From assembly GCA_009746045.1 (NCBI GenBank), contig RPFO01000041.1, forward strand, positions 6,261,323 through 6,325,322: a DNA stretch of 64,000 bases, read 5' to 3'. The notes below the pieces were generated by a model. That model did no database searches. It was not told the origin of the DNA and worked only from the letters and a program-made list of their open reading frames with translations. Origin of the DNA: Mesostigma viride. Lineage: Eukaryota; Streptophyta; Mesostigmatophyceae; Mesostigmatales; Mesostigmataceae. This document shows, piece by piece, positions 1-64,000 of this stretch (within the stretch, counting starts at the first letter, position 1; the number at the start of each line of letters is the position of its first letter). Position numbers and translations under genes: made by a program.

Positions 1-749
1 GCCTCTCTCTGACGCTGCCTGGACGCCCACTGATCCACAGTGCCTGGATTGCGCCTCGGCCTATTGGCGAAGCACCACATCCAAACTGCCACCTGGATCA
101 GGTGGAACTGCATCCGCAGACGACTCTCGAGCAGCGTTTGCGTCCGATGAACATCGATCGCATGCGTCGGCTCATCTGCAGTCAGCTGAAAACGCTGACG
201 AATGATCCAGCCGTTCACCGAGATGAACGCTGGGATGTCATCTTCCCCTATGGGGAGAAGATACGGTAAGCGCCCGAACTCGACAGGCGGCGGAACATGT
301 GCACCGTATCGGTCGATGTCCAGGATGGCCATCTGTCGGCCCACCGAGAGATTACCAGACGTCGCCGGCGTCTGGGAAGAAATCTCTAGCGAAGGCCGTG
401 GCCTCACAGGCTGCACCTCCCCGTCCTCTTCCGAGGAGTCGCTTCGTTCACGAACCCCATCACCTGCGATGGGGGAATTACGTGCCCGGGGGTCCTGCCC
501 CCCGGGTGCCATGGCGGACGAGCCGCCAGTGGCAAACGGGCGTCCGCTCGCCATCCCCCGGGCGCCGGTCCCCACCTGCGGGGTCCGACGCCTGGGGTGA
601 TCGGCGACCACCGTGCGGAAGGTGACGCTAGGCGTCACCCTCGGTGCATCGTTGGCGGGGGGCGAACCCTCCGGCGAGAGTCGGGGGGATGTGCGCCTGG
701 CAGGCGCCTTCCCCTTGTTGTTGTTGTCCTTGACGTTGTTGGAAGCCAT
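1..749 (-). CDS. gag: Gag-like N-terminal ORF of an LTR element, cut by the window edge
   Basis: An open frame of 249 codons starts at an ATG at 749 and runs off the left end without a stop. It begins with an Asn/Lys-rich stretch (MASNNVKDNNNKGK), then a long Pro/Ser/Arg-rich disordered region, then a more ordered part from about residue 135 (VGRQMAILDIDRYG) ending in a Trp-rich segment (VAVWMWCFAN) at the edge. No zinc knuckle is reached. It lies 42 nt downstream of a putative LTR (792-1247) of the AGTT...AACT type. CopD at the right end starts its gag with a similar Asn/Lys-rich leader after the same kind of LTR. I infer the structural protein of an AGTT-type copia-like element. A host gene is less likely given the LTR. 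No domain family can be named from what is visible. Confidence 0.5.
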   Translation of the reverse strand, partial: MASNNVKDNNNKGKAPARRTSPRLSPEGSPPANDAPRVTPSVTFRTVVADHPRRRTPQVGTGARGMASGRPFATGGSSAMAPGGQDPRARNSPIAGDGVRERSDSSEEDGEVQPVRPRPSLEISSQTPATSGNLSVGRQMAILDIDRYGAHVPPPVEFGRLPYLLPIGEDDIPAFISVNGWIIRQRFQLTADEPTHAIDVHRTQTLLESRLRMQFHLIQVAVWMWCFANRPRRNPGTVDQWASRQRQRE

Positions 750-791
750 GTTTTTTGTTTTTCGGAAAAAATAAAAAAGCTTTTCAGTCCA

Positions 792-1247
792 AGTTGGAAC
801 GCGTCTAAAGACGAGGGACAACTGTCGAGAGCTGAAATGGAACGATGGTTGTATTAGCAATAATACAATGAGAGTAGTGTAAGCTTGAGGGCTCAGAATG
901 GAACGTCTGGGCAAACTCGGGTGCTGCGGCACTCCCCAGTGCTACGCCTATATGCCTATGGCAGTGCTACCTGCAGCACCTACCGGTGGACAACTGGACA
1001 CTGCAATGCCATGCGACCACGTCACTAGCATCAACTACACTCGGCCCGTCAGACCCGGATAACCCGGATCTGGCGGGTCAAGCTAGAGCCTAGGAACAGT
1101 CTGGCACTAACTGCACGTCAGTCCACATGACACCTCAGTACCGTACACCCTGCCGTACAGTACTGAGGTGTCCCGCTCAGCCGCGGTAGGCAATACGCGG
1201 CGCGCAGGCCGGAAATCCGTGTGTCAGCCTAAGCATCTCATCTAACT
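792..1247 (-). repeat. Putative LTR of the left-end element, AGTT...AACT type
   Basis: Read on the minus strand this 456-bp segment starts AGTTAGATGAG and ends TTCCAACT, the terminal pattern that repeated LTR pairs and TSDs prove for Cop1, Cop2 and Cop3. The sequence just inside begins TGGACTG, and the gag-like ORF starts 42 nt further. Only one copy is in the window, so the boundaries are inferred from termini alone. A TSD of AGGAC (1248-1252) would be predicted on the far side of the element. Confidence 0.5.
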
Positions 1248-1610
1248 AGGACAACAGGAGCAATAAAGAGTTAGATAGCGAAAAAAGGTGTACCATTCCA
1301 GGGGTTATGCTGGGGGGAAGCCTGCATTGCACCATCCGTGACTGCAATGTCAGGTTGGGTCTGTATCGGGTGTCATGGTGACTTCCGGTCACCGAGTTAT
1401 GCGAGAGCCTGTTCCTCCGCAGGATCGCATGGTTAAAGGTGTAAAGGGTGAGTAGAAACAGCACTACCAGGAAGCGTCCAGCTTCCTGAGCTGTTCTACT
1501 GCTATTCCAGGTCCATTTGTAGTGAGCCGTCACGCTATTCTGTATGCCTCTAGGCATCAGCCGTACTTCCTGTACGCCTTGCCAGCCGACATCACAGATA
1601 GCGTGGCGGG
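1248..1610. other. No gene recognised
   Basis: Only short frames with no family resemblance are present. The segment is the target side of two insertions, the left-end LTR element and hAT-1. The last 8 bp (1603-1610, GTGGCGGG) form the left target duplication of hAT-1. Confidence 0.5.
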
Positions 1611-3251
1611 CCGCGTTGGTCCGTACGGCAACTCGGATAAGAAAGTACGCCGTATTGTACGGTACCGACGCTTTGGACCGCGTACGCCGTACGATTTTCG
1701 CTGTTTTTCACTTTGGACTTAGCCGATTTCGGAAGTGCGTAGGGTGGGGGGGCAGGTGTCACGCGAGATTGAGGCCCAGGAACCTGTCCGCGGTGCTGAG
1801 ATAGCAGAAATTGCAGCGAGTGCATAGCTACTCCCTAGTAAGATACGCGCGTGACAGTGCACCTTTTTCCTTTTTGACAGGATTTTTTATTGCGTGGGAG
1901 AAAAGCTGTAAGGGGACAGCCTGGCAGAATCATAAGCGTGCAGTTCTAGAAGGACGCGGAAAATTGACGAGGAAAATGGACAAGGAAAATGGACGAGGAA
2001 AATGGAGGGTGGTGCGACGGTTCATGCATTGTGCGCCAGGCAATCACCTACTAAGATGCGACCATGGCGCTGCGTAGAGCCCCAAACGACAGAAAAGTAG
2101 AGGAGTATCAACACCTCCATCTGATTGACGAGGTGGAAAAGACCGTTCATGGGGAAGAGGTGGTAGTCGGCCAGAGGTGGGCGTGCAAGCTGTGCGATTA
2201 CAAGTTCGGCAGGCCTGGCAGCTTTAGCAAGGATCGCGCTGTCGGCCATCTCGGCCACATCCCCAACAAGGGAGCCGCGTTTTGCAAGGAGTCCGGGAAT
2301 GTAGAAGGCCTGATCGGGAGGCTTCAGGCGGCTGAGGCAGCCCGGTTGGAAAGGAGAGAGCTGAGGGCAGCCCTCGGTGCCCGCGTTGCCAAGGCCCTTC
2401 TGCCTGCCGCTGCCCCGGGTGCTGGCCCTTGTGGCTCTGGCAAGGCAGTGCAGAAGACGATTCCACAGTGCTTTTCCAGGCATATCATTGGCAGTTGACA
2501 GCGGTATCTGGGCATGCCCAGATAACTGCAGTTTGCCATATAATTTTTCTCAGGAATGCCCTGGTAGTTGACGGTGTGTTTTCGGGGCTACTTGCCACTT
2601 CGTATTTACTTTTTCGGGCATTTCCTTGGCAGTTTATTGTGTGGTTCATTCTGCATGGGTTGATTGCCATTTTATTTTTCAGGGATTCATGGCATGCACT
2701 TGTTGTCATTGTGCAGCAAAGCTGCCGACTGTAGTGCTATCACATCCACTGCATCAACTAGGCAGAGATCTGGGTGCATTATACCATATTCAATCATGCA
2801 TTATATTGAGTTGATGGCATTCATGCAAATTTTGTAAAGGCTGATGCATTATAATTAAAGGGTATTATAATAAAAGAGACCGGTGTTAAATGGTCAATAA
2901 TTTGCATGACCACAATATACACATGTATACTTGAAGGATGTATTGCAATGTAAATCCAAGTGTGGCAGGTGGCAAGTCACTACCACTATATGTTCATTAA
3001 TGAATAGCATAGAATAATTATATAGGAGTAACATTTGTTGGCTGCAGGGTCACACATCCTTGGAATACCCCGTACTTTTCAGCATTCGCCTCAAAAATAC
3101 CCCGTACTTCTTAACCACAACTTGAAAAATACCCGTACTGCCGTACTGCGTATTTTTTCCCGTATTTTTTACCCCTCCTGAAAATACCCGTACTTTTGCA
3201 GTACGCGCGGGTTTTACCGAATACCCCGTACTGCCGTACAGACCAACACGG
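1611..3251 (+). mobile_element. hAT-1, decayed hAT-like DNA transposon
   Basis: The ends are inverted repeats: CCGCGTTGGTCCGTACGGC on the left and the complement of CCGTGTTGGTCTGTACGGC on the right. The flanks are near-identical 8-bp duplications, GTGGCGGG (1603-1610) and GTGGCGGC (3252-3259), as expected for hAT. Subterminal regions are rich in GTACGGCAGTACGG-type repeats. Inside is the start of a BED-finger transposase (2064-2498). A diverged sister copy with the same layout lies at 27806-29351. Relative to it, the stretch from about 2475 to 2830 has no match. The transposase is far too short to be active. Confidence 0.7.
2064..2498 (+). pseudogene. Truncated BED zinc-finger N-terminus of a hAT transposase
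   Basis: The ATG has a good context (accATGG) and opens 144 codons. Residues 40-66 form a BED-type finger, with Trp then CKLCDYKF and a following HLGH pair. It is the DNA-binding head that recognises transposon ends in hAT transposases. An Ala/Leu-rich helix follows (about 82-113). The frame then leaves the homologous sequence seen in hAT-2, losing the FFYENGIPF block that begins the catalytic region in the sister copy. The RNase H-like catalytic core and dimerisation domain are missing. The call rests on the finger, the terminal inverted repeats and the sister copy. Confidence 0.6.
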
Positions 3252-3977
3252 GTGGCGGCTCAAGGACCAAATAAAAGTTGCTTATATGGGTATCGTCAGA
3301 CGCACCTTTTCACGGCGAATCCGGCGGTATGTCGCGGGTCGCGGATGGCCGAAGCTATCGCCTGCTATCCTCTACGCCGCCATAGCCTCGCTACGTCTTT
3401 TTTGCAGTCCCTTGTTGTTGGATGGCTTTTTAATGGCGAACCCAACTTAAGGCTGATGGCTGTACTAGTAAAAACCCAACGGCGTGAAGGGGCTTCTAGC
3501 GCGGTGTGGCACTGATTTTTTACTGCCGCGACTTGGACCACCGGCGCGGGATTAAACTCAACCCTCAACAGGGTTTCCGCGCCATCCAACACTATCAGCA
3601 TCTATAAAATTCATTGCAGATCTTGGTCAATCGGGCGCTGAAATCAGTCATCATAATTGTATTATGTACATGGGCAAACGGCTTGTTGTTCAAACGCGTT
3701 CGTCACATTAGAACCCATCATAAATGCGACACAATGGCCGACAAAACTCATAAGGCCAAATGGAACGCACTGTTTTCGGGCAGCGGGGCAGCGTCCAGCA
3801 AAAAGCAGAAACGAGACACCACAGGCGAGAAGGCAGGTGGCAAGGGCAAGCTGTCAAACCAGCGACGCTACATATGACATCATCCAACTCCTGGAAAAGG
3901 GCTGGTCTAAGGCATCCGTGATGATGAAAGTAAATATGAACATTTGGTACCAATAGCCCTCATCATGGTCTTGTGTA

Positions 3978-4175
3978 CTAAGCGACAACCTCTGCAACTT
4001 TCATGATGCCATTGTCTATGAATGGGCTCAAGGCAGCGGCCTCCGGTTTGGCCACCCGGCCAATATGGCTGTGGTCAGCCTTTTGAACGGCTATGGCCTT
4101 CTTGTCGTAAGGGTTGCTGCGCTCGATCTCTGACATGGCGACATATTTCGCCGGGATCAGCAATGTTGTTGGCAT
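3978..4175 (-). pseudogene. HIRAN-like domain fragment
   Basis: The 65-residue frame contains SEIERSNPYDKKAIAVQKA followed by HIGRVAKPEAAALSPFID. This matches the HIRAN signature: Arg/Glu then NPYD, a small residue, then AI-V, then IG-V and a helix ending in a leucine/isoleucine-Asp. HIRAN domains bind 3' DNA ends and occur in Rad5/HLTF-type helicases and as accessory modules in mobile elements. The ATG at 4175 is probably not the true start, because the first strand of the fold should lie upstream in another frame. No helicase or nuclease domain is near. I read it as a gene or element fragment. Confidence 0.45.
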
Positions 4176-4313
4176 TCACGTGCAAACCGTTCACCGTTAT
4201 TATACCAGTCCTGGTGACAGTGGCCATGGACGGGATTACTGTTTGCGTCGATGCTAGGCGGGGAAGACGAGGCTAGAGGGTAAATAGCCACGATTACCGC
4301 GCATAGAACGCGC

Positions 4314-4463
4314 ATGTTTGAATACCGCATCCACTCTCTCTCCCTTCTTTGGACTGCCACGCAGAACAAGAGGCGGTGGCAGAAGATTGTCAAGGCTCAC
4401 ACGCCCGACCCTGTGGGCAAGCCACCTCCCCCCAAGAGGCCGAGGAGGCGTTTTGATGAGTAG
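4314..4463 (+). other. Short basic ORF, unrecognised
   Basis: Forty-nine codons from an ATG at 4314 end in a Pro/Arg-rich tail (PPPPKRPRRRFDE) that resembles a nuclear localisation signal. Upstream residues include a Trp and a basic patch (NKRRWQKIV). This could be the C-terminus of a degraded transposase or nothing at all. There is no second copy in the window to test it. Confidence 0.2.
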
Positions 4464-5218
4464 GGTAGTTAGGATTTTTCTAGACTAGATAGCCTCCTGG
4501 TCTGTCTGTAATATGGAGGCAGATGGTGCGCAAGGATAGATGGCAAGTAGTGATGAAGGAGACCACCCCCAATCCTGTGGGGGCTCCGCGTGTGACCAAG
4601 TATGACATTCATAGCGATTCGGGCCGCGGTGCCCACACCCCTGTAACTAGGACCTAGCCATAACTAGGACCTAGTAGATAGCTTCACTACAATACGGTTC
4701 GTAGGAGACGCGAAATGAGTGAGAATGTTACCCGAGCGGTAACGAGGATTCGCACCGTTGATTTTAACATATGTTTCTTTTTTTGCGCCATTTGGCGAGC
4801 ATCGACTGGAGCCTGAACCTAGCGGGGGGAATCGTGCGGGGGAATCTTGCGGGGAAAAATTCCGAACGTGAATTTAGCGAAGTCCTACTACATTTTGCTG
4901 GGGTACACGGTACTACAGTTTCGTCACTGAAAATTTTCTGTAGTTGCGTTGGTGTTTCGTACGTTCCGCAGAAATTTTCGTGTTCAGTACCCAGATCACA
5001 ATTTGATCCGGGCGCAAAATGGTTGGCTGTACGGTACGAACCAAAAACGAAATTTTAGTATCTAAGTTCCGCAGCGCTTGCTGAATTTGCCCCGGAAGCC
5101 CGGGGGCACTTTCCCCGCTGAAAAAGGTGTCCGCGGAAGCGTATTGTAGTGTATACAATCCATTCCATCCCATGTTCCCCTCCCACTGAGGACTTATGCT
5201 CACGTGACGCAGTCACGT

Positions 5219-5563
5219 TGTTAAATTACGGAGGAGGAGGAAAGATCTTTGAGCCGTTTCGACCTCAATATATATTGTATTAATGATTAAATTGCGTAGT
5301 GACCAAAGACATGGCCAACAAGGCCTTCCTAACAAGGGAATCGACCCAACAAGGGTGACGACTCCGACCAACAAGGTCTTTCCAACAAGGAATTCCCAAC
5401 AAGGGTGTGAGTTGGACCAACAAGGTGACTTTCATTAGAAAATAGATTACGTTTTTATATCTTGTGTCGACCAAGGCATCGATGCTGAAAAGATGCAGAT
5501 AAGATGAACTCATAGATGCCGATAAGGTGTCTCGAATGTTCTAGAGCATCATCGAGAAGATAA
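5219..5563 (-). repeat. GagE left LTR, outer part
   Basis: It starts TGTTAAATTACGG next to the CACGT duplication. The sequence 5240-5558 is matched by 14162-14205 joined to 26682 onward, the other LTR. Its last five bases, GATAA (5559-5563), are the target duplicated by Cop1. It contains a cluster of CAACAAGG motifs (about 5308-5425) that also occurs in the other copy. Confidence 0.8.
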
Positions 5564-5839
5564 AGTTGTACTGTGTAGTTCTACTCAGTACCATAAATCC
5601 TAGTGTGGACGCCGCGCCGTCAGCATCTTTGCTGCGCCGGAATCTTGTAAACGGCATCTAGCGTCGCGCCGAGGAATCTCGGACTATGTTAAGCAAGTCC
5701 AATGCGCGGTGATAAGTTAATGAGAAATAAATGCAACGTGACGGCGGACGAGGTAGCCGCCTGCGTGTTTCTCTGCGTAGCACCAAAGCACTTGCCTCTC
5801 GACGAAGAGCGTTGGTATCCAAAACACATTATTGCAACT
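5564..5839 (+). repeat. Cop1 5' LTR
   Basis: 276 bp, AGTTGTACTG...TTGCAACT. It is followed by TGTACTCAAG, which has no obvious match to a tRNA 3' CCA end, unlike the TGGTATCG sites next to the GagE and GagT LTRs. It differs from the 3' LTR at about 1% of positions. Confidence 0.9.
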
Positions 5840-5866
5840 TGTACTCAAGAAAGAACATTTTCAAAA

Positions 5867-7093
5867 ATGTTCCGGACGGGCCTGACAATGCCGTCGTCCA
5901 AAATCAAACACAAAATCAAGCTGCCGAATCTCGGAGCCCTGGGCTCGAAGGGCGTGGGCACACTCCGCAAGCCCACCGCGAGCGAGATTCAGAGGAATCT
6001 GAACGAAGAATTTGCCAAGCAGGATAGCCCCGCAGTGGTGGACACTGCGGCGGAGGAAACTGCACCTGCAGCTGCCCGTGCAGCGGAGCTGCCAAGTGGA
6101 TCACAGGCGGCTGGGCTGCGCACTGCAAGCCTAGACCGTGCTGCCCGCATCCTCTGGATGAAGGAGCAAAAGGTGATCGAGGAGCGAATTCCTGCGCCGA
6201 TTCCAGCGGCTCCTGAGCCATCAGAGAAGGTGAAAGAACAGTTTATTTTGAACCTGCGCAAGTGGCACAGTGATGTCCAAGACATGGTAGCCAAGCCTAT
6301 CGAATTGCTGAGGCGCAATCGGCTGGCCACCGAGGGTTACAAGGTCGTATCCGACCTGATCGAGATAGCCTACAAGGAGGACCGGAGCTGGGAAGAATTC
6401 ATGGCTAGCCTTGAGAAGAATCTCCTGAAGACGGGGCTAATGCGCCTCGTCGCAGATGCAGTGAGTATTCTAAAGTTTGATCTGAATCGGAAGGTAGACA
6501 TCAGCCAGGCAACGCTCGACTACGAGCAGAAACTGGCGTTGTCGTCCTGCTCGCCAGGTGACGCCTTCTCGGTGGTAATGTTTCTGGCAAAGGGCATCAT
6601 GTCTGGTAGCCTGTCTGAGTCCGCCCTCCAGGGCATGTCGGGAACACTGACTGTCGACAAGCTAGCAAATAGGGCAGAGGCTTTCCAGATTATTCGCAAT
6701 TCTGTTGCTGTGCCGGCTGCCGCCAAGGCATTGGTGGCAGCGGGCATTTCTGACCCTCTTTCCTCTGCTGCAGCGCCCATTGCAAGAATTCATGGTGCAG
6801 GTGAAGAGAAGTGTGGCCGATGCCAGGGCACCGGGCATGTGTGGTCGGATTGCCCAGCCAACACGAAGGCTGGTCCGAATGTGCGGCTGTGTGGCGCCTG
6901 CCACCAGCCAGGGCACTTCGCCAAGGACTGCAAGCACACACGCGGTCCGCAGGGCAAGAAGCGCCCGCCCAAGCCGGCTGGCAACATGCGGCCCAAGAAG
7001 GCCAAGTGGAACAAATGGCAGAGGCAGGGGAACACCCAGGCCACACCTGCTAACACTCATGTGCCTGTCCCTGCTCCCTCTGCAGCAAACTAG
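5867..7093 (+). CDS. gag: Cop1 Gag with two zinc knuckles
   Basis: The first ATG after the LTR (5867) opens 408 codons. This is the capsid/nucleocapsid precursor that packages element RNA in virus-like particles. The N-terminal 130 residues are Ala/Pro-rich. A helical capsid-like region follows (about 130-310, including the WHSDVQDMV segment). Then come two CX2CX4HX4C knuckles, CGRCQGTGHVWSDC and CGACHQPGHFAKDC, and a basic tail. The frame also reads open upstream into the LTR, but that part is LTR sequence, so 5867 is preferred. The stop at 7091-7093 lies inside the pol frame, which is open from 7054. The overlap is about 40 nt and pol is in the -1 frame relative to gag, so pol is probably made by -1 frameshifting. 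Confidence 0.85.
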   Translation: MFRTGLTMPSSKIKHKIKLPNLGALGSKGVGTLRKPTASEIQRNLNEEFAKQDSPAVVDTAAEETAPAAARAAELPSGSQAAGLRTASLDRAARILWMKEQKVIEERIPAPIPAAPEPSEKVKEQFILNLRKWHSDVQDMVAKPIELLRRNRLATEGYKVVSDLIEIAYKEDRSWEEFMASLEKNLLKTGLMRLVADAVSILKFDLNRKVDISQATLDYEQKLALSSCSPGDAFSVVMFLAKGIMSGSLSESALQGMSGTLTVDKLANRAEAFQIIRNSVAVPAAAKALVAAGISDPLSSAAAPIARIHGAGEEKCGRCQGTGHVWSDCPANTKAGPNVRLCGACHQPGHFAKDCKHTRGPQGKKRPPKPAGNMRPKKAKWNKWQRQGNTQATPANTHVPVPAPSAAN

Positions 7094-7116
7094 ATAGCCC
7101 ATGTTGGGACGATGAT

Positions 7117-10100
7117 GTGTTTACCACTAATCTAGCTGCATGTGATGAGCTGGGTAGTTGTGTAGACAACAATTCTGCTGCGTGCATTGCTGCTGTGTTG
7201 CGTAGCGGCTTGTGCACAGACATTGTTACGCCTGCGGCAACGCGGGACCATGAACCCCCACCGACCAGTAATGCTGGTACTATGCAAGCTGGACTCATGC
7301 ACGTCGACCGTGACGATGGGGGGTCACTGGCCACACCAGGTGAAGTCCTTTCCTTGACTGCTGTTGCTGCACGCTTGCATCATGTGTTAGGCCATGGGAC
7401 CCACGCTATCCGTTTTGCACGGGCACTGGCACCGGGGACTAAGTTGGCTAGCACGGTGCAGTCCATGTACAGTGGTTGTCACCAGTGTCAGTCCACTGCG
7501 CCTAAGCGTGCACGTAGGCATGTCAAACACCCACCCCTTGAGCGTGGTCACTTGGTGTGTGACATTTTGTTCCAGGACCAGGCTGTCTACTTGCTGGGAA
7601 TAGACAGATTTTCCCATTTTGTTTCAGTTGTCCCACTCAAGTCACAGCATGTTGGGGACCTCCTTGAGGGGATAGACCTGTTGGACTCCATGTTTAGCAT
7701 GGTTACAGGGATGCAGTTTGATCAGCAATTCAAGTGGGCTGCCAAGGAACCTGGATATGAGTTTGTGGGAACAGTGGGGCGTGAGGACCACGAGTCACAA
7801 GGGATAGCGGAGAGAGCGGTACAGGAGTTTAAGCTGCTTGCTACCCGACGTGGGGACCACATGCCACACAGTGAATTCTCTAGTCGGCTCTTGTGGGCAC
7901 TTGCCGTGTGTCGAAGTTTGAACAACCGTGTGCTGATGTCGACACAGGATGGGGTGTTGGTGACTGCCGAGGGTTTGCAGTTTGGCCAATATCACGATGT
8001 GGTGGTGGATGTGTACAAAGACCACCTAGCATCCCGTTTTCAGCGCCTTGTCCAGTTGGATAGGCGACGTGGGGCTTATGAGCCCAGTGTGGGGCATGAT
8101 GTTTGGCTGCACAAGGAAGGTGCCCTGGGTAAGCGTGGCAGGTGGCTTGGTCCAGCCAAGGTAATTTCTTGTGATGCTGCTATGCGTAAATGCGTGGTGG
8201 ACTATGAGGGCACTGAGGTCACTATGGCTTGGAATAGGGTGAAGCCCTACATGCGTGATGTGGAGGCTTGGTCTAGAGTGTTGGAGTTGTACTCCGACCC
8301 TAGCAGGCTCTCTAGCACTGTGACTCCTCCTTCCTCTTCGGCTCCTGTATGTGACAATGCAGGGGACAGTGGTACTAGCGCGCCTAGTGGGGAAGCTGAG
8401 TTGGAGTTGCAGAGTGGGGACTATGATGATGATGTTGCTGTGGTAGCACACCACTTACACACCCTAGGGGTAGAACAGGCAGAGAGCTTGCGCGACAGCT
8501 TGCCTAACCTCCCCCCTTCTGGCGTTGGTCGGGAGGATCCCTGCGTTGGTAGGGATAGTACTCAGGGCAGTTCCTGTCTTGAGCGCCCAAGCCGTAAGGG
8601 CTTTCTCACCCTTGCTGTAGAAAGGTTGATGCGTAAACCTCCTACAGACGCTTTGCAAAATCCCGTCAAGGCAGCGATGGTATCCGCATTTGGTACCCTG
8701 GGTGATCAGCATGGTATGAGGATGTTGGTAGATACGCAGGCGAGAACCTCCATTGTCTCATCCCTGCACTACAATCCTGTGAGACCCTCAGTGCACTGGG
8801 AGTGTGTGACTGATTTTGCTGGCTCAACGAAGTTCCCTGTCCTTGGTGTCATTGATGTCAATGTGATGGGGGTGCTAGTTGAGTTTTGCGTGGTGGAAGG
8901 GTATAGTGGTCCACCAATCCTTGGTCAGAACTTCCTTGTACGGGAGGATGTCTGGGTCAACTCCACCTGCTTGCGGCGGGAGGGGCATGCTGATCTGCCT
9001 CTTGAGGACTATGCTGTCATGTCTGACTGCCAACTTGTTGCTGTCATAGGCAACATTCGGCACGTGAACTATGCCCGTGAGAGTGATGTGCCGTTGGTAA
9101 CTCAGTTGTTGCTTCCTAAACGTCCTAGCTTGGCTAGTCTCGGCATTGGACGTCATGATGTTGCTACCCAAAGCCCTATCTCTTACCATGATGCTGACGT
9201 GGAGTGTCAAACGGAGGAGGGGCTAGATGGGTGGACTAAGGCCATTATTGCGTCAGGTGAAAGGTGGCTTGCATACCGTGCTGTTGAACCGGTTGATGAA
9301 GTGCCCAGTGGTGCTCGCCTTTTGCGCCACAAGTGGACTTTGGAGCGTAAGTTGGTGCCTGACACAACAACTAGGGTGCCTTTTGTTCGCCCGGTGGTCC
9401 TAGAATTTTCAGGTACTAGTGATCTTCCGGACAATGCCATCTCAGCACCTGGGTTGATCAAGGATAATTGGCGCATGGTCCTGTCCTTCTACCTAGGCCA
9501 GCTCAACAAGGGACTTCCGTATGAGTCAGCCCTCATGGATTTCAGCAAAGCTTTTTTGAATGGTGATCCCAAGCTCGCTGAGAATGTGTGGGCTGGCACG
9601 ACCCGCTTGTATGTGCGCTGTCCTCCCTTGTGGCAGCCTATCATGGGCAAGAAGTTTCTCCGTCTCTTGAAGGGTGTTGACGGTACTGTGACAGGTCCTC
9701 GGATTTGGCGCCTTTGCCTCGAGCGTCTTTTGCTTGATGTGATGCACATGTACTATCATGACCTGGACCCCTCTCTGTTTGTTGGCTCATGGGAGGGGCA
9801 GCCAGTTTTTGTGTTCATTCATGTCGATGATGTGGACTGCATGGGCCCCACACCGTGGCTAGACTGGTTTTGTGCCACTGTTGCTCAGCACTTCCCGGTC
9901 GGCAAGGTCATTCGCCGCGTCTTGGACAAGTATGTCAAGTTCTGTGGCGTCGACACTATGCTCACCAAGGATGCCTCTGGCAGATATGTGATGAAGCTGC
10001 GTGCAGCGGGGGACTATGTTCAGGAGCTCATCACTCAGCTTTCATCCCTTACTAGTCAGTATATTCAGCCTGCTGAGTGTGGTTCTCTGCGGGGTAAGCT

Positions 10101-10755
10101 GAACTGGCTGGTCTCTACCGTCTCCCCTGACTTGGCGGTGCTTGCTCGGTTGCCAGATGACTTGATGTGCTCTCTTTCCCGCAATGTCATGTGTAAGTAC
10201 ATTTCTGCCTCCCCTGGGTTGGTCTTACATGGGGTGGACTATGAGCGGCCTATTCACTTGTCCGCGTATTGTGATAGCAGTTTGGATAGTGCTAATATCT
10301 CTAAGCTCCGTGGGCGCTGTGCCGCTGTGGTGCTTTTGAGTAATTCTGCCACTGTCCATGTCCCTGAATCTTCCCCTTCACCCTTTGCGTGGTTTTCTCG
10401 CTTACATCGGCGGGTGTATGTGGGTAGTGACACTGCAGAGGCTCGTGCCTTCTGCGAGACTGCTGAGGAGTTGATGTATTTCCGTGCGGTTCTTCGGTGG
10501 TGTTTGAAGTTTTGCCGTGTCATTCCACAGGTTGATACCACCATCTTCACGGATTCGCAGTCGCTGATTGACTTTTTGGCTGATCCTTATGCGCGCACGC
10601 GCAAGCTCGACTTCCTTCGTGCCAAAGAATATAGTGACGCTGTTTCGCTGTACCATGTTCGCGACAATGATAACATTTCAGATGCTTTGACCAAGCTGTA
10701 TGCCAAGGCTAGGCCTCAGTATGACAAGCTTCGTCTAGTTCAGGCGACACTTTAA
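7117..10755 (+). CDS. pol: Cop1 Pol: integrase, retropepsin-like, RT and RNase H in that order
   Basis: This 1212-codon polyprotein (frame open from 7054) makes the DNA copy and inserts it. Residues 87-128 carry an HHCC zinc module (RLHHVLGH ... CHQC). The integrase core acids are D149 (LVCDI), D202 (QFDQQF) and E232 (GIAER). The D-to-E gap is about 29 residues. An SH3-like C-terminal part follows (GKRGRWLGPAKV). A retropepsin-like domain comes next: D539 in VDTQARTSIV and ILGQNFL at 601-607. RT motif A is MDFSKAFLNGD (D808). Motif C is FIHVDDV (H902, D904, D905). RNase H acids include D1053, the EAR near 1108, D1146 and D1189. Known Ty1/copia order is protease before integrase; here it is reversed. 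Motif C has His where Tyr or Phe is usual. No frame breaks are seen. Confidence 0.9.
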   Translation: MFTTNLAACDELGSCVDNNSAACIAAVLRSGLCTDIVTPAATRDHEPPPTSNAGTMQAGLMHVDRDDGGSLATPGEVLSLTAVAARLHHVLGHGTHAIRFARALAPGTKLASTVQSMYSGCHQCQSTAPKRARRHVKHPPLERGHLVCDILFQDQAVYLLGIDRFSHFVSVVPLKSQHVGDLLEGIDLLDSMFSMVTGMQFDQQFKWAAKEPGYEFVGTVGREDHESQGIAERAVQEFKLLATRRGDHMPHSEFSSRLLWALAVCRSLNNRVLMSTQDGVLVTAEGLQFGQYHDVVVDVYKDHLASRFQRLVQLDRRRGAYEPSVGHDVWLHKEGALGKRGRWLGPAKVISCDAAMRKCVVDYEGTEVTMAWNRVKPYMRDVEAWSRVLELYSDPSRLSSTVTPPSSSAPVCDNAGDSGTSAPSGEAELELQSGDYDDDVAVVAHHLHTLGVEQAESLRDSLPNLPPSGVGREDPCVGRDSTQGSSCLERPSRKGFLTLAVERLMRKPPTDALQNPVKAAMVSAFGTLGDQHGMRMLVDTQARTSIVSSLHYNPVRPSVHWECVTDFAGSTKFPVLGVIDVNVMGVLVEFCVVEGYSGPPILGQNFLVREDVWVNSTCLRREGHADLPLEDYAVMSDCQLVAVIGNIRHVNYARESDVPLVTQLLLPKRPSLASLGIGRHDVATQSPISYHDADVECQTEEGLDGWTKAIIASGERWLAYRAVEPVDEVPSGARLLRHKWTLERKLVPDTTTRVPFVRPVVLEFSGTSDLPDNAISAPGLIKDNWRMVLSFYLGQLNKGLPYESALMDFSKAFLNGDPKLAENVWAGTTRLYVRCPPLWQPIMGKKFLRLLKGVDGTVTGPRIWRLCLERLLLDVMHMYYHDLDPSLFVGSWEGQPVFVFIHVDDVDCMGPTPWLDWFCATVAQHFPVGKVIRRVLDKYVKFCGVDTMLTKDASGRYVMKLRAAGDYVQELITQLSSLTSQYIQPAECGSLRGKLNWLVSTVSPDLAVLARLPDDLMCSLSRNVMCKYISASPGLVLHGVDYERPIHLSAYCDSSLDSANISKLRGRCAAVVLLSNSATVHVPESSPSPFAWFSRLHRRVYVGSDTAEARAFCETAEELMYFRAVLRWCLKFCRVIPQVDTTIFTDSQSLIDFLADPYARTRKLDFLRAKEYSDAVSLYHVRDNDNISDALTKLYAKARPQYDKLRLVQATL

Positions 10756-11172
10756 ATTGTCCCTGTCTGATTTCAGGGTTACATCTTGCCCTGGCTGATG
10801 TGTGTTTTCACTCTTTTCTGAATTTCCTATTTAAAATTGGCATTGACCATGGCCTTGATGCTTCTCTCTGCGGGAGAGTTGCATACTATGTAATGGGCTC
10901 TTGTCTGGGTTTTCACCCGTTGATGCTTGGCGGTGGCCGGCATACTATGTTTCCGGGTTTCCCCAGTGTGGTACGATGAATAAATGACTTGCCATAATGA
11001 TGTGTGTCTTGCACATGCATCCAAGTTCATGCGACCGCTATGCTTGTTGGTGTTGTTTCCCAACAAGACTTTGCCACTACTAGGATTGTGAAGTCGGTGA
11101 CTGGGATGCGGCCGTACCGATCATCTTGAGTACATCCCTGTCCGTACCGACTCACAAAGAAAAAGAAGTCGG

Positions 11173-11448
11173 AGTTGTACTGTGTAGTTCTACTCAGTAC
11201 CATAAATCCTAGTGTGGACGCCGCGCCGTCAGCATCTTTGCTGCGCCGGAATCTTGTAAACGGCATCTAGCGTCGCGCCGAGGAATCTCGGACTATGTTA
11301 AGCAAGTCCAATGCACGATGATAAGTTAATGAGAAATAAATGCAACGTGACGGCGGACGAGGTAGCCGCCTGCGTGTTTCTCTGCGTAGCACCAAAGCAC
11401 TTGCCTCTCGACGAGGAGCGTTGGTATCCAAAACACATTATTGCAACT
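11173..11448 (+). repeat. Cop1 3' LTR
   Basis: 276 bp, same termini as the 5' copy, followed by the GATAA duplication. The 417 bp between the pol stop and this LTR (10756-11172) hold no gene. They end in the polypurine tract adjoining AGTT. Confidence 0.9.
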
Positions 11449-11453
11449 GATAA

Positions 11454-11827
11454 GGTTCAGGAATATTCGATAAAGGTGCCGACACCCTTATGAGTGACTA
11501 CATGTAGGAGCTGTACTGTCGTTCGGCACACATTTTATATGATAACTGTCGACTAAACAAATTCGTCACAAATTCTACATAGCATCGTCAAAACATTGCA
11601 AATATTTAGAAACAATTCCGGTGAAGAGTTAGCTGATCTAATTGCAGAGGGTAACACTCGGTTCCCTGGCTACCAACGATCAGGTTCTTGACCAAAAGTA
11701 CGTCAAATGTCATCCTAATTGCTAAAGTGACAAATAAATGCCACCCGCTACCAACGAATGAAAAAGTATTGTAGTCCAGAAGTAAAAAAGTTGTCACACG
11801 TGGCAAACAGTGCCAGATTTTCTGACA
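11454..11827 (-). repeat. GagE left LTR, inner part
   Basis: It continues the LTR broken by Cop1. It matches 26970-27343 almost base for base and ends TTTCTGACA. The next bases (11828 onward), read on the coding strand, form the GTGAGGGGCC polypurine tract before the 3' LTR. Confidence 0.8.
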
Positions 11828-11902
11828 GGCCCCTCACTAGTGCAGCCACGTTTCCAAAGTCAGGGTGGCCTGGGTTGGCCCAGGACCAACGCACCCGTTA
11901 CA

Positions 11903-12175
11903 TCAAAACACAAACCCCGGTGGGAGTTCCGTCGCCTCCTGGTTGAGAGTGAGATTGGCCAAGTCCTCAGAGCGGTTGGCAGTACCCTTCTGACCCCGGC
12001 GCAGCTCAGGGTGAAGATCCCAACACTTGTCCTTGGTGTGGCCCAGCCTCTTGCAGTGTGGGCAGGGGGGCCCTTTCACCACCTTGGTGGCAAAGACCGT
12101 TTCGTCCAGAGGTCCTGAGCAATGGGGACATGACGTTGGCATGGGAGTGCTTTCCGTGTTGTAGACAGCAGTGGT
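11903..12175 (-). pseudogene. gag: GagE Gag, C-terminal part with zinc knuckle
   Basis: This frame carries a CX2CX4HX4C knuckle, CPHCKRLGHTKDKC, preceded by a second Cys pair (CPHCSG). It ends in ELPPGFVF, the same tail as the Gag of GagT (43339-44241). It is the end of the frame at 12826-13458, separated from it by the 645-bp Pal-A insertion. The duplicated 5 bp (GTGGT, 12171-12175 and 12821-12825) flank that insertion. Knuckle Gags of this kind bind the element RNA. The gene is broken by Pal-A and there is no enzyme domain after it. Confidence 0.75.
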
Positions 12176-12820
12176 AGTTATAAACATCGATTCCTGCGGA
12201 ATCGATACTAAGCGCTTAGTGTCGATTCCGTAAGGAATCGATGTATATAACTAAAACTTTTGCTTGCGCCGGCAAGGCTAAGGCCGATACTAGTCGGGTC
12301 ATCGAATTGGCTATTCGATTATCGAAGTTGCCTATTCGACCATCGAACTTTCCTATTTGATTATCGAATTTTCCTTATTCGATTGTCGAAACTTCCTATT
12401 CGACAGGGGGTCAGAGGCCAGCGGCCTATCATACTCGGCGCCCAGCGAGCCACCGAACTAGGCCTAGTCGATTATAGCGAGACATCGCGTGGAAATTAGC
12501 CTATTTCGGGGACTTAGCTGATTTCGGAGCGACGTCGATCAACACAGATGATTAGCCGGTTGAGCATACCGTATCAGTCGAATAGCTAGCGCTAGTACTC
12601 CGCCTATTCAGCGGAGAGCACTTGCCTTTTTCGATTAACATAGCACATTAATTAGGCCGAACGTTTAGCGTCCGCAACGTTCTTCGCATTTCTAGGCGAA
12701 AAATCCACCCCCGGAACGATCCTAGCGGGATTCGAACCCGGGATGCCGGCGTGTCGCAACAGTCTTAGTTATATACTAAGCGCTTAGTGTCGATTCCGTA
12801 AGGAATCGATGTATATAACT
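12176..12820 (-). mobile_element. Pal-A, miniature element with palindromic terminal repeats
   Basis: The terminal repeats at 12176-12252 (77 bp) and 12767-12820 (54 bp) are each near-palindromic, start AGTTATA and end TATAACT. The second lacks a 23-bp piece of the first. The exact 5-bp duplication GTGGT flanks the element. The interior has about five copies of a 20-24 bp unit containing ATCGAA and CCTATTCGA (12300-12402). On the minus strand it has a tRNA-like B box GGTTCGAATCC (12728-12738), 28 nt from the end of the terminal repeat. No protein is encoded. End sequence and TSD length match the Cop1/Cop2/Cop3 lineage, so mobilisation by their integrase is inferred. Confidence 0.75.
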
Positions 12821-12825
12821 GTGGT

Positions 12826-13458
12826 GGCCCCTGAGGACCGATCTCCAGGATGAGCACGGTGGATGCGCAGATGGTCTTCTGCTCGGAGGACAGCCGCCTT
12901 GTAATCTGCCCAAGGAAGGTCGGCAGGCAGGTTGTAAGCAGACAGTACCGGACCGTATTGCGCAGGCAGACGACGTCGGTGGGTGGTCACGAGGATCGAC
13001 TCATGCAGACGGTTAGCGGACAGCAGGTTGTATTCCTTGAACTTGCGTTCCGTGGTGTTGATGTTAGCCACGACTTGGTCGCCAGGAATCGACGCAGTAG
13101 ACAGGAGTTCATCCAAAGTGGTGGCTTGGCAGGCCGCTGTTGTTTCCGTGTGTCCATAGACGTCGCACAAGATTTTCCAGGCCTCGTGGAAATACTTGTG
13201 GGGAGCTTGAGCGGCGTGGAGCAAGGCTGTGCCATCCAAAGCCGCGACCAGACTTGCATAGCCGAGCTTTTGCTGCTTTTCGACCAGAGGTGCCTCCCCT
13301 CTCAGGGCTGCATCATAGCCGATGGCGTCATAAAGGCCCTCAACTTTGATTTTAAAAAAGGGGAACTGCTTTGGATCTGAGCCATTGAATGATAGACCTC
13401 GCAGCGCACCCAATACAGTGTTTTCCTTAATTTCTCGCGCGGCAGCTGGCGCAGCCAT
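12826..13458 (-). pseudogene. gag: GagE Gag, capsid part
   Basis: The ATG at 13458 (MAAPAAAREIKENTVLG) opens a copia-type Gag with the usual layout. Early on it has FNGSDPKQFPFFKIKVEGLY, in the middle YFHEAWKILCDVYG, and then a helical run to RAEDHLRIHRAH. It forms particles around the element RNA. It is interrupted after about residue 210 by Pal-A, and the knuckle continues at 11903-12175. An in-frame extension to 13509 exists but starts outside the conserved part. Its relation to GagT Gag is shown by the shared tail and knuckle position, not by close identity. Confidence 0.75.
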
Positions 13459-13892
13459 GATGATTCGGGTGTCGCTGGAGCTTGGAAAGTTCCAAAAAAT
13501 GGTGTGCAAGGTCCCTCAAAGATATTGCTCGTGTGTTTACCAGATTTTGCAGACGACTGATAGAGAAAAAAGGATGGTCGAACCACCGACAATGGAAAAA
13601 TTCCGCGCGTAGGCCTTGCAAAAGCCACTTGATGTAGGTGTGCTCCTCCAAAAGATCTGGAAATATTCTGGAAATGTCTGTGAAAACGACTTTAGCTCTC
13701 TCCCAATATTCGTCGAACGATTCGCCCTGCAGCTGGGAAAGCTGTTCTGCCGAGAACAGACGCCGAGATTCCCGCGGAAACCACGGATTCATAAAAAAAC
13801 TTGGTGCTGGCAGGGCTCTGGGTGGGGACGTCTTGAAACGCAGGCTGACGATTGTCGACCAGCGGCGTCCGGGCTTCCTCAGGCAAATACAA
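13427..13892 (-). pseudogene. GagE upstream ORF with gag-like helices, frameshifted
   Basis: A frame from the ATG at 13892 (MYLPEEARTPLVDNRQPAF) runs into a run of seven A (coding strand, near 13790) and continues one frame over as MNPWFPRESRRLFSAEQL. The second part contains LSQLQGESFDEYWERAK and EEHTYIKWLLQGL, the pattern of the Retrotrans_gag helical domain of LTR elements. It ends just inside the start of the knuckle-bearing Gag (13458). So GagE has two consecutive gag-type frames. A single base change at the A-run would join the first pair. Whether that is decay or a sequence error cannot be told. Confidence 0.5.
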
Positions 13893-13970
13893 GTTAAGAA
13901 ATTTTGCCGTTTACCGAATATTACTTTACTATTTTTTTTTTATTAACCAGGAAAAAGCTTTCTGGCCCGG

Positions 13971-14063
13971 TGCGCAGGCCAGGTGCGCAGGCCAGGTGCG
14001 CAGGCCAGGTGCGCAGGCCAGGTGCACAGGCCAGGTGCGCAGGCTAGGTGCGCAGGCCAGGTG
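13971..14063 (+). repeat. 13-bp minisatellite in the GagE leader
   Basis: About seven tandem copies of GTGCGCAGGCCAG with one or two substitutions. It lies between the GagE primer-binding site and its first ORF. A related GAGAAGCCAAGTGCGCAGGA repeat occurs inside mini-L (about 38128-38225). Confidence 0.8.
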
Positions 14064-14131
14064 CTGGTCGGCTGCTGCAGGACTTCAACGACGAAATGTT
14101 GTACGCGTAATTAATATTGGAGTCGGCCGTG

Positions 14132-14151
14132 GCCCCTCGCTTGCGATACCA
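14132..14151 (-). promoter_or_regulatory. GagE primer-binding site
   Basis: On the coding strand the LTR ends ...AATTTATCA and TGGTATCGCAAGCGAGG follows at once. TGG is the complement of a tRNA CCA tail and TGGTATC is typical of initiator-Met priming. GagT has the same TGGTATCG start. Confidence 0.65.
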
Positions 14152-14205
14152 TGATAAATTACGGAGGAGGAGGAAAGATCTTCGAGCCGTTTCGACCTCA
14201 ATATA
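14152..14205 (-). repeat. GagE right LTR, first part
   Basis: It starts TGATAAATTACGG and matches 5219-5272. Its last five bases ATATA (14201-14205) are duplicated at 26677-26681 around Cop2. Confidence 0.75.
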
Positions 14206-14252
14206 AGTTAGCATTTTGGGCAACCAATATGCTAAGTGGATGCAGTTTGGAA

Positions 14253-17200
14253 TCGGGGTTCTTTGAACGGAGTTTCTTCTATACGTGAATGCGGGAACAA
14301 GAGGCCGCTGGATGAGCGGCTTATAGGTCGTAGTGTTTACTCGTAGCTGTTTGGCTAGAGCTTTTGTGATTAGTAGATGCAATATAGTGGGTGGGTGGGG
14401 AGCAAAGAAAGAGGCCGACAAAACCAGCCAGAGCGGCTTTTAGTCGCAAAACCTCCCTTATCCCTAGCTAACTGACATCATTAAACCCTTATGTTTAGTG
14501 GATGCTAGTAAGACGCTAACCGTACAGACCGGGGGTAGAATATCCCGAATCTGCACGGCTAGTATTAAATAATGCGTAGGTTGTTCTTTTCAGGGGCACT
14601 GCACCTCACGCCCCGTTCCGCCCGGGTATAATCAACCCAAGCGCGGAACGCACATTTTATTTAATTCATTTTTCAACCATGCACTATATTGCATCTACTA
14701 ATCACAAAAGCTCTAGCCAAACAGCTACGAGTAAACACTGCGACCTATAAGCCGCTCATCCAGCGGCCTCTTGTTCCCGCATTCACGTATAGAAGAAACT
14801 CCGTTCAAAGAACCCCGATTCATGTCCCACGTAGCTCCCACAAAAACCAGCATCTTCATTAAAACAATAAGTGGAAGCATACATGTGACACTAATTGACA
14901 TGCCCGGAGGCACGCCGTTCAAGGCCCTTCATGAAGTACGTTGCCCAATCACCCCCGCCCTGGCTTTCCCTTGAAGCCGCACTCCACCTTGCTCGTTGTC
15001 ACAAGTGACCGCCCTGCCGCAAAACGGGAGCCCCCCCACATCGGGAGGCGTGTGCCCGGCGGCTGTGGATGCATGGCCAGGCCCAAAAAGGCCCAGCGCA
15101 TTTGCACTGCGATTGCGCACGGCCAGCCTATCATGACCCCTCTCGGGGCCCCGAGTCGGTACCGCTATGGCCGTCTCCCCATAGACCCGGGGTGCTTCGA
15201 GAAAAAACGTGGACCTAGCCCAGGCCCCGCCAGCCCGGATGCCCGAGGCCACAGCCCCAGGCACCTGGCTGAACGAGAGTCCGTTCAGCCAAGACCGCAT
15301 TCCCCCCCGAGGTTTCTATGCGTGGGGAAAAAATTTCTAGCTTAGACGCTTTTCCCATCGCCGTCCCCAGCCCCAACCACCCCCCCTCGGCGGAAGGCAA
15401 TTGCAAAGTTTGCTGGCCAGCAGCAATTTCCGAAGAAAAAGCCGCAGGCCGCGGACCGAGACACGGGTCGCCAGTGCCAGCCATCCGGCTCCAACCCGGG
15501 GTGCAAGCATCCCCAGGTACGGAGCACCAGCTCGCGCACTGGGCCGACCAAGCGACAGTTGAGCACCTGTCACGGCATCCGGCCCACCAAAGACCCCAAG
15601 CTGGGGAAAAGGTGCGGACCGGAGGTAATCTTTTTCTTTTCTTTTAGTTAACCGGGCGAGGAACTACGCCTGGCCGGTTAACAACTGGAAGTCTCACCAC
15701 TGGCCAAGTGGCCAGTGCAACCAGTGCTTTTGGGATTTTGCTCCGCAGCACCCATAGCTGCGGCTGCCGCCGCAACGACAACGAGCAAAGAAAGAGGCCG
15801 ACAAAACCAGCCAGAGCGGCTTTTAGTCGCAAAACCTCCCTTATCCCTAGCTAACTGACATCATTAAACCCTTATGTTTAGTGGATGCTAGTAAGACGCT
15901 AACCGTACAGACCGGGGGTAGAATATCCCGAATCTGCACGGCTAGTATTAAATAATGCGTAGGTTGTTCTTTTCAGGGGCACTGCACCTCACGCCCCGTT
16001 CCGCCCGGGTATAATCAACCCAAGCGCGGAACGCACATTTTATTTAATTCATTTTTCAACCATGCACTATATTGCATCTACTAATCACAAAAGCTCTAGC
16101 CAAACAGCTACGAGTAAACACTGCGACCTATAAGCCGCTCATCCAGCGGCCTCTTGTTCCCGCATTCACGTATAGAAGAAACTCCGTTCAAAGAACCCCG
16201 AATAGTGCATGGTTGAAAAATGAATTAAATAAAATGTGCGTTCCGCGCTTGGGTTGATTATACCCGGGCGGAACGGGGCGTGAGGTGCAGTGCCCCTGAA
16301 AAGAACAACCTACGCATTATTTAATACTAGCCGTGCAGATTCGGGATATTCTACCCCCGGTCTGTACGGTTAGCGTCTTACTAGCATCCACTAAACATAA
16401 GGGTTTAATGACGTCAGTTAGCTAGGGATAAGGGAGGTTTTGCGACTAAAAGCCGCTCTGGCTGGTTTTGTCGGCCTCTTTCTTTGCTCGTTGTCGTTGC
16501 GGCGGCAGCCGCAGCTATGGGTGCTGCGGAGCAAAATCCCAAAAGCACTGGTTGCACTGGCCACTTGGCCAGTGGTGAGACTTCCAGTTGTTAACCGGCC
16601 AGGCGTAGTTCCTCGCTCGGTTAACTAAAAGAAAAGAAAATGATTACCTCCGGTCCGCACCTTTTCCCCAGCTTGGGGTCTTTGGTGGGCCGGATGCCGT
16701 GACAGGTGCTCAACTGTCGCTTGGTCGGCCCAGTGCGCGAGCTGGTGCTCCGTACCTGGGGATGCTTGCACCCCGGGTTGGAGCCGGATGGCTGGCACTG
16801 GCGACCCGTGTCTCGGTCCGCGGCCTGCGGCTTTTTCTTCGGAAATTGCTGCTGGCCAGCAAACTTTGCAATTGCCTTCCGCCGAGGGGGGGTGGTTGGG
16901 GCTGGGGACGGCGATGGGAAAAGCGCCTAAGCTAGAAATTTTTTCCCCACGCATAGAAACCTCGGGGGGAATGCGGTCTTGGCTGAACGGACTCTCGTTC
17001 AGCCAGGTGCCTGGGGCTGTGGCCTCGGGCATCCGGGCTGGCGGGGCCTGGGCTAGGTCCACGTTTTTTCTCGAAGCACCCCGGGTCTATGGGGAGACGG
17101 CCATAGCGGTACCGACTCGGGGCCCCGAGAGGGGTCATGATAGGCTGGCCGTGCGCAATCGCAGTGCAAATGCGCTGGGCCTTTTTGGGCCTGGCCATGC

Positions 17201-18028
17201 ATCCACAGCCGCCGGGCACACGCCTCCCGATGTGGGGGGCTCCCGTTTTGCGGCAGGGCGGTCACTTGTGACAACGAGCAAGGTGGAGTGCGGCTTCAAG
17301 GGAAAGCCAGGGCGGGGGTGATTGGGCAACGTACTTCATGAAGGGCCTTGAACGGCGTGCCTCCGGGCATGTCAATTAGTGTCACATGTATGCTTCCACT
17401 TATTGTTTTAATGAAGATGCTGGTTTTTGTGGGAGCTACGTGGGACATGAATCGGGGTTCTTTGAACGGAGTTTCTTCTATACGTGAATGCGGGAACAAG
17501 AGGCCGCTGGATGAGCGGCTTATAGGTCGTAGTGTTTACTCGTAGCTGTTTGGCTAGAGCTTTTGTGATTAGTAGATGCAATATAGTGCATGGTTGAAAA
17601 ATGAATTAAATAAAATGTGCGTTCCGCGCTTGGGTTGATTATACCCGGGCGGAACGGGGCGTGAGGTGCAGTGCCCCTGAAAAGAACAACCTACGCATTA
17701 TTTAATACTAGCCGTGCAGATTCGGGATATTCTACCCCCGGTCTGTACGGTTAGCGTCTTACTAGCATCCACTAAACATAAGGGTTTAATGACGTCAGTT
17801 AGCTAGGGATAAGGGAGGTTTTGCGACTAAAAGCCGCTCTGGCTGGTTTTGTCGGCCTCTTTCTTTGCTCCCCACCCACCCACCCGTGTCTTGGTTGCCT
17901 CTAGGGCAACGTACTTCATGAAGGGCCTTGAACGGCGTGCCTCCGGGCATGTCAATTAGTGTCACATGTATGCTTCCACTTATTGTTTTAATGAAGATGC
18001 TGGTTTTTGTGGGAGCTACGTGGGACAT
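14253..18028. mobile_element. IR-1, large inverted-repeat insert in the Cop2 LTR
   Basis: Two nearly identical arms, 14387-16070 and 16202-17883 (about 1.68 kb each), face each other across a 131-bp spacer. The junctions show GAA on both sides: ...TTTG-GAA (14250-14252) and GAA-AGACC (18029-18031), where the other LTR has one GAA. The left end begins TCGGGGTTC and the right end finishes GTGGGACAT. These ends are joined through one GAA inside the insert, at about 17446-17454 and inverted at about 14819-14827. That is the pattern of a circle opened at GAA. Frames inside (such as minus 14929-15300) match nothing I know. A short ubiquitin-like fragment occurs three times. No recombinase or transposase is recognised. 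Confidence 0.7.
14822..14974 (+). pseudogene. Ubiquitin-like fragment inside IR-1
   Basis: The 50-codon frame reads MSHVAPTKTSIFIKTISGS then IHVTLIDMPGGTPFKALHEV. The IFIKTISG-x-x-H-VTL pattern resembles the first beta-hairpin and helix start of ubiquitin-fold proteins (IFVKTLTG in ubiquitin). Only about 40 residues fit; the rest of the fold and a Gly-Gly tail are missing. Two more copies on the minus strand lie at about 17347-17449 and 17920-18030, in line with the repeat structure. It may be a captured exon or chance similarity. Confidence 0.3.
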
Positions 18029-18629
18029 GAAAGACCTTTCCATTGCCGTGCTGACCGCCTGAAACAGACAAGGGACGAGAAAGATATCAAGTCCCGAAGT
18101 CCCAGCCATCCGTGGCCGACTAGGGTGCAGTCCTCTGGTATAGTGGACAGGACACGTGGCAGGCCGTGCCTGCACAGGCTTAGCCTGTCTATCACGTGAC
18201 TGTGGTCCACGTAGACCAGGAGGAGCAGCAGCCTGTGACTAGTAGGGTACTGGAGCTGGCACAGGGCTGCAAGGATACTAGACCTTGCAGGCTTGTGACA
18301 GGTCCTGTACTTCCTAGGTTGCAGAGTCTAGGCAAATCCAGTACGTCCTGGCTCTGCACTGATGCCAGTGGACGTTGTGGATTTGCTTGCACGCCTGCAC
18401 GTGCCTCGTCATGCCGATGGGAACGAGGAACAACGCAAAGGATATAGCTTGGTCATGGGGGATGACCAGCTATCTCGGAAAGCACGAACCATGGGTGCTA
18501 CCTTGGTCGTGGAAGTGCCCATTGTGGTCGTGGCCTGGTGAACAGATTTAAGATTGCTGCCTTGCAACATTGGCTAAGTCGCGCTGTGAAAGACCAAGAG
18601 CTCACACACGTTGGGAGCTCTTTCTAACT
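18029..18629 (+). repeat. Cop2 5' LTR, main part
   Basis: It matches 26075-26676 with scattered substitutions and ends TTTCTAACT. The next bases, CGTATTATTG, show no tRNA CCA-type primer site. The missing 47 bp of the LTR start are at 14206-14252, beyond IR-1. Confidence 0.85.
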
Positions 18630-18654
18630 CGTATTATTGTCTCCTTACATCTTC

Positions 18655-19779
18655 ATGTCCAACGTGCCGAGGGAACAGGCCATTGAGCCTTCGCAAAGCC
18701 AAAGCTCGCAGCCGCGGCTTCGGGTAGGAGCCCCGGAGCGATCACGACCTTTTCATCCCTACGCTCATCCGAGCACCGCATCAACCTTCGTCCAGGCGGC
18801 GTACCTGGCAAGGGGGCTGGCGAAGAAAGGTTGGGTGGCAGTTTGCGGAACTGCAGCAGGGCCGGCGGCGAGCGACCCCATAGTGATGCAGATTGAGGCT
18901 TCGACAGCTCCCGGCGAATTATCGCGAGAGGCCGTCGAAAAGTTTGTGTCGCTAAGGGACGAGCTGTCCTCGATGATTTACGGTCTGGAGGTGGCTCACC
19001 AGGGCGGGCACGTGACCGTGTCGCAGCTGGATTTGGCGCGGGAGGCACTGGGCCAGATAGTGGCCATTGGGCTGGGAGCAGCGCGACTGTTCAACCATCA
19101 GGTGGCAACTTCTGTGCTGGGCGCGGGAGTTGAAGTCCCGGACGTGATCAGGCAAGCGCAGGCGCGCGAAGTCGACAACCCCTGGTCGTCGGCAGAGGTG
19201 GTTTCACAAACGTGCGAACACCTCGTGAACATTCTGTTGCAGGAGTCACGGGGTAACGCAGACCGGTGGGTGATAACCACACGACCATTTGGGATCTGGT
19301 CAACACTTGACATACCGCGGGCGGCGGAACCAGAAGCACACGATCCAGTGGTCGAGGTCATCACGGGTCGGGAGGTAACGCCAGAAGACTTCCATTACCA
19401 ATTCGTTGATCAGCCAGAGGGGATCATCGAACGTTCATCTCAGCAGATAGACGAAGGCGACGGTACCGTAGAAGGGTACGCTGCACGACGTCGTGCTGAG
19501 CTGCACGTCCCGCAAGAGCCCGAACACGACTACGGTGGTCGTGGGGCCTGCAACAGCAAGCGGGGTGGTGGGACGCGGTGGGTGAAGAACCTTGAGTGGG
19601 ATCGCCAGAGTGGGAGCGAGCCCCGGATCCCAGTGGAGAAATCTGCAGACGGGCGACCCGTTAGCAGAGTGCTAGGACCCTACGCCGACGGGGAGGACGC
19701 CGCTGGCAGCGACGAGGAGCGGCCAGAGACGCCCATCGCAGCCACTGCTCAAGAGCGAGAGCTGGAGGCAGCGAACTGA
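18655..19779 (+). CDS. Cop2 ORF0, unrecognised protein before gag
   Basis: The ATG at 18655 (MSNVPREQAIEPSQ) opens 374 codons, 26 nt after the LTR. Residues 1-90 are low in order. Residues 90-190 look helical (SREAVEKFVSLRDELSSMIY and LDLAREALGQIVAIGLGAAR). A mixed part with Trp residues follows (RWVITTRPFGIWSTLDIP), then an acidic, Arg/Pro-rich tail. No zinc knuckle, protease or other family motif is visible. It is intact although the rest of Cop2 is broken. CopD also has a long N-terminal region before its Gag core. I infer a lineage-specific structural or accessory protein; its function is unknown. Confidence 0.5.
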   Translation: MSNVPREQAIEPSQSQSSQPRLRVGAPERSRPFHPYAHPSTASTFVQAAYLARGLAKKGWVAVCGTAAGPAASDPIVMQIEASTAPGELSREAVEKFVSLRDELSSMIYGLEVAHQGGHVTVSQLDLAREALGQIVAIGLGAARLFNHQVATSVLGAGVEVPDVIRQAQAREVDNPWSSAEVVSQTCEHLVNILLQESRGNADRWVITTRPFGIWSTLDIPRAAEPEAHDPVVEVITGREVTPEDFHYQFVDQPEGIIERSSQQIDEGDGTVEGYAARRRAELHVPQEPEHDYGGRGACNSKRGGGTRWVKNLEWDRQSGSEPRIPVEKSADGRPVSRVLGPYADGEDAAGSDEERPETPIAATAQERELEAAN

Positions 19780-19895
19780 GCAGGTGCTGAGTCAGTAGCT
19801 GGGACGGTGCCCACGGCATCCCCCAGTGACGCCAGTGCTTGAGTCAGTTCTTCCTTTTTCCTTCGCCTTTATTGTCGTGTCCCCACTTGTATATA

Positions 19896-21243
19896 ATGCC
19901 TCGTGGCAAACCGGGCGACGGCGACAAGGGCGAGGCGGAGGCACCGGCTGGAGAAAGCCAGGAGCCTGGGAAGGGCAAGGAGGCGCTGGTGGGAGAGGCG
20001 ATCCCAGCCAGCGACGGCGATGGGGGAAAACGGCCAGGGAGCAAGAAGCGACACGAAGACTCGGTGGAGGAGGCGCGCAAGGTGCGGGCGACAGGGCAAT
20101 CTGATGCAATAACGGTGGCGAATGGGCAACCAGCCGTGGAGAAGCGTAAGAGGGACACCTCCGCTGACGGCAATGGTAAGAGGCTTCATGTGGATGTGAT
20201 CTCCCCTGTGCCTGCTGGCCCAAGTGGTGTTGTTGCTGTGACACCCACTGTGGTGGAGCCGGTGAAGGCGCTGCCAGGGTCGAGGCCTCACATGAGTGCA
20301 GTCACTCTTATGAATGGACAAAAGCCTCTTAACCCACCACTAGCACAGGAAGCTCTAGACAAGTGGCTAGAGGACATGGAGCTGGTTGTACTCTCCGTGG
20401 ACCCCACTGTCAACCTAGTGCAAGTGTTTCACTCGTCCACGTGCAACAGGGACTCGTCAGAGCGTGTCAGGGAAAAGGCTAGGACTGGTGTCAAGGATAA
20501 GCTAACCTGGGCGCAGTTCCTGGATGGGTTGAGGGAGGAGTTCTCTGACAAAGTTCTCAACCTCACCAACTACTATAAACATCAGTATGACACCTTTGAG
20601 ATAGTGGGTCCTGTGGCAGAGGAATGGGCTAGGCTCAACCGTATCAGGGACAAGGGGGCCAAGTATGGCTTCCTGGTCACAGATAGGGCCTTGGCAGACT
20701 ATTTCCTGGACCGTATGGGTTTGAGTGTGGATGGGAGGAACAGTGCCCGCATGTTTCTTAACCAGACTGATGGCTCCTTGCGTGCTCTGGAGCTTGTAAT
20801 CCTCAGCATAAGGAAGCCAGATCCTGCCTGCAAGGCTATCCAGTCCCATGGCAGCAATGCCACCTCCGCTGTGCAGGGCCAAGGTGATGTCCCCGGGTAC
20901 CCAGCCCGTGATGGGGCAAGGCCCAACAAGCGTAAGCGCTTCAGGCGCCAGAGGCAAGGGGCTCAGGGTGGCAAGGGTGCAAGGAGGGGTTGGGAGCCAG
21001 CAAGCTGGTGGTCAGCAGGGTAAGGGTGGCCAAGGGCAAGGCAAGGGCCAAGCTCAAGGCAACCAGGGCAAGCAGGGTGGGCAGTCTCAGGGAGGCCAGG
21101 GTAAGCCTGGCAAGGGTGGGGCTGGGTCTGGGAAGAAGGGTGGAGCATGCTTTGTGTGTGGCAGGGAAGGTCACTGGCGTCGTGAGTGCCCTGACAGGAA
21201 GGCCAAGCCTGCTGGAGCAGGGGGCCAGTCTGGGCAGCAGTGA
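19896..21243 (+). pseudogene. gag: Cop2 Gag, frameshifted before the zinc knuckle
   Basis: The ATG at 19896 (MPRGKPGDGDKGEAEAPAGE) opens a Gag with a charged leader and a capsid-like core (about residues 150-330, ALDKWLEDMELVVLSVDPTV and onward). The first frame stops at 21023. The knuckle CFVCGREGHWRREC and the Gly/Gln-rich linker before it are in the next frame, ending at 21243. The switch lies in G-rich sequence near 20980-21000. Particle assembly and RNA binding are the expected roles. The knuckle has the standard CX2CX4HX4C spacing. The break may be a natural indel or a homopolymer error. Confidence 0.75.
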
Positions 21244-21294
21244 CTAGCTACACCATCCCCTGTAAATAGTCAATCACCCCTTGTTGGGGAAGGT

Positions 21295-22056
21295 GTGCTG
21301 GATGTACATAAGGACGGGGGTGTGCCCCTTGTGCAGCACCAAGGGTGTAAAGATGTTGTTCTTCCACTGGATTGCAATAACAATGCTGCAGCTGAATTCC
21401 CTATGCCTCATGCAGGTGGTGGGTCTCCAGCAGGTGCTGGCCTGGAGGGCCAAGGGACCTTGCTGGAAGGGCCTGGAGCGGTCCAGGGTGCAGGGCCTGA
21501 CTTGGGGCGTCAGGACGGCCTGCAGGGAAGCCCTGGAACCTCAGGAGTGGATCATGTGTCCCCACACACGGTTCAGACGTCTCGCCAGGTCAGTACTGAA
21601 AGAGTGCTGAGCTATGCTGAGGCTGGCCATAGATTGCATCATATGTTTGGGCATTCTGGGCAGGCAGCAATGTTTGCTTGGAAGCTAGGTAGGGAGCCTT
21701 TGTGGGAAGCTTGCCAGGCTGCTGCTGAGAACTGTGGTTGCCAGGAGAATGCTGTTCACCCACCTCAGTCCCATGCTAGGGAACCTGCTAGGGAACGTGG
21801 ACACATCCAGATGGATATCCAGCATATAAGGGGCTTGTATATATTGGTTGGGGTGGACAGGTTCAGCAGATACAGGCTGATAGACGTTCTGCCTGGTATG
21901 CAGGAGCACCACTTGTTGTTGGGTATGAAGGCCCTGATCCCAGGCTTTGGGGTGTGCAAGAGTGTGCAGGCAGACTTGCAGTTTGACTGTTTGCTCAAGC
22001 ATCAGGACCAGCTGCCTTGTAGGCTGGTAGTAGTCCCCAGCAGGGAGAGTCATGGG
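21295..22056 (+). pseudogene. pol: Cop2 integrase, N-terminal part, cut by Pal-B2
   Basis: After a Gly-rich linker an HHCC module appears (HRLHHMFGH ... CGCQ). The catalytic core follows: first Asp in IQMDIQHIRG, second in QADLQFD. The frame reaches RESHG where Pal-B2 is inserted after the ATGGG duplication (22052-22056). Integrase joins element DNA to the host. Its place directly after gag and before the retropepsin-like domain is the same as in Cop1. The shift between gag and this frame parallels Cop1's gag/pol arrangement. Confidence 0.75.
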
Positions 22057-22262
22057 AGTTAGGTTAAATAGTGCCGGAACCTTTTGCCGCCTGAGGCAAA
22101 TCGGGCCGGAACACTATTTTGCCCGGAATAACCACTTCCGAGCACCCAAGTTAATTCGGCCGAATTAACTTGGGTGCTCGGAAGTGGTTATTCCGGGCAA
22201 AATAGTGTTCCGGCCCGATTTGCCTCAGGCGGCAAAAGGTTCCGGCACTATTTAACCTAACT
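22057..22262. mobile_element. Pal-B2, 206-bp perfect palindrome (solo terminal repeat)
   Basis: Two 103-bp arms are exact reverse complements: AGTTAGGTTAAATAGTGCC at the left and its complement at the right, with GGCC at the centre. The 5-bp duplication ATGGG flanks it (22052-22056, 22263-22267). It is the same family as the terminal repeats of Pal-B (54114-54735), so it reads as a solo terminal repeat. Confidence 0.85.
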
Positions 22263-22267
22263 ATGGG

Positions 22268-22470
22268 CAGCAAGGGGCTGTAGAGAGATCCATTCGTGAG
22301 GTGAAAACAGTGGTGCTAGCAGCAGAGTCAGTGCCACTTGTGGCATCTGCCTTAGAGAGGGCAGCCTGGTGTAAGGGGATAGAAGAGCAGCTGAACCACA
22401 GGGTTAACTATTACTTTGATGGTGTGGCTGTCTCTCCCCTGGCCCTGCAGTATAGCTTTTCCTGAGAACG
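22268..22470 (+). pseudogene. pol: Cop2 integrase, part after Pal-B2
   Basis: The frame resumes with QQGAVERSIREVKTVV, supplying the catalytic Glu of the D,D,E triad. It continues through helices similar to CopB (EQLNHRVNYYFDGVAVSP) and then stops. Between about 22460 and 22520 small indels break the frame before the SH3-like C-terminal part, which continues in the 22541 frame (GKRGKWQDGVVTRV). Confidence 0.7.
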
Positions 22471-22540
22471 TGGTGCAGGCCAGTCTTAGGAAGGCAGACA
22501 GGTTTTTGCCCAGCTGAGACGTAAGGACAAGAACTGGAAT

Positions 22541-24430
22541 GTGCTGAGGCCTCAGGTGGGGCTGAAGGTCAGGATGTGGAAGGAACCATCTATTCCAGGC
22601 AAGCGGGGGAAGTGGCAGGATGGGGTTGTCACTCGTGTGGAAGAAGCTAACAGATCTTGCCTGGTGGCTTTGGAAAAGGATCCAAGGCACGTGTACAGGT
22701 TGTCCTGGGCTCATGTCAAGGAAAGAAGGCCACATGCAATCTGGCCTGCAGACGGGCCAGGCCCTCCCAGCTGGGTTGAGGAGCCAGGCCAGAGCCAGGC
22801 AGCAGCAGCTAACAATCCTCTGGTGGTGGATGATGGTCTGTCCCTGCTGGAAGATGACGAGCAGGAGGAGGCTGCTGAAGCAACTGTCACAAGGCCAGAG
22901 GGGACGGGGCAGCCACCTAAGGCCCGGGGGCCTCTCATGGCGGACGTCATCCGAGCACTCATGCGCAGCAAACATGATCCCAAGGTATCCAAGCTCACGG
23001 GGTGGGGGTCGTGCTGGGCAGCTACAATGGAGGTAGATACCAACTCACAGGTGTCTGTCATCAGGGAAGAGGATGCTGTAGGCTTACAGATGTCCCATCC
23101 CAGTTGCCTTGCTGTGTCTGATTTCTCAGGAAAGGTGTCCATGAAGATCCTTGGGGAAGTGAGTGTGCCTATCTTAGGGGTGCCCACCACGTTCTGTGTG
23201 GTAGAGGGCTATCAGGGGCCTGCCATTCTGGGTCAGAACTTCTTGTGCATGCCAGGGGTTACTTTGACCTCTGATGAGTTGGCACTAGAAGGCAGGGGCA
23301 GCCTCCCCCTTGAAAGATATCACTATTCCCAGGGTCTTGCAGTGGCGGTGAAGGCTGTTAGGAGTCAGCCAGCTGAGGGTCCTCAAGGTCAGGAGCCCAT
23401 AGCTGAGGACCTGTTGATAATCCCAACCACCTTTGATCCACGGCAGTTAGGGGTAAACAGGTACCAGATAGCTGCTCACAGTCCTATTCCCTGGCGCCAG
23501 CTAGTCGAGATGATGCAAAGCCCCAAGATGGCTAAGGCATGGACTCTTGGCTTTGTTGCTTCTGGGCATGAGTGGATAGTTTCCAACTGTGCAGAACCTG
23601 TGGATGAGCTGCCAGAAGTTCACCAGCTGCTCAGATTGATGTTTGTCCTCAAGCTCAAGGAGGTAGATGGTGTCCAGGTGCCACATGTCAGACCAGTTGT
23701 AACCGAGTATCATGGCACTGGCCAGTTGTTAGATGAGGAGCTCTATACTCCAGGGATGCTGCATGACACGTGGAGGATTCTGCTGTGTATATTTCTGTCT
23801 TTTCTGGTTAAGGGTGTGCCCTATAGCTCTGTGCTGATTGATTTCAAGAGGGCTTTTCTCAAGGGTGACCAAGATCAGGCTAGGCAGACTTGGAGAGATA
23901 TCCCTCCTTTCTTTGTGACTGTACCTGCTGTATGGAGAGCAGAGATAAAGGCCAGGTACCTGAGAATTCTGAAAGGGTTGGAAGGTCTCAGGTCCAGTCC
24001 CATTATCTGGAGAAAGAGCCTAGAGAAATTCTTGAAGAATACTTGTGGGTTTTCTGTGTCTCCAGTGGATCCCTGTTTGTTCCAAGGGTCCCACAATGGC
24101 CTTCCTGTCTTTGCCTCACTGCATGGTGATGACCTGCATCTCATAGGTCCACCAGACTGGGTTGAGGCTGTCTTGGCTAAGATCCAGAAGCGGTTTGAGC
24201 TGGGTAAGATACAGCACATGGTGGAGAATGAGCCTATGGTCTTCTGTGGCATGCAGGCTACGTTGTTCCAAGCCAAGGGCTCGTGGTTCATCAGGATGGA
24301 GGGTGGTAAGGACTACCCACAGCAGATTGTAGATGCATTGCAGGAGCCCATCACGCAGGCTAGGTGTGCTACCATCAGGGGCATGCTGGCATGGCTTGCA
24401 AGTATATGTGCCCCTGACTTGCTGGTTTGA
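22541..24430 (+). pseudogene. pol: Cop2 Pol: integrase tail, retropepsin-like and RT
   Basis: This 629-codon frame begins with the SH3-like integrase end. An acidic linker follows. The retropepsin-like domain has VDTNSQVSVI (about residues 167-176) and ILGQNFL (about 230). RT has the fingers/palm segment EPVDELPEVHQLLRLMFVLK, motif A LIDFKRAFLKGD and motif C SLHGDDLHLIG. It stops at APDLLV, just before RNase H; a frame break near 24430 separates the two. As in Cop1 and CopB the protease-like domain sits between integrase and RT, and the Gly of the DTG/DSG signature is Asn. Motif C has His before the x-DD. Confidence 0.8.
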
Positions 24431-24518
24431 GTCGACTTACTGATTCCCAGCTGGTTGAGGTGGGTGCTGAGAGTGTGGTGCAGGCTGTCATGATGTCTCC
24501 CCCTCTATACTGGGTCCT

Positions 24519-25028
24519 GTGGATTTGTACAAGCCCCTTGACATGGTTCTCTATGTGGACAGTTCTATGGATAATAGGAAGGTCACAGAGGTCAGGGGCA
24601 GGGCAGCAGCATTAGTTACCCTGGAGCAAGATCACACCTCACTTGTTACCTGGTACAGTCGGTTGCAGAACAGGGTTACACCCAGCAGTGATATTGCTGA
24701 GTGCAGGGCAATCTGTGAAGGGCTGCATACTGCTCTTTACTTGAGGGAGCTCTTCTACCAGCTATGTCAAGTGGCTTCCTGTAGGTTGCAGCTGCACACA
24801 CTGGTGAGGACTGATAGCATGGGCATGGTGCAATTTGTGCACAGGCAGCTGGCCAGGAGCAGGGACCTTGACTACTTGTTGCTCAAGGAGATGTCCTACC
24901 TAGCTCACATTGAACATGTGCCTGGTGTGGACAACCCTGCAGATGCCCTCACCAAGCTGGAGGAGAAGGCGGAGAGGCAGTACCCCCTGCTCCGTGGGCT
25001 CATGGACCCCTTACACGGGCGGCCATAG
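24519..25028 (+). pseudogene. pol: Cop2 RNase H
   Basis: The frame starts MDLYKPLDMVLYVDSSMDNR, giving the first Asp. It holds the EAR-like AECRAICEG, the third acid in VRTDSMGMVQF, and the final VDNPADALTKL. RNase H removes the RNA strand during copying. It is one frame off from the preceding RT part. CopB's RNase H (41319-41944) is a close relative, sharing LVTWYSRL-type and DNPADALTKL segments. Confidence 0.75.
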
Positions 25029-26032
25029 AGACCAGGCCTTGCTTCAGCTTGGGTGTCCCCAGTGGGCTGCTTGACCAAAGTACCAAGTGGTGACTGGTGC
25101 TTACTGGTTGACAGCCGGTCCTTCAGGGTTAGGTACACCCTCCTGGACAGGAGTTGGTGTGGAATGTCACTCCTACCAGCTGAGAATCATGCCTGGCCCT
25201 CCCCATGGGGTTCAGAAGAGTCGCCAGGACTTAAGTCGACGCCTTTGGCCTCAAACAGTTAGGCCATGCAAGGGCAACCCGAATGCTGGTTCTTACAGGT
25301 TGCTGTATATATGTTTTCTAGTGCTTGTTTCCAACCTGTTGCTAATAAAGAACCTGGTTGTGTGACCATGTGGAACATGGTTGCCAGGGAGCCACATTCT
25401 GGGTTATATAATGCTTGAATAAAACATAATCATGTCATTCTCATGTTGTTCCATGGTTGTAATGTTTCTCTTGTGTAAAGTTCCAGGTCACCTATAAACC
25501 TGGAGGTTGGGGTGGGGTTCAATTCCCCAGCAGAGCCACAGCCTGGCATGAGTGATTCCTGGGCTTAACACCCAGTGAAGACATGGGCTCCCCAATAAGG
25601 CAGTATTTGTATAGGTGCTACCTGAGTCTCTTTGAGCATAAAAGGGAAAGGCTGGCCAAGGCGGGCGCCATAAGAACGGGCGCCTGTGATAACTGTGAAA
25701 GATCAGGAACTCACAATAATACGTTCTTGGCATCCTTTAATCCCAGCCATTGGACTAGGTAATGTGCCTTGACTTTAATCTAGCACCAAGTTCCCAAGGA
25801 AAGGTTGGGAGCTGACCAAGGGGTCAGGGGATAACCTGGGGTGACCTCTGATTCACTGGCCAGTACACCTAGCCTGGTCCAAGGGCGTATATGTTGTTAC
25901 CCAAAGGAGGCAGGACCTGGGCCCTATCAGGTCTGATCAACCCCAAGGGACCAAGCGGTCTGTGGCTGAGTGGGCACAAGCAAGGTTAGGCTTGTTTCAA
26001 GCTGGTCCAGCTCCAAAAGAAGAAAGGGTTGG
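25029..26032 (+). other. Cop2 3' untranslated region
   Basis: One kilobase without a gene. It has a TATA-like CATAAAAGGG (about 25639), a GC hairpin GGCGGGCGCC...GGGCGCC (about 25662-25685) and a B-box-like GGTTCAATTCC (25516-25526). CopB has the same hairpin and a perfect B box at the same place (41023-41033). The region ends in the purine tract AAAAGAAGAAAGGGTTGG (26015-26032) adjoining the LTR. Confidence 0.6.
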
Positions 26033-26676
26033 AGTTAGCATTTTGGGCAACCAATATGCTAAGTGGATGCAGTTTGGAAAGACCTTTCCAACGCCGTGCT
26101 GACCGCCTGAAACAGACAAGGGACGAGAAAGATATCAAGTCCCGAAGTCCCAGCCATCCGTGGCCGACTAGGGTGCAGTCCTCTGGTATAGTGGACAGGA
26201 CACGTGGCAGGCCGTGCCTGCACAGGCTTAGCCTATCTATCACGTGACTGTGGTCCACGTAGGCCAGAGGAGCAGTAGCCTGTGACTGGTGGAATACTGG
26301 GGCTGGCACAGGGCTGCAAGGATACTAGACCTTGCAGGCTTGTGACAGGTCCTGTACTTCCTAGGTTGCAGAGTCTAGGCAAATCCAGTACGTCCTGGCT
26401 CTGCACTGATGCCAGTGGACGTTGTGGATTTGCTTGCACGCCTGCACGTGCCTCGTCATGCCGATGGGAACGAGGAACAACGCAAAGGATATAGCTTGGT
26501 CATGGGGGATGACCAGCTATCTCGGAAAGCACGAACCGAGGCTCCCACATTGGACGTGGAGACGCTCACCGTGGTTGTGGCCTGGTGAACAGATTTAAGG
26601 TTGCTGCCTTGCAACATTGGCTAAGCCGTGCTGTGAAAGACCAAGAGCTCACACACGTTGGGAGCTCTTTCTAACT
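26033..26676 (+). repeat. Cop2 3' LTR
   Basis: 644 bp, AGTTAGCATT...TTTCTAACT, followed by the ATATA duplication. It provides the uninterrupted sequence (TTTGGAAAGACC, about 26073-26084) that defines the IR-1 insertion point in the 5' LTR. Confidence 0.9.
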
Positions 26677-26681
26677 ATATA

Positions 26682-27343
26682 TATTGTATTAATGATTAAA
26701 TTGCGTAGTGACCAAAGACATGGCCAACAAGGCCTTCCCAACAAGGGAATCGGCCCAACAAGGGTGACGACTCCGACCAACAAGGTCTTTCCAACAAGGA
26801 ATTCCCAACAAGGGTGTGAGTTGGACCAACAAGGTGACTTTCATTATAAAATAGATTACGTTTTTATATCTTGTGTCGACCAAGGCATTGATGCTGAAAA
26901 GATGCCGATAAGATGAACTAGATGCCGATAAGGTGTCTCGAATGTTCTGGAGCATCATCGAGAAGATAAGGTTCAGGAATATTCGATAAAGGTGCCGACA
27001 CCCTTATGAGTGACTACTTGTAGGAGCTGTACTGTCGTTCGGCACACATTTTATATGATAACTGTCGACTAAACAAATTCGTCACAAATTCTACATAGCA
27101 TCGTCAAAACATTGCAAATATTTAGAAACAATTCCGGTGAAGAGTTAGCTGATCTAATTGCAAAGGGTAACACTCGGTTCCCTGGCTACCAACGATCAGG
27201 TTCTTGACCAAAAGTACGTCAAATGTCATCCTAATTGCTAAAGTGACAAATAAATGCCACCCGCTACCGACGGATGAAAAAGTATTGTAGTCCAGAAGTA
27301 AAAAAGTTGTCACACGTGGCAAACAGTGCCAGATTTTCTGACA
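26682..27343 (-). repeat. GagE right LTR, second part
   Basis: It continues the LTR after Cop2 and ends TTTCTGACA before CACGT. It contains the intact version of the Cop1 target (GATAAGGTTC, near 26966). It differs from the left LTR at roughly one or two percent of sites. Confidence 0.8.
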
Positions 27344-27348
27344 CACGT

Positions 27349-27805
27349 GTCTATTAATTAATTAATCAATTAGACTAGATAGATTAGCGTTAGGATAGTC
27401 CGATTACGCGGCTCTCCCCACTCCACCATCCATCATGGAATATGTGCTACATGATCTCCCAACGGAGGCATGTTATAATTTAGTAATTTAATTGAATTTA
27501 ACGCGCATGACCTATGCAGCACACAAAGTTTCAGTTTGGCTAGCACCGCGGTGGGGTGCTTCACCTGCCCACAGCCGGTTTGAGGACTTGCATCCAAGTT
27601 ACGACCCGAAATACGACCTTGATGGTGAATTCTTTAGTGCAGTTCGATCGGCCTTGACGAGAGCTATCAAAAGACACCCTGAAGTCCTTCAGCAGGGCTG
27701 GGGGTCGCAAGTTTTGGTAACTTAACGGCTTAAGTTGGGTTCACGCCTTAAGTTGGGTTGACCCCAAGAAACCCTCGAACCCAACTAGTTAAAGCCCCCG
27801 ACCGG
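27349..27805 (+). other. Flank between GagE and hAT-2; one small unrecognised ORF
   Basis: An AT-rich start (TTAATTAATTAATC) is followed by a 72-codon frame from the ATG at 27507. It reads MTYAAHKVSVWLAPRWGAS and ends in GWGSQVLVT. It contains a plausible helix (FFSAVRSALTRAIKRHPEVL) but fits no family I know. It may be a fragment of an older element. Nothing else is seen. Confidence 0.3.
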
Positions 27806-29351
27806 CCGTGTTGGTTCGTACGGCACCTCGGGTATGAAAATACGCCGTATTCCACGGTACTGACGCTTTCGAGCGCGTACGCCGTACGATTTTCACTGTT
27901 TTTCACTTTGGACTTAGCCGATTTTGGAGGTCGTGGACGTGTCACGCGGTGGGGAGAGGCCCAGACCTGTCAGTGGTACTAAAATTGCTGAAATTGCAGC
28001 GAGTGCATAGCTACTTGCTAGTACACGCGTGACGGTGTGCCTTTCTACATTTTTTGACAGGATTTTTTATTCGCGGGAGAAAAGCTGCGAGGGGACAGAG
28101 CATGCATGGCAGAATCATAAGGTTTAGGGACGGGTGCACTTCCAGAAAGACGCAGAAGAGTGAAGACGCAATTAAAGCAAATAGAGGGTGCCGGGTGCGC
28201 CGGTTCATGTATTGTGCGCTAGGCAATCATGAAAGAGGCGACCATGCCTAGAGTTCCAGTCGTCAAAAGGGGAGAGGAGTATCAATACCTCCACCTGATT
28301 GACGAGGTGGAAAAGACCGTGAGTGGGGAAGACGTGGTAGTCGGCCAGAGGTGGCCAGGCGTGCAAGCTGTGCGATTACAAGTTCGGCAGGCCTGGCAAC
28401 TTTAGCAAGGATCGCGCTGTCGGCCATCTCGGCCACATCCCCAACAAGGGAGCCACATTTTGCCAGCAGTCTAGGAATGTAGAAGGCCTGATCGGGAGGC
28501 TTCAGGCGGCTGAGGCAGCCCGGTTGGAAAAGAAGGAGCAAAAGGCAGTGCTCGGTGCCCGCGTTGCCAAGGCCCTTCTGCCTGCCGCTGCCCCGGGTGC
28601 TGGCCCTTGTGGCTCTGGCAAGGCAGTGCAGAAGACGATTCCACAGTGCTTTTCCAATGCGCAGCTCCAGGAAGTCCGCCTTGCCCAGGCCTCTTTCTTT
28701 TACGAGAATGGCATTCCGTTTCACGTCGCCGCCAGCGCCTCGTACAAGAACATGATCGCGGCAGTGGCAAAGTATGGACCTGCCGCAGCAGTGAAGGTCA
28801 ATTCTGGGTTCATTGCCAATGATTTTATTTCTTAGGGATTCGTGGCATGCACTTGTTGTCATTGTGCAGCGAAGCTGCCATCTATAGTGCTATGACATCC
28901 TCTGCATCGAGGCTGCCAGAGCTCTGGGTGCATTATACCATTCAATCATGTATTATGTTGTCAATAATGCATTGTAATAAAAGAGACCGGTGTTAGATGG
29001 TCAATAGTTTGCGTGTCCACAATATACAAATGTACTTGAAGGATGTATTGCAATGTCGATCTAAGTGTGGCAGGTGGCAAGTCACTGCCATTATGCTCAT
29101 TAATGAATAGCAGAGAGCATAGTACATAGTAACATTTGTTGGATGCAGGGCCACACATCCTTAGAATACCCCGTACTTTAAGCCTTGGCCTCAATAATAC
29201 CCCGTACTTTTTTAGCACAATTTAAAAAATACCCCGTATGCCGTACTGCGTGTTTTTTCGCGTATTTTTTACCCCTCGCAAAAATACCTGTATTTTTACA
29301 GTACGCAAGGGTTTTACCGAGTACCCCGTACTGCCGTACAGACCAACACGG
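27806..29351 (+). mobile_element. hAT-2, decayed hAT-like DNA transposon
   Basis: Inverted ends CCGTGTTGGTTCGTACGGC and the complement of CCGTGTTGGTCTGTACGGC match hAT-1. The flanks CCGACCGG (27798-27805) and CCGACTGG (29353-29360, after one extra G) suggest an 8-bp duplication with one change. The interior is collinear with hAT-1 and contains the transposase remnant 28244-28835. The right end holds the same CCCGTAC-rich subterminal repeats. Confidence 0.65.
28244..28835 (+). pseudogene. hAT transposase remnant, frameshifted
   Basis: From the ATG at 28244 the frame reads MPRVPVVKRGEEYQYLHLID like hAT-1. It is thrown off by about four extra bases within the BED finger near 28355. The later frame (28524-28835) has the Ala-rich helix and then LAQASFFYENGIPFHVAAS and YKNMIAAVAKYGPA. 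That is the conserved FFYENGIPF start of the DUF659-type catalytic region of hAT transposases. It stops after NDFIS, so most of the catalytic core and the dimerisation domain are absent. The element could move only with a helper. Confidence 0.65.
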
Positions 29352-29608
29352 GCCGACTGGCTGAGCTATGGCGGTCGGTCAAGATGAGCTTGGGATAAGG
29401 TGAACACAGAGAACTGCTGTCGGAGCTGGCCAACCACTGGTTTATGTCTTAGCCAGCAAAGCCTATCCGGTTAGCCGTAACCGTGGGACAAGCTAGCTGT
29501 CCGTACCGACCCGGATAAGGCCCCGGACTGGGGCCTAGGTGGCGCTGGCCCTAGGCGCCGCCCTTAGACCGGTCGACCGCATCGGACCGCCGGATTATAG
29601 CCGGCGGC
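29352..29608. other. No gene recognised
   Basis: GC-rich sequence with short dyads (CCGGCGG/CCGCCGG-like) between hAT-2 and the CopF fragment. No frame resembles a known family. Confidence 0.4.
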
Positions 29609-30211
29609 TTAGCGGACGCTAGCGGAAGGCGTGCGGACGGACATGGGGAACTTAGAGCCAGATCCTAGGGCTCTAGAGTTACTCAACTCTGACATACTCT
29701 TTTGTTCTGAGAGGGCTGGCTCGCTAGGGACGCCGGTGGGGACCACAAAGAAGTAGTAAGGATCAGCGCGATGGTACGTGGCCCCTAAGCTCTGCAAGAC
29801 CTCCTCCGCGGAAATGCGGAAGATGATGGGAGAGCTCTGCAGCCCCTCCACCCCTGTCAACAGCTCGATATACTCGCTGCCAATGGTGCCATCCTGCCAG
29901 ACCACCGGGACCTTCACCACGTAGCGGGTGCCTTGCCATGTTTGCTGCGCGACCCCAGCGTCGCTGTGGAGGAATGCCCGCTGAAAGTCACCGCACCACA
30001 TCCCGTAGTCCTTGCCCGCGTTCCGCTTGCCCAAGTAGATGACCGTCAGTAGCCGATGCGAAACATGGTTGAGCCCAGGGGTATAAAGATCCTTGGCATC
30101 CAGCGGGGAGGACCCCTTCGTCTCCGTGACCACGGGCCTAACCAGGAACACCACCGAAGAGTTGGTCTCGTCCGGCTTGTAGGTGAGCACGAACTTCAAC
30201 CGCAACCGCGT
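29609..30211 (-). pseudogene. pol: CopF, reverse-transcriptase fragment of a copia-like element
   Basis: The frame reads LRLKFVLTYKPDE, then RPVVTETKGSSPLDAKDLYTPGL. Motif A follows (CGDFQRAFLHSD), then GLQSSPIIFRISAEEVLQSL and ADPYYFFVVPTG, where it diverges before motif C. It is the middle of a copia-type RT with the lineage's DF-RAFL version of motif A. It joins the piece at 33398-33495 across Cop3, whose CGCGT duplication flanks the break. Both outer ends are truncated. It is closest in style to CopD (DPCFFVVPTPSG). Confidence 0.7.
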
Positions 30212-30640
30212 AGTTGTGCTCCCGAGTGGCATCTATCCGCTGGCCGGTAGTCGCCGGCCTGGGCGCCTAGTCAGGTGGGCATCAAAGATTGGTGTCTAGA
30301 TGCTAGTCGGTGCCTAAGCAAGGTACGGAAGCCAGTGCGCGCCGGGACGGTCAGAGAACCGTCGCCCTCGGTAGCACAGATCCGCTGAGTGCCGGTAGTC
30401 TCGGGTTAGAGGCTCGAGCATGCACTATCGGGTAGCCTACCGGTAGTCTCGGGTTAGAGGCTCGAGCATGCCTTATCGGTTAGCGCCGCGCCGCTGAGCT
30501 CCTTGCGGCCTCGCCAGCTGCAAGGGTTCAATAGCAATCAGTGGCGGCTGCGGGCTCAGCCTCCCACAATCGGTTCCCCAAACAACAAAAATCCCGTCTC
30601 CATCGCCGGCGTGCTAGCCAGCGGTGAAGGGCATTCAACT
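30212..30640 (+). repeat. Cop3 5' LTR
   Basis: 429 bp, AGTTGTGC...TTCAACT. It contains a duplicated block, GGTAGTCTCGGGTTAGAGGC, at about 30391 and 30440. The next bases TGTATTCACAAC resemble Cop1's TGTACTCAAG and not a CCA-type primer site. Confidence 0.9.
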
Positions 30641-30686
30641 TGTATTCACAACAGTCAACATTACCGTTGACCATTTTTCTGGGCTC

Positions 30687-31892
30687 ATGGCGCGTGGCGC
30701 GGAGCGAACGCCAGCTGCAACCCAGGACCAGGGAACGCAAGCATCAACTCCGGCGGATGGGAGTGGCGCAGCCACCGTGGCGACTGAGCCAGCTGGTGGC
30801 TCGGTCAGCACAGCTCCGGGGCAGCAGTCAGCACCAACTGCCCGGAAAGTTTTCAAGAAAGAAGAGCTGCCAAGTAAGCTGCCAGAAATTCTGACGCCGT
30901 CCGCCGTGGAGGAGTTTATTAACAGCCTGGGCGAGCTCCGGCAGGACTACAACGAACTGTCCGACGCAGTTTTCCTCACCAAGCTGCGCCGGTCAGAGGT
31001 ATGCAACGAGGCTACGGGTAATGCGGACGTGCGAGGGGTCATTATCAACGCCAGCAAAGAGGCGTGGACCTGGCCTGACACAGTGAAGGCCCTGCAAGAG
31101 GTGCTCGACACCTCAAGCTTTCCTGACGAGGAAAAGGAGGGGCAGGCGCTGGTGCGCAACCTGTCGCTTGACCCGAATTACCTCAGCTCGGACATGGCCA
31201 GATTCGCGGCCCAGGTCCGGAGCAAGGGTGTCTTGAAGCACATGAGTAGCGAATATTTACTCAGCGCAGTTCTGGATGCGCTGGGGCTGACGCCAGAGAG
31301 CCGTGCCAATGTCAAGGCCGGTCTCGGCATGAAAATTGCGCTAGCTTCTTCCGTGGTAGTGGGCACCCCGGACGACCAGAAACGGTTCAACGCAGCCATG
31401 GCGCACCTCCGAGAGATGTTCAAGGACCGGGGCGGCCCCAGGCGTAACAACAAGCTGCCGACAGTTGCTCAGGTAAACCCTGTTCCTGCCTCGACCCCGC
31501 CAGCAGCTTCTCTGTCGGACTTGACCACTCTTGTTACCCAGCTGTCCACGACGGTGGCCGACAACGTGGTGCGAATGTTGGGTGGCAAACGCCGAGCTCG
31601 CGGTGGTCGGCACAACCAGAACGCGTCCAGCAAACGCGGGCCGGGAGGCGGTCAGGGCAAGCAGCCTCGACAGGAGGGCGGCGCTGGCAGGCAGCAGCAG
31701 CAGCAGGGTGGCGTCCCCAAGGAGAAGGTCGTCTGCGAGCGGTGCACCGGCGTGGGGCACACCGAGGCCAACTGCACGCTGCGGCTGGACCTCGGCAAGG
31801 CGACTCGAGTGTGCCGGCGCTGCTGGGCGGTTCGGCTTCCTGGACACGACCCCAACACATGCCGCGCCCCACGGCCAGCCATGCCCAAGTGA
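30687..31892 (+). CDS. gag: Cop3 Gag with zinc knuckle
   Basis: The first ATG downstream of the LTR in this frame (30687, MARGAERTPAATQDQ) gives 401 residues. An Ala/Gly/Pro leader precedes a helical core (about 60-250; LPEILTPSAVEEFINSLGEL and later SEYLLSAVLDALGLTPESR). A basic Gly/Gln-rich linker leads to CERCTGVGHTEANC, a CX2CX4HX4C knuckle. A second Cys/His cluster follows (CRRCWAVRLPGHDPNTC), with a longer C-to-H gap. The two-cluster layout matches Cop1 Gag. The frame is intact although the element lacks most of pol, consistent with cis packaging by its own Gag. Confidence 0.8.
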   Translation: MARGAERTPAATQDQGTQASTPADGSGAATVATEPAGGSVSTAPGQQSAPTARKVFKKEELPSKLPEILTPSAVEEFINSLGELRQDYNELSDAVFLTKLRRSEVCNEATGNADVRGVIINASKEAWTWPDTVKALQEVLDTSSFPDEEKEGQALVRNLSLDPNYLSSDMARFAAQVRSKGVLKHMSSEYLLSAVLDALGLTPESRANVKAGLGMKIALASSVVVGTPDDQKRFNAAMAHLREMFKDRGGPRRNNKLPTVAQVNPVPASTPPAASLSDLTTLVTQLSTTVADNVVRMLGGKRRARGGRHNQNASSKRGPGGGQGKQPRQEGGAGRQQQQQGGVPKEKVVCERCTGVGHTEANCTLRLDLGKATRVCRRCWAVRLPGHDPNTCRAPRPAMPK

Positions 31893-31905
31893 CGTCATAG
31901 AGGTG

Positions 31906-32631
31906 ATGTGTGTCGCGGAATACGCCGACAAGCTCGCGCAATCGCTGCCTGAGCGGCTGGATGCGTCCGCGGGACCGCACTTGCGCGGCCAGCTGGGGTG
32001 GCTCGCGGGCACGGTGCGACCCGACCTGTCCATCTACGCGCGTGCGCCCGACGCCGTGCTTGCGGGCATGGGAGCGCAGCATCTTCGGACGCAAGTCTTG
32101 GCGTCACCGGGCCTGCGCGTGTGGGGGGTTGATATCACCCGCCCGGTGGCAATGACCATTTACTCTGACGCGAACCTGGAGTCGCGTACCATCACGCAGC
32201 TGCGCGCGCGGGAGGCGGCCATCTTTTTTCTTGATAGCCCCACTGGGCAGCCCACTATTGTCGACTGGTATAGCCGCATCCATCAGCGGGTAGTGGTAGA
32301 CAGCAATCGCGCGGAGTGTCGCGCGTTCATTTCCGCTGTCGACCATGCGTGTTATGTGCAGCATCTTTTGCAATGGATTGCGGATAAGGCCCGCGTGGCG
32401 CTGTCGCTCCGCATGCGGCTGTGCACAGATAGCAAGTCAATAATCGAGTTTCTGAATAACCCGCTCGCCTCCACCACCAAACTAGATTACCTTGTGTTGG
32501 CCGAGTCCGCCACGGTGTTGGATGAGCGGCGGTGGATCCCTGAGAGCGAGAATATTGCCGATGCCTTGACCAAGCCCGCGATGCTGTCGGGGCCTCAGTA
32601 CAAGCTGCTGCGGCAGCTCATGATGACATGA
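31906..32631 (+). CDS. pol: Cop3 Pol remnant: RT end plus RNase H
   Basis: From the ATG at 31906 (MCVAEYADKLAQSL) the frame carries the RT connection region (HLRGQLGWLAGTVRPDLSIY). RNase H follows with IYSDANLESR, AECRAFISAV, LCTDSKSIIEF and ENIADALTKP, the four acidic positions expected. The frame is also open upstream inside gag, but that is out of register with pol homology. The RT catalytic motifs are absent, so it cannot copy RNA. RNase H looks intact. The gag stop (31892) and this start are 13 nt apart, marking the internal deletion. Confidence 0.75.
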   Translation: MCVAEYADKLAQSLPERLDASAGPHLRGQLGWLAGTVRPDLSIYARAPDAVLAGMGAQHLRTQVLASPGLRVWGVDITRPVAMTIYSDANLESRTITQLRAREAAIFFLDSPTGQPTIVDWYSRIHQRVVVDSNRAECRAFISAVDHACYVQHLLQWIADKARVALSLRMRLCTDSKSIIEFLNNPLASTTKLDYLVLAESATVLDERRWIPESENIADALTKPAMLSGPQYKLLRQLMMT

Positions 32632-32968
32632 GTTTTTTTTACCGTGTGACCTGTCGTCTTTTTGCATGGGAATGGGCGCTTCTTTCATCTGTGAATACAT
32701 TTCCCTAGACCTGACAGGCGGCCAGTGTGCCTAATAATGATGCATGTGGTGCAGTTGCACCCAAGTAGAAAAGGAGGCCGGGAGCAAAGCCCGGGTGTTT
32801 TTGGCGTGCTCAGATCCCAGCGTAGGGCACCCTCCTTGGGGTCTAGGATTTGGGGACGGCGAGTGTGCCGTTACGTGTTTCTCTACTTGAACGTACGTAG
32901 GGTCAGTGCTACCCTATTGCCCCACGCTTTAAATAATTTATGATAATTATTTAAAAAGAAAGTATGGG

Positions 32969-33397
32969 AGTTGTGCTCCCGAGTGGCATCTATCCGCTGG
33001 CCGGTAGTCGCCGGCCTGGGCGCCTAGTCAGGTGGGCATCAAAGATTGGTGTCTAGATGCTAGTCGGTGCCTAAGCAAGGTACGGAAGCCAGTGCGCGCC
33101 GGGACGGTCAGAGAACCGTCGCCCTCGGTAGCACAGATCCGCTGAGTGCCGGTAGTCTCGGGTTAGAGGCTCGAGCATGCACTATCGGGTAGCCTACCGG
33201 TAGTCTCGGGTTAGAGGCTCGAGCATGCCTTATCGGTTAGCGCCGCGCCGCTGAGCTCCTTGCGGCCTGGCCAGCTGCAAGGGTTCAATAGCAATCAGTG
33301 GCGGCTGCGGGCTCAGCCTCCCACAATCGGTTCCCCAAACAACAAAAATCCCGTCTCCATCGCCGGCGTGCTAGCCAGCGGTGAAGGGCATTCAACT
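32969..33397 (+). repeat. Cop3 3' LTR
   Basis: 429 bp, essentially identical to the 5' copy, followed by the CGCGT duplication. The 337 bp between the RNase H stop and this LTR hold no gene. Confidence 0.9.
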
Positions 33398-33495
33398 CGC
33401 GTGGCCCCGGCTGGCACACTCTCCAATCCTCGGTAGACCTCGCGCTCTCGCCACTGCTCCTTGGCTCGAATGAACGCTTCACTAGGAGTTAATTT
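33398..33495 (-). pseudogene. pol: CopF RT fragment, other side of Cop3
   Basis: The frame reads AFIRAKEQWREREVYRGLES then VPAGATRLRLKF, the start of the copia RT domain (a Trp, then a V-P-x-G-A-x-x-L-R-x-K-F pattern). It joins 29609-30211 once one CGCGT copy is removed. It ends at the GGTTACC-rich block. Confidence 0.65.
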
Positions 33496-33504
33496 TACGG
33501 GGCG

Positions 33505-33990
33505 TAAACGCCCCGGTTGAGGTTACCGGGGCGGTTACTGGCCAGTAACCATGTACGTTTAAGGTTACCGGCCAGGTTACCGGCCGGTAACCCGGAATGC
33601 AACAGACTAAATACCGGCCGGTAATGGTTACCGGGCGGTAATAGTTACCGGAACGTTTACTGGGCGGTAACTTTTACCGGAGCCGTAACCATGCCCGTAA
33701 CCTATCTGGGTTACGGTCATGGTTACGGCCCAAGTAGAAGTTACCGGGCGGTAAACTGGTATGGTTACGGGACCAGTTCTGAGAACCGGGATGGGTTACC
33801 GGCATGGTTACGGGACCAGTTCTGATAACCGGGCCTGGCTACTGGCCTGGTTACGGGTCCATCAACCGTCCCGTAACCTGCAGTAGTTACGGCCCAGTAG
33901 TTGACCCTGGCTACTGCGGTGGTTACTACGGGGCCGGTTATGCCCCAGTAATAATAGTAACCCATGCCTACAATGCAGCCTGTCCGGGTT
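33505..33990. repeat. Degenerate GGTTACC/GGTAACC block
   Basis: About 490 bp is built from GGTTACCGG, GGTTACGG and CCGGTAACC words in both orientations, with irregular spacing and substitutions. Because the core is nearly self-complementary the block could fold into many short hairpins. It adjoins the truncated end of CopF. No protein or known satellite is recognised. Confidence 0.7.
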
Positions 33991-34754
33991 ATGGCCCCGA
34001 ATTCTAAAATGCATTGACCCCGGCTATGGTGAGTGGCTTGCATGATATGGTGCTTTTCAAGATGCATTTTTGAATTAGGCATTTCATTAAAATGTTTAAG
34101 AAGTCATTAATAATCAATTGCACGAATCACTTCCATCCGATGTTGTCAACGTGGGCTTCATGATGAAATCGTGGAGATGACGCACATGAAGTTCACGGAA
34201 CATCTTAGGTAATAAATTAAGCCGTTACGGCAGTAGAACCTTGGCCGATGAGGGTGGCGTCTTGAAGCTGTTGTCACCCTCAAGTCCGCTCGGCCAGGGG
34301 TAATCGCCCTTGTTGATTTGAAAGGTACCGCCGTCCATATGGCGGCTCCGCTTTTCGTGCGAGTTGACCAACTTCCCGTCTTAATCATTCCGGATTGCCT
34401 GCAGTTCATTCCGCCTTTGTCCAAGTAAGACAGCAACTGTCACGCACTCATAGAAAACGCGAAATGCCCCGAATGCAGTTACGGCCATACGGTAGCGAGG
34501 AATAGCAGTTGAAATTTCTAGTACACAGGCAACTAGTAAGAAAAGGGACGATGCGTGCACCACCACCAATACGTACGTGCATCCCTCTCTTGAAAATGAC
34601 AGCATCTTCCATGCCGTCCAAGAAAAACGCAACGTATTTAACATGAACCCGAATGCAGTTACGGTCGTAGACTAGTGAGGACTGGCAGCTGAAAGTTCTA
34701 GTTGATGGGCTGAGAATAAGGAAAAAAATGATGCGTGCACTCACCTACCCTATT
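33991..34754. other. No intact gene; short gene-like remnant
   Basis: Mostly unclassified sequence. On the minus strand at about 34230-34380 a frame reads GGTFQINKGDYPWPSGLEG and looks protein-like but has stops on both sides. The motif ATGCAGTTACGG appears twice (near 34472 and 34653), each followed by a similar stretch (GAGGA.TAGCAG.TGAAA.TTCTAGT), so a duplication of about 180 bp is likely. Confidence 0.35.
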
Positions 34755-35895
34755 ACGTCCCTCCCATGGCAAGGAACCAGCAAAACCACCCACATACCCT
34801 GTTGTGTCCCTCCCTTGACAAGGAACAAGCACGTGCACATGCCCCACCCCACATGCATGCCTCCCTTGACAAGAATCGAACGGGCACGTGCACCCACCTA
34901 CCCTATGTGCACCCCTCCTTTGACAAGGAACAAGCACGTGCACATGCCTACCCCACATGCATGCCTCCCTTGACAAGAATCGAACGAGCACGTGCACCCA
35001 CCCACCCTGTGTGCACCCCTCCTTTGACAAGGAACAAGCACATGAACTCACCTACACTACGCGCGTCCCTCCCTTGACAAGGAATAGGCACGTGCACATG
35101 CCTACCCCACATCCATGCCTCCCCTGACCAGTAACAAGCACGTGCACCCACCTACCCTACGTGCATCCCTCCTGTGACATGGAACAAGCATGTGCACATG
35201 CCTACCCCACATGCGTCCCTCCTTTGACATCGAACAAGCACGTGCACCCACCAACCCTATGTCCGCCCCTCCCTTGATAAGGTACAAGCATGCCCACCCA
35301 CCTACCCTACCTGCATCCCTCCCTTGACATGGAACAACCATGTGCACATTCCTACTCCACATGCCCCCCTCCTTTGACAAGGAACAAGCATGTGCACTCA
35401 TCTACCGTACGTGCATCCCTCCCTTGACAAGGAACAAGCAAGCCCACCCACCTACCCTACCTGCATCCCTCCCTTGACATGAAACAAGCACGTGCACATG
35501 CCTACCCCACATGCATGCCTCCCTTGACAAGGAACGAGCACGTGCACCCACCCACCCTATGTGCACCCCTCCTTTGACAAGGAACAAGCACATGAACTCA
35601 CCTACACTACGTGCGTCCCTCCCTTGACAAGGAATAAGCACGTGCACATGCCTACCCCACATCCATGCCTCCCCTGACCAGGAACAAGCACGTGCACTCA
35701 CCTACCCTACGTATGTGCCTCTTGACAAGGACCAAGCTCGTGCACCCACCTACCATACGTGAATCCCTCCCTTGACAAGGTACACGCATGCCCACCCACC
35801 TACCCTACGTGGGCCCCTCCCTTGATAAGGTACAAGCATGACCAGCCACCCACCCCGCGAGCCTCCCTACTTTGACAAGGAACAAGCACGTGGGC
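34755..35895. repeat. 50-bp minisatellite, about 22 copies
   Basis: The unit is about 50 bp with core CCCTTGACAAGGAACAAGCA, then CGTGCAC and a CCTACCC block. Copies differ at several positions. Because 50 is not a multiple of three, long minus-strand frames across it cycle through three versions of the repeat peptide and are not genes. Confidence 0.9.
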
Positions 35896-36880
35896 CCGCT
35901 AGCATGGCAGCAAGGAAGACATTACACTAACATGGCATGGCCAAAGCAAAAGAGACAGAGAAGTCAATGGAGAGAGAGCTCCTAAGAACTCCTAGTAAAA
36001 TTGGCAACCATGGAGGGCAAAAAACGTTCAACAACTTACGATGGGCATCGGCACATACAGAGAAGCCCAGGTGTGCCAGGTGTAAAATAAGCGAGATTGA
36101 AGTGTCGCCTACCTCGTGGGAGACTTTTGGTATCTGGTAAACAATGAAAGCGAGTGGAAAGATGGACAACGTGAAAATAACATACAATCGACTGCAATGC
36201 ATGCAAAGAGGACAGAATCAGTAATAAAGCGCGCTGCATTCAGGCAGCGCTGAGCAATTGAACGGTGAACAATTTAATCCGGAACGCATTGTCTACGCGA
36301 CTCGATGCGACTAAACGTGGCATGCATACGCGGTCGCTGACTGAAGACATTGTGTACCTGGCTCAGCAAGGTGCGCTTGCAGCCGCTTTCTTAAATATGC
36401 CGCAGGCGCACGATGTAACGAATTGAAGTTTGCATGTAGTAACAAAGGCAAGAAAAGCGGTGTAGCTGGCTACCGACTACGCCATAGTAAGCTGTATCGG
36501 AGTTGGCGCTGCCGATGGCTGGAAACGGATGACCGAATCATGCTAAACTGGGGCTCCAAAAGGGCTTGTCATGCATCCTAGTGCGCCTTTTGCTTTTTTT
36601 TCTTCAAGCATCGTGAGCATGCGGGTTTAGGGGGGCGCTTATTCTTTCACCACTATCAGTCGGCTGGACTGCAATCGGCATAGCCAGCGCAAGGTGATGC
36701 AAGGGCAGGCAAACTTTACCAGCTCGTTCAAGGCTCGTTGATGAAATTCAAACATCTAGGCGGCGCGTATGCAACGGCTCATCGCAATTCGAATTCGCAA
36801 GCAGAACCCTCGTTACACGTGGCGCATGCAGAGATCTGCTTCGGGCGGCTTGGCGTATCTCACTGCGTCGTGACTCGAGT
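35896..36880. other. No gene recognised
   Basis: About 1 kb without a frame that resembles a known family. The longest frames (near 35937-36140) lack motifs. Some short dyads occur, such as GCGCGCTGCATTCAGGCAGC near 36229. Confidence 0.4.
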
Positions 36881-37082
36881 ACATAGTCAGCCTAGTTAGT
36901 ACTCTGGGGGCCTCGAGTTCGGCAGTCCCCTATTCGGAAATCCCGGATCATATGTACTCCACACTATGTATGTACTCTTGGAGTACATAGTGTGGAGTAC
37001 ATAGTCACTCCTTCCTATGTAATACGGGCGTGTCTCACCGCGTCGGCAGTCCCCTATTCGGAATCCCGGATCATATGTACTC
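36881..37082. repeat. Palindromic TACTCC/GGAGTA repeat, left of mini-L
   Basis: It contains CACACTATGTACTC facing GAGTACATAGTGTG, and a longer unit starting CGGCAGTCCCCTATTCGG that recurs at about 37045 and 39271. It ends in TACTC (37078-37082), duplicated by mini-L. The same array continues at 39153. Confidence 0.7.
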
Positions 37083-37727
37083 TGTCAAGGGTATATTTTA
37101 CCCTATGTGCCCAACTACCTGTTTATATTTAATTCTGGCCGTCATGTTGTAAACGGAGGACTAATTAGGGTTGCGTCATTATTAATCGCACCCGCCTACC
37201 GTATTTCAGGCCGATAATTAAATAGGTTAGGAAGGGCTTGCCGTGATAATTACGGCACAGTTTATAGCACTAGAAATAGTGCCGTACAGCGAAAGTTATT
37301 GTATGCCGAAGTTGTACTATTTCCGGCACAAGACTTAACGCACTGTAGGTGCCGACGGTACCATCCTCGGCCCACTGTTCCGTGTTGGATATTTCTACCG
37401 ACACGAGTTACTAGATGCCCCGTACTTAATGCGCTGGCATGTTAGCAAGACTTCTAGAATGTACGACTCTGAAGTTAAGTCGTTAAGTTATTGTCTTGCG
37501 CATAGCCGCCACCTTTGGTGGATATAGGCACGATGTTTGTGCTCGATGCCTTCACCTTACCTGTCCTAGCTGTCAGCTATGGACGATAATGGTCCCCACC
37601 CGGGAACCGCACCATGGCTTTGGCGGTCAAACGGTGGCAGTCCGTAACCTAAATATGAAATGAATAAATCGTCTATCAATTGTCTCAAGCAGTCTTGACG
37701 ACCAAGGAATCAACCAAATTTCTGACA
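37083..37727 (+). repeat. mini-L 5' LTR
   Basis: 645 bp, TGTCAAGGG...TTTCTGACA. It is followed by CAAAGCCATTACAC, not a TGG-type primer site, so the primer is uncertain. Confidence 0.85.
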
Positions 37728-38504
37728 CAAAGCCATTACACAAATTCACCCTATGGACGTCAATTAGCGAGACCCGCCTGAAAATGGCGAGAGACGTAAT
37801 GTATTTTCATGCATTATTATGGTTCGGAAGTTCGCGGCGTTGCTGTCGTCAAGCCGCATTGTAATTCCAGGAACTGGCCCAGTGCCGCGGCCTGATCAAC
37901 CGCAGGCCTTATATTTCCAGATTCCAGGAAATTTTCCCAGATTCCAGAGTGTGGCCGCGGCACTCATGCCAAATGCTGCTGAAGCTAGAGCCATACACGA
38001 GCTCAAGTTCAAATCGCGGCGGAGGCGAATTCGCAGCCCTCTTTGTGAAATTTTCATTTTTGCTGGGTGATCATGTCGGCCAGGCGCGGTATCCGCCTGC
38101 ATTCTATGACTCGAACTTTTGTGAAGGCCGAGAAGCCAAGTGCGCAGGAGCCCAGCTGCCGAGAAGCCAAGTGCCGCAGAGCCGAGAAGCCAAGTGCGCA
38201 GGAGCCCAGAGCCGAGAAGCCAGTGCCATCCACGAGTTAAGGAAATCGGGATTTTTTGTTCCGGTTCATGTCATCGGGTTCTGATGCTAAGCCCTGTATT
38301 CAAAAGCACACATTCGGGTTTTTTGTTGCTAATCCCCATGTCCAAAAGCACAAGTGTTAACCTCGCCTAAGCTCCAGTTTTTGTTGCAATGGTTCACCAT
38401 GGAATGTTATCCCAAGTAAGGGGGGCTATACACCCTACCTAAGCTAAAGGGAAAGTTACAATCATTGGATTATACCATAGTACTGGCTAGTTGAGCAAGG
38501 GGGG

Positions 38505-39152
38505 TGTCAAGGGTATATTTTACCCTATGTGCCCAACTACCTGTTTATATTTAATTCTGGCCGTCATGTTGTAAACGGAGGACTAATTAGGGTTGCGTCA
38601 TTATTAATCGCACCCGCCTACCGTATTTCAGGCCGATAATTAAATAGGTTAGGAAGGGCTTGCCGTGATAATTACGGCACAGTTTATAGCACTAGAAATA
38701 GTGCCGTACAGCGAAAGTTATTGTATGCCGAAGTTGTACTATTTCCGGCACAAGACTTAACGCACTGTAGGTGCCGACGGTACCATCCTCGGCCCACTGT
38801 TCCGTGTTGGATATTTCTACCGACACGAGTTACTAGATGCCCCGTACTTAATGCGCTGGCATGTTAGCAAGACTTCTAGAATGTACGACTCTGAAGTTAA
38901 GTCGTTAAGTTATTGTCTTGCGCATAGCCGCCACCTTTGGTGGATATAGGCACGATGTTTGTGCTCGATGCCTTCTTCACCTTACCTGTCCTAGCTGTCA
39001 GCTATGGACGATAATGGTCCCCACCCGGGAACCGCACCATGGCTTTGGCGGTCAAACGGTGGCAGTCCGTAACCTAAATATGAAATGAATAAATCGTCTA
39101 TCAATTGTCTCAAGCAGTCTTGACGACCAAGGAATCAACCAAATTTCTGACA
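38505..39152 (+). repeat. mini-L 3' LTR
   Basis: 648 bp copy of the 5' LTR followed by the TACTC duplication. Confidence 0.85.
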
Positions 39153-39408
39153 TACTCCACACTATGTACTCTTGGAGTACATAGTGTGCCACCCTATGTA
39201 CTCTTGGAGTACATAGTGTGGAGTACATAGTCACTCCTTCCTATGTAATACGGGCGTGTCTCACCGCGTCGGCAGTCCCCTATTCGGAAATCTCGGATCA
39301 TATGTACTCCACACTATGTACTCTTGGAGTACATAGTGTGCCACCCTATGTACTCTTGGAGTACATAGGGTGGAGTACATAGTCACTCCTTCCTATGTAA
39401 TACCGGCG
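39153..39408. repeat. Palindromic TACTCC/GGAGTA repeat, right of mini-L
   Basis: It continues the array seen at 36881-37082. It has several CACACTATGTACTCTTGGAG-type dyads, which can fold on themselves, and one more copy of the CGGCAGTCCCC unit. Confidence 0.7.
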
Positions 39409-39478
39409 TAATCATGCGTAATCATGCGTAATCATGCGTAATCATGCGTAATCATCAGAGTAATCATCAGAGTAATCA
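39409..39478 (+). repeat. Short tandem repeat TAATCATGCG / TAATCATCAGAG
   Basis: About five units of roughly 11 bp (GCGTAATCAT) pass into two or three units of 12 bp (CAGAGTAATCAT). It is a simple microsatellite. Confidence 0.85.
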
Positions 39479-39611
39479 TCGTCCAGACAAGCTGCACTGC
39501 CCCTAAGACCCTAACTTACACAAGATGATGGAGTAGTTTGGTGTTGAAAGGGAAGGTCGAAAGCCTGCACTTAATGCACCACCCGTAATTACGAGCGAAA
39601 GTACAGCCACC

Positions 39612-39767
39612 ATGGAAAATCCCGTTGACATCGCGCAAAAACAGGCCAAGAGAAAGCGGCAAGTGGCGGAATCGGCCCGCCGGTGGAGGTTGAAAAAGAG
39701 GGGGAAGAAGAGGGGGACGACTCAATGCATACGTAGTCAGGCGATGGAGGGAGTTGTGAGAGAGTGA
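39612..39767 (+). other. Short basic ORF interrupted by CopB LTR
   Basis: An ATG in a perfect Kozak-type context (gccaccATGG) opens 51 codons rich in Lys and Arg (QKQAKRKRQV, then RRWRLKKRGKKRG). The last few codons lie in the putative CopB LTR that starts at 39752. If the start is real, the frame was cut by that insertion and its remainder is beyond the window. No family is recognised. Confidence 0.25.
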
Positions 39768-40368
39768 ATGCCCTGAATTCCGCCATGGTTCTTGCAGGAA
39801 TGTTGCCTTTATTAAGAATAAGGAACACAGACGTAAGTCACGTCACTTCCAAGACTGCACGCAGCACAGACGACAGGGTCGCAGTGCCAAGAGAGCGTGC
39901 ACGCAAGAACTAGCGTCCCGGTGCGACCAAGTCACACATATAGGTTGCTAGGGACGCGTCCAAGTATTCAGCTGTACTGTCACAGCTGAACTGTCAATCA
40001 ATTGATTACACAGACTCTGGCACGCCTTTGGCGCGCAGATCTATCAATTGTCCATACGGCTAGTCCTGTGGACCTATCCGTACACTACTCAGCATCAATT
40101 GTCTCATAGGTCCTGGCGCGCTACAGCGCGCCTACCTATCAATTGACCATCAAGTCCTGTACAAGTCCTGTCAACGTCCTGCGGACTATCAAAGTGACAC
40201 TTGTACATCCTGTGTCCGTACGCGCCCACAGTGGCGCGCCGGGCACTGTCGGCACAGCCTAGGAAACGTCATAACTTTTACGTTCCTTAACCAAATGAGG
40301 CGTTCAAGGTGCCGTTGGAAAGAGCGTAACAATCTCTATCCATCTAACGTAAATCCTTTACGTTAACT
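39752..40368 (-). repeat. Putative CopB 3' LTR
   Basis: Read on the minus strand it starts AGTTAACGTAAAGG right after the purine tract AAAGAAAAGAAGGGATTGG, which closely matches the Cop2 tract before its LTR. It ends CTCTCACAACT. The second LTR lies outside the window, so the inner end is well supported and the outer end is inferred from the AACT terminus. It contains four ATCAATTG motifs (about 39998, 40042, 40084, 40135). Confidence 0.55.
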
Positions 40369-41318
40369 CCAATCCCTTCTTTTCTTTAGGGATCACATCC
40401 CCTGCCAGGGACCCTTGAAGTAGCTTGAAATGTCCTTCACTCCAGCTTGAAGCTTGAACAGATGTCTTTAATGGCCATTGCCATTCCCCCAGCCTTTTCT
40501 TTTAAGGAACTGGAAAAGAAACAGATCTGCCACAGGGAAAACCATTCCATGAGAAATGGATAAAAACCTATGGAAGTGGCATTATAGAGTACCACCAGAT
40601 ATTAGGAACACACAAAATTAAATACATACAGGTTAATTCTATGAGGTCTTCTCCAGGAATTAATCCCATCACCTCGGTAGAGCCTCCAGTACCATGACCT
40701 TCTGGCGGTGAGTTACATTAATCCCAGATACTAATCCCATAAAACCCAGTACATATTCAATATAAGTACAATAAATCCATGACAATTAAAATACCACTTG
40801 ACAAAGTAAGGCGTATTACAATAGTTTGCCTGTCATTCTCTCAACAGGGGTCTATTGGCGCCCGTCTTACGGCGCCCGTCTACTTGCCAGATGGTAAACT
40901 GCCACAGCAAACAAATGACAAAATGAAACACATAGGCAACAATTAAATCCTGCCCTGGGGAACTAGGGAAGTCTGAACAGGCAAACTCCTGAACAGGCCA
41001 GCTTGTAGAAACATAATACCAGGGAATCGAACCCCGCCCTATAAACCCCAGAATAAAGGTTCCCAGACCATTGTGAGAGGTATGTACAAATATACATTTC
41101 TTTTAAAATAGTATACATGGTCTGTAATGGACCTGTCAACCTTGTGTAGTCAACAGCACGAACCCCAGCCAAAACCTGGCTGTATCCTGATTAAAATCAG
41201 AGTGAGTGTACCATGGTCCATGAGCCTTAGTACAGACTAAAATACAGGTATTATGCCAGTCACAATGCTGACACTACCACACAACCTGCTCTCCAATGCC
41301 CTATAACCAGGCACCAGC
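40369..41318 (-). other. CopB 3' untranslated region
   Basis: No gene. It shares structure with 25029-26032 of Cop2: a GGCGCC hairpin pair (about 40857-40884) and a tRNA-type B box, GGTTCGATTCC on the coding strand (41023-41033). It ends with the polypurine tract adjoining the LTR. Confidence 0.55.
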
Positions 41319-41944
41319 TTAGACAGCTTGCTGAGATGGGTCCATCAAAGACTGAAGAACCTTGTATTGCACTGCTGCCTTCTGCACTAGCTTGGTCAAA
41401 GCATCAGCAGGATTGTCAACCCCAGGGATATGCTCAATATTGGCCAAGGAGGACAATTCCTTAAGAAGGAGATAATCCAAGTCCCTACTTCTGGCCATCT
41501 GCCTGTGCACAAACTGCACCATCCCCATGGAGTCAGTTTTTAGAAGAGTGGTAACCTGAAGTGGCCAAGGAGTGTTAGAAGTCATCTGATGAAGCAACTC
41601 CTTCAGATAAAGGCTTGTGTGAATGCCTTCACAAATAGCCCTGCATTCTGCCACATCACTGCTGACAGCCACCCGTTTGTGCAGGCGACTAAACCAGCTC
41701 ACCAAACTCCCCAGGCCCTCCTGTCTGAGCACAAAGAGCCCTGCAGCCCTGCCCCTGACCTTGGAGACCTGCCTGCTGTCCATTGAGCTATCCACATACA
41801 GCTCCATGCAAATGGGTTGTGATAAATCCACTGCAGACAACAGAATGCCAGATGAAGCCTTGACCTGATCAGCCACCTTGGCAGACCCTAGCTCCACCAG
41901 CATGTCATCAGGCAACCTGGCTATGACCATAAGGTCTGGCCTGG
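41319..41944 (-). CDS. pol: CopB RNase H, C-terminal part of split pol
   Basis: The frame continues from 50627 after removing GagT. It reads RPDLMVIARLPDDMLVELGS (RT end), then ELYVDSSMDSRQ, AECRAICEGIHTSLYL, LKTDSMGMVQF and VDNPADALTKL, giving the four acidic RNase H positions. It removes RNA from the DNA-RNA hybrid. The break is marked by the duplicated AAATG (41945-41949, 50622-50626). Apart from the insertion the frame is intact, so CopB pol was probably functional before GagT arrived. Closest relative in the window is Cop2 RNase H. Confidence 0.85.
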
Positions 41945-41949
41945 AAATG

Positions 41950-42803
41950 TGTCAGAAGTTTTTACCGTTTTGTGCCACAGGCTCGCATTTTTATTAGTGC
42001 AGGCTTGGGCCACTTGCTCAGATAGCTTTCGATGATACACTGCAGCTAGCGTAATTTTATTATGGCCTATTCATATTTTCATGTACGCGTCGACGTTGTG
42101 CGTCATTAATAATTGCACACGTTATTAGACGCATGAATAAGGCCTAGATAATTAACGTAGGCCTTGTGGTTGTTCGATAGTAATTTTTCAGTCAGTACTT
42201 TCGGTTAATTCTGCCGACAGTTAGTTACGCCGGCGCTGGTATTAATTTACTAGCTATGTTCAGGCCGGCGGACAATGTTCGGAAATACTCTGTGACATAA
42301 CTCACACTTGGGTCTGTTTTCGACCAAGTGTGTGCTGCAGTACCGGCGCCGCGCCGCTGAATCATTTGTTGACTGCTGAGTGACTTGAGTTCTGAGCTAA
42401 GTGCTGAAGCACCGCATGGTGAAAGAAACCAAACATACATGGTAGAGTAACCTAGCGCGGCGCTATCCGCCCCTTGTCCTTGGTGTATGTGTGTACCAAG
42501 TGTATGCATGCATGAATGTGCATCCGACGCTCATACCTTGCGCCGCCACCAATCCTACGGCCAAGAATATTGCGTTGAGGTTTGCCTAGCAACATAGCAC
42601 ATTTAACCTTGTGACTTTTGCTCCTCTTCCTTAAGCAAGCCAAGTGACCAAGAAGGCTGGCCCTAGACATGGTGGCCGCCTCAGATTATTAATGTTTAAT
42701 CAACGAATGGAATATGAATACTAATTCCTAATGTGATAAACATTTCCTCAAGTACTAGGCTGCAAGAAAGATCAGGTTACTCCAATACCTGGTTATTTTG
42801 ACA
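41950..42803 (+). repeat. GagT 5' LTR
   Basis: 854 bp with TGTCA/TGACA inverted ends. It supplies the unbroken TTTAACCTTG sequence (about 42600-42609) that defines the TTAA insertion in the 3' LTR. Confidence 0.9.
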
Positions 42804-42823
42804 TGGTATCGGGTTAGAAGTTC
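42804..42823 (+). promoter_or_regulatory. GagT primer-binding site
   Basis: TGGTATCGGGTTAGAAG starts at the base after the LTR. TGG pairs with a tRNA CCA end, and TGGTATC is usual for initiator-Met priming. Confidence 0.7.
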
Positions 42824-42978
42824 AGGCAACAATTCTGACCAACTGACTACCTAAATAGACGTGATTTTACACGTTTTAAGGTCCGGAATCGAACCATATA
42901 CCTTTGGCTACCTTTACCTCCTGGAAAAAACGACTTTTGGAAGCCAGAGCCTTGTTTTCAGCCTTGGGGAAATTCATG

Positions 42979-43239
42979 TCCGGGAGCACTGTACCTACTG
43001 CACCTGAGACTCCAGAGGCATCAGAAGCTCAAGCTTATAAGGTCCAAGTCAGTTTCGAATTTCAGGGGAGGAGACACAGCTTTTCTGTTGGCATAGAGCA
43101 AGCCTATAGGTGGCTGTCTGAACTGTATGAGAGCCTAAGGGACAACCCAGAAATTTGGTTTGGTGGCTTCTTTGCATTTTATCACCAGATTAAAGCCTTG
43201 GTACAGCAACACAGTGGTGAGCAAGGCCGCCCTACTTAG
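42979..43239 (+). CDS. GagT small ORF before gag, unrecognised
   Basis: An ATG at 42979 (MSGSTVPTAPETPEASEAQA) opens 86 codons ending EQGRPT. After an acidic Pro/Ala start the rest looks folded, with an alternating strand (YKVQVSFEFQGRRHSFSV) and a helix (IEQAYRWLSELYESL), then aromatic residues (WFGGFFAFYHQI). It lies between the primer site and gag in the same strand. I do not recognise the family. GagE has a different upstream ORF of gag type, so it is not a shared module. Confidence 0.4.
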   Translation, partial: SGSTVPTAPETPEASEAQAYKVQVSFEFQGRRHSFSVGIEQAYRWLSELYESLRDNPEIWFGGFFAFYHQIKALVQQHSGEQGRPT

Positions 43240-43338
43240 AGGTTAAACCATCTACCTTTGCTGGGGGCGCGTTATTTCCTTAGCCACACCTGAGTGCAAG
43301 CCTTTGGCTATTGTGTTTTACTTCAACCTGGTGTCACA

Positions 43339-44241
43339 ATGGCGCGTGCTGCTGCTGAACGGTTTGCTGAGCGCCTGGCACAGACTCGCTCAATTGCTTC
43401 TGCTGTCAAGAACATTACCAAGGTCAACGGGAATGACCTGGACAAGTGGGTGGCTTTCGAGTTTAAGTTCAAGACCTTGTGCCGTGCCCACGGCGTCCTG
43501 GACATCCTGGAGGGGACTGCAGAAGACAATGCTGAGACTCGCCAGCTAGACGAGGCGCTCCTCTCTCCATTACTGCTCTGTCTGGACGATCTGGCTGTGC
43601 AGATTGCTGACTCATGTCCGGACCAGCGCGCTTCTGCAGTATATCTGCGCCTGCGGGAACGGATCAAGCAGCCTTTTATGACAGATTCATACAAGGACGA
43701 GAAGAAGCGGGAGATGGAGCGAATCGAGATGAAGCCCGGCGAGACAGGCAACGCGTATTGGACTCGGGGGGAGATCCTCAGGAAGAGACTCACTGACCTA
43801 GGCATCCCTCTCACGGAGGAGGCATGGCGCGGGTACATGCTGGCAGGCGTGCCACACGCATATCGCCAGGCTTTTGCAGCCCGCCGCCGCCCTGGGATGA
43901 CCACGGTGGAAGTCCAAGTCCTGTTCCTCGAGATTGATGACTATCTTACTGACAAGCGGGGCCAGGGGGCAGGGGGTGCCTCCAAGCCAGCACCACCAGC
44001 CGTCCAGGGCGGCCTTTCCCCAGGTCAGGCCTATGCCACGACCGACCAGGGGGGCAGGAAGCGGTGTTCGTTCTGCCGCAAGCCGGGACATACCCCAAAT
44101 GCATGCTGGAGGAAACACCCAGAGCTGCGACCCAAAGCCCCAGCACAGGCCAACGCTACACAGGAGGCCCCAGAGTTACCTCCTGGTTTTGTTTTCGCCG
44201 CAAGCACCGACGTCGACGGATCCTTGCAGACCGTTGTTTAA
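43339..44241 (+). CDS. gag: GagT Gag with zinc knuckle
   Basis: The ATG at 43339 (MARAAAERFAERLAQTRSIA) gives 300 residues. A copia-type Gag core follows (DKWVAFEFKFKTLCRAHGVL, later GNAYWTRGEILRKRLTDLGI and VPHAYRQAFAARR). A Gly/Pro linker leads to the knuckle CSFCRKPGHTPNACW, CX2CX4HX4C, and a tail ELPPGFVF shared with GagE. It should assemble particles and bind RNA. The frame is intact. No protease, integrase or RT follows before the 3' LTR. Codon positions up to 43339 in the same frame are open but lack an ATG. Confidence 0.85.
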   Translation: MARAAAERFAERLAQTRSIASAVKNITKVNGNDLDKWVAFEFKFKTLCRAHGVLDILEGTAEDNAETRQLDEALLSPLLLCLDDLAVQIADSCPDQRASAVYLRLRERIKQPFMTDSYKDEKKREMERIEMKPGETGNAYWTRGEILRKRLTDLGIPLTEEAWRGYMLAGVPHAYRQAFAARRRPGMTTVEVQVLFLEIDDYLTDKRGQGAGGASKPAPPAVQGGLSPGQAYATTDQGGRKRCSFCRKPGHTPNACWRKHPELRPKAPAQANATQEAPELPPGFVFAASTDVDGSLQTVV

Positions 44242-44426
44242 ACAGCTAGTGGCAACTGTTGTGTTACTCACTCCTTGGTGGCCGGGATTCATAATGGCTA
44301 TGGACAGCCTATCTGCTGTATTATGTTGAGGGGGGTCAACGGCGGACGCGCTGGGTCTTCTACTTAAGACATTTACTACTACTGGCTGACAAACCAATGT
44401 GTTCTCGCCCATGGCCCAAGGGGGTG

Positions 44427-45083
44427 TGTCAGAAGTTTTTACCGTTTTGTGCCACAGGCTCGCATTTTTATTAGTGCAGGCTTGGGCCACTTGCTCAGAT
44501 AGCTTTCGATGATACACTGCAGCTAGCGTAATTTTATTATGGCCTATTCATATTTTCATGTACGCGTCGACGTTGTGCGTCATTAATAATTGCACACGTT
44601 ATTAGACGCATGAATAAGGCCTAGATAATTAACGTAGGCCTTGTGGTTGTTCGATAGTAATTTTTCAGTCAGTACTTTCGGTTAATTCTGCCGACAGTTA
44701 GTTACGCCGGCGCTGGTATTAATTTACTAGCTATGTTCAGGCCGGCGGACAATGTTCGGAAATACTCTGTGACATAACTCACACTTGGGTCTGTTTTCGA
44801 CCAAGTGTGTGCTGCAGTACCGGCGCCGCGCCGCTGAATCATTTGTTGACTGCTGAGTGACTTGAGTTCTGAGCTAAGTGCTGAAGCACCGCATGGTGAA
44901 AGAAACCAAACATACATGGTAGAGTAACCTAGCGCGGCGCTATCCGCCCCTTGTCCTTGGTGTATGTGTGTACCAAGTGTATGCATGCATGAATGTGCAT
45001 CCGACGCTCATACCTTGCGCCGCCACCAATCCTACGGCCAAGAATATTGCGTTGAGGTTTGCCTAGCAACATAGCACATTTAA
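44427..45083 (+). repeat. GagT 3' LTR, first part
   Basis: It matches 41950-42606. It ends in the TTAA (45080-45083) that was duplicated by the piggyBac-like element. The rest is at 50423-50621. Confidence 0.9.
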
Positions 45084-46789
45084 CCCCTAAATGGTCTTGC
45101 TGCCGATTTTCCGCCAAAAATCGAGTTCCAGCCGATGCATCGGCCCCTTCTCGGGGGACCAGATGCCGCGAAATCTATTGAGAATTAGGAAACGTTTAGC
45201 TGAGAAGATCGAAAGTTTATAAAATTCTTCACAGCATGGTACTAGGGTTTGCATACTTTTGACAAAGTTATAGAGGTGTTCTGGCCGGTCAAAGTACAAG
45301 GGGTCAGGGTACTTTTTCACGTACAACGTGCATTCCGGAAAACGACGACCTGGCCATGGCGGCTTGCGCCCACGCATGGCATTTACGTTTGCGTTCGAAT
45401 TTTCTGGCCAAACTTAGGATATTGATTTTAAACGTCCTAAAGATCATACAGGCCAATTTTTGGTTCGCGGGAATGCCATTTGATAGGTGTCGGCAGCGTT
45501 CTTGCTGGAAAAAACTGCGATCAGGCCGGACGATAGAAACGTTGACAGCAATACCTTTCCGGCGTATTTTAAAGGATATATTGGTTTCTTTGTACTTTTT
45601 ATGATGATTTGTAGTCGTAAACGTGCAAGGGTGGCCAGAAATCGCCGAATCCAGCGACCATGCTGCACAACTTTGGTGTGCCGAAATGCGCCATTTTGCG
45701 GCCACCGCCTGGGCCAAGTTAACGCCATCCATGCCTGGTAAAGCTTAAGCATCGTTTTCCTATCGATGTTTGACGTTTATATATACGTTCTAGCTTGTGT
45801 AGCACATTCTTTTTGCACTATTCATGCTCTTTCTTGACCCTGGCCTGGCCCCTTTCTAAAACACCCTTCTTAGATGCTTCCCTCAGTCAGTTGACCTGCC
45901 ACAGGGTGATGGTGATAAGTTTTAGAGGCTGTATGGGTTTGAATACCTCCATATATGTTTGTTATACATTTCCCATACACATATTGCATGAGTGTGAGGC
46001 AGTTGGCTGGTCTCTGTGGCATCATCAAGCACGTAACTGGTGAGTAAAAGCTTCCCATTGACAGCATGTGCCACCAGGTGTGCTGGCCATCACCTGGCAA
46101 GCTATAGCAGCTTAGGCCTAGTTTATCCTTGCTAGGGCAGGCTGAAATAGGCTCAACACCACTAGCTTGTTGGTGGCTGCCTCCTAGAATGCATGCCTTG
46201 CGTAGGGTGTCCGTACCACGTTACCTACGTGCATGGACAAGGTGGCACCTGCACATAGGTGCCATGTAAGGGAAGTGTGATGATGCAGTTATGTTTCCCC
46301 ATCATTGTGGAAGGGAAATGTATTGTTTGGCATGGTTGGTGGCCATATTAGGAGGTAGTATGCCCACCCCTACTCCCTTGGTTGCTTTTTACCAACGGTA
46401 CCCCTATGGGCTGTACTGGGTGTAACTGCTGGTATACCCACCCAAATTATGACCCCAATAGCTCAAACTGTTTAGCAACTAATTGTTTATCATCCCTGAA
46501 GTGGTAGGTGCCTAGGTCTTATAACATAATTCAAAATGCACATTCTACCAGAAATGAAACCGCGCGTCTTGACCCCCCTGACTTTGACGGCAGTTAAACA
46601 TGGCCTACCCTGCATATATGTGAGGTGGCCTCCCCGACCCCTCGGCCGCCGCCCCCGGCCTCGTTGCCGGGGCCTGGGGTGGTCGCGGGCGCGCTGGCGA
46701 GTCCCCCTGGGAGGGGCGCCGGCGTTCTCGATCCCCCTCCGCTGGGGGTCTCCCCGGTGGGCACTGCCTCCTCCGTGGCCCCGGCGGGC

Positions 46790-47200
46790 ATGCCGGGCGC
46801 TGGTCGGGTCGTGGTGCGCGCGCCTGCCGGCCCGGCTGGGGAGACGCCGCAGGCCCCACGTCCTGCCTTTGCTGGCGCCGCTCCCCGCCACTCAGCGCCC
46901 GCCGACGGCCTTCACCGGTGTGCCGTGCTGTTTCCCACGGGGTCCCCGTGTGCTGGTGTGTTCCACAACCGTAACCTCCTCTGCCAGCACCTTCGCGCTG
47001 TGCACCCCGATCTCGGCGCGGCGGATCTGCAGGCCATGAGCTGTTACCGGTGCCCGGAAGCTCACTGCCAGCGGGTGTACTCCATTCACGGGCGCGCTCA
47101 GCACGCGCGCGCCTGTGTTGCTCAACGGCCCCTCAACCGGCCAGCAGTCCCGGCCCCCTCCCCCCTCCCGCCTCGGCTCCCACCGGCTCCCAGCCCCCGC
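46790..47200 (+). pseudogene. RLE-1 zinc-finger N-terminus
   Basis: The in-frame ATG at 46790 (MPGAGRVVVRAPAG) precedes two Cys/His fingers. The first is CAVLFPTGSPC with a later CQHLRAVH; the second is CPEAHCQRVYSIHG with an HARAC end. Such N-terminal fingers position R2-type proteins on target DNA. The frame is open from 46625, and a GTG lies at that point. Beyond about 47150 the homologous reading moves to another frame inside a C-rich stretch; the present frame runs on to 47281 with low-complexity residues. Confidence 0.65.
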
Positions 47201-47204
47201 CGCC

Positions 47205-47957
47205 CGACTACTCGGCCAGTTGGCGTTGGCTTGACACGGTTCCCTGGGATGCATGCGCCATCAACCCGACGTCTACCCTGACCGACCTCCCCCACCGCGC
47301 GCGTAGCCTTTTCGCGCAATGTGCAATCGTTTCTCTCCGGCGCATGCACGCCGCTCCGGACGACCCGCTGGGCTTTAAACTGCACATGGTGACCCCCCGC
47401 CTGCTCCTCACCCCTCTCGGGCGTGGTGTGCGCGGCCTCCAGGGTGCGGTTATTGCCCGTTGCCGACGCTTTCTGCAGGGGGACTGGGAGGGGCTGTTTG
47501 GCGTGCCGCCCCCGCGCACGGCCCGGCTGTCGGGGGAGGTCAACTTCGAGCGGGTGGCCGCCGACGTCATCCGCCTCGTCCGCGAGGGGCAGCTCAGCCG
47601 GGCCATGACCCGCTTGGAAATGGCCAAGCTGGCCCCCGCCAATGCGGCTACCCTGGCGGCCTTGGAGGCTCTTCACCCTGCGGAGCCCGGATTCCAGCTG
47701 CCCGTGCCGGACCCCCTGCCGGCCCCCCTCCGGCTGGACCGCGACTGCTTCCTGGAGGTGATGCGTGCGGTCCCGCGGGCTTCCTCTACCGGGCCGTCGG
47801 GCTGGCGCTACGAGCACTTGGAGGTCCTGGTGGGGCATGGGGGCGAGGACATTCTCTTTGACACCCTCATTGACCTGGCGGCTGGTCGCGTTCCTCCCGC
47901 TGCGCGCGAGTGGTTAGCGGGCGCTCGCCTCCTCGCTCTGCTCAAGGGTGTCTTGCC
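47205..47957 (+). pseudogene. RLE-1 RT N-terminal region
   Basis: This frame carries DYSASWRWLDTVPWDACAIN, a long helical linker and the RT fingers start (VPRASSTGPSGWRYEHLEVL, the S-x-GPSGW-xxE motif of R2-type RTs). It then reads LLALLKGVLPP and loses register at a run of eight C (47955-47962). The next frame continues EGKVRPIACGEVLRKL, the fingers/palm junction. One base more or less at the C-run would join them. Confidence 0.7.
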
Positions 47958-50120
47958 CCCCCCGAGGGCAAGGTGCGCCCGATCGCCTGCGGTGAGGTGC
48001 TCCGCAAGCTCGTGGGCAAAGTGATCTGCCGCCAAAAGGCGCCCGAGCTCCGTGCCTTTTTCTGCCCGCCCCTCGCAGCGGGTGAGACCTCGGTGGCGGC
48101 CCAGCTGGGGGTGACGACTCCAGGCGGGGCGGATATCCTCATCCATTCGGTGCAGGCCTACCTCGAGGCCCACCCCACCCACGCTGTCGTCAAGGTCGAC
48201 TGCCACAACGCGTTCAACAGTCTGTCCCGCGCCAGCATGTTTGCGGCCGTCATGGAGTCCTTCGAGGACTTGTACGCTTGGACAGCCGTGTGCTACGGCC
48301 AGCCCGGCCAACTGGTTCACATCATGGAGGACGGCACTCGCGGCGGCCTGCTGTCGCGGTCGGGCACCCAGCAAGGGGACCCCCTGGGACCCCTGTACTT
48401 TGCCGCCCCCCTCCAGGGTTGCCTCCAAGCGGTCCATGCTGCCCACCCGGCGGTCGCTATTCAGGCCTACTTGGATGATATCTACCTTCTGGGCCCTGTG
48501 CCGGACACCACCGCGGCTCTGCTGGCACTGCAGACCGCGGTGGCCGACATCAACCTCCAGTTGACCCTGGCCAAGTGCGCGGTGTACTCGCCCCAAGGTG
48601 ATTGCTCCGGCTTTCCGCCCCAGCTCTTGGGCCGGGACGAGCGCCTCCATGGGTTGGATGTCCTCGGCGTTCCGGTTGGCGACCCCGCGTTTGTCATCGA
48701 TGCTCTGCGGGCCGCCCTCGAGGCACGCACTGAGGTACTGCCCTTGATTGCGCGCCTTCATGATTCGCAGACCAAGGGTCTGCTTCTGTGGTTTTGCGCT
48801 CACCCTCGCGTCGTTCACTGGCTCCGGGGCGCTCTTCCGGCTCAGGTCCGGCTGGCCGCCGAGGGCCACGACGAACGCATCCAGTCGGCCTTGGCGCAGC
48901 TGGTCCCGGGCCCCGACCTCCCGCCACATGCTATTCGCATTGCCTCCCTGCCTGCACGGATGGGTGGCTGCGGTCTGACTCGTGCCGCCCGGCTGGCCCC
49001 AGCAGCATTTTTGGGCTCCGTCGCTCAGTCGTGGGCGGAAAGCTGCCGGCTCCTGCCCCTTTTGGCAACAGCAGCGCCTGACCTCCTGGACCCCAGCAGC
49101 CCTTTGCCCTTCGTCACCGCCATCCAGGAGGCCTATGCTGAGATCCAGCAGGCCTGTGCTCCCGTCCGTGCCGCTCAGGCGGTACAGCGCCACCTCCCTC
49201 GCGGCACTCCCTCGGTCGCCTCCGTTCAATCTCCCGCCGCATTCCCTGCTCGCGTCATCGATAAACACCAGAAAACCTACGCGGGTATTCTGCACACGGC
49301 TGATTGGATTGCTCTTTTCGCGGACCTCAACGCCCAGGGACGTGCGTGGCTGTTCTCGCTTTCCTTGCGGAGTGTGGGCTCGGCGTACCTTCGTGCTCTT
49401 CCCATGGCCCCCCCATTCGCCTTGGCTCCCAGCCACTACTCGGTGGCGCTCCGGCACCAGCTATTTGCCCCGCAGCCTCTTGTTCCGGCCGGGCGGCCTT
49501 GTGGTAGCTGTGGGCAGCCGCTGGATCCCACGGGGACTCACTACCTTGCCTGCATGGGGGGCCAACAGAATCAGAATTGGTATTTGTATTTGCACACTGT
49601 CCTCCTGACGGTGGTGCTCGCCATGATTCGGTCGGTTTTCCCCCACGCGAACATCCGGTCCGAGGATGCGGATGGCGCTGCCTTCTATTCCCCCAACCAC
49701 CGGCCTGACATCGTGGTGCTGGACTTTGAGGGGGGTGGCCGGCATCTGCTTATTGACGTTTCGGTGGCGCGGCCCTTGGCTCTTAGCCACGTGGCTGGGG
49801 CCTCCCTCACGGCAGGTTACACGGCGGACCGGGCGGAGCGGGCCAAGCTCCTGGCCTACGGCGACGTCGGGCACCATCGTGTGGTGCCCTTTGTCCTGGA
49901 GGAGTTTGGGGCCATGGGGCCCCTGACCTCCGCCTTCTTCAAGGAGTGTTGCCGGCTCCGGGAGGACCGGCTGGACCTGGAGGGCCAGCGGGCCCCATGG
50001 TCGGCGCGGACCTGGACGTCATATTGGCGTCAGCGCTTGTCGGTGGCGCTGACTCGGGCCATGGCTGACATCATGCTCCGCCGTACGCGGGCTGATTTTG
50101 CGGTGCAGCAGGGCTATTAG
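47958..50120 (+). pseudogene. RLE-1 reverse transcriptase and restriction-like endonuclease
   Basis: The frame (open from 47910, about 720 relevant codons) has RT motif A VKVDCHNAFNSL (Asp codon 48198), motif B GTQQGDPLGPLYF and motif C YLDDIYLL (Asp codons 48474 and 48477). A thumb region follows. Near the end is a CCHC cluster, CGSCGQPLDPTGTHYLAC, and the endonuclease core RPDIVVLDF ... HLLIDVSV, matching the PD...D-x-x pattern of restriction-like endonucleases. The endonuclease nicks the target and RT copies RNA from the nick. Domain content is complete but it depends on two frame changes upstream. The large minus-strand frame over this region is a GC-driven shadow. Confidence 0.8.
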
Positions 50121-50422
50121 GTTCCTCCCGTTAGGCGTTTCCATTGGTCTTATCGTAGTATAGAGCTTTGACATGGCTCTGTATATAGGTTTATAGCTGG
50201 GCGTTTCCTTTGGTTTGAGTGATTTCACTCTGCTGTAAGTAATTATATTTTTAATATATATGTGAGGTTGTGATATACCAACCCGAAGGGCAACTCATGG
50301 ACATGCTTGCATGGCCCCCAAGGACAGCCATTGGATATGGGTAGGTTGGATGGCATCTGGTTTGCAAAATTGTGAAGATCCAGCCGATTTATCGGCAGGA
50401 TCTCAGACCATTTAGGGGTTAA

Positions 50423-50621
50423 CCTTGTGACTTTTGCTCCTCTTCCTTAAGCAAGCCAAGTGACCAAGAAGGCTGGCCCTAGACATGGTGGCCGCCTCAG
50501 ATTATTAATGTTTAATCAACGAATGGAATATGAATACTAATTCCTAATGTGATAAACATTTCCTCAAGTACTAGGCTGCAAGAAAGATCAGGTTACTCCG
50601 ATATACCTGGTTATTTTGACA
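50423..50621 (+). repeat. GagT 3' LTR, second part
   Basis: It matches 42607-42803 with one substitution and a 2-bp insertion, ends TTTTGACA and is followed by AAATG. Confidence 0.85.
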
Positions 50622-50626
50622 AAATG

Positions 50627-53481
50627 CCTGCCACCCAAGCAACCATGCCCCTCACCATGGGACACAGTGCCTGTGTGATGACTGGAGGAAGCTTGCTAAT
50701 GAGGGTCTCTTGATAATCATTGCCCCCCACCAGCAGCATACGCCACTCCCCCCCCTTCTTCACCAGTGTGGCCTCCATGCCTACAAACAGTAGAGGCTCA
50801 TTCTCCACCTGCCATTGCTCCCTACCCAGAGGAAACTTGGACTTAATGATGGAGATCAGCTCCTTAAGCCACGACGTGGGAGCTATCAGATGTAGGTCAT
50901 CCCCGTGCAGCGAAGCATACACTGGTAGGCCTTCCCATTGCCCCAGAAACAGACAGGGGTCTACAGGAGAGACCTTCAAGTTGCAATGCTCCTTCAGGAA
51001 ACGGTTGAGAGTCTCCCTCCAGATTATTGGACTTGACCTAAGGCCCTCCAGGCCCTTGAGGATTTTAAGGAACTCAGTGTGAATGTCCCTTTTCCATACA
51101 GCAGGCACCCTGACATAGAAAGGCGTCTTGCCCTCCCACTTTTCCTGTGCCACATCTGCATCCCCCTCCAGAAATGCCCTCTTGAAGTCTACCACCACTG
51201 AGCCATAGTCCAAGCCCTTGTTGAGAAGGCCTAGAAATACACACAGCAGCAGCCTCCAAGTGTCATGCAACATGCCAGGGGTATACAACTCCTCAGCAGT
51301 GCACCCACCAGTACCCTTGAACTCATTCAGCACTGGCCTGACATGTGGTACCTTGACCCCGTCCACCTCCTTCATCTTGATGACAAACTTGAGCTTGAGT
51401 AGACGTCGTGCAGGAGGCAGGTCATTGACAGGTTCCACGCATTTCTTGGAGATCCAGTCCTCCCCAGATTTAATCAGACCCAGTGTGACCTGGGGACACA
51501 TAATGGGAGAGGACATGAGCTTCACCAGGCCTTGGTAGTTGATAGGGCTGTGTCCAGCAAGTGAGTGAGGACCAATGCCCAAACTGCTTGGATGACTAGC
51601 AGCTGGCAAAATGAGGTCATCAACCAAGGGCTCCTGCCCCTGGCACACTTGCACACGCTTAACCGACCTGGTTACTGCACGTGATAGGTGAGTGGTCCTG
51701 AAATTAATCAGTGGGACCTGACCAGCCCCTTCCTTAGTCAGGAGAGAGGACGTGATCACTACCCCATCCTGGCATAGGAAATTCTGCCCCAGAAGAGCAG
51801 GTCCCTGATAGCCCTCCAAGACACAAAAAGCAGTGTCCTGTCCAAGGATAGGAATAGATACCTCACCCAGTACCTTCACGTGTACCCCGCCACTGAAGTC
51901 AGACACAAACTGATAGCTGGGCTCAGACATGCTGTACCCTGCTGCAGCTCTGGTCCCAATGATGGAAACCTGAGAATTAGTGTCTACCTCTAAGGCAGTG
52001 TCCAGCCCCAGATTGCCATGCCACCTGAGCTTGGCTACCTTGGGCTGCTTCTTGGCTCTTTGTAGAGCCCCAATCAATCCAGCCAAACTTGTCCCCCTGG
52101 GCTTGGTTAGTGCCTTGGGCTTGACAGTTGACTCCCCAGCTGTTGACCTTGCAGCCTGTTCAACAAGTACCTCTGCAACCTGGCCAGGGCTGACAGATTC
52201 CCCTGCAACAGATGTGGTCGTTGCATCAGTGATGTCACCTGGGACCTGAAAATCCTGCAGATCCTGTGAGCCTTGTGCCTGACTGCCCTCATTCATCAGG
52301 TTAGGCTTGACATATGACCAACTCAGCCGGTGTACATGCTTTGGTTCGTCCTCCATGCTGACCAAGCATGCGTGGCTAGCTTCATCAACCTGGGTAACCA
52401 CCCCAGGACTCCAGCTACCACGTTTGCCATAAAGGCTAGGTTCCTTCCAAGCTAGGACTTTCTGACCCACTTGTGGCTCCAGCATCTTCCAACCCCGGTC
52501 CTTCTCCCTCAGCTTGGCAAAGGTGACATGTGCAGCATGTTTCCAGCCCTCCAGCACATGTGGTGGGCACAGGCCATGATATAGACCCATTGGGCTGACA
52601 GCAACTCCATCATAGTAGAAGTTAACCCTGCTGTTCAGCTGCTGCTCCACGTTCCTCAGCCATGCACTCCTGACAAGTGCAGGTGCAGACAAGGGTACCC
52701 AGTCTTCAGAGATGATCAATTTCTTGACCTCCTGGATTGCCCTCTCGATAGCACCCTGCTGCCCATGAGCCTCCCTAGGTGTAACCAGCAACTCAGGAAG
52801 GGTGGGATCACCCTTGAGATGCTGAAACTGCATGTCCACCTGGATCCTTGTGGTAGGAAACTTGGCTCTTACATTCTGCAGGGCAGCCAGCAAGTACCTG
52901 TTCTTCATAGAAGGTAAATGCTCTAGCACCTTGTATTTTGTGTACCTGTCCACGCACACCAACAGTTGCATGCCCCTGATGTGTTGGATATCACACTGCA
53001 GATCACCAATGCTCTGAGGTAGAGCTTTGGCATGTGATTTCCTGGGCTTGTTGGAGGACAACTGGCACTTACACCGTGAGGCAGCTTGCTGGCACGCCTT
53101 GAGAAGGGGTGCCTTGCCCATACGGAAGGCAAAGTTGTTTGACAGAGAAGTGGCATGCCCAAACATGTTGTGGATTCGGGCACCCAACTCCTGGTACACA
53201 GAGGAAGCAGTCCCTGGCACAGTCAGGACTGTGCTGTCAGGTTGTCCAGCATCACCATGCTGACTTCCATCCTGTTCTGACTCAGAGCCTGAGTCACCCT
53301 GCTCATGCCCAACACCTGGACCGCCAGCAGGGACCACATGCATACCACCAGAGGCCTTCACACCCCTTTGTGGTTGTACATTGGTTTCTCTCAAAATGAG
53401 AGGTCCACCCTCGTGCCCAGCACGAGGATGCATGGGGTCAGACATTCTTACAGCTGCACCAGCTGTCAAGGACGTCTTCAT
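50627..53481 (-). CDS. pol: CopB Pol: integrase, retropepsin-like and RT
   Basis: The frame from 53481 (MKTSLTAGAAVRMSD) is intact for about 950 codons. It has an HHCC module (RIHNMFGH ... CKCQ) and the integrase core: D near residue 164 (LQCDIQHIRG), D in IQVDMQFQ and E in GAIERAIQEV, with 29 residues between the last two. An SH3-like tail follows (GKRGSWSPGVVTQV). The retropepsin-like domain has LEVDTNSQVSII and LLGQNFLCQ. RT has PVNDLPPARRLLKLKFVIK, motif A VVDFKRAFLEGD and motif C SLHGDDLHLIA (His about residue 859). It breaks at VAWVAGIL where GagT is inserted; RNase H continues at 41319-41944. Domain order and His in motif C match Cop1. Confidence 0.9.
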
Positions 53482-53622
53482 AGGAACCTGTACCTCTCCA
53501 GGTGACCTGGGGCCACCCTGAACCTGGAGATCACCCTCTTGTTGCCCAGATATAAAATCTGCATTGGAGCACCTGGCCTCCCCCCTGGGTGAATTAAGGT
53601 GTGTAGGGGTTGCCTCAGACAG

Positions 53623-54113
53623 TCACTGCTCCTTGTTGTCTTCTTGCTGACTGCCCTTTGAAGGCTGGCCTGCCTGGGACTTGTTGTTGTTCTTGTTGTT
53701 GTTTTTGTTGTTATTCTTGTTGCTGCCCTGGCCTTGGGTCTTCTTGAAGCTGGGACACTCCTTCTTGATGTGCCCCCACCCCTTGCACAGGTAGCATTGT
53801 ATCTTTGACTTGCCCTGGCCACTGCCCCCGTTGTCAGACGCGTTGCCCTGCTTGGGCTGACCACCCACCCGCCTGAACACCGACTTGGAGTGTGACCTCC
53901 CGTCAGGGTCGAGTGAATGATTGGCCTTCCGCTTGTCATGGTTGCCCCTACGCCCTCCTTGGCTTCTGTCAGCCTCGGACGTCTTGGAGCCACCCTGGGT
54001 ACGCCCACCTGCCTGGGTAGCCTTCACTGCTGGCACTCCACCCTCAAACAGCTCCTCTGCCTCGAGTGCTTGTTTGATTATGACCTTGTAGGCCTTGAGG
54101 GTTGAGTGTGGGG
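53623..54113 (-). pseudogene. gag: CopB Gag C-terminal part
   Basis: After Pal-B the frame reads STLKAYKVIIKQALEAEELF, a basic Gly/Ser linker and the knuckle CYLCKGWGHIKKEC (CX2CX4HX4C). An Asn/Lys repeat tail follows (NKNNNKNNNK). It ends at 53623, 142 nt before the pol ATG and in a different frame. The N-terminal Gag is missing: Pal-B interrupts it at 54113/54736, and CopC lies 12 nt further on. In-frame extension to 54291 is Pal-B sequence and not Gag. Confidence 0.75.
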
Positions 54114-54735
54114 AGTTAGGTGAAATAGTGCCGGAACCTTTTTGCCGTTGGGGCAAATCGGTTCGGAACACTATTTTGCCCGGAATCACCACTTCCGAGC
54201 ACCCAAGTTCATTCGGCCGAATGAACTTGGGTGCTCGGAAGTGGTGATTCCGGGCAAAATAGTGTTCCGAACCGATTTGCCCCAACGGCAAAAAGGTTCC
54301 GGCACTATTTCACCTAACTAAAACCTGGCCCCGTGGAGGGGGAGTCGAATAGACCTGGAGACAACCGCCTAGGCTAGTGCACGCAAATGATATTGCGCCG
54401 GAACTGTCTCTGGCAGGTTTCGAACCCCTGACCTCCAAGGTGCACAGGTCTTAGTTAGGTGAAATAGTGCCGGAACCTTTTTGCCGTTGGGGCAAATCGG
54501 TTCGGAACACTATTTTGCCCGGAATCACCACTTCCGAGCACCCAAGTTCATTCGGCCGAATGAACTTGGGTGCTCGGAAGTGGTGATTCCGGGCAAAATA
54601 GTGTTCCGAACCGATTTGCCCCAACGGCAAGGCCGAATGAACTTGGGTGCTCGGAAGTGGTGATTCCGGGCAAAATAGTGTTCCGAACCGATTTGCCCCA
54701 ACGGCAAAAAGGTTCCGGCACTATTTCACCTAACT
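54114..54735 (-). mobile_element. Pal-B, miniature element with palindromic terminal repeats
   Basis: Terminal repeats at 54114-54319 (206 bp) and 54453-54735 (283 bp) are perfect or near-perfect palindromes starting AGTTAGGTG and ending CACCTAACT. The second contains an extra partial copy of one arm. TGGGG flanks the whole (54109-54113, 54736-54740). The 133-bp interior has, on the minus strand, AAGAC directly after the terminal repeat and a B box GGTTCGAAACC (54416-54426), as in Pal-A. No protein. It can be read as a tiny LTR element whose LTRs are palindromes, with Pal-B2 as its solo LTR. Confidence 0.8.
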
Positions 54736-54747
54736 TGGGGAACACAT

Positions 54748-55566
54748 TGTTGGAAAGGGGAGAGGAAGCTAATGGGTTTTACACAATGCCTTGTGCTTGG
54801 CCTTGCTACCCACACACCTTGCAGGTGCTGAAAGAAAGAGAGGTTGAAGACAATTTACGTGGAAGAATAAATGGTTTTATTAGAATATAATAGTTGGAGA
54901 AGAGCTTGAATGGAGGTTGAATGGAGGTTGAATGGAGGTACCTGCCCTTAGGGGGCAGTTTCCTTTTATACCTTTTAGGCTAGGAAGGATGACATCAGCA
55001 ATGACATCATCACAGAAGCTTGTAGAAACATCCTAGCATATTCCTAGCATATTCCCAGCATATTCTCAGTATATTCCAGGAATATTCCTGGCATATTCTT
55101 AGAACATTCCTAGAACATTCTAGACATGATCCAATGAGCTGGCATAATAGCTAGATGCCAAGTGTCTACATAATAATGTGCCACATAACATAATTAATAA
55201 AGTGACACATGTCTTCTCCTTGGAGTGACAAGTGCCATACAATGAGTCTACCCACTTGTCATCATGTAAGTCATAACATGTGTCATCATGAGCTGCCAAC
55301 ACTTGTCAGCTCATGGACCAAACACTTGTCCAATAGGCCATAGCACCACTTGTCAATCAAATACGTGATGCCACTAGGCTGACTCAGGGTACAAGTCATC
55401 CATGTCCAAGTATAGGACTATGGCACATGAATATTGATCAGCTCATTGAGCCTGTTCCATCTAGCTCATCATAGCTATCAAATTCCCAGTCCATATGGAA
55501 TAAATCCAACAAGAAACAAATCAGGCTGGGATATATTGTGGCCAGGTGGATATAATATCCCTAACA
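54748..55566 (-). repeat. CopC 3' LTR
   Basis: 819 bp, read on the minus strand TGTTAGGGATATTATATCC to CCTTTCCAACA. It contains several imperfect CATATTCCTAG-type repeats (55020-55110). Boundaries rest on termini and the adjacent polypurine tract, because the second LTR is outside. Confidence 0.6.
54962..54970 (-). promoter_or_regulatory. TATA box in CopC LTR
   Basis: TATAAAAGG on the minus strand, about two thirds of the way into the LTR, where a pol II promoter for the element is expected. Confidence 0.5.
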
Positions 55567-56719
55567 CCCCCCTTAGCCACATGGGCACAAAGCAAAAGAT
55601 GACTGGGTAGGTGGAATCTCAACACCCCCCTTAACCACATGCTCGTAGCATGCCGTCCAGTTGCTAGCATGGTGCAACTGAAAATGAAGATGCCGTCCTC
55701 GTGAAACGCTTGAAGCTCCAACATGCGGTCATGAGCCGCACTACCGCCACTGATCCGTCTCCCCCTGGCAACGCGAATGAGTGTCCTACCATAGCAGCAA
55801 CGCACTAGCTGCCCATCCTGGATGGCTGATACCCAACCCTTAGTTGGAAAAAGTGCTCTAGATGCTACATTCCCCCCTCACTCAAAGCGGCTGCCCATGG
55901 ACACAATAGGGGCACACGTCCCACACATATAATACGGCAACACATGCCAACAAAGAAGGTCCTTATGAGCTAACCCAAACGGTATAGAGGTAGGGTAACG
56001 GCAACAACACGTGCTGTATACACACGGAGCAACATAACATACGCCATCTCACAAAATAAATGACACTAACATCACGTTTTACGCCAAATATTTAAGCGGG
56101 GTGAGCAAACAAACATATTGGCAACAAATGCCACACAAACAAGGTGCAATCCAACCTTCAACACAAAACACAGTGGCCATAACAGATAAACGCGCTTCAT
56201 AGCAAAGAAAACAGGACGTGCAAAACATTACCGCCACAAAGGCGAACACAAGTAAAGATTACTTCGTCACGATTCACAAATCAGTGCCCGAGAGTAAACA
56301 TTACGTCCGACATTACAGGCTATGCCGAAATGCACAGCCAAATTCGACACAAAGGACGTAAGCATTTGCATACAAGCAATGCTCTCAGCACAAAACAAAA
56401 TAACACACGCGTCACAGGCACTTTACTTACGAAAACAAGTCGTAGACGACGATACAACGGCGCTTCACTACGCCGCAGACCAGTGCCACAAATAGCGTGC
56501 AAAAACTCTGGATATACACTCCAGGTACGTAGAAAACGTCTCGTGGGAACAATACCAAAATGCGTGGGCCATTGCCACTGAACGCATGGCAAAATAAGCA
56601 CATAATTGCTGGAAGAACACAAAGAAAGAACCAGAAAACGCAGGCTTACGGCGCCTCACAATTTCCAGCAAACACGACACAAAAGTCGACATACAAGTTC
56701 ATTTCCCACAGACAAAACA
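55567..56719 (-). other. CopC region between its ORF and 3' LTR
   Basis: No gene recognised in 1.15 kb. The CCCCCCTTAGCCACATG polypurine-side sequence is repeated in near copy (CCCCCCTTAACCACATG) at about 55626, suggesting a local duplication at the tract. Frames near 56320-56620 lack motifs. Confidence 0.4.
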
Positions 56720-57957
56720 TTAGGGCAACCTTGAGAAGTGGGGTCTGTGCATCCTGGGCGACAATTTCCAAGGGTCGTCGCAGCTAGCGCATTTGCAAAT
56801 GCCATGGCCTGGCCGAACACCGTCAACTGACCGACGTGATACCTTGGCAGCATTTTGCAGTCGACCTGACCGTTGGTGCTTGAAAACACTTTGGCTGACA
56901 GGTCGCTGTCCACGTCGTTGTCGGCTCGCTCGAGGCCTCGCGCCAGCACCGGACTTGGCAGTCCAGGACTTGGAAAAATTTTGCAGCTTGGTCGATTTCG
57001 CCCTTGCGTCACGAATTTGTTCCCCCTCAGTTAGGCTGGCAGCGTTCATGCGCCGCGCCTTTGGTCTGGTCGCCGGACTTTGGTTACTAGCACCAGTATC
57101 ACCTGGTATGCTGGCGGCGACAACGCGCTCCGCCTGCACTGGGCCGGTCTGGACCGCGGTTTCTGGAAGTACTTCAGCGTCTGACACGGACTTCTCCATT
57201 GCGCTGGAAACTTCTCGAATTGGCGTGAACTTCCACTGGGCCGGCGCAGAGTATAAAAAGCCACGCAGTGTGCGAGTAATGCCCAGTAGGCCGCCCCCGA
57301 TCCCGCATACACGGGCAAGCATGGCCAGTATGACCGTTAGGCCCACGGCCAGCCACTCCGCCGCGTGTCCCGAGGCACGTGAGATGCTGCGCTCGCTGCT
57401 CGCCATTTTCTGCCCTTGACAGGCAGCGTCGTTCTTGAAGCTCGTCGCCGACGATTTCAGCTCTGGGATGGCGTCCATCGCTGCGTCCGCACCGTGCGCG
57501 GGAAAAAAGTAGGTGTTGTTCCTCGTCCCGATGCTGCAGTGCCTGCTGTCCAGCACAGCAACCCGCTGGGCGAGGTCGACCTTGTGGCCATCCTTGACGA
57601 GCTGGCCGACTGATAGAAGTCGGGTGCTCAGCCTGGGAACGAGCAGCGCGTTTTGGAGGTGCACGTCCGCGTCCTGACCCGGCAGCTTCAGTTTGACAGT
57701 CCCGATGGCTGTCGCCTTCAGTTGGCCGCCTGAGCCGGCAATTTCCCTGTTGTGAGGGTGCAGGCACACGAAATCCGACGGGCATGGCGTCATGTGACAG
57801 CTCGCTGCGGAATCCAGCACCCAGCTGGTCGGTGCTTTCTTTTCATACTGCGTGAGTGCAGCAGCATCCGACGGCGATGGCGACTCGGCGATGGTGGCGA
57901 AGACGAAGCCGGACCGCTCCGCAGCCTCCTCGGTGATACGCGCCTCGCTGGCACCTG
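56720..57957 (-). pseudogene. CopC protease domain fused to a membrane-like segment
   Basis: Upstream of 57820 the frame is open from about 57957 and reads TSWVLDSAASCHMTP. This is the copia-type protease active site, with Ala in place of the usual Gly in DSG. LVPRLSTRLLSVGQLVKDGH follows, the end of the copia protease and start of the pre-integrase domain. After about residue 110 the integrase is missing. Instead there is a hydrophobic stretch (EWLAVGLTVILAMLARVCG) like a membrane helix, then a basic disordered tail to the stop at 56720. Here the protease is in the canonical place, unlike the AGTT lineage. It is probably a deletion or fusion derivative. Confidence 0.6.
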
Positions 57958-57962
57958 GTGAG

Positions 57963-58435
57963 AGTTAGTCTCCATGCTTTGCTGTAGACTAAGTCTCAAA
58001 GGCATTGTGAATACAACGTATGAATAAGCCTTGTAAACCTACGTTGGTATGTGAATATAAATACCACGTGGGCTATACAGATAGGAATGCTAGTCGAGTC
58101 GCATACGTTTCCCTAGATAGGTACTTTGGGTACTGAGGTACGTGACAGATGTCAGTACCCAGTATACGTAGTGTCCTGTCATTGGACGGTACTAGAGTAT
58201 CCTAGATAGGGACCGTACTGCAGCGTGCATTGATTTGTGATCGCACGATGCAGTGACTAGACTGCTACCTGTCATCGTGTGGCCTCGGGCCAACGGTCTG
58301 CACCCAACGGTCACTGGCGGCGCAGCCGGTGAGAGGAACGTTGATAAAGGGTAAACCTATTTTCTAATGAACCAAGCAATTCATTGCTCCAAGCCTTCAG
58401 TGTTCTCAAGCAATATATCCCACCGCATTCTAACT
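57963..58435 (+). repeat. CopD 5' LTR
   Basis: It starts AGTTAGTCTCC and ends GCATTCTAACT, the lineage's terminal pattern. It is followed by TGAATTTTATTTGC and no CCA-type primer site. The second LTR is not in the window, so the ends are inferred. Confidence 0.6.
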
Positions 58436-58524
58436 TGAATTTTATTTGCTACCATGGCTATCACGAACAAGAATGTCGCTAAGAAGCTTCCTACAACGAG
58501 GATGATGATGGGCAGGATCGGCGG

Positions 58525-59598
58525 ATGCCCAGAGACAACAACAAGAAGCCGGCTGGCGATGCGGCCATTTCCAAGAAAAAGAAAAAGAACAAAAAGACTC
58601 ACAATGGTTGCCAGGACGAGGGGACGGCGGCTGCAAAGCCGACCGACCTACCCCCCTCCCCTGCGAGGCCGGAGGCCGAGACGGCTCCCCCCGGGGAGAC
58701 CGGCTTACCCTCGACTCCGGCGGCCGCCCCAGCCGCAACCACGGCTGGCGCGGCCATGGCTGCGGAGACCTCGGTGGTAAACCCCACTGAGGCTCCACAG
58801 TCCGGCCCCACGTTGCCATCTCTTCGGGAGCGTATGCCCCGTCAGACGGCCTCGGTGGCACCGGACGGGACGATTACCTTTCGTCCCGCCACATCAAACC
58901 TTAATGTCCCTTTCGCCCAGGGACATAACCACATTGAGCTAACGTTTGGGCGACCCTCTGCGTCCCTTCTTCGCAAGAAGAAGGACATGGAGAGTATTAA
59001 ACTCGCACGGGTGGTGCGAAAACCTGTGGAACCCATCGCCGGACAACCAATGTCCGACGATGAGGTATCCGACACTGCCAGTCTCCCCGATGGGGAGACT
59101 GAGATCAATCTTACCCCAGCGCTCCTGGCGGTCGAGCAGGCCGCGCTGGTGGCAAATGAAGAACGCCGAGAGCGGCAGCGGGACCGAGAGGTCCGCCGAG
59201 AGGCGGCTTTTCGGCTCGCCGCTAAGCGGCAAGAATATGAAGAGGAAGCCGCCCGTCGCCTGGCTACCCACCAGGCGATGGCGGACGCGTACCGCGAGGC
59301 CACCCAGCGGTTACGTGACCTCTTAAAAAATGCTGACTATCCCATGCACTATGCGGACAGTCAAGACCTGGCCGAGCTTGCTCGGTCAGCACACTTTAAA
59401 ACCATGTCCTCCATCACCCAAGCCAGGGTCACGGAGGCCATCTTGGCCAAACATGGGGTGGTAGCTGAAGAAGCCCCCCCGCTGGAAACCACCAGCAAGA
59501 AACCCTCTCCCCCCAACCCCTGCAGTACAAGGAGGGACTGCTGGCCCTGGGCGCGAGGAAGGGCAAAGAGGCGGACTGTCCAGTCCGGCCTGCTATGA
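58525..59598 (+). pseudogene. gag: CopD Gag, N-terminal part
   Basis: The ATG at 58525 (MPRDNNKKPAGDAAISKKKK) opens a basic then Ala/Pro-rich leader. A more ordered part follows (about 120-200). A strong coiled-coil stretch is rich in Arg/Glu (ERRERQRDREVRREAAFRLA and onward, about 210-270). The homologous reading moves to the next frame at a run of six C near 59504-59510 and continues in the 59595 frame. An earlier ATG at 58454 has a better start context but its frame is short. The charged leader resembles the left-end ORF (1-749). Confidence 0.6.
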
Positions 59599-61080
59599 TC
59601 ATGGGAGAACCACTCCCTGACATACCCGAGGATGAGGCTGCTTTTCAGGCAGCCCTCCGGGAGCATGAGGTACGCAAGGAGATGAAGCGTCTCATGCGGG
59701 AGGAGGCCAGGAGGAGAGCAGAGGCAGACACCCCTGCCCGCCCCTCCACCGATGGGGCTGGACCCAGTGGGGTTACCCGGACACCCCCGGGCTCCCCCAG
59801 GGCCACCATGACCCCCCCTCCCCCTCCCCCACCACCCCAGGTTCGCCCTGTGGGTTGGGGCCCCCTCCCAAACCAGGGGGGGTGGCCAGGACCCCAGGAG
59901 GCCCTGGGGGGAGGTGCAGAGGTGCCACAGGCACCCAACAGGCCTGCTGAGGCCCCCCCAAGGAGCGGGGATGTCCTGGAACAGCTCGCCATTCTCCAGG
60001 CCCAGCTGGCCTCGTTGCAAGATCAGCAGTTAACAGCTAACCAGCTGCAAACTGTCGAGGGCCTGCGCGCCCTGATGTCGCGGTATGAGCGGGGGACCAT
60101 CAACCTGGACCCCACCCGCCTGCAACAAGCAACCGACAGCTTCTTGAGGGCCAACCCCCCTCTCACAGGTGTGTTTAACCCTCATAAAAAGGAATCCAAA
60201 ATCAATATTGCTGGCTTGCCTGAGGGTCACACTGTTGAACAAGCTAAGCAATTTGTTTTTGCTTTGGAGTATGGGATGGAAGGTCTTAACCTTAGACATC
60301 AGTTTAAGGCTCTCAGGGCCTCCTCCACATTCCATCAATCATCTCCTGCAATCAGAGCATTGATTCAAACCTATCAGGAACGTACCCTGACACCTGAAGC
60401 AGCCATTGAACAGTGGCCTACCTTTATCACTGATCTGAAACAGCTAGTGCTTACCAATAACCACATGGAAGCAGTAGAACGTTTCAACTGGCTTGCTGCA
60501 TATAAGGTGAACAAGAATAACCTCTCTGGGGATGCAAAAACATACAGGGTAATGATTGAGAAAGACCTTGAGCTTCTCAAGCTCCAACCAAGGTATCTCA
60601 TCCACACCTGGCTAACAAAAGCTAATTTGCAACCTTCTGTCCTGGCTACCCTGCTTACAGGCCTCAAGTCCCTCTGGGACAACTTCAGAGCTGCCATGCT
60701 CTATATCGAGGAGGCAGTGGACCCCCTGGGTACTGGCAACAACCAGGCCCAGGACCCCAAGGTCCAGGGTGTCCAAGGCCACAAACGCAAGGGGCAGGCC
60801 AGCCAGGGGGGGCACCCAAGACCCACAAGTCCTCCCACCAAGGGGGCAGTGGCTCTCAGGGGCGTGGCAACACGTGGCACCGTGTGCCCCTGCATGGCAA
60901 CCCCAACAACAACAACAACAACAACAACAACAGGTCCCAGCAGGGCAACAATAACAACAGGTCCCAACAGGGCCAAAACAACAACAACAACAGGTCCCAG
61001 CAGGGCCAGAACCGGTCCCAGCAGGGAAACAACAACAACAACAACACAACAACAACCAGCCTGGCAACCCTGGGGGGTCC
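59595..61080 (+). pseudogene. gag: CopD Gag core and Asn/Gln-rich tail
   Basis: The frame is open back to about 59500 and reads KEGLLALGARKGKEADCPVR before MIMGEPLPDIPEDEAAFQAA. A Pro-rich linker (PPPPPPPP) precedes a helical capsid-like core (about 150-400; NLDPTRLQQATDSFLRANPP and LSGDAKTYRVMIEKDLELLK). From about 60880 the coding sense passes to another frame with NNNNRSQQGQ repeats encoded by AAC/CAA runs. The knuckle CLRCFQRGHARHNC lies at about 61084-61130 in the frame of the integrase ORF. At least two frame changes are needed. Confidence 0.65.
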
Positions 61081-61083
61081 ATA

Positions 61084-62598
61084 AGGTGCCTGAGGTGCTT
61101 CCAACGAGGGCACGCACGGCACAACTGCCCCAACAACGACTCCCTGGCCAACGGGGTGGATCTCTGCCCGGGCTGCTGGCACGCACGTCATCCCCTGGGG
61201 CCTCCAGGCAGCCGTTGCAACAGGCCTCGCTACCCAAATCAATGTGAGTTCACTCACCTTATGTACTCTGAGGATGATGATCTCATTACCATTGGGGATG
61301 GCAACCAGGGCATAATTGATTTTGAGGCAGCAACCTTACTGTCCTCCCAACACCCTGTTCTGGAACCTTACATAAAAGCACTAACCCCTACTGTTGACAA
61401 CTCCATAGATATCAAGGAGCTTGCTCATCAGCTGCACCTAGCCATGGGTCATGAAACAGTGGCTGAGGAACTGGCCAGACGGCTGGGGGGTAGTAGCATG
61501 GGAAAACAACTCAGGAATGCAGTAAAACTGGCTAGACAACACTGTCAAGAATGTCAGTTCAATAGCCCCAAACCTCAAAAATGGCATACTGCAACTCCTT
61601 CCACCAATAGGGGCATGATAGTGGGGGATGTGATGCACATCAACAAAGATGTCCAACCCTACCTGATCCTAAAAGACTCATGGTCCAGGTTCACAGTAAT
61701 GGAACCCCTACCTGGCATGTCTGCAGGGCAGCTACGTGTTGCACTCATGATTGCTTTACCCAGATTCTACCCAGTTGACAGAATTTTGCTTGATCAACAA
61801 TTTTCTTGTCTGACTGACCTGGAAGGGTGTGAAGCAATAGAGATTGCTGGGCTGGAAGATCATGAGGGTCAGGGGGTCATTGAAAGAACCATCAGATCTG
61901 TCAAAACCCTACTAGCCAAAAATCCTTCCAAGGATGCTACTTCAGGGGTCTATTGTGACAGGGCACTCTGGTGTCATGAAATGTGCACAACCCTAAACAT
62001 GAGACCTGTCTTGCATGCCACGTGGGGTGAAGTAATCCCAGCAGGCCTGCAGGCAGGTGTATATCCCCCAGAGGTGATAGCACTGTACAACACTGCACGT
62101 GCACAAACCTCAGCAAAACTGGCAGAAAAAGATAAAACCCATTCCAGGCCAGTATTCCAAAAAGGTGATCAAGTTCTCTATTACAAGGAAAACAGCTTTG
62201 GTAAGGTTGGAACTTGGCTAGGTCCAGTTACCATCCGTGGATTTACCAAAAACAGCAAGACCGTGGAGGTCAAGCACAATATCAATGGGAAGCGTCACAG
62301 GGTGAGCTGTCATAGAATTAAGAAGTATTATTCTCCCATGGCAGACGTGCCTGGGGAAGAGTCTTTAAGCATGGACTCACTACTTCTATCTGGCAACTCC
62401 AGCATGCCCAGCAGTAGCTCTGAGCCACCAATTACTGCTGTTGACAGCACCACAGCACCCTCTGTGAACCCTTCCACCCTCAGTGAAGCCAGGCCCACTT
62501 CACAACCTGGGGATTGCTTAACCAGGCACGAGGTAGCTGGGTTGGAAGCATTAGCTCAGCCCCAAGGCACGAAATTGTCTGCCAACCTCCCGCTCTGA
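61084..62598 (+). CDS. pol: CopD zinc knuckle and integrase
   Basis: The frame has the Gag knuckle (CLRCFQRGHARHNC), a short linker, then an HHCC module (LAHQLHLAMGH ... CQECQ). The integrase core has IVGDVMHINKD (first Asp), RILLDQQFSC (second) and EGQGVIERTIRSV (Glu), with 29 residues between the last two acids. An SH3-like tail follows (FQKGDQVLYYKENSFGKVGT, then WLGPVTIRGF). It ends in a Ser/Pro/Thr-rich linker at a stop (62598). The retropepsin-like domain follows one frame over. This mirrors the integrase-first order of Cop1. Confidence 0.8.
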   Translation, partial: RCLRCFQRGHARHNCPNNDSLANGVDLCPGCWHARHPLGPPGSRCNRPRYPNQCEFTHLMYSEDDDLITIGDGNQGIIDFEAATLLSSQHPVLEPYIKALTPTVDNSIDIKELAHQLHLAMGHETVAEELARRLGGSSMGKQLRNAVKLARQHCQECQFNSPKPQKWHTATPSTNRGMIVGDVMHINKDVQPYLILKDSWSRFTVMEPLPGMSAGQLRVALMIALPRFYPVDRILLDQQFSCLTDLEGCEAIEIAGLEDHEGQGVIERTIRSVKTLLAKNPSKDATSGVYCDRALWCHEMCTTLNMRPVLHATWGEVIPAGLQAGVYPPEVIALYNTARAQTSAKLAEKDKTHSRPVFQKGDQVLYYKENSFGKVGTWLGPVTIRGFTKNSKTVEVKHNINGKRHRVSCHRIKKYYSPMADVPGEESLSMDSLLLSGNSSMPSSSSEPPITAVDSTTAPSVNPSTLSEARPTSQPGDCLTRHEVAGLEALAQPQGTKLSANLPL

Positions 62599-64000
62599 GG
62601 TCAAATTGGCAGTCGCCTTGCAAGCATTACACAGGTCACATAAGCAACAAGCTGCTGTGGCCGCAGGGTTGGCAAAAGTCTCAGCTGTGTGCACTAGTCA
62701 GGACCCCTGGACCCTGGCAATAGACACTCAGGCACAGGTCAGTGTGATCAGTGCACAAGCCATCCCTGGTCTTGAGATTGCACCTTCATTTTGGGCACGG
62801 GTGCAGGATTTCTCAGGCCAAAGCTCACTGGATGTAGTGGGACAAGTGATGCTCCCTATACTTGGTATTCAGACACCCTTCCAGGTGGTGGAGGGGTACT
62901 CTGGTAACACCTTGTTGGGGGAACCTTTTGTATCCTATCCTGGGGTGCTTATCTCAGCTAATGAGCTCAGTGTCACAGGGGTGGGTGCAGTTCCTCTGGA
63001 CCACTTTAAAATCCCTCTCTCCAGTATTGTCCCTGGTATGGATGCTGTCATCAAGGCAGTCAACACTCAGTATGCACCAGGGGAGATCCCTGATCTGGAC
63101 AAGTTAGTGCACAGCCAGTTCCTCCATCCCTCAGCCTTTGGGCTGGGTAAGTGGGACATAGCCATGCACTCACCCCACCAAATCTCCCACGTCATACAAG
63201 AATGCAAAACACAAAAAGGGTTTACCAAGTGGCTGATGGCCATTGTCCACCAAGCCAGGCAGGAATGGGTCCTGCCCAACCCCAAAAACCCTCAATACAA
63301 ACCGCCTGTCACCCCTTCATGGGACGTGCCAGAGGGAGCCAAAAAGCTCAGATTAAAATTTGTTCTCAAACAAAAACCACAAAAAGTGGGCTCCCCAATC
63401 TTCCATGCCAGACCATGTGTCACAGAATTAAAGGGGACATCCACACTGCCAAAAGGGGAAACATACACACCTGGGCTGCAACAAACCTCACTCAGGATCA
63501 TGCTCTCCCTATTCCTCCACAACCTCAATGCAGGCCAAGACTATGTCTGCAAAGCCACTGATATTAAAAGGGCCTTCCTCAGGGGGGACCCAGAAAAGGC
63601 TGAATCTGTGTGGAAAGGGAAGGTGTACGTGGTAGACACCCCAGCTGTGTGGAAACCTTACATTGATGAGCCCCACCTTATCATCAACATTGGGGTGGAA
63701 GGGCTTGTCAGTGCCCCAAAAATTTTCAGAGACTCAGCAGAGGAAGTATTCAAAAAGCTCAAGGCCACGTATGATGACCTGGACCCATGCTTTTTTGTTG
63801 TACCCACCCCCTCTGGACTGCTGTTCTTTGTGTGGCATGGAGATGACCAACTCATTTGTGGGCCTAGAGCTGAGGTGGAAACCTTTATTCAGCAGGTCCA
63901 GGAATCATATGAGATTGGCAAACAGGTGGAATTGAGCACAACCCCCATCCAGTTCTGTGGCATCATGTTGCAGCTGCACAGGCAGCCAGATCAATGGGTC
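62576..64000 (+). CDS. pol: CopD retropepsin-like domain and RT, runs off the window
   Basis: This frame has no stop before the right edge. After SRSEVKLAVALQALHRSHKQ it shows the retropepsin-like LAIDTQAQVSVI and later VVEGYSGNTLLGEPFV. RT follows: WDVPEGAKKLRLKFVLKQKP, RPCVTELKGTSTLPKGETYT, motif A ATDIKRAFLRGD, then GLVSAPKIFRDSAEEVFKKL and DPCFFVVPTPSG, and motif C FVWHGDDQLICG. It ends at LQLHRQPDQWV. The order integrase, retropepsin, RT and His in motif C agree with the other AGTT elements. A +1 change from the previous frame is required near 62560-62600. Confidence 0.8.

Follow-up and report, generated by a model that had tools for sequence, protein, structure and literature searches.

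Integrase precedes a retropepsin-like domain in related LTR retrotransposons of the green alga Mesostigma viride

The window, a 64,000-nucleotide stretch of the Mesostigma viride genome, carries four related LTR retrotransposons, Cop1, CopB, Cop2 and CopD (Table 1). Cop1 is a complete insertion, with paired LTRs, a GATAA target-site duplication (TSD) and a paralogue of the insertion site that lacks the element. Its pol is uninterrupted, as a sequence-only reading had proposed, and lies in the −1 frame relative to gag; the landmarks of that reading (D539, ILGQNFL at residues 601–607 and the start of the HH motif near residue 88, with residue 1 at base 7117) agree with ours. No slippery heptamer for a gag–pol shift was found in Cop1 or the window copy of CopD, and a tRNA scan of the 64-kb window returned no tRNA.

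The window copies other than Cop1 are all damaged. The Cop2 integrase is interrupted by a palindromic insert at 22057–22262, and its 5′ LTR is truncated; judged by eye, the Cop2 LTRs appear to finish in CTAACT. A nested insertion at 41950–50621 divides CopB, which also carries a UGA stop parting gag from pol within a single frame; this stop recurs in three CopB copies elsewhere in the genome (L031, L032 and L034). CopD is frameshifted and reaches beyond the window, and CopF retains a gag frame and, behind it in another frame, the last part of RT together with RNase H.

Table 1. Features of the window (positions count from its first letter).
Feature	Position	Strand	Remarks
Cop1 TSD GATAA	left 5559..5563, right 11449-11453		shown by unoccupied paralogue
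Cop1 5′ LTR	5564..5839	+	276 bp, AGTTG...CAACT; 98.9% to 3′ LTR; boundary from unoccupied paralogue
Cop1 gag frame, stop to stop	5693..7093	+	two zinc-knuckle stretches; zf-CCHC 20.0 bits, cut-off 20.8
Cop1 pol frame	7054..10755	+	1233 codons, uninterrupted
Cop1 integrase	7363..7953	+	HHCC zinc site + D, D, E
Cop1 retropepsin-like domain	8695..9003	+	DTQA 8731-8742, ILGQNFL 8917-8937
Cop1 reverse transcriptase, copia type	9256..10038	+	HVDD; RVT_2 E 0.0051, under cut-off
Cop1 RNase H, copia type	10108..10752	+	profile comparison with copia RNase H
Cop1 3′ LTR	11173..11448	+	98.9% identical to 5′ LTR
Cop2 integrase, N-terminal part	21604..21984	+	rve E 0.0028, under cut-off; tblastn
Cop2 retropepsin-like domain	23000..23308	+	DTNSQVS ... 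AILGQNFL
Cop2 RT + RNase H	23561..24995	+	frame broken between 24430 and 24507
Empty site: paralogue of Cop1 insertion site lacking the element	26662..27343	+	
CopF, deletion derivative of same lineage	30212..33397	+	LTRs 99.8%, AGTTG...CAACT, TSD CGCGT
CopB 3′ part (RNase H; 3′ LTR 39751-40368)	39751..41949	-	98% to matching part of genome copy L032
CopB RT	50689..51471	-	RVT_2 E 1.8e-6, 28.2 bits, cut-off 31.6
CopB retropepsin-like domain	51712..52020	-	DTNSQVS ... LLGQNFL
CopB integrase	52603..53187	-	rve E 0.035
CopB UGA stop parting gag from pol, single frame	53623..53625	-	next bases CUG
CopC, canonical copia-type protease (control)	56720..57964	-	WVLDSAAS ... LLSV
CopD 5′ LTR	57963..58435	+	AGTTAGTC...TTCTAACT
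CopD integrase + C-terminal part	61405..62349	+	zinc knuckle in front; tblastn; intact copy L057
CopD retropepsin-like domain	62687..62995	+	DTQAQVS ... LLGEPFV
CopD RT, extends past window end	63311..63964	+	RVT_2 E 1.5e-5, under cut-off

In Cop1, CopB, Cop2 and CopD, a zinc knuckle is followed by an HHCC/DDE integrase (IN), a retropepsin-like domain (PR), a copia-type reverse transcriptase (RT) and a copia-type RNase H (RH). With Cop1 as the tblastn query, CopB (50572–53292, minus strand), Cop2 (21604–24995) and CopD (61405–63964) match collinearly from the integrase through the retropepsin-like domain to RT, and intact genome copies of CopB, Cop1, CopD and the P0002 family hold IN–PR–RT–RH in one frame; both lines bear out the earlier claim that integrase lies ahead of the retropepsin-like domain in all four window elements. 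Intact frames recur across the genome: CopB has a 1208-aa frame in 42 of 46 matches, CopD one of 1380–1381 aa in 12 of 89 (two of which were retrieved) and the P0002 family is full length without stops in 10 of 45; for Cop1, 23 of 39 matches, the window copy included, share the top score. Six divergent members have this order: it lies in one frame in Cop1, CopB, CopD, P0002 and P0003, and Cop2 is broken. P0003 is a metagenome protein of 1214 aa, 51% identical to CopB and with the same order, and a Prorocentrum lima protein covers the latter half of PR and continues into RT. Viral contigs scanned with CopB and with alignment A3 yielded no relatives.

Ty1/copia elements are ordered PR–IN–RT–RH, and Ty3/gypsy elements PR–RT–RH–IN. 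The first order is not that of Cop1, CopB, CopD, P0002 or P0003, and the second was not found in elements of the lineage by tblastn or in intact copies; the order therefore fits neither scheme, as had been claimed. The sequence-only reading had also cited CopC as a same-window element with its protease in the usual place. CopC does carry a copia-type protease; because it is only a fragment, the usual place was read instead in three canonical copia elements that the genome also contains (L039–L041), all of which are PR–IN–RT–RH. These controls, together with intact copies in four families, support a lineage-specific order rather than an artefact.

The RT and RNase H are clearly of copia type by sequence comparison. 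Against in-genome profiles, the RT of the new lineage scored 98.1 with copia (E 3.9e-14) and 16.6 with gypsy, and its RNase H 56.8 (E 4.6e-8) and 20.4, respectively. RVT_2 was the only RT family matched in the window elements, at 15.5–28.2 bits, under the cut-off of 31.6. A phylogeny had been suggested as a further check; in an RT tree of 13 rows, unrooted and without outside references, the six new RTs lie on one side of a branch (99/99). An unrooted tree of three clusters does not show which two are sisters; the copia assignment comes from the profiles. Judged by their names, all 31 PDB matches of the A6 integrase profile are integrases or Pol polyproteins, and H6, H11, C39, C42, D67, D120 and E150 are invariant in four of four rows. 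The comparison with copia integrase gave no clear win over shuffles (2 of 200 higher). As to a GPY/F module of the Ty3/gypsy kind after the integrase core, a W.GP motif was seen by eye in three of five sequences, but the profile score with one gypsy sequence, 12.8, was lower than the 21.5 reached by the best among 300 shuffles.

The domain between IN and RT is assigned as retropepsin-like from concordant profile matches, individually weak and none of them significant by itself. With the A5 profile, nine of ten PDB matches were retropepsins (best E 0.032), the nine representing two protein families rather than independent matches. ASPRV1 aligned over positions 9–87 of 118, in register at the DT and LLG motifs; the HIV-1 alignment shown covers the LLG half, and HIV-1 stretches do not pass alone in this search. 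Against in-genome ILG-type (gypsy-type) proteases the PR profile scored 24.0, a value reached by none of 500 shuffles (best 22.0, only slightly lower), compared with 12.0 against copia proteases and 11.3–14.6 for four other-domain decoys. In an unguided scan of CopB, the protease profile landed on residues 542–628 of 1003. In the Pfam search proposed by the sequence-only reading, the RVT_2 matches and the Cop2 rve match fell under the cut-off, PF13975 matched three of six members, also under the cut-off (best E 0.042), and no protease family matched the nine whole window proteins at E up to 1. In PDB searches with one member alone, neither of two matches was a retropepsin, and whole Cop1 pol gave no match. 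An ILG/LLG loop is present in all seven sequences, and the A11-type ILS of copia was not found in its place. The earlier reading had allowed for a true protease between Gag and integrase; upstream of the integrase, no other protease was seen.

The active-site motif of the domain is DT[Q/N][A/S] in seven of seven sequences and D[S/T]G in none: Asp and Thr are invariant, and Asn or Gln replaces the Gly throughout. In other retropepsins, loss of this Gly is expected to harm activity. The domain might accordingly be a pseudo-protease, its fold kept for dimerising or for folding IN or RT, with Gag-Pol left uncut or cut by a host protease. The missing Gly favours this reading, as does the interval between PR and RT, which in one pair (dN/dS 0.072) is about as constrained as PR, as might hold for a structural partner of RT. 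Against it stand the invariant Asp and Thr, the lack of another protease upstream and the canonical copia element L040 of the same genome, which has DSA in place of DSG; its family has a 1460-aa frame in 22 of 150 RVT_2 matches among those listed, the protease having been read in L040 only. L040 thus indicates that a departure at the motif Gly need not stop an element from spreading. Between the P0002 family and a 79% subfamily, dN/dS was 0.081 for PR, 0.080 for RT, 0.091 for RH, 0.142 for IN and 0.309 for the linker, the low PR value resting on this one pair (dS 0.7–1.5); between the P0002 family and Cop1 it was 0.281 for PR and 0.107 for RT at saturated dS (2.6 and 3.6). We regard a pseudo-protease as rather unlikely, and a proteolytically active domain as the likely reading of these sequences. 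It is far less probable that the domain is an unrelated β-rich linker with a chance DT motif, in elements without any protease: the absence of a significant single-sequence or Pfam match would suit such a linker, whereas the retropepsin matches in the PDB, the register with ASPRV1, the shuffle result and the constraint on the domain argue against it. The broken window copies of Cop2, CopB and CopD might suggest an artefact of assembly, frameshift or annotation, or else a single chance recombinant, but either can be all but dismissed in view of dozens of intact copies across four families, the independent P0003 with the full order and the P. lima protein.

Paired LTRs with a TSD were found in Cop1 (with its empty site), in CopB copies L032, L033 and L034, and in CopF; TSDs among lineage elements are 5 bp long (GATAA, CAAAC, GATTT, CATTT and CGCGT). 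LTRs end in AGTT...AACT in Cop1, CopB, CopF and CopD, and the usual TG...CA ends were not found in the lineage. Gag, IN, RT and RNase H are all found, gag being named by zinc knuckles and position only. Taken together, our data make it probable that the elements belong to a divergent lineage related to copia and are autonomous LTR retrotransposons with recent activity, their polyprotein being ordered Gag–IN–retropepsin-like PR–RT–RNase H. More tentatively, they may form a separate superfamily-level lineage, found in a streptophyte alga and at least one environmental genome, with IN–PR–RT–RH as a third fundamental order, an LTR end signature of its own (AGTT...AACT, implying that the integrase recognises altered ends) and functional aspartic proteases in which Asn or Gln replaces the active-site Gly.

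We propose that PR would dimerise inside Gag-Pol particles and, from its place between IN and RT, cut the polyprotein into Gag, IN and (PR-)RT-RH. Its putative active site retains the Asp-Thr pair along with the ILG loop, with Asn or Gln at the position of the retropepsin Gly. We read the elements as a distinct copia-related lineage whose upstream protease was lost or replaced. A copia-type ancestor may have lost its upstream ‘ILS’ protease and acquired, in the interval from IN to RT, a retropepsin of ILG type; equally possibly, IN moved upstream of a PR–RT–RH block.

Domain order is one of the chief criteria for classifying LTR retrotransposons. The lineage suggests that an element with a copia RT can stay mobile when its protease and integrase modules are rearranged, and it provides natural examples of retropepsin-like domains that lack the motif glycine, together with an integrase for ends other than TG...CA. 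The IN–PR–RT–RH order was not found in a literature search of titles and abstract openings, and the main texts of both Mesostigma genome papers contain no mention of the terms copia, gypsy or integrase. According to the part of the text available to us, a large plant survey dropped every element of unexpected order, after further study, as a likely misprediction (PMC6317226), so such lineages can be missed.

The lineage resembles Ty1/copia in its type of RT and RNase H, in having integrase ahead of RT and in its 5-bp TSD, the usual length in copia. It differs in its protease, which lies behind the integrase and is of ILG type, and in its AGTT...AACT ends; copia proteases mostly carry ILS in place of ILG, as stated in the accessible part of PMC2642776. 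With Ty3/gypsy elements and retroviruses it shares the PR–RT–RH block and an ILG-type retropepsin nearer to gypsy-type than to copia proteases, but its integrase is at the front rather than the end, and its RT and RNase H are not of gypsy type. Gmr1-type gypsy elements, ordered PR–IN–RT–RH, also have a moved integrase, although their protease is still in front; Gmr1 is mentioned in passing in the same portion of PMC2642776. Troyka, a recently proposed LTR superfamily, is described in the part of PMC12440569 available to us as zinc finger–PR–RT–RH–IN, with a 3-bp TSD and CG...CG ends; on that description it shares odd LTR ends with our lineage and differs from it in domain order, TSD length and end letters.

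The copia-like LTR retrotransposons Cop1, CopB, Cop2 and CopD share a domain order that the sequence-only reading had described as fitting neither Ty1/copia nor Ty3/gypsy elements, and collinearity with Cop1 and motif reading uphold it: integrase (IN) is followed by a domain with the motif DT[QN][AS] ... [IL]LG[QE][NP]F, here called PR, and then by reverse transcriptase (RT). The lineage with this order is real, conserved and mobile, apparently recently active and possibly a new superfamily; we found no published description of an IN–PR–RT–RNase H order in the literature searched, which covered few subscription journals. Cop1, 5.9 kb long, is a complete element whose gag frame contains zinc knuckles scoring slightly below the Pfam cut-off. 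The nearest named proteins belong to the gene set of Mesostigma viride (jgi/Mesvir1 names), making this streptophyte green alga the probable host; one of them, P0001, is identical to Cop1 across the 66% aligned.

Features of the window, including the new lineage and neighbouring repeats
Feature	Position	Details
Cop1 LTRs	5564–5839 and 11173–11448	276 bp each; 98.9% identical
Cop1 pol frame	7054–10755	-1 frame; uninterrupted
Nested direct and inverted repeats	14250–18031	Complex; mostly 97–100% identical
Perfect palindromes	22057–22262 and 54114–54735	103–105-nt arms
Cop2 stretch matching P0005 and P0008	22490–24430	84–86% identical
Empty target-site paralogue	26662–27343	Without Cop1; reveals 5-bp duplication GATAA
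CopF	30212–33397	Deletion derivative: gag, then RT end and RNase H in other frame; LTRs 99.8%; TSD CGCGT
Tandem array	34882–35831	50-nt units; 14 overlapping register copies
Insertion splitting CopB	41950–50621	8.7 kb
Direct repeats from very edge of insertion	41948–42608 and 44425–45085	100%
Direct repeats within insertion	42603–42803 and 50419–50621	98.5%
Long G+C-rich frames	46975–50120	YLDD-like motif; perhaps non-LTR reverse transcriptase

When a profile of six PR domains was compared with the PDB (matches taken at E up to 10), retropepsins accounted for nine of ten matches, from two families only: HIV-1 protease constructs, which aligned across the LLG half with a best E of 0.032, and retroviral-like aspartic protease 1 (E 0.058–0.060; profile positions 9–87 of 118), whose VDSGAQVSVV aligned opposite VDTQAQVSII. 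A four-sequence profile gave retropepsins in two of four matches and a single member in neither of two; the entire Cop1 pol had no PDB match. In Pfam, the sole hit was PF13975, in three of six members and below its cut-off. Ten PF13975 matches from the same genome, several near-identical, served as a comparison set; three have a gypsy RT downstream and one is a lone 214-aa frame. PR scored 24.0 against this set over 88 columns (E 0.0017), matched by none of 500 column shuffles (best 22.0), and 12.0 against copia proteases, with four other-domain decoys at 11.3–14.6. An unguided whole-pol scan of four sequences with the PF13975-set profile arrived at CopB residues 542–628 (25.6; next best 13.5), the same place that the copia protease profile found weakly (15.9). 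We infer that PR would be proteolytically active, with doubt mainly because the active-site glycine is missing.

A true protease between Gag and integrase, which the sequence-only reading had named as evidence that would count against it, was not seen in Cop1, CopB or CopD, whose gag frames and pre-integrase stretches were scanned singly. Protease profiles scored 5.8–15.7 there, about decoy level, and three D[ST][GA] motifs upstream of integrase (VVDTAAEE, VSDTASLP and QGDSGSES) carried no protease match.

For the integrase, all 31 PDB matches of a four-member profile (E up to 10) carried the name integrase or Pol polyprotein, from HIV-1 wherever a source was given; these are close relatives of one another and not 31 independent hits. 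The top match, 1k6y (E 0.013), aligned from the zinc-site CC to beyond the last acidic residue, and HH, CC and D, D, E were unchanged across the four rows. Pfam rve matched weakly, in one of four members (E 0.003). The core scored 19.2 against in-genome copia integrase, exceeded by 2 of 200 shuffles; with the C-terminal part added, scores were 24.1 over 85 columns against one in-genome gypsy integrase (E 0.017) and 20.0 over 247 columns against three copia integrases (E 0.072).

Because scoring in the 440-Mb assembly (2243 contigs) was confined to the best candidates, genome copy counts, which include the window copies, are minimum values. CopB has at least 46 matches at 99–100%, at least 42 with a 1208-aa frame; Cop1 at least 39, at least 23 at top score; CopD at least 89, at least 12 with frames of 1380–1381 aa; and the P0002 family at least 45, at least 10 of them full length without stops. 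Two such CopD copies have PR at residue 701, and in one of them (L057) the frame starts with the zinc knuckle and continues through RNase H. When the P0002 family was compared with a subfamily 79% identical to it (dS 0.7–1.5), dN/dS was 0.081 for PR, 0.080 for RT, 0.091 for RNase H, 0.142 for IN (180 codons only) and 0.309 for the linker. Against Cop1 it was 0.281, 0.107 and 0.219 for PR, RT and RNase H, at saturated dS (1.8–3.6; infinite for IN and linker).

LTR termini AGTT...AACT are common to Cop1, CopB, CopF and CopD; those of Cop2, with a truncated 5′ LTR, apparently end in CTAACT by eye. Flanks gave 5-bp target-site duplications for Cop1, three CopB copies and CopF, which was perhaps mobilised by a full element. 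One palindrome copy breaks the Cop2 integrase and others lie where CopB is broken at its 5′ end. Beyond the Mesostigma gene set, the metagenome protein P0003 (ENA contig) has the complete IN–PR–RT–RNase H order and P0006 (source 'lgn') has RT and RNase H only. P0005 and P0008, from the dinoflagellate Prorocentrum lima, may reflect contamination or horizontal transfer; P0008 begins midway through PR and continues into RT.

CopB gag and pol form one frame separated by UGA CUG, and its identity in the window copy and three others (L031, L032 and L034) suggests readthrough; no gag frame above 250 aa was listed at the gag position in copies L033 and L034. In Cop1 and CopD, Gag-Pol expression requires a -1 shift; no classical slippery heptamer was found in Cop1 or the window copy of CopD. 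The lineage would most likely go through the usual copy-and-paste cycle, its protease working from a position that lies between IN and RT; where a dimerising protease sits inside Gag-Pol may not matter.

In L039–L041, three canonical copia elements also present in this genome, the order is PR–IN–RT–RNase H, with PR motif DSAAS or DTGAT. L039 and L040 carry DSA instead of DSG, and the L040 family has many 1460-aa frames. The second D and E of integrase are 35 residues apart in L039, compared with 29 in Cop1, CopB and CopD. RVT_2 scored 151–178 bits in canonical copia and 15.5–28.2 bits, below cut-off, in the new lineage. The RT and RNase H of the lineage score 98.1 and 56.8 against in-genome copia, far above the 16.6 and 20.4 obtained against gypsy.
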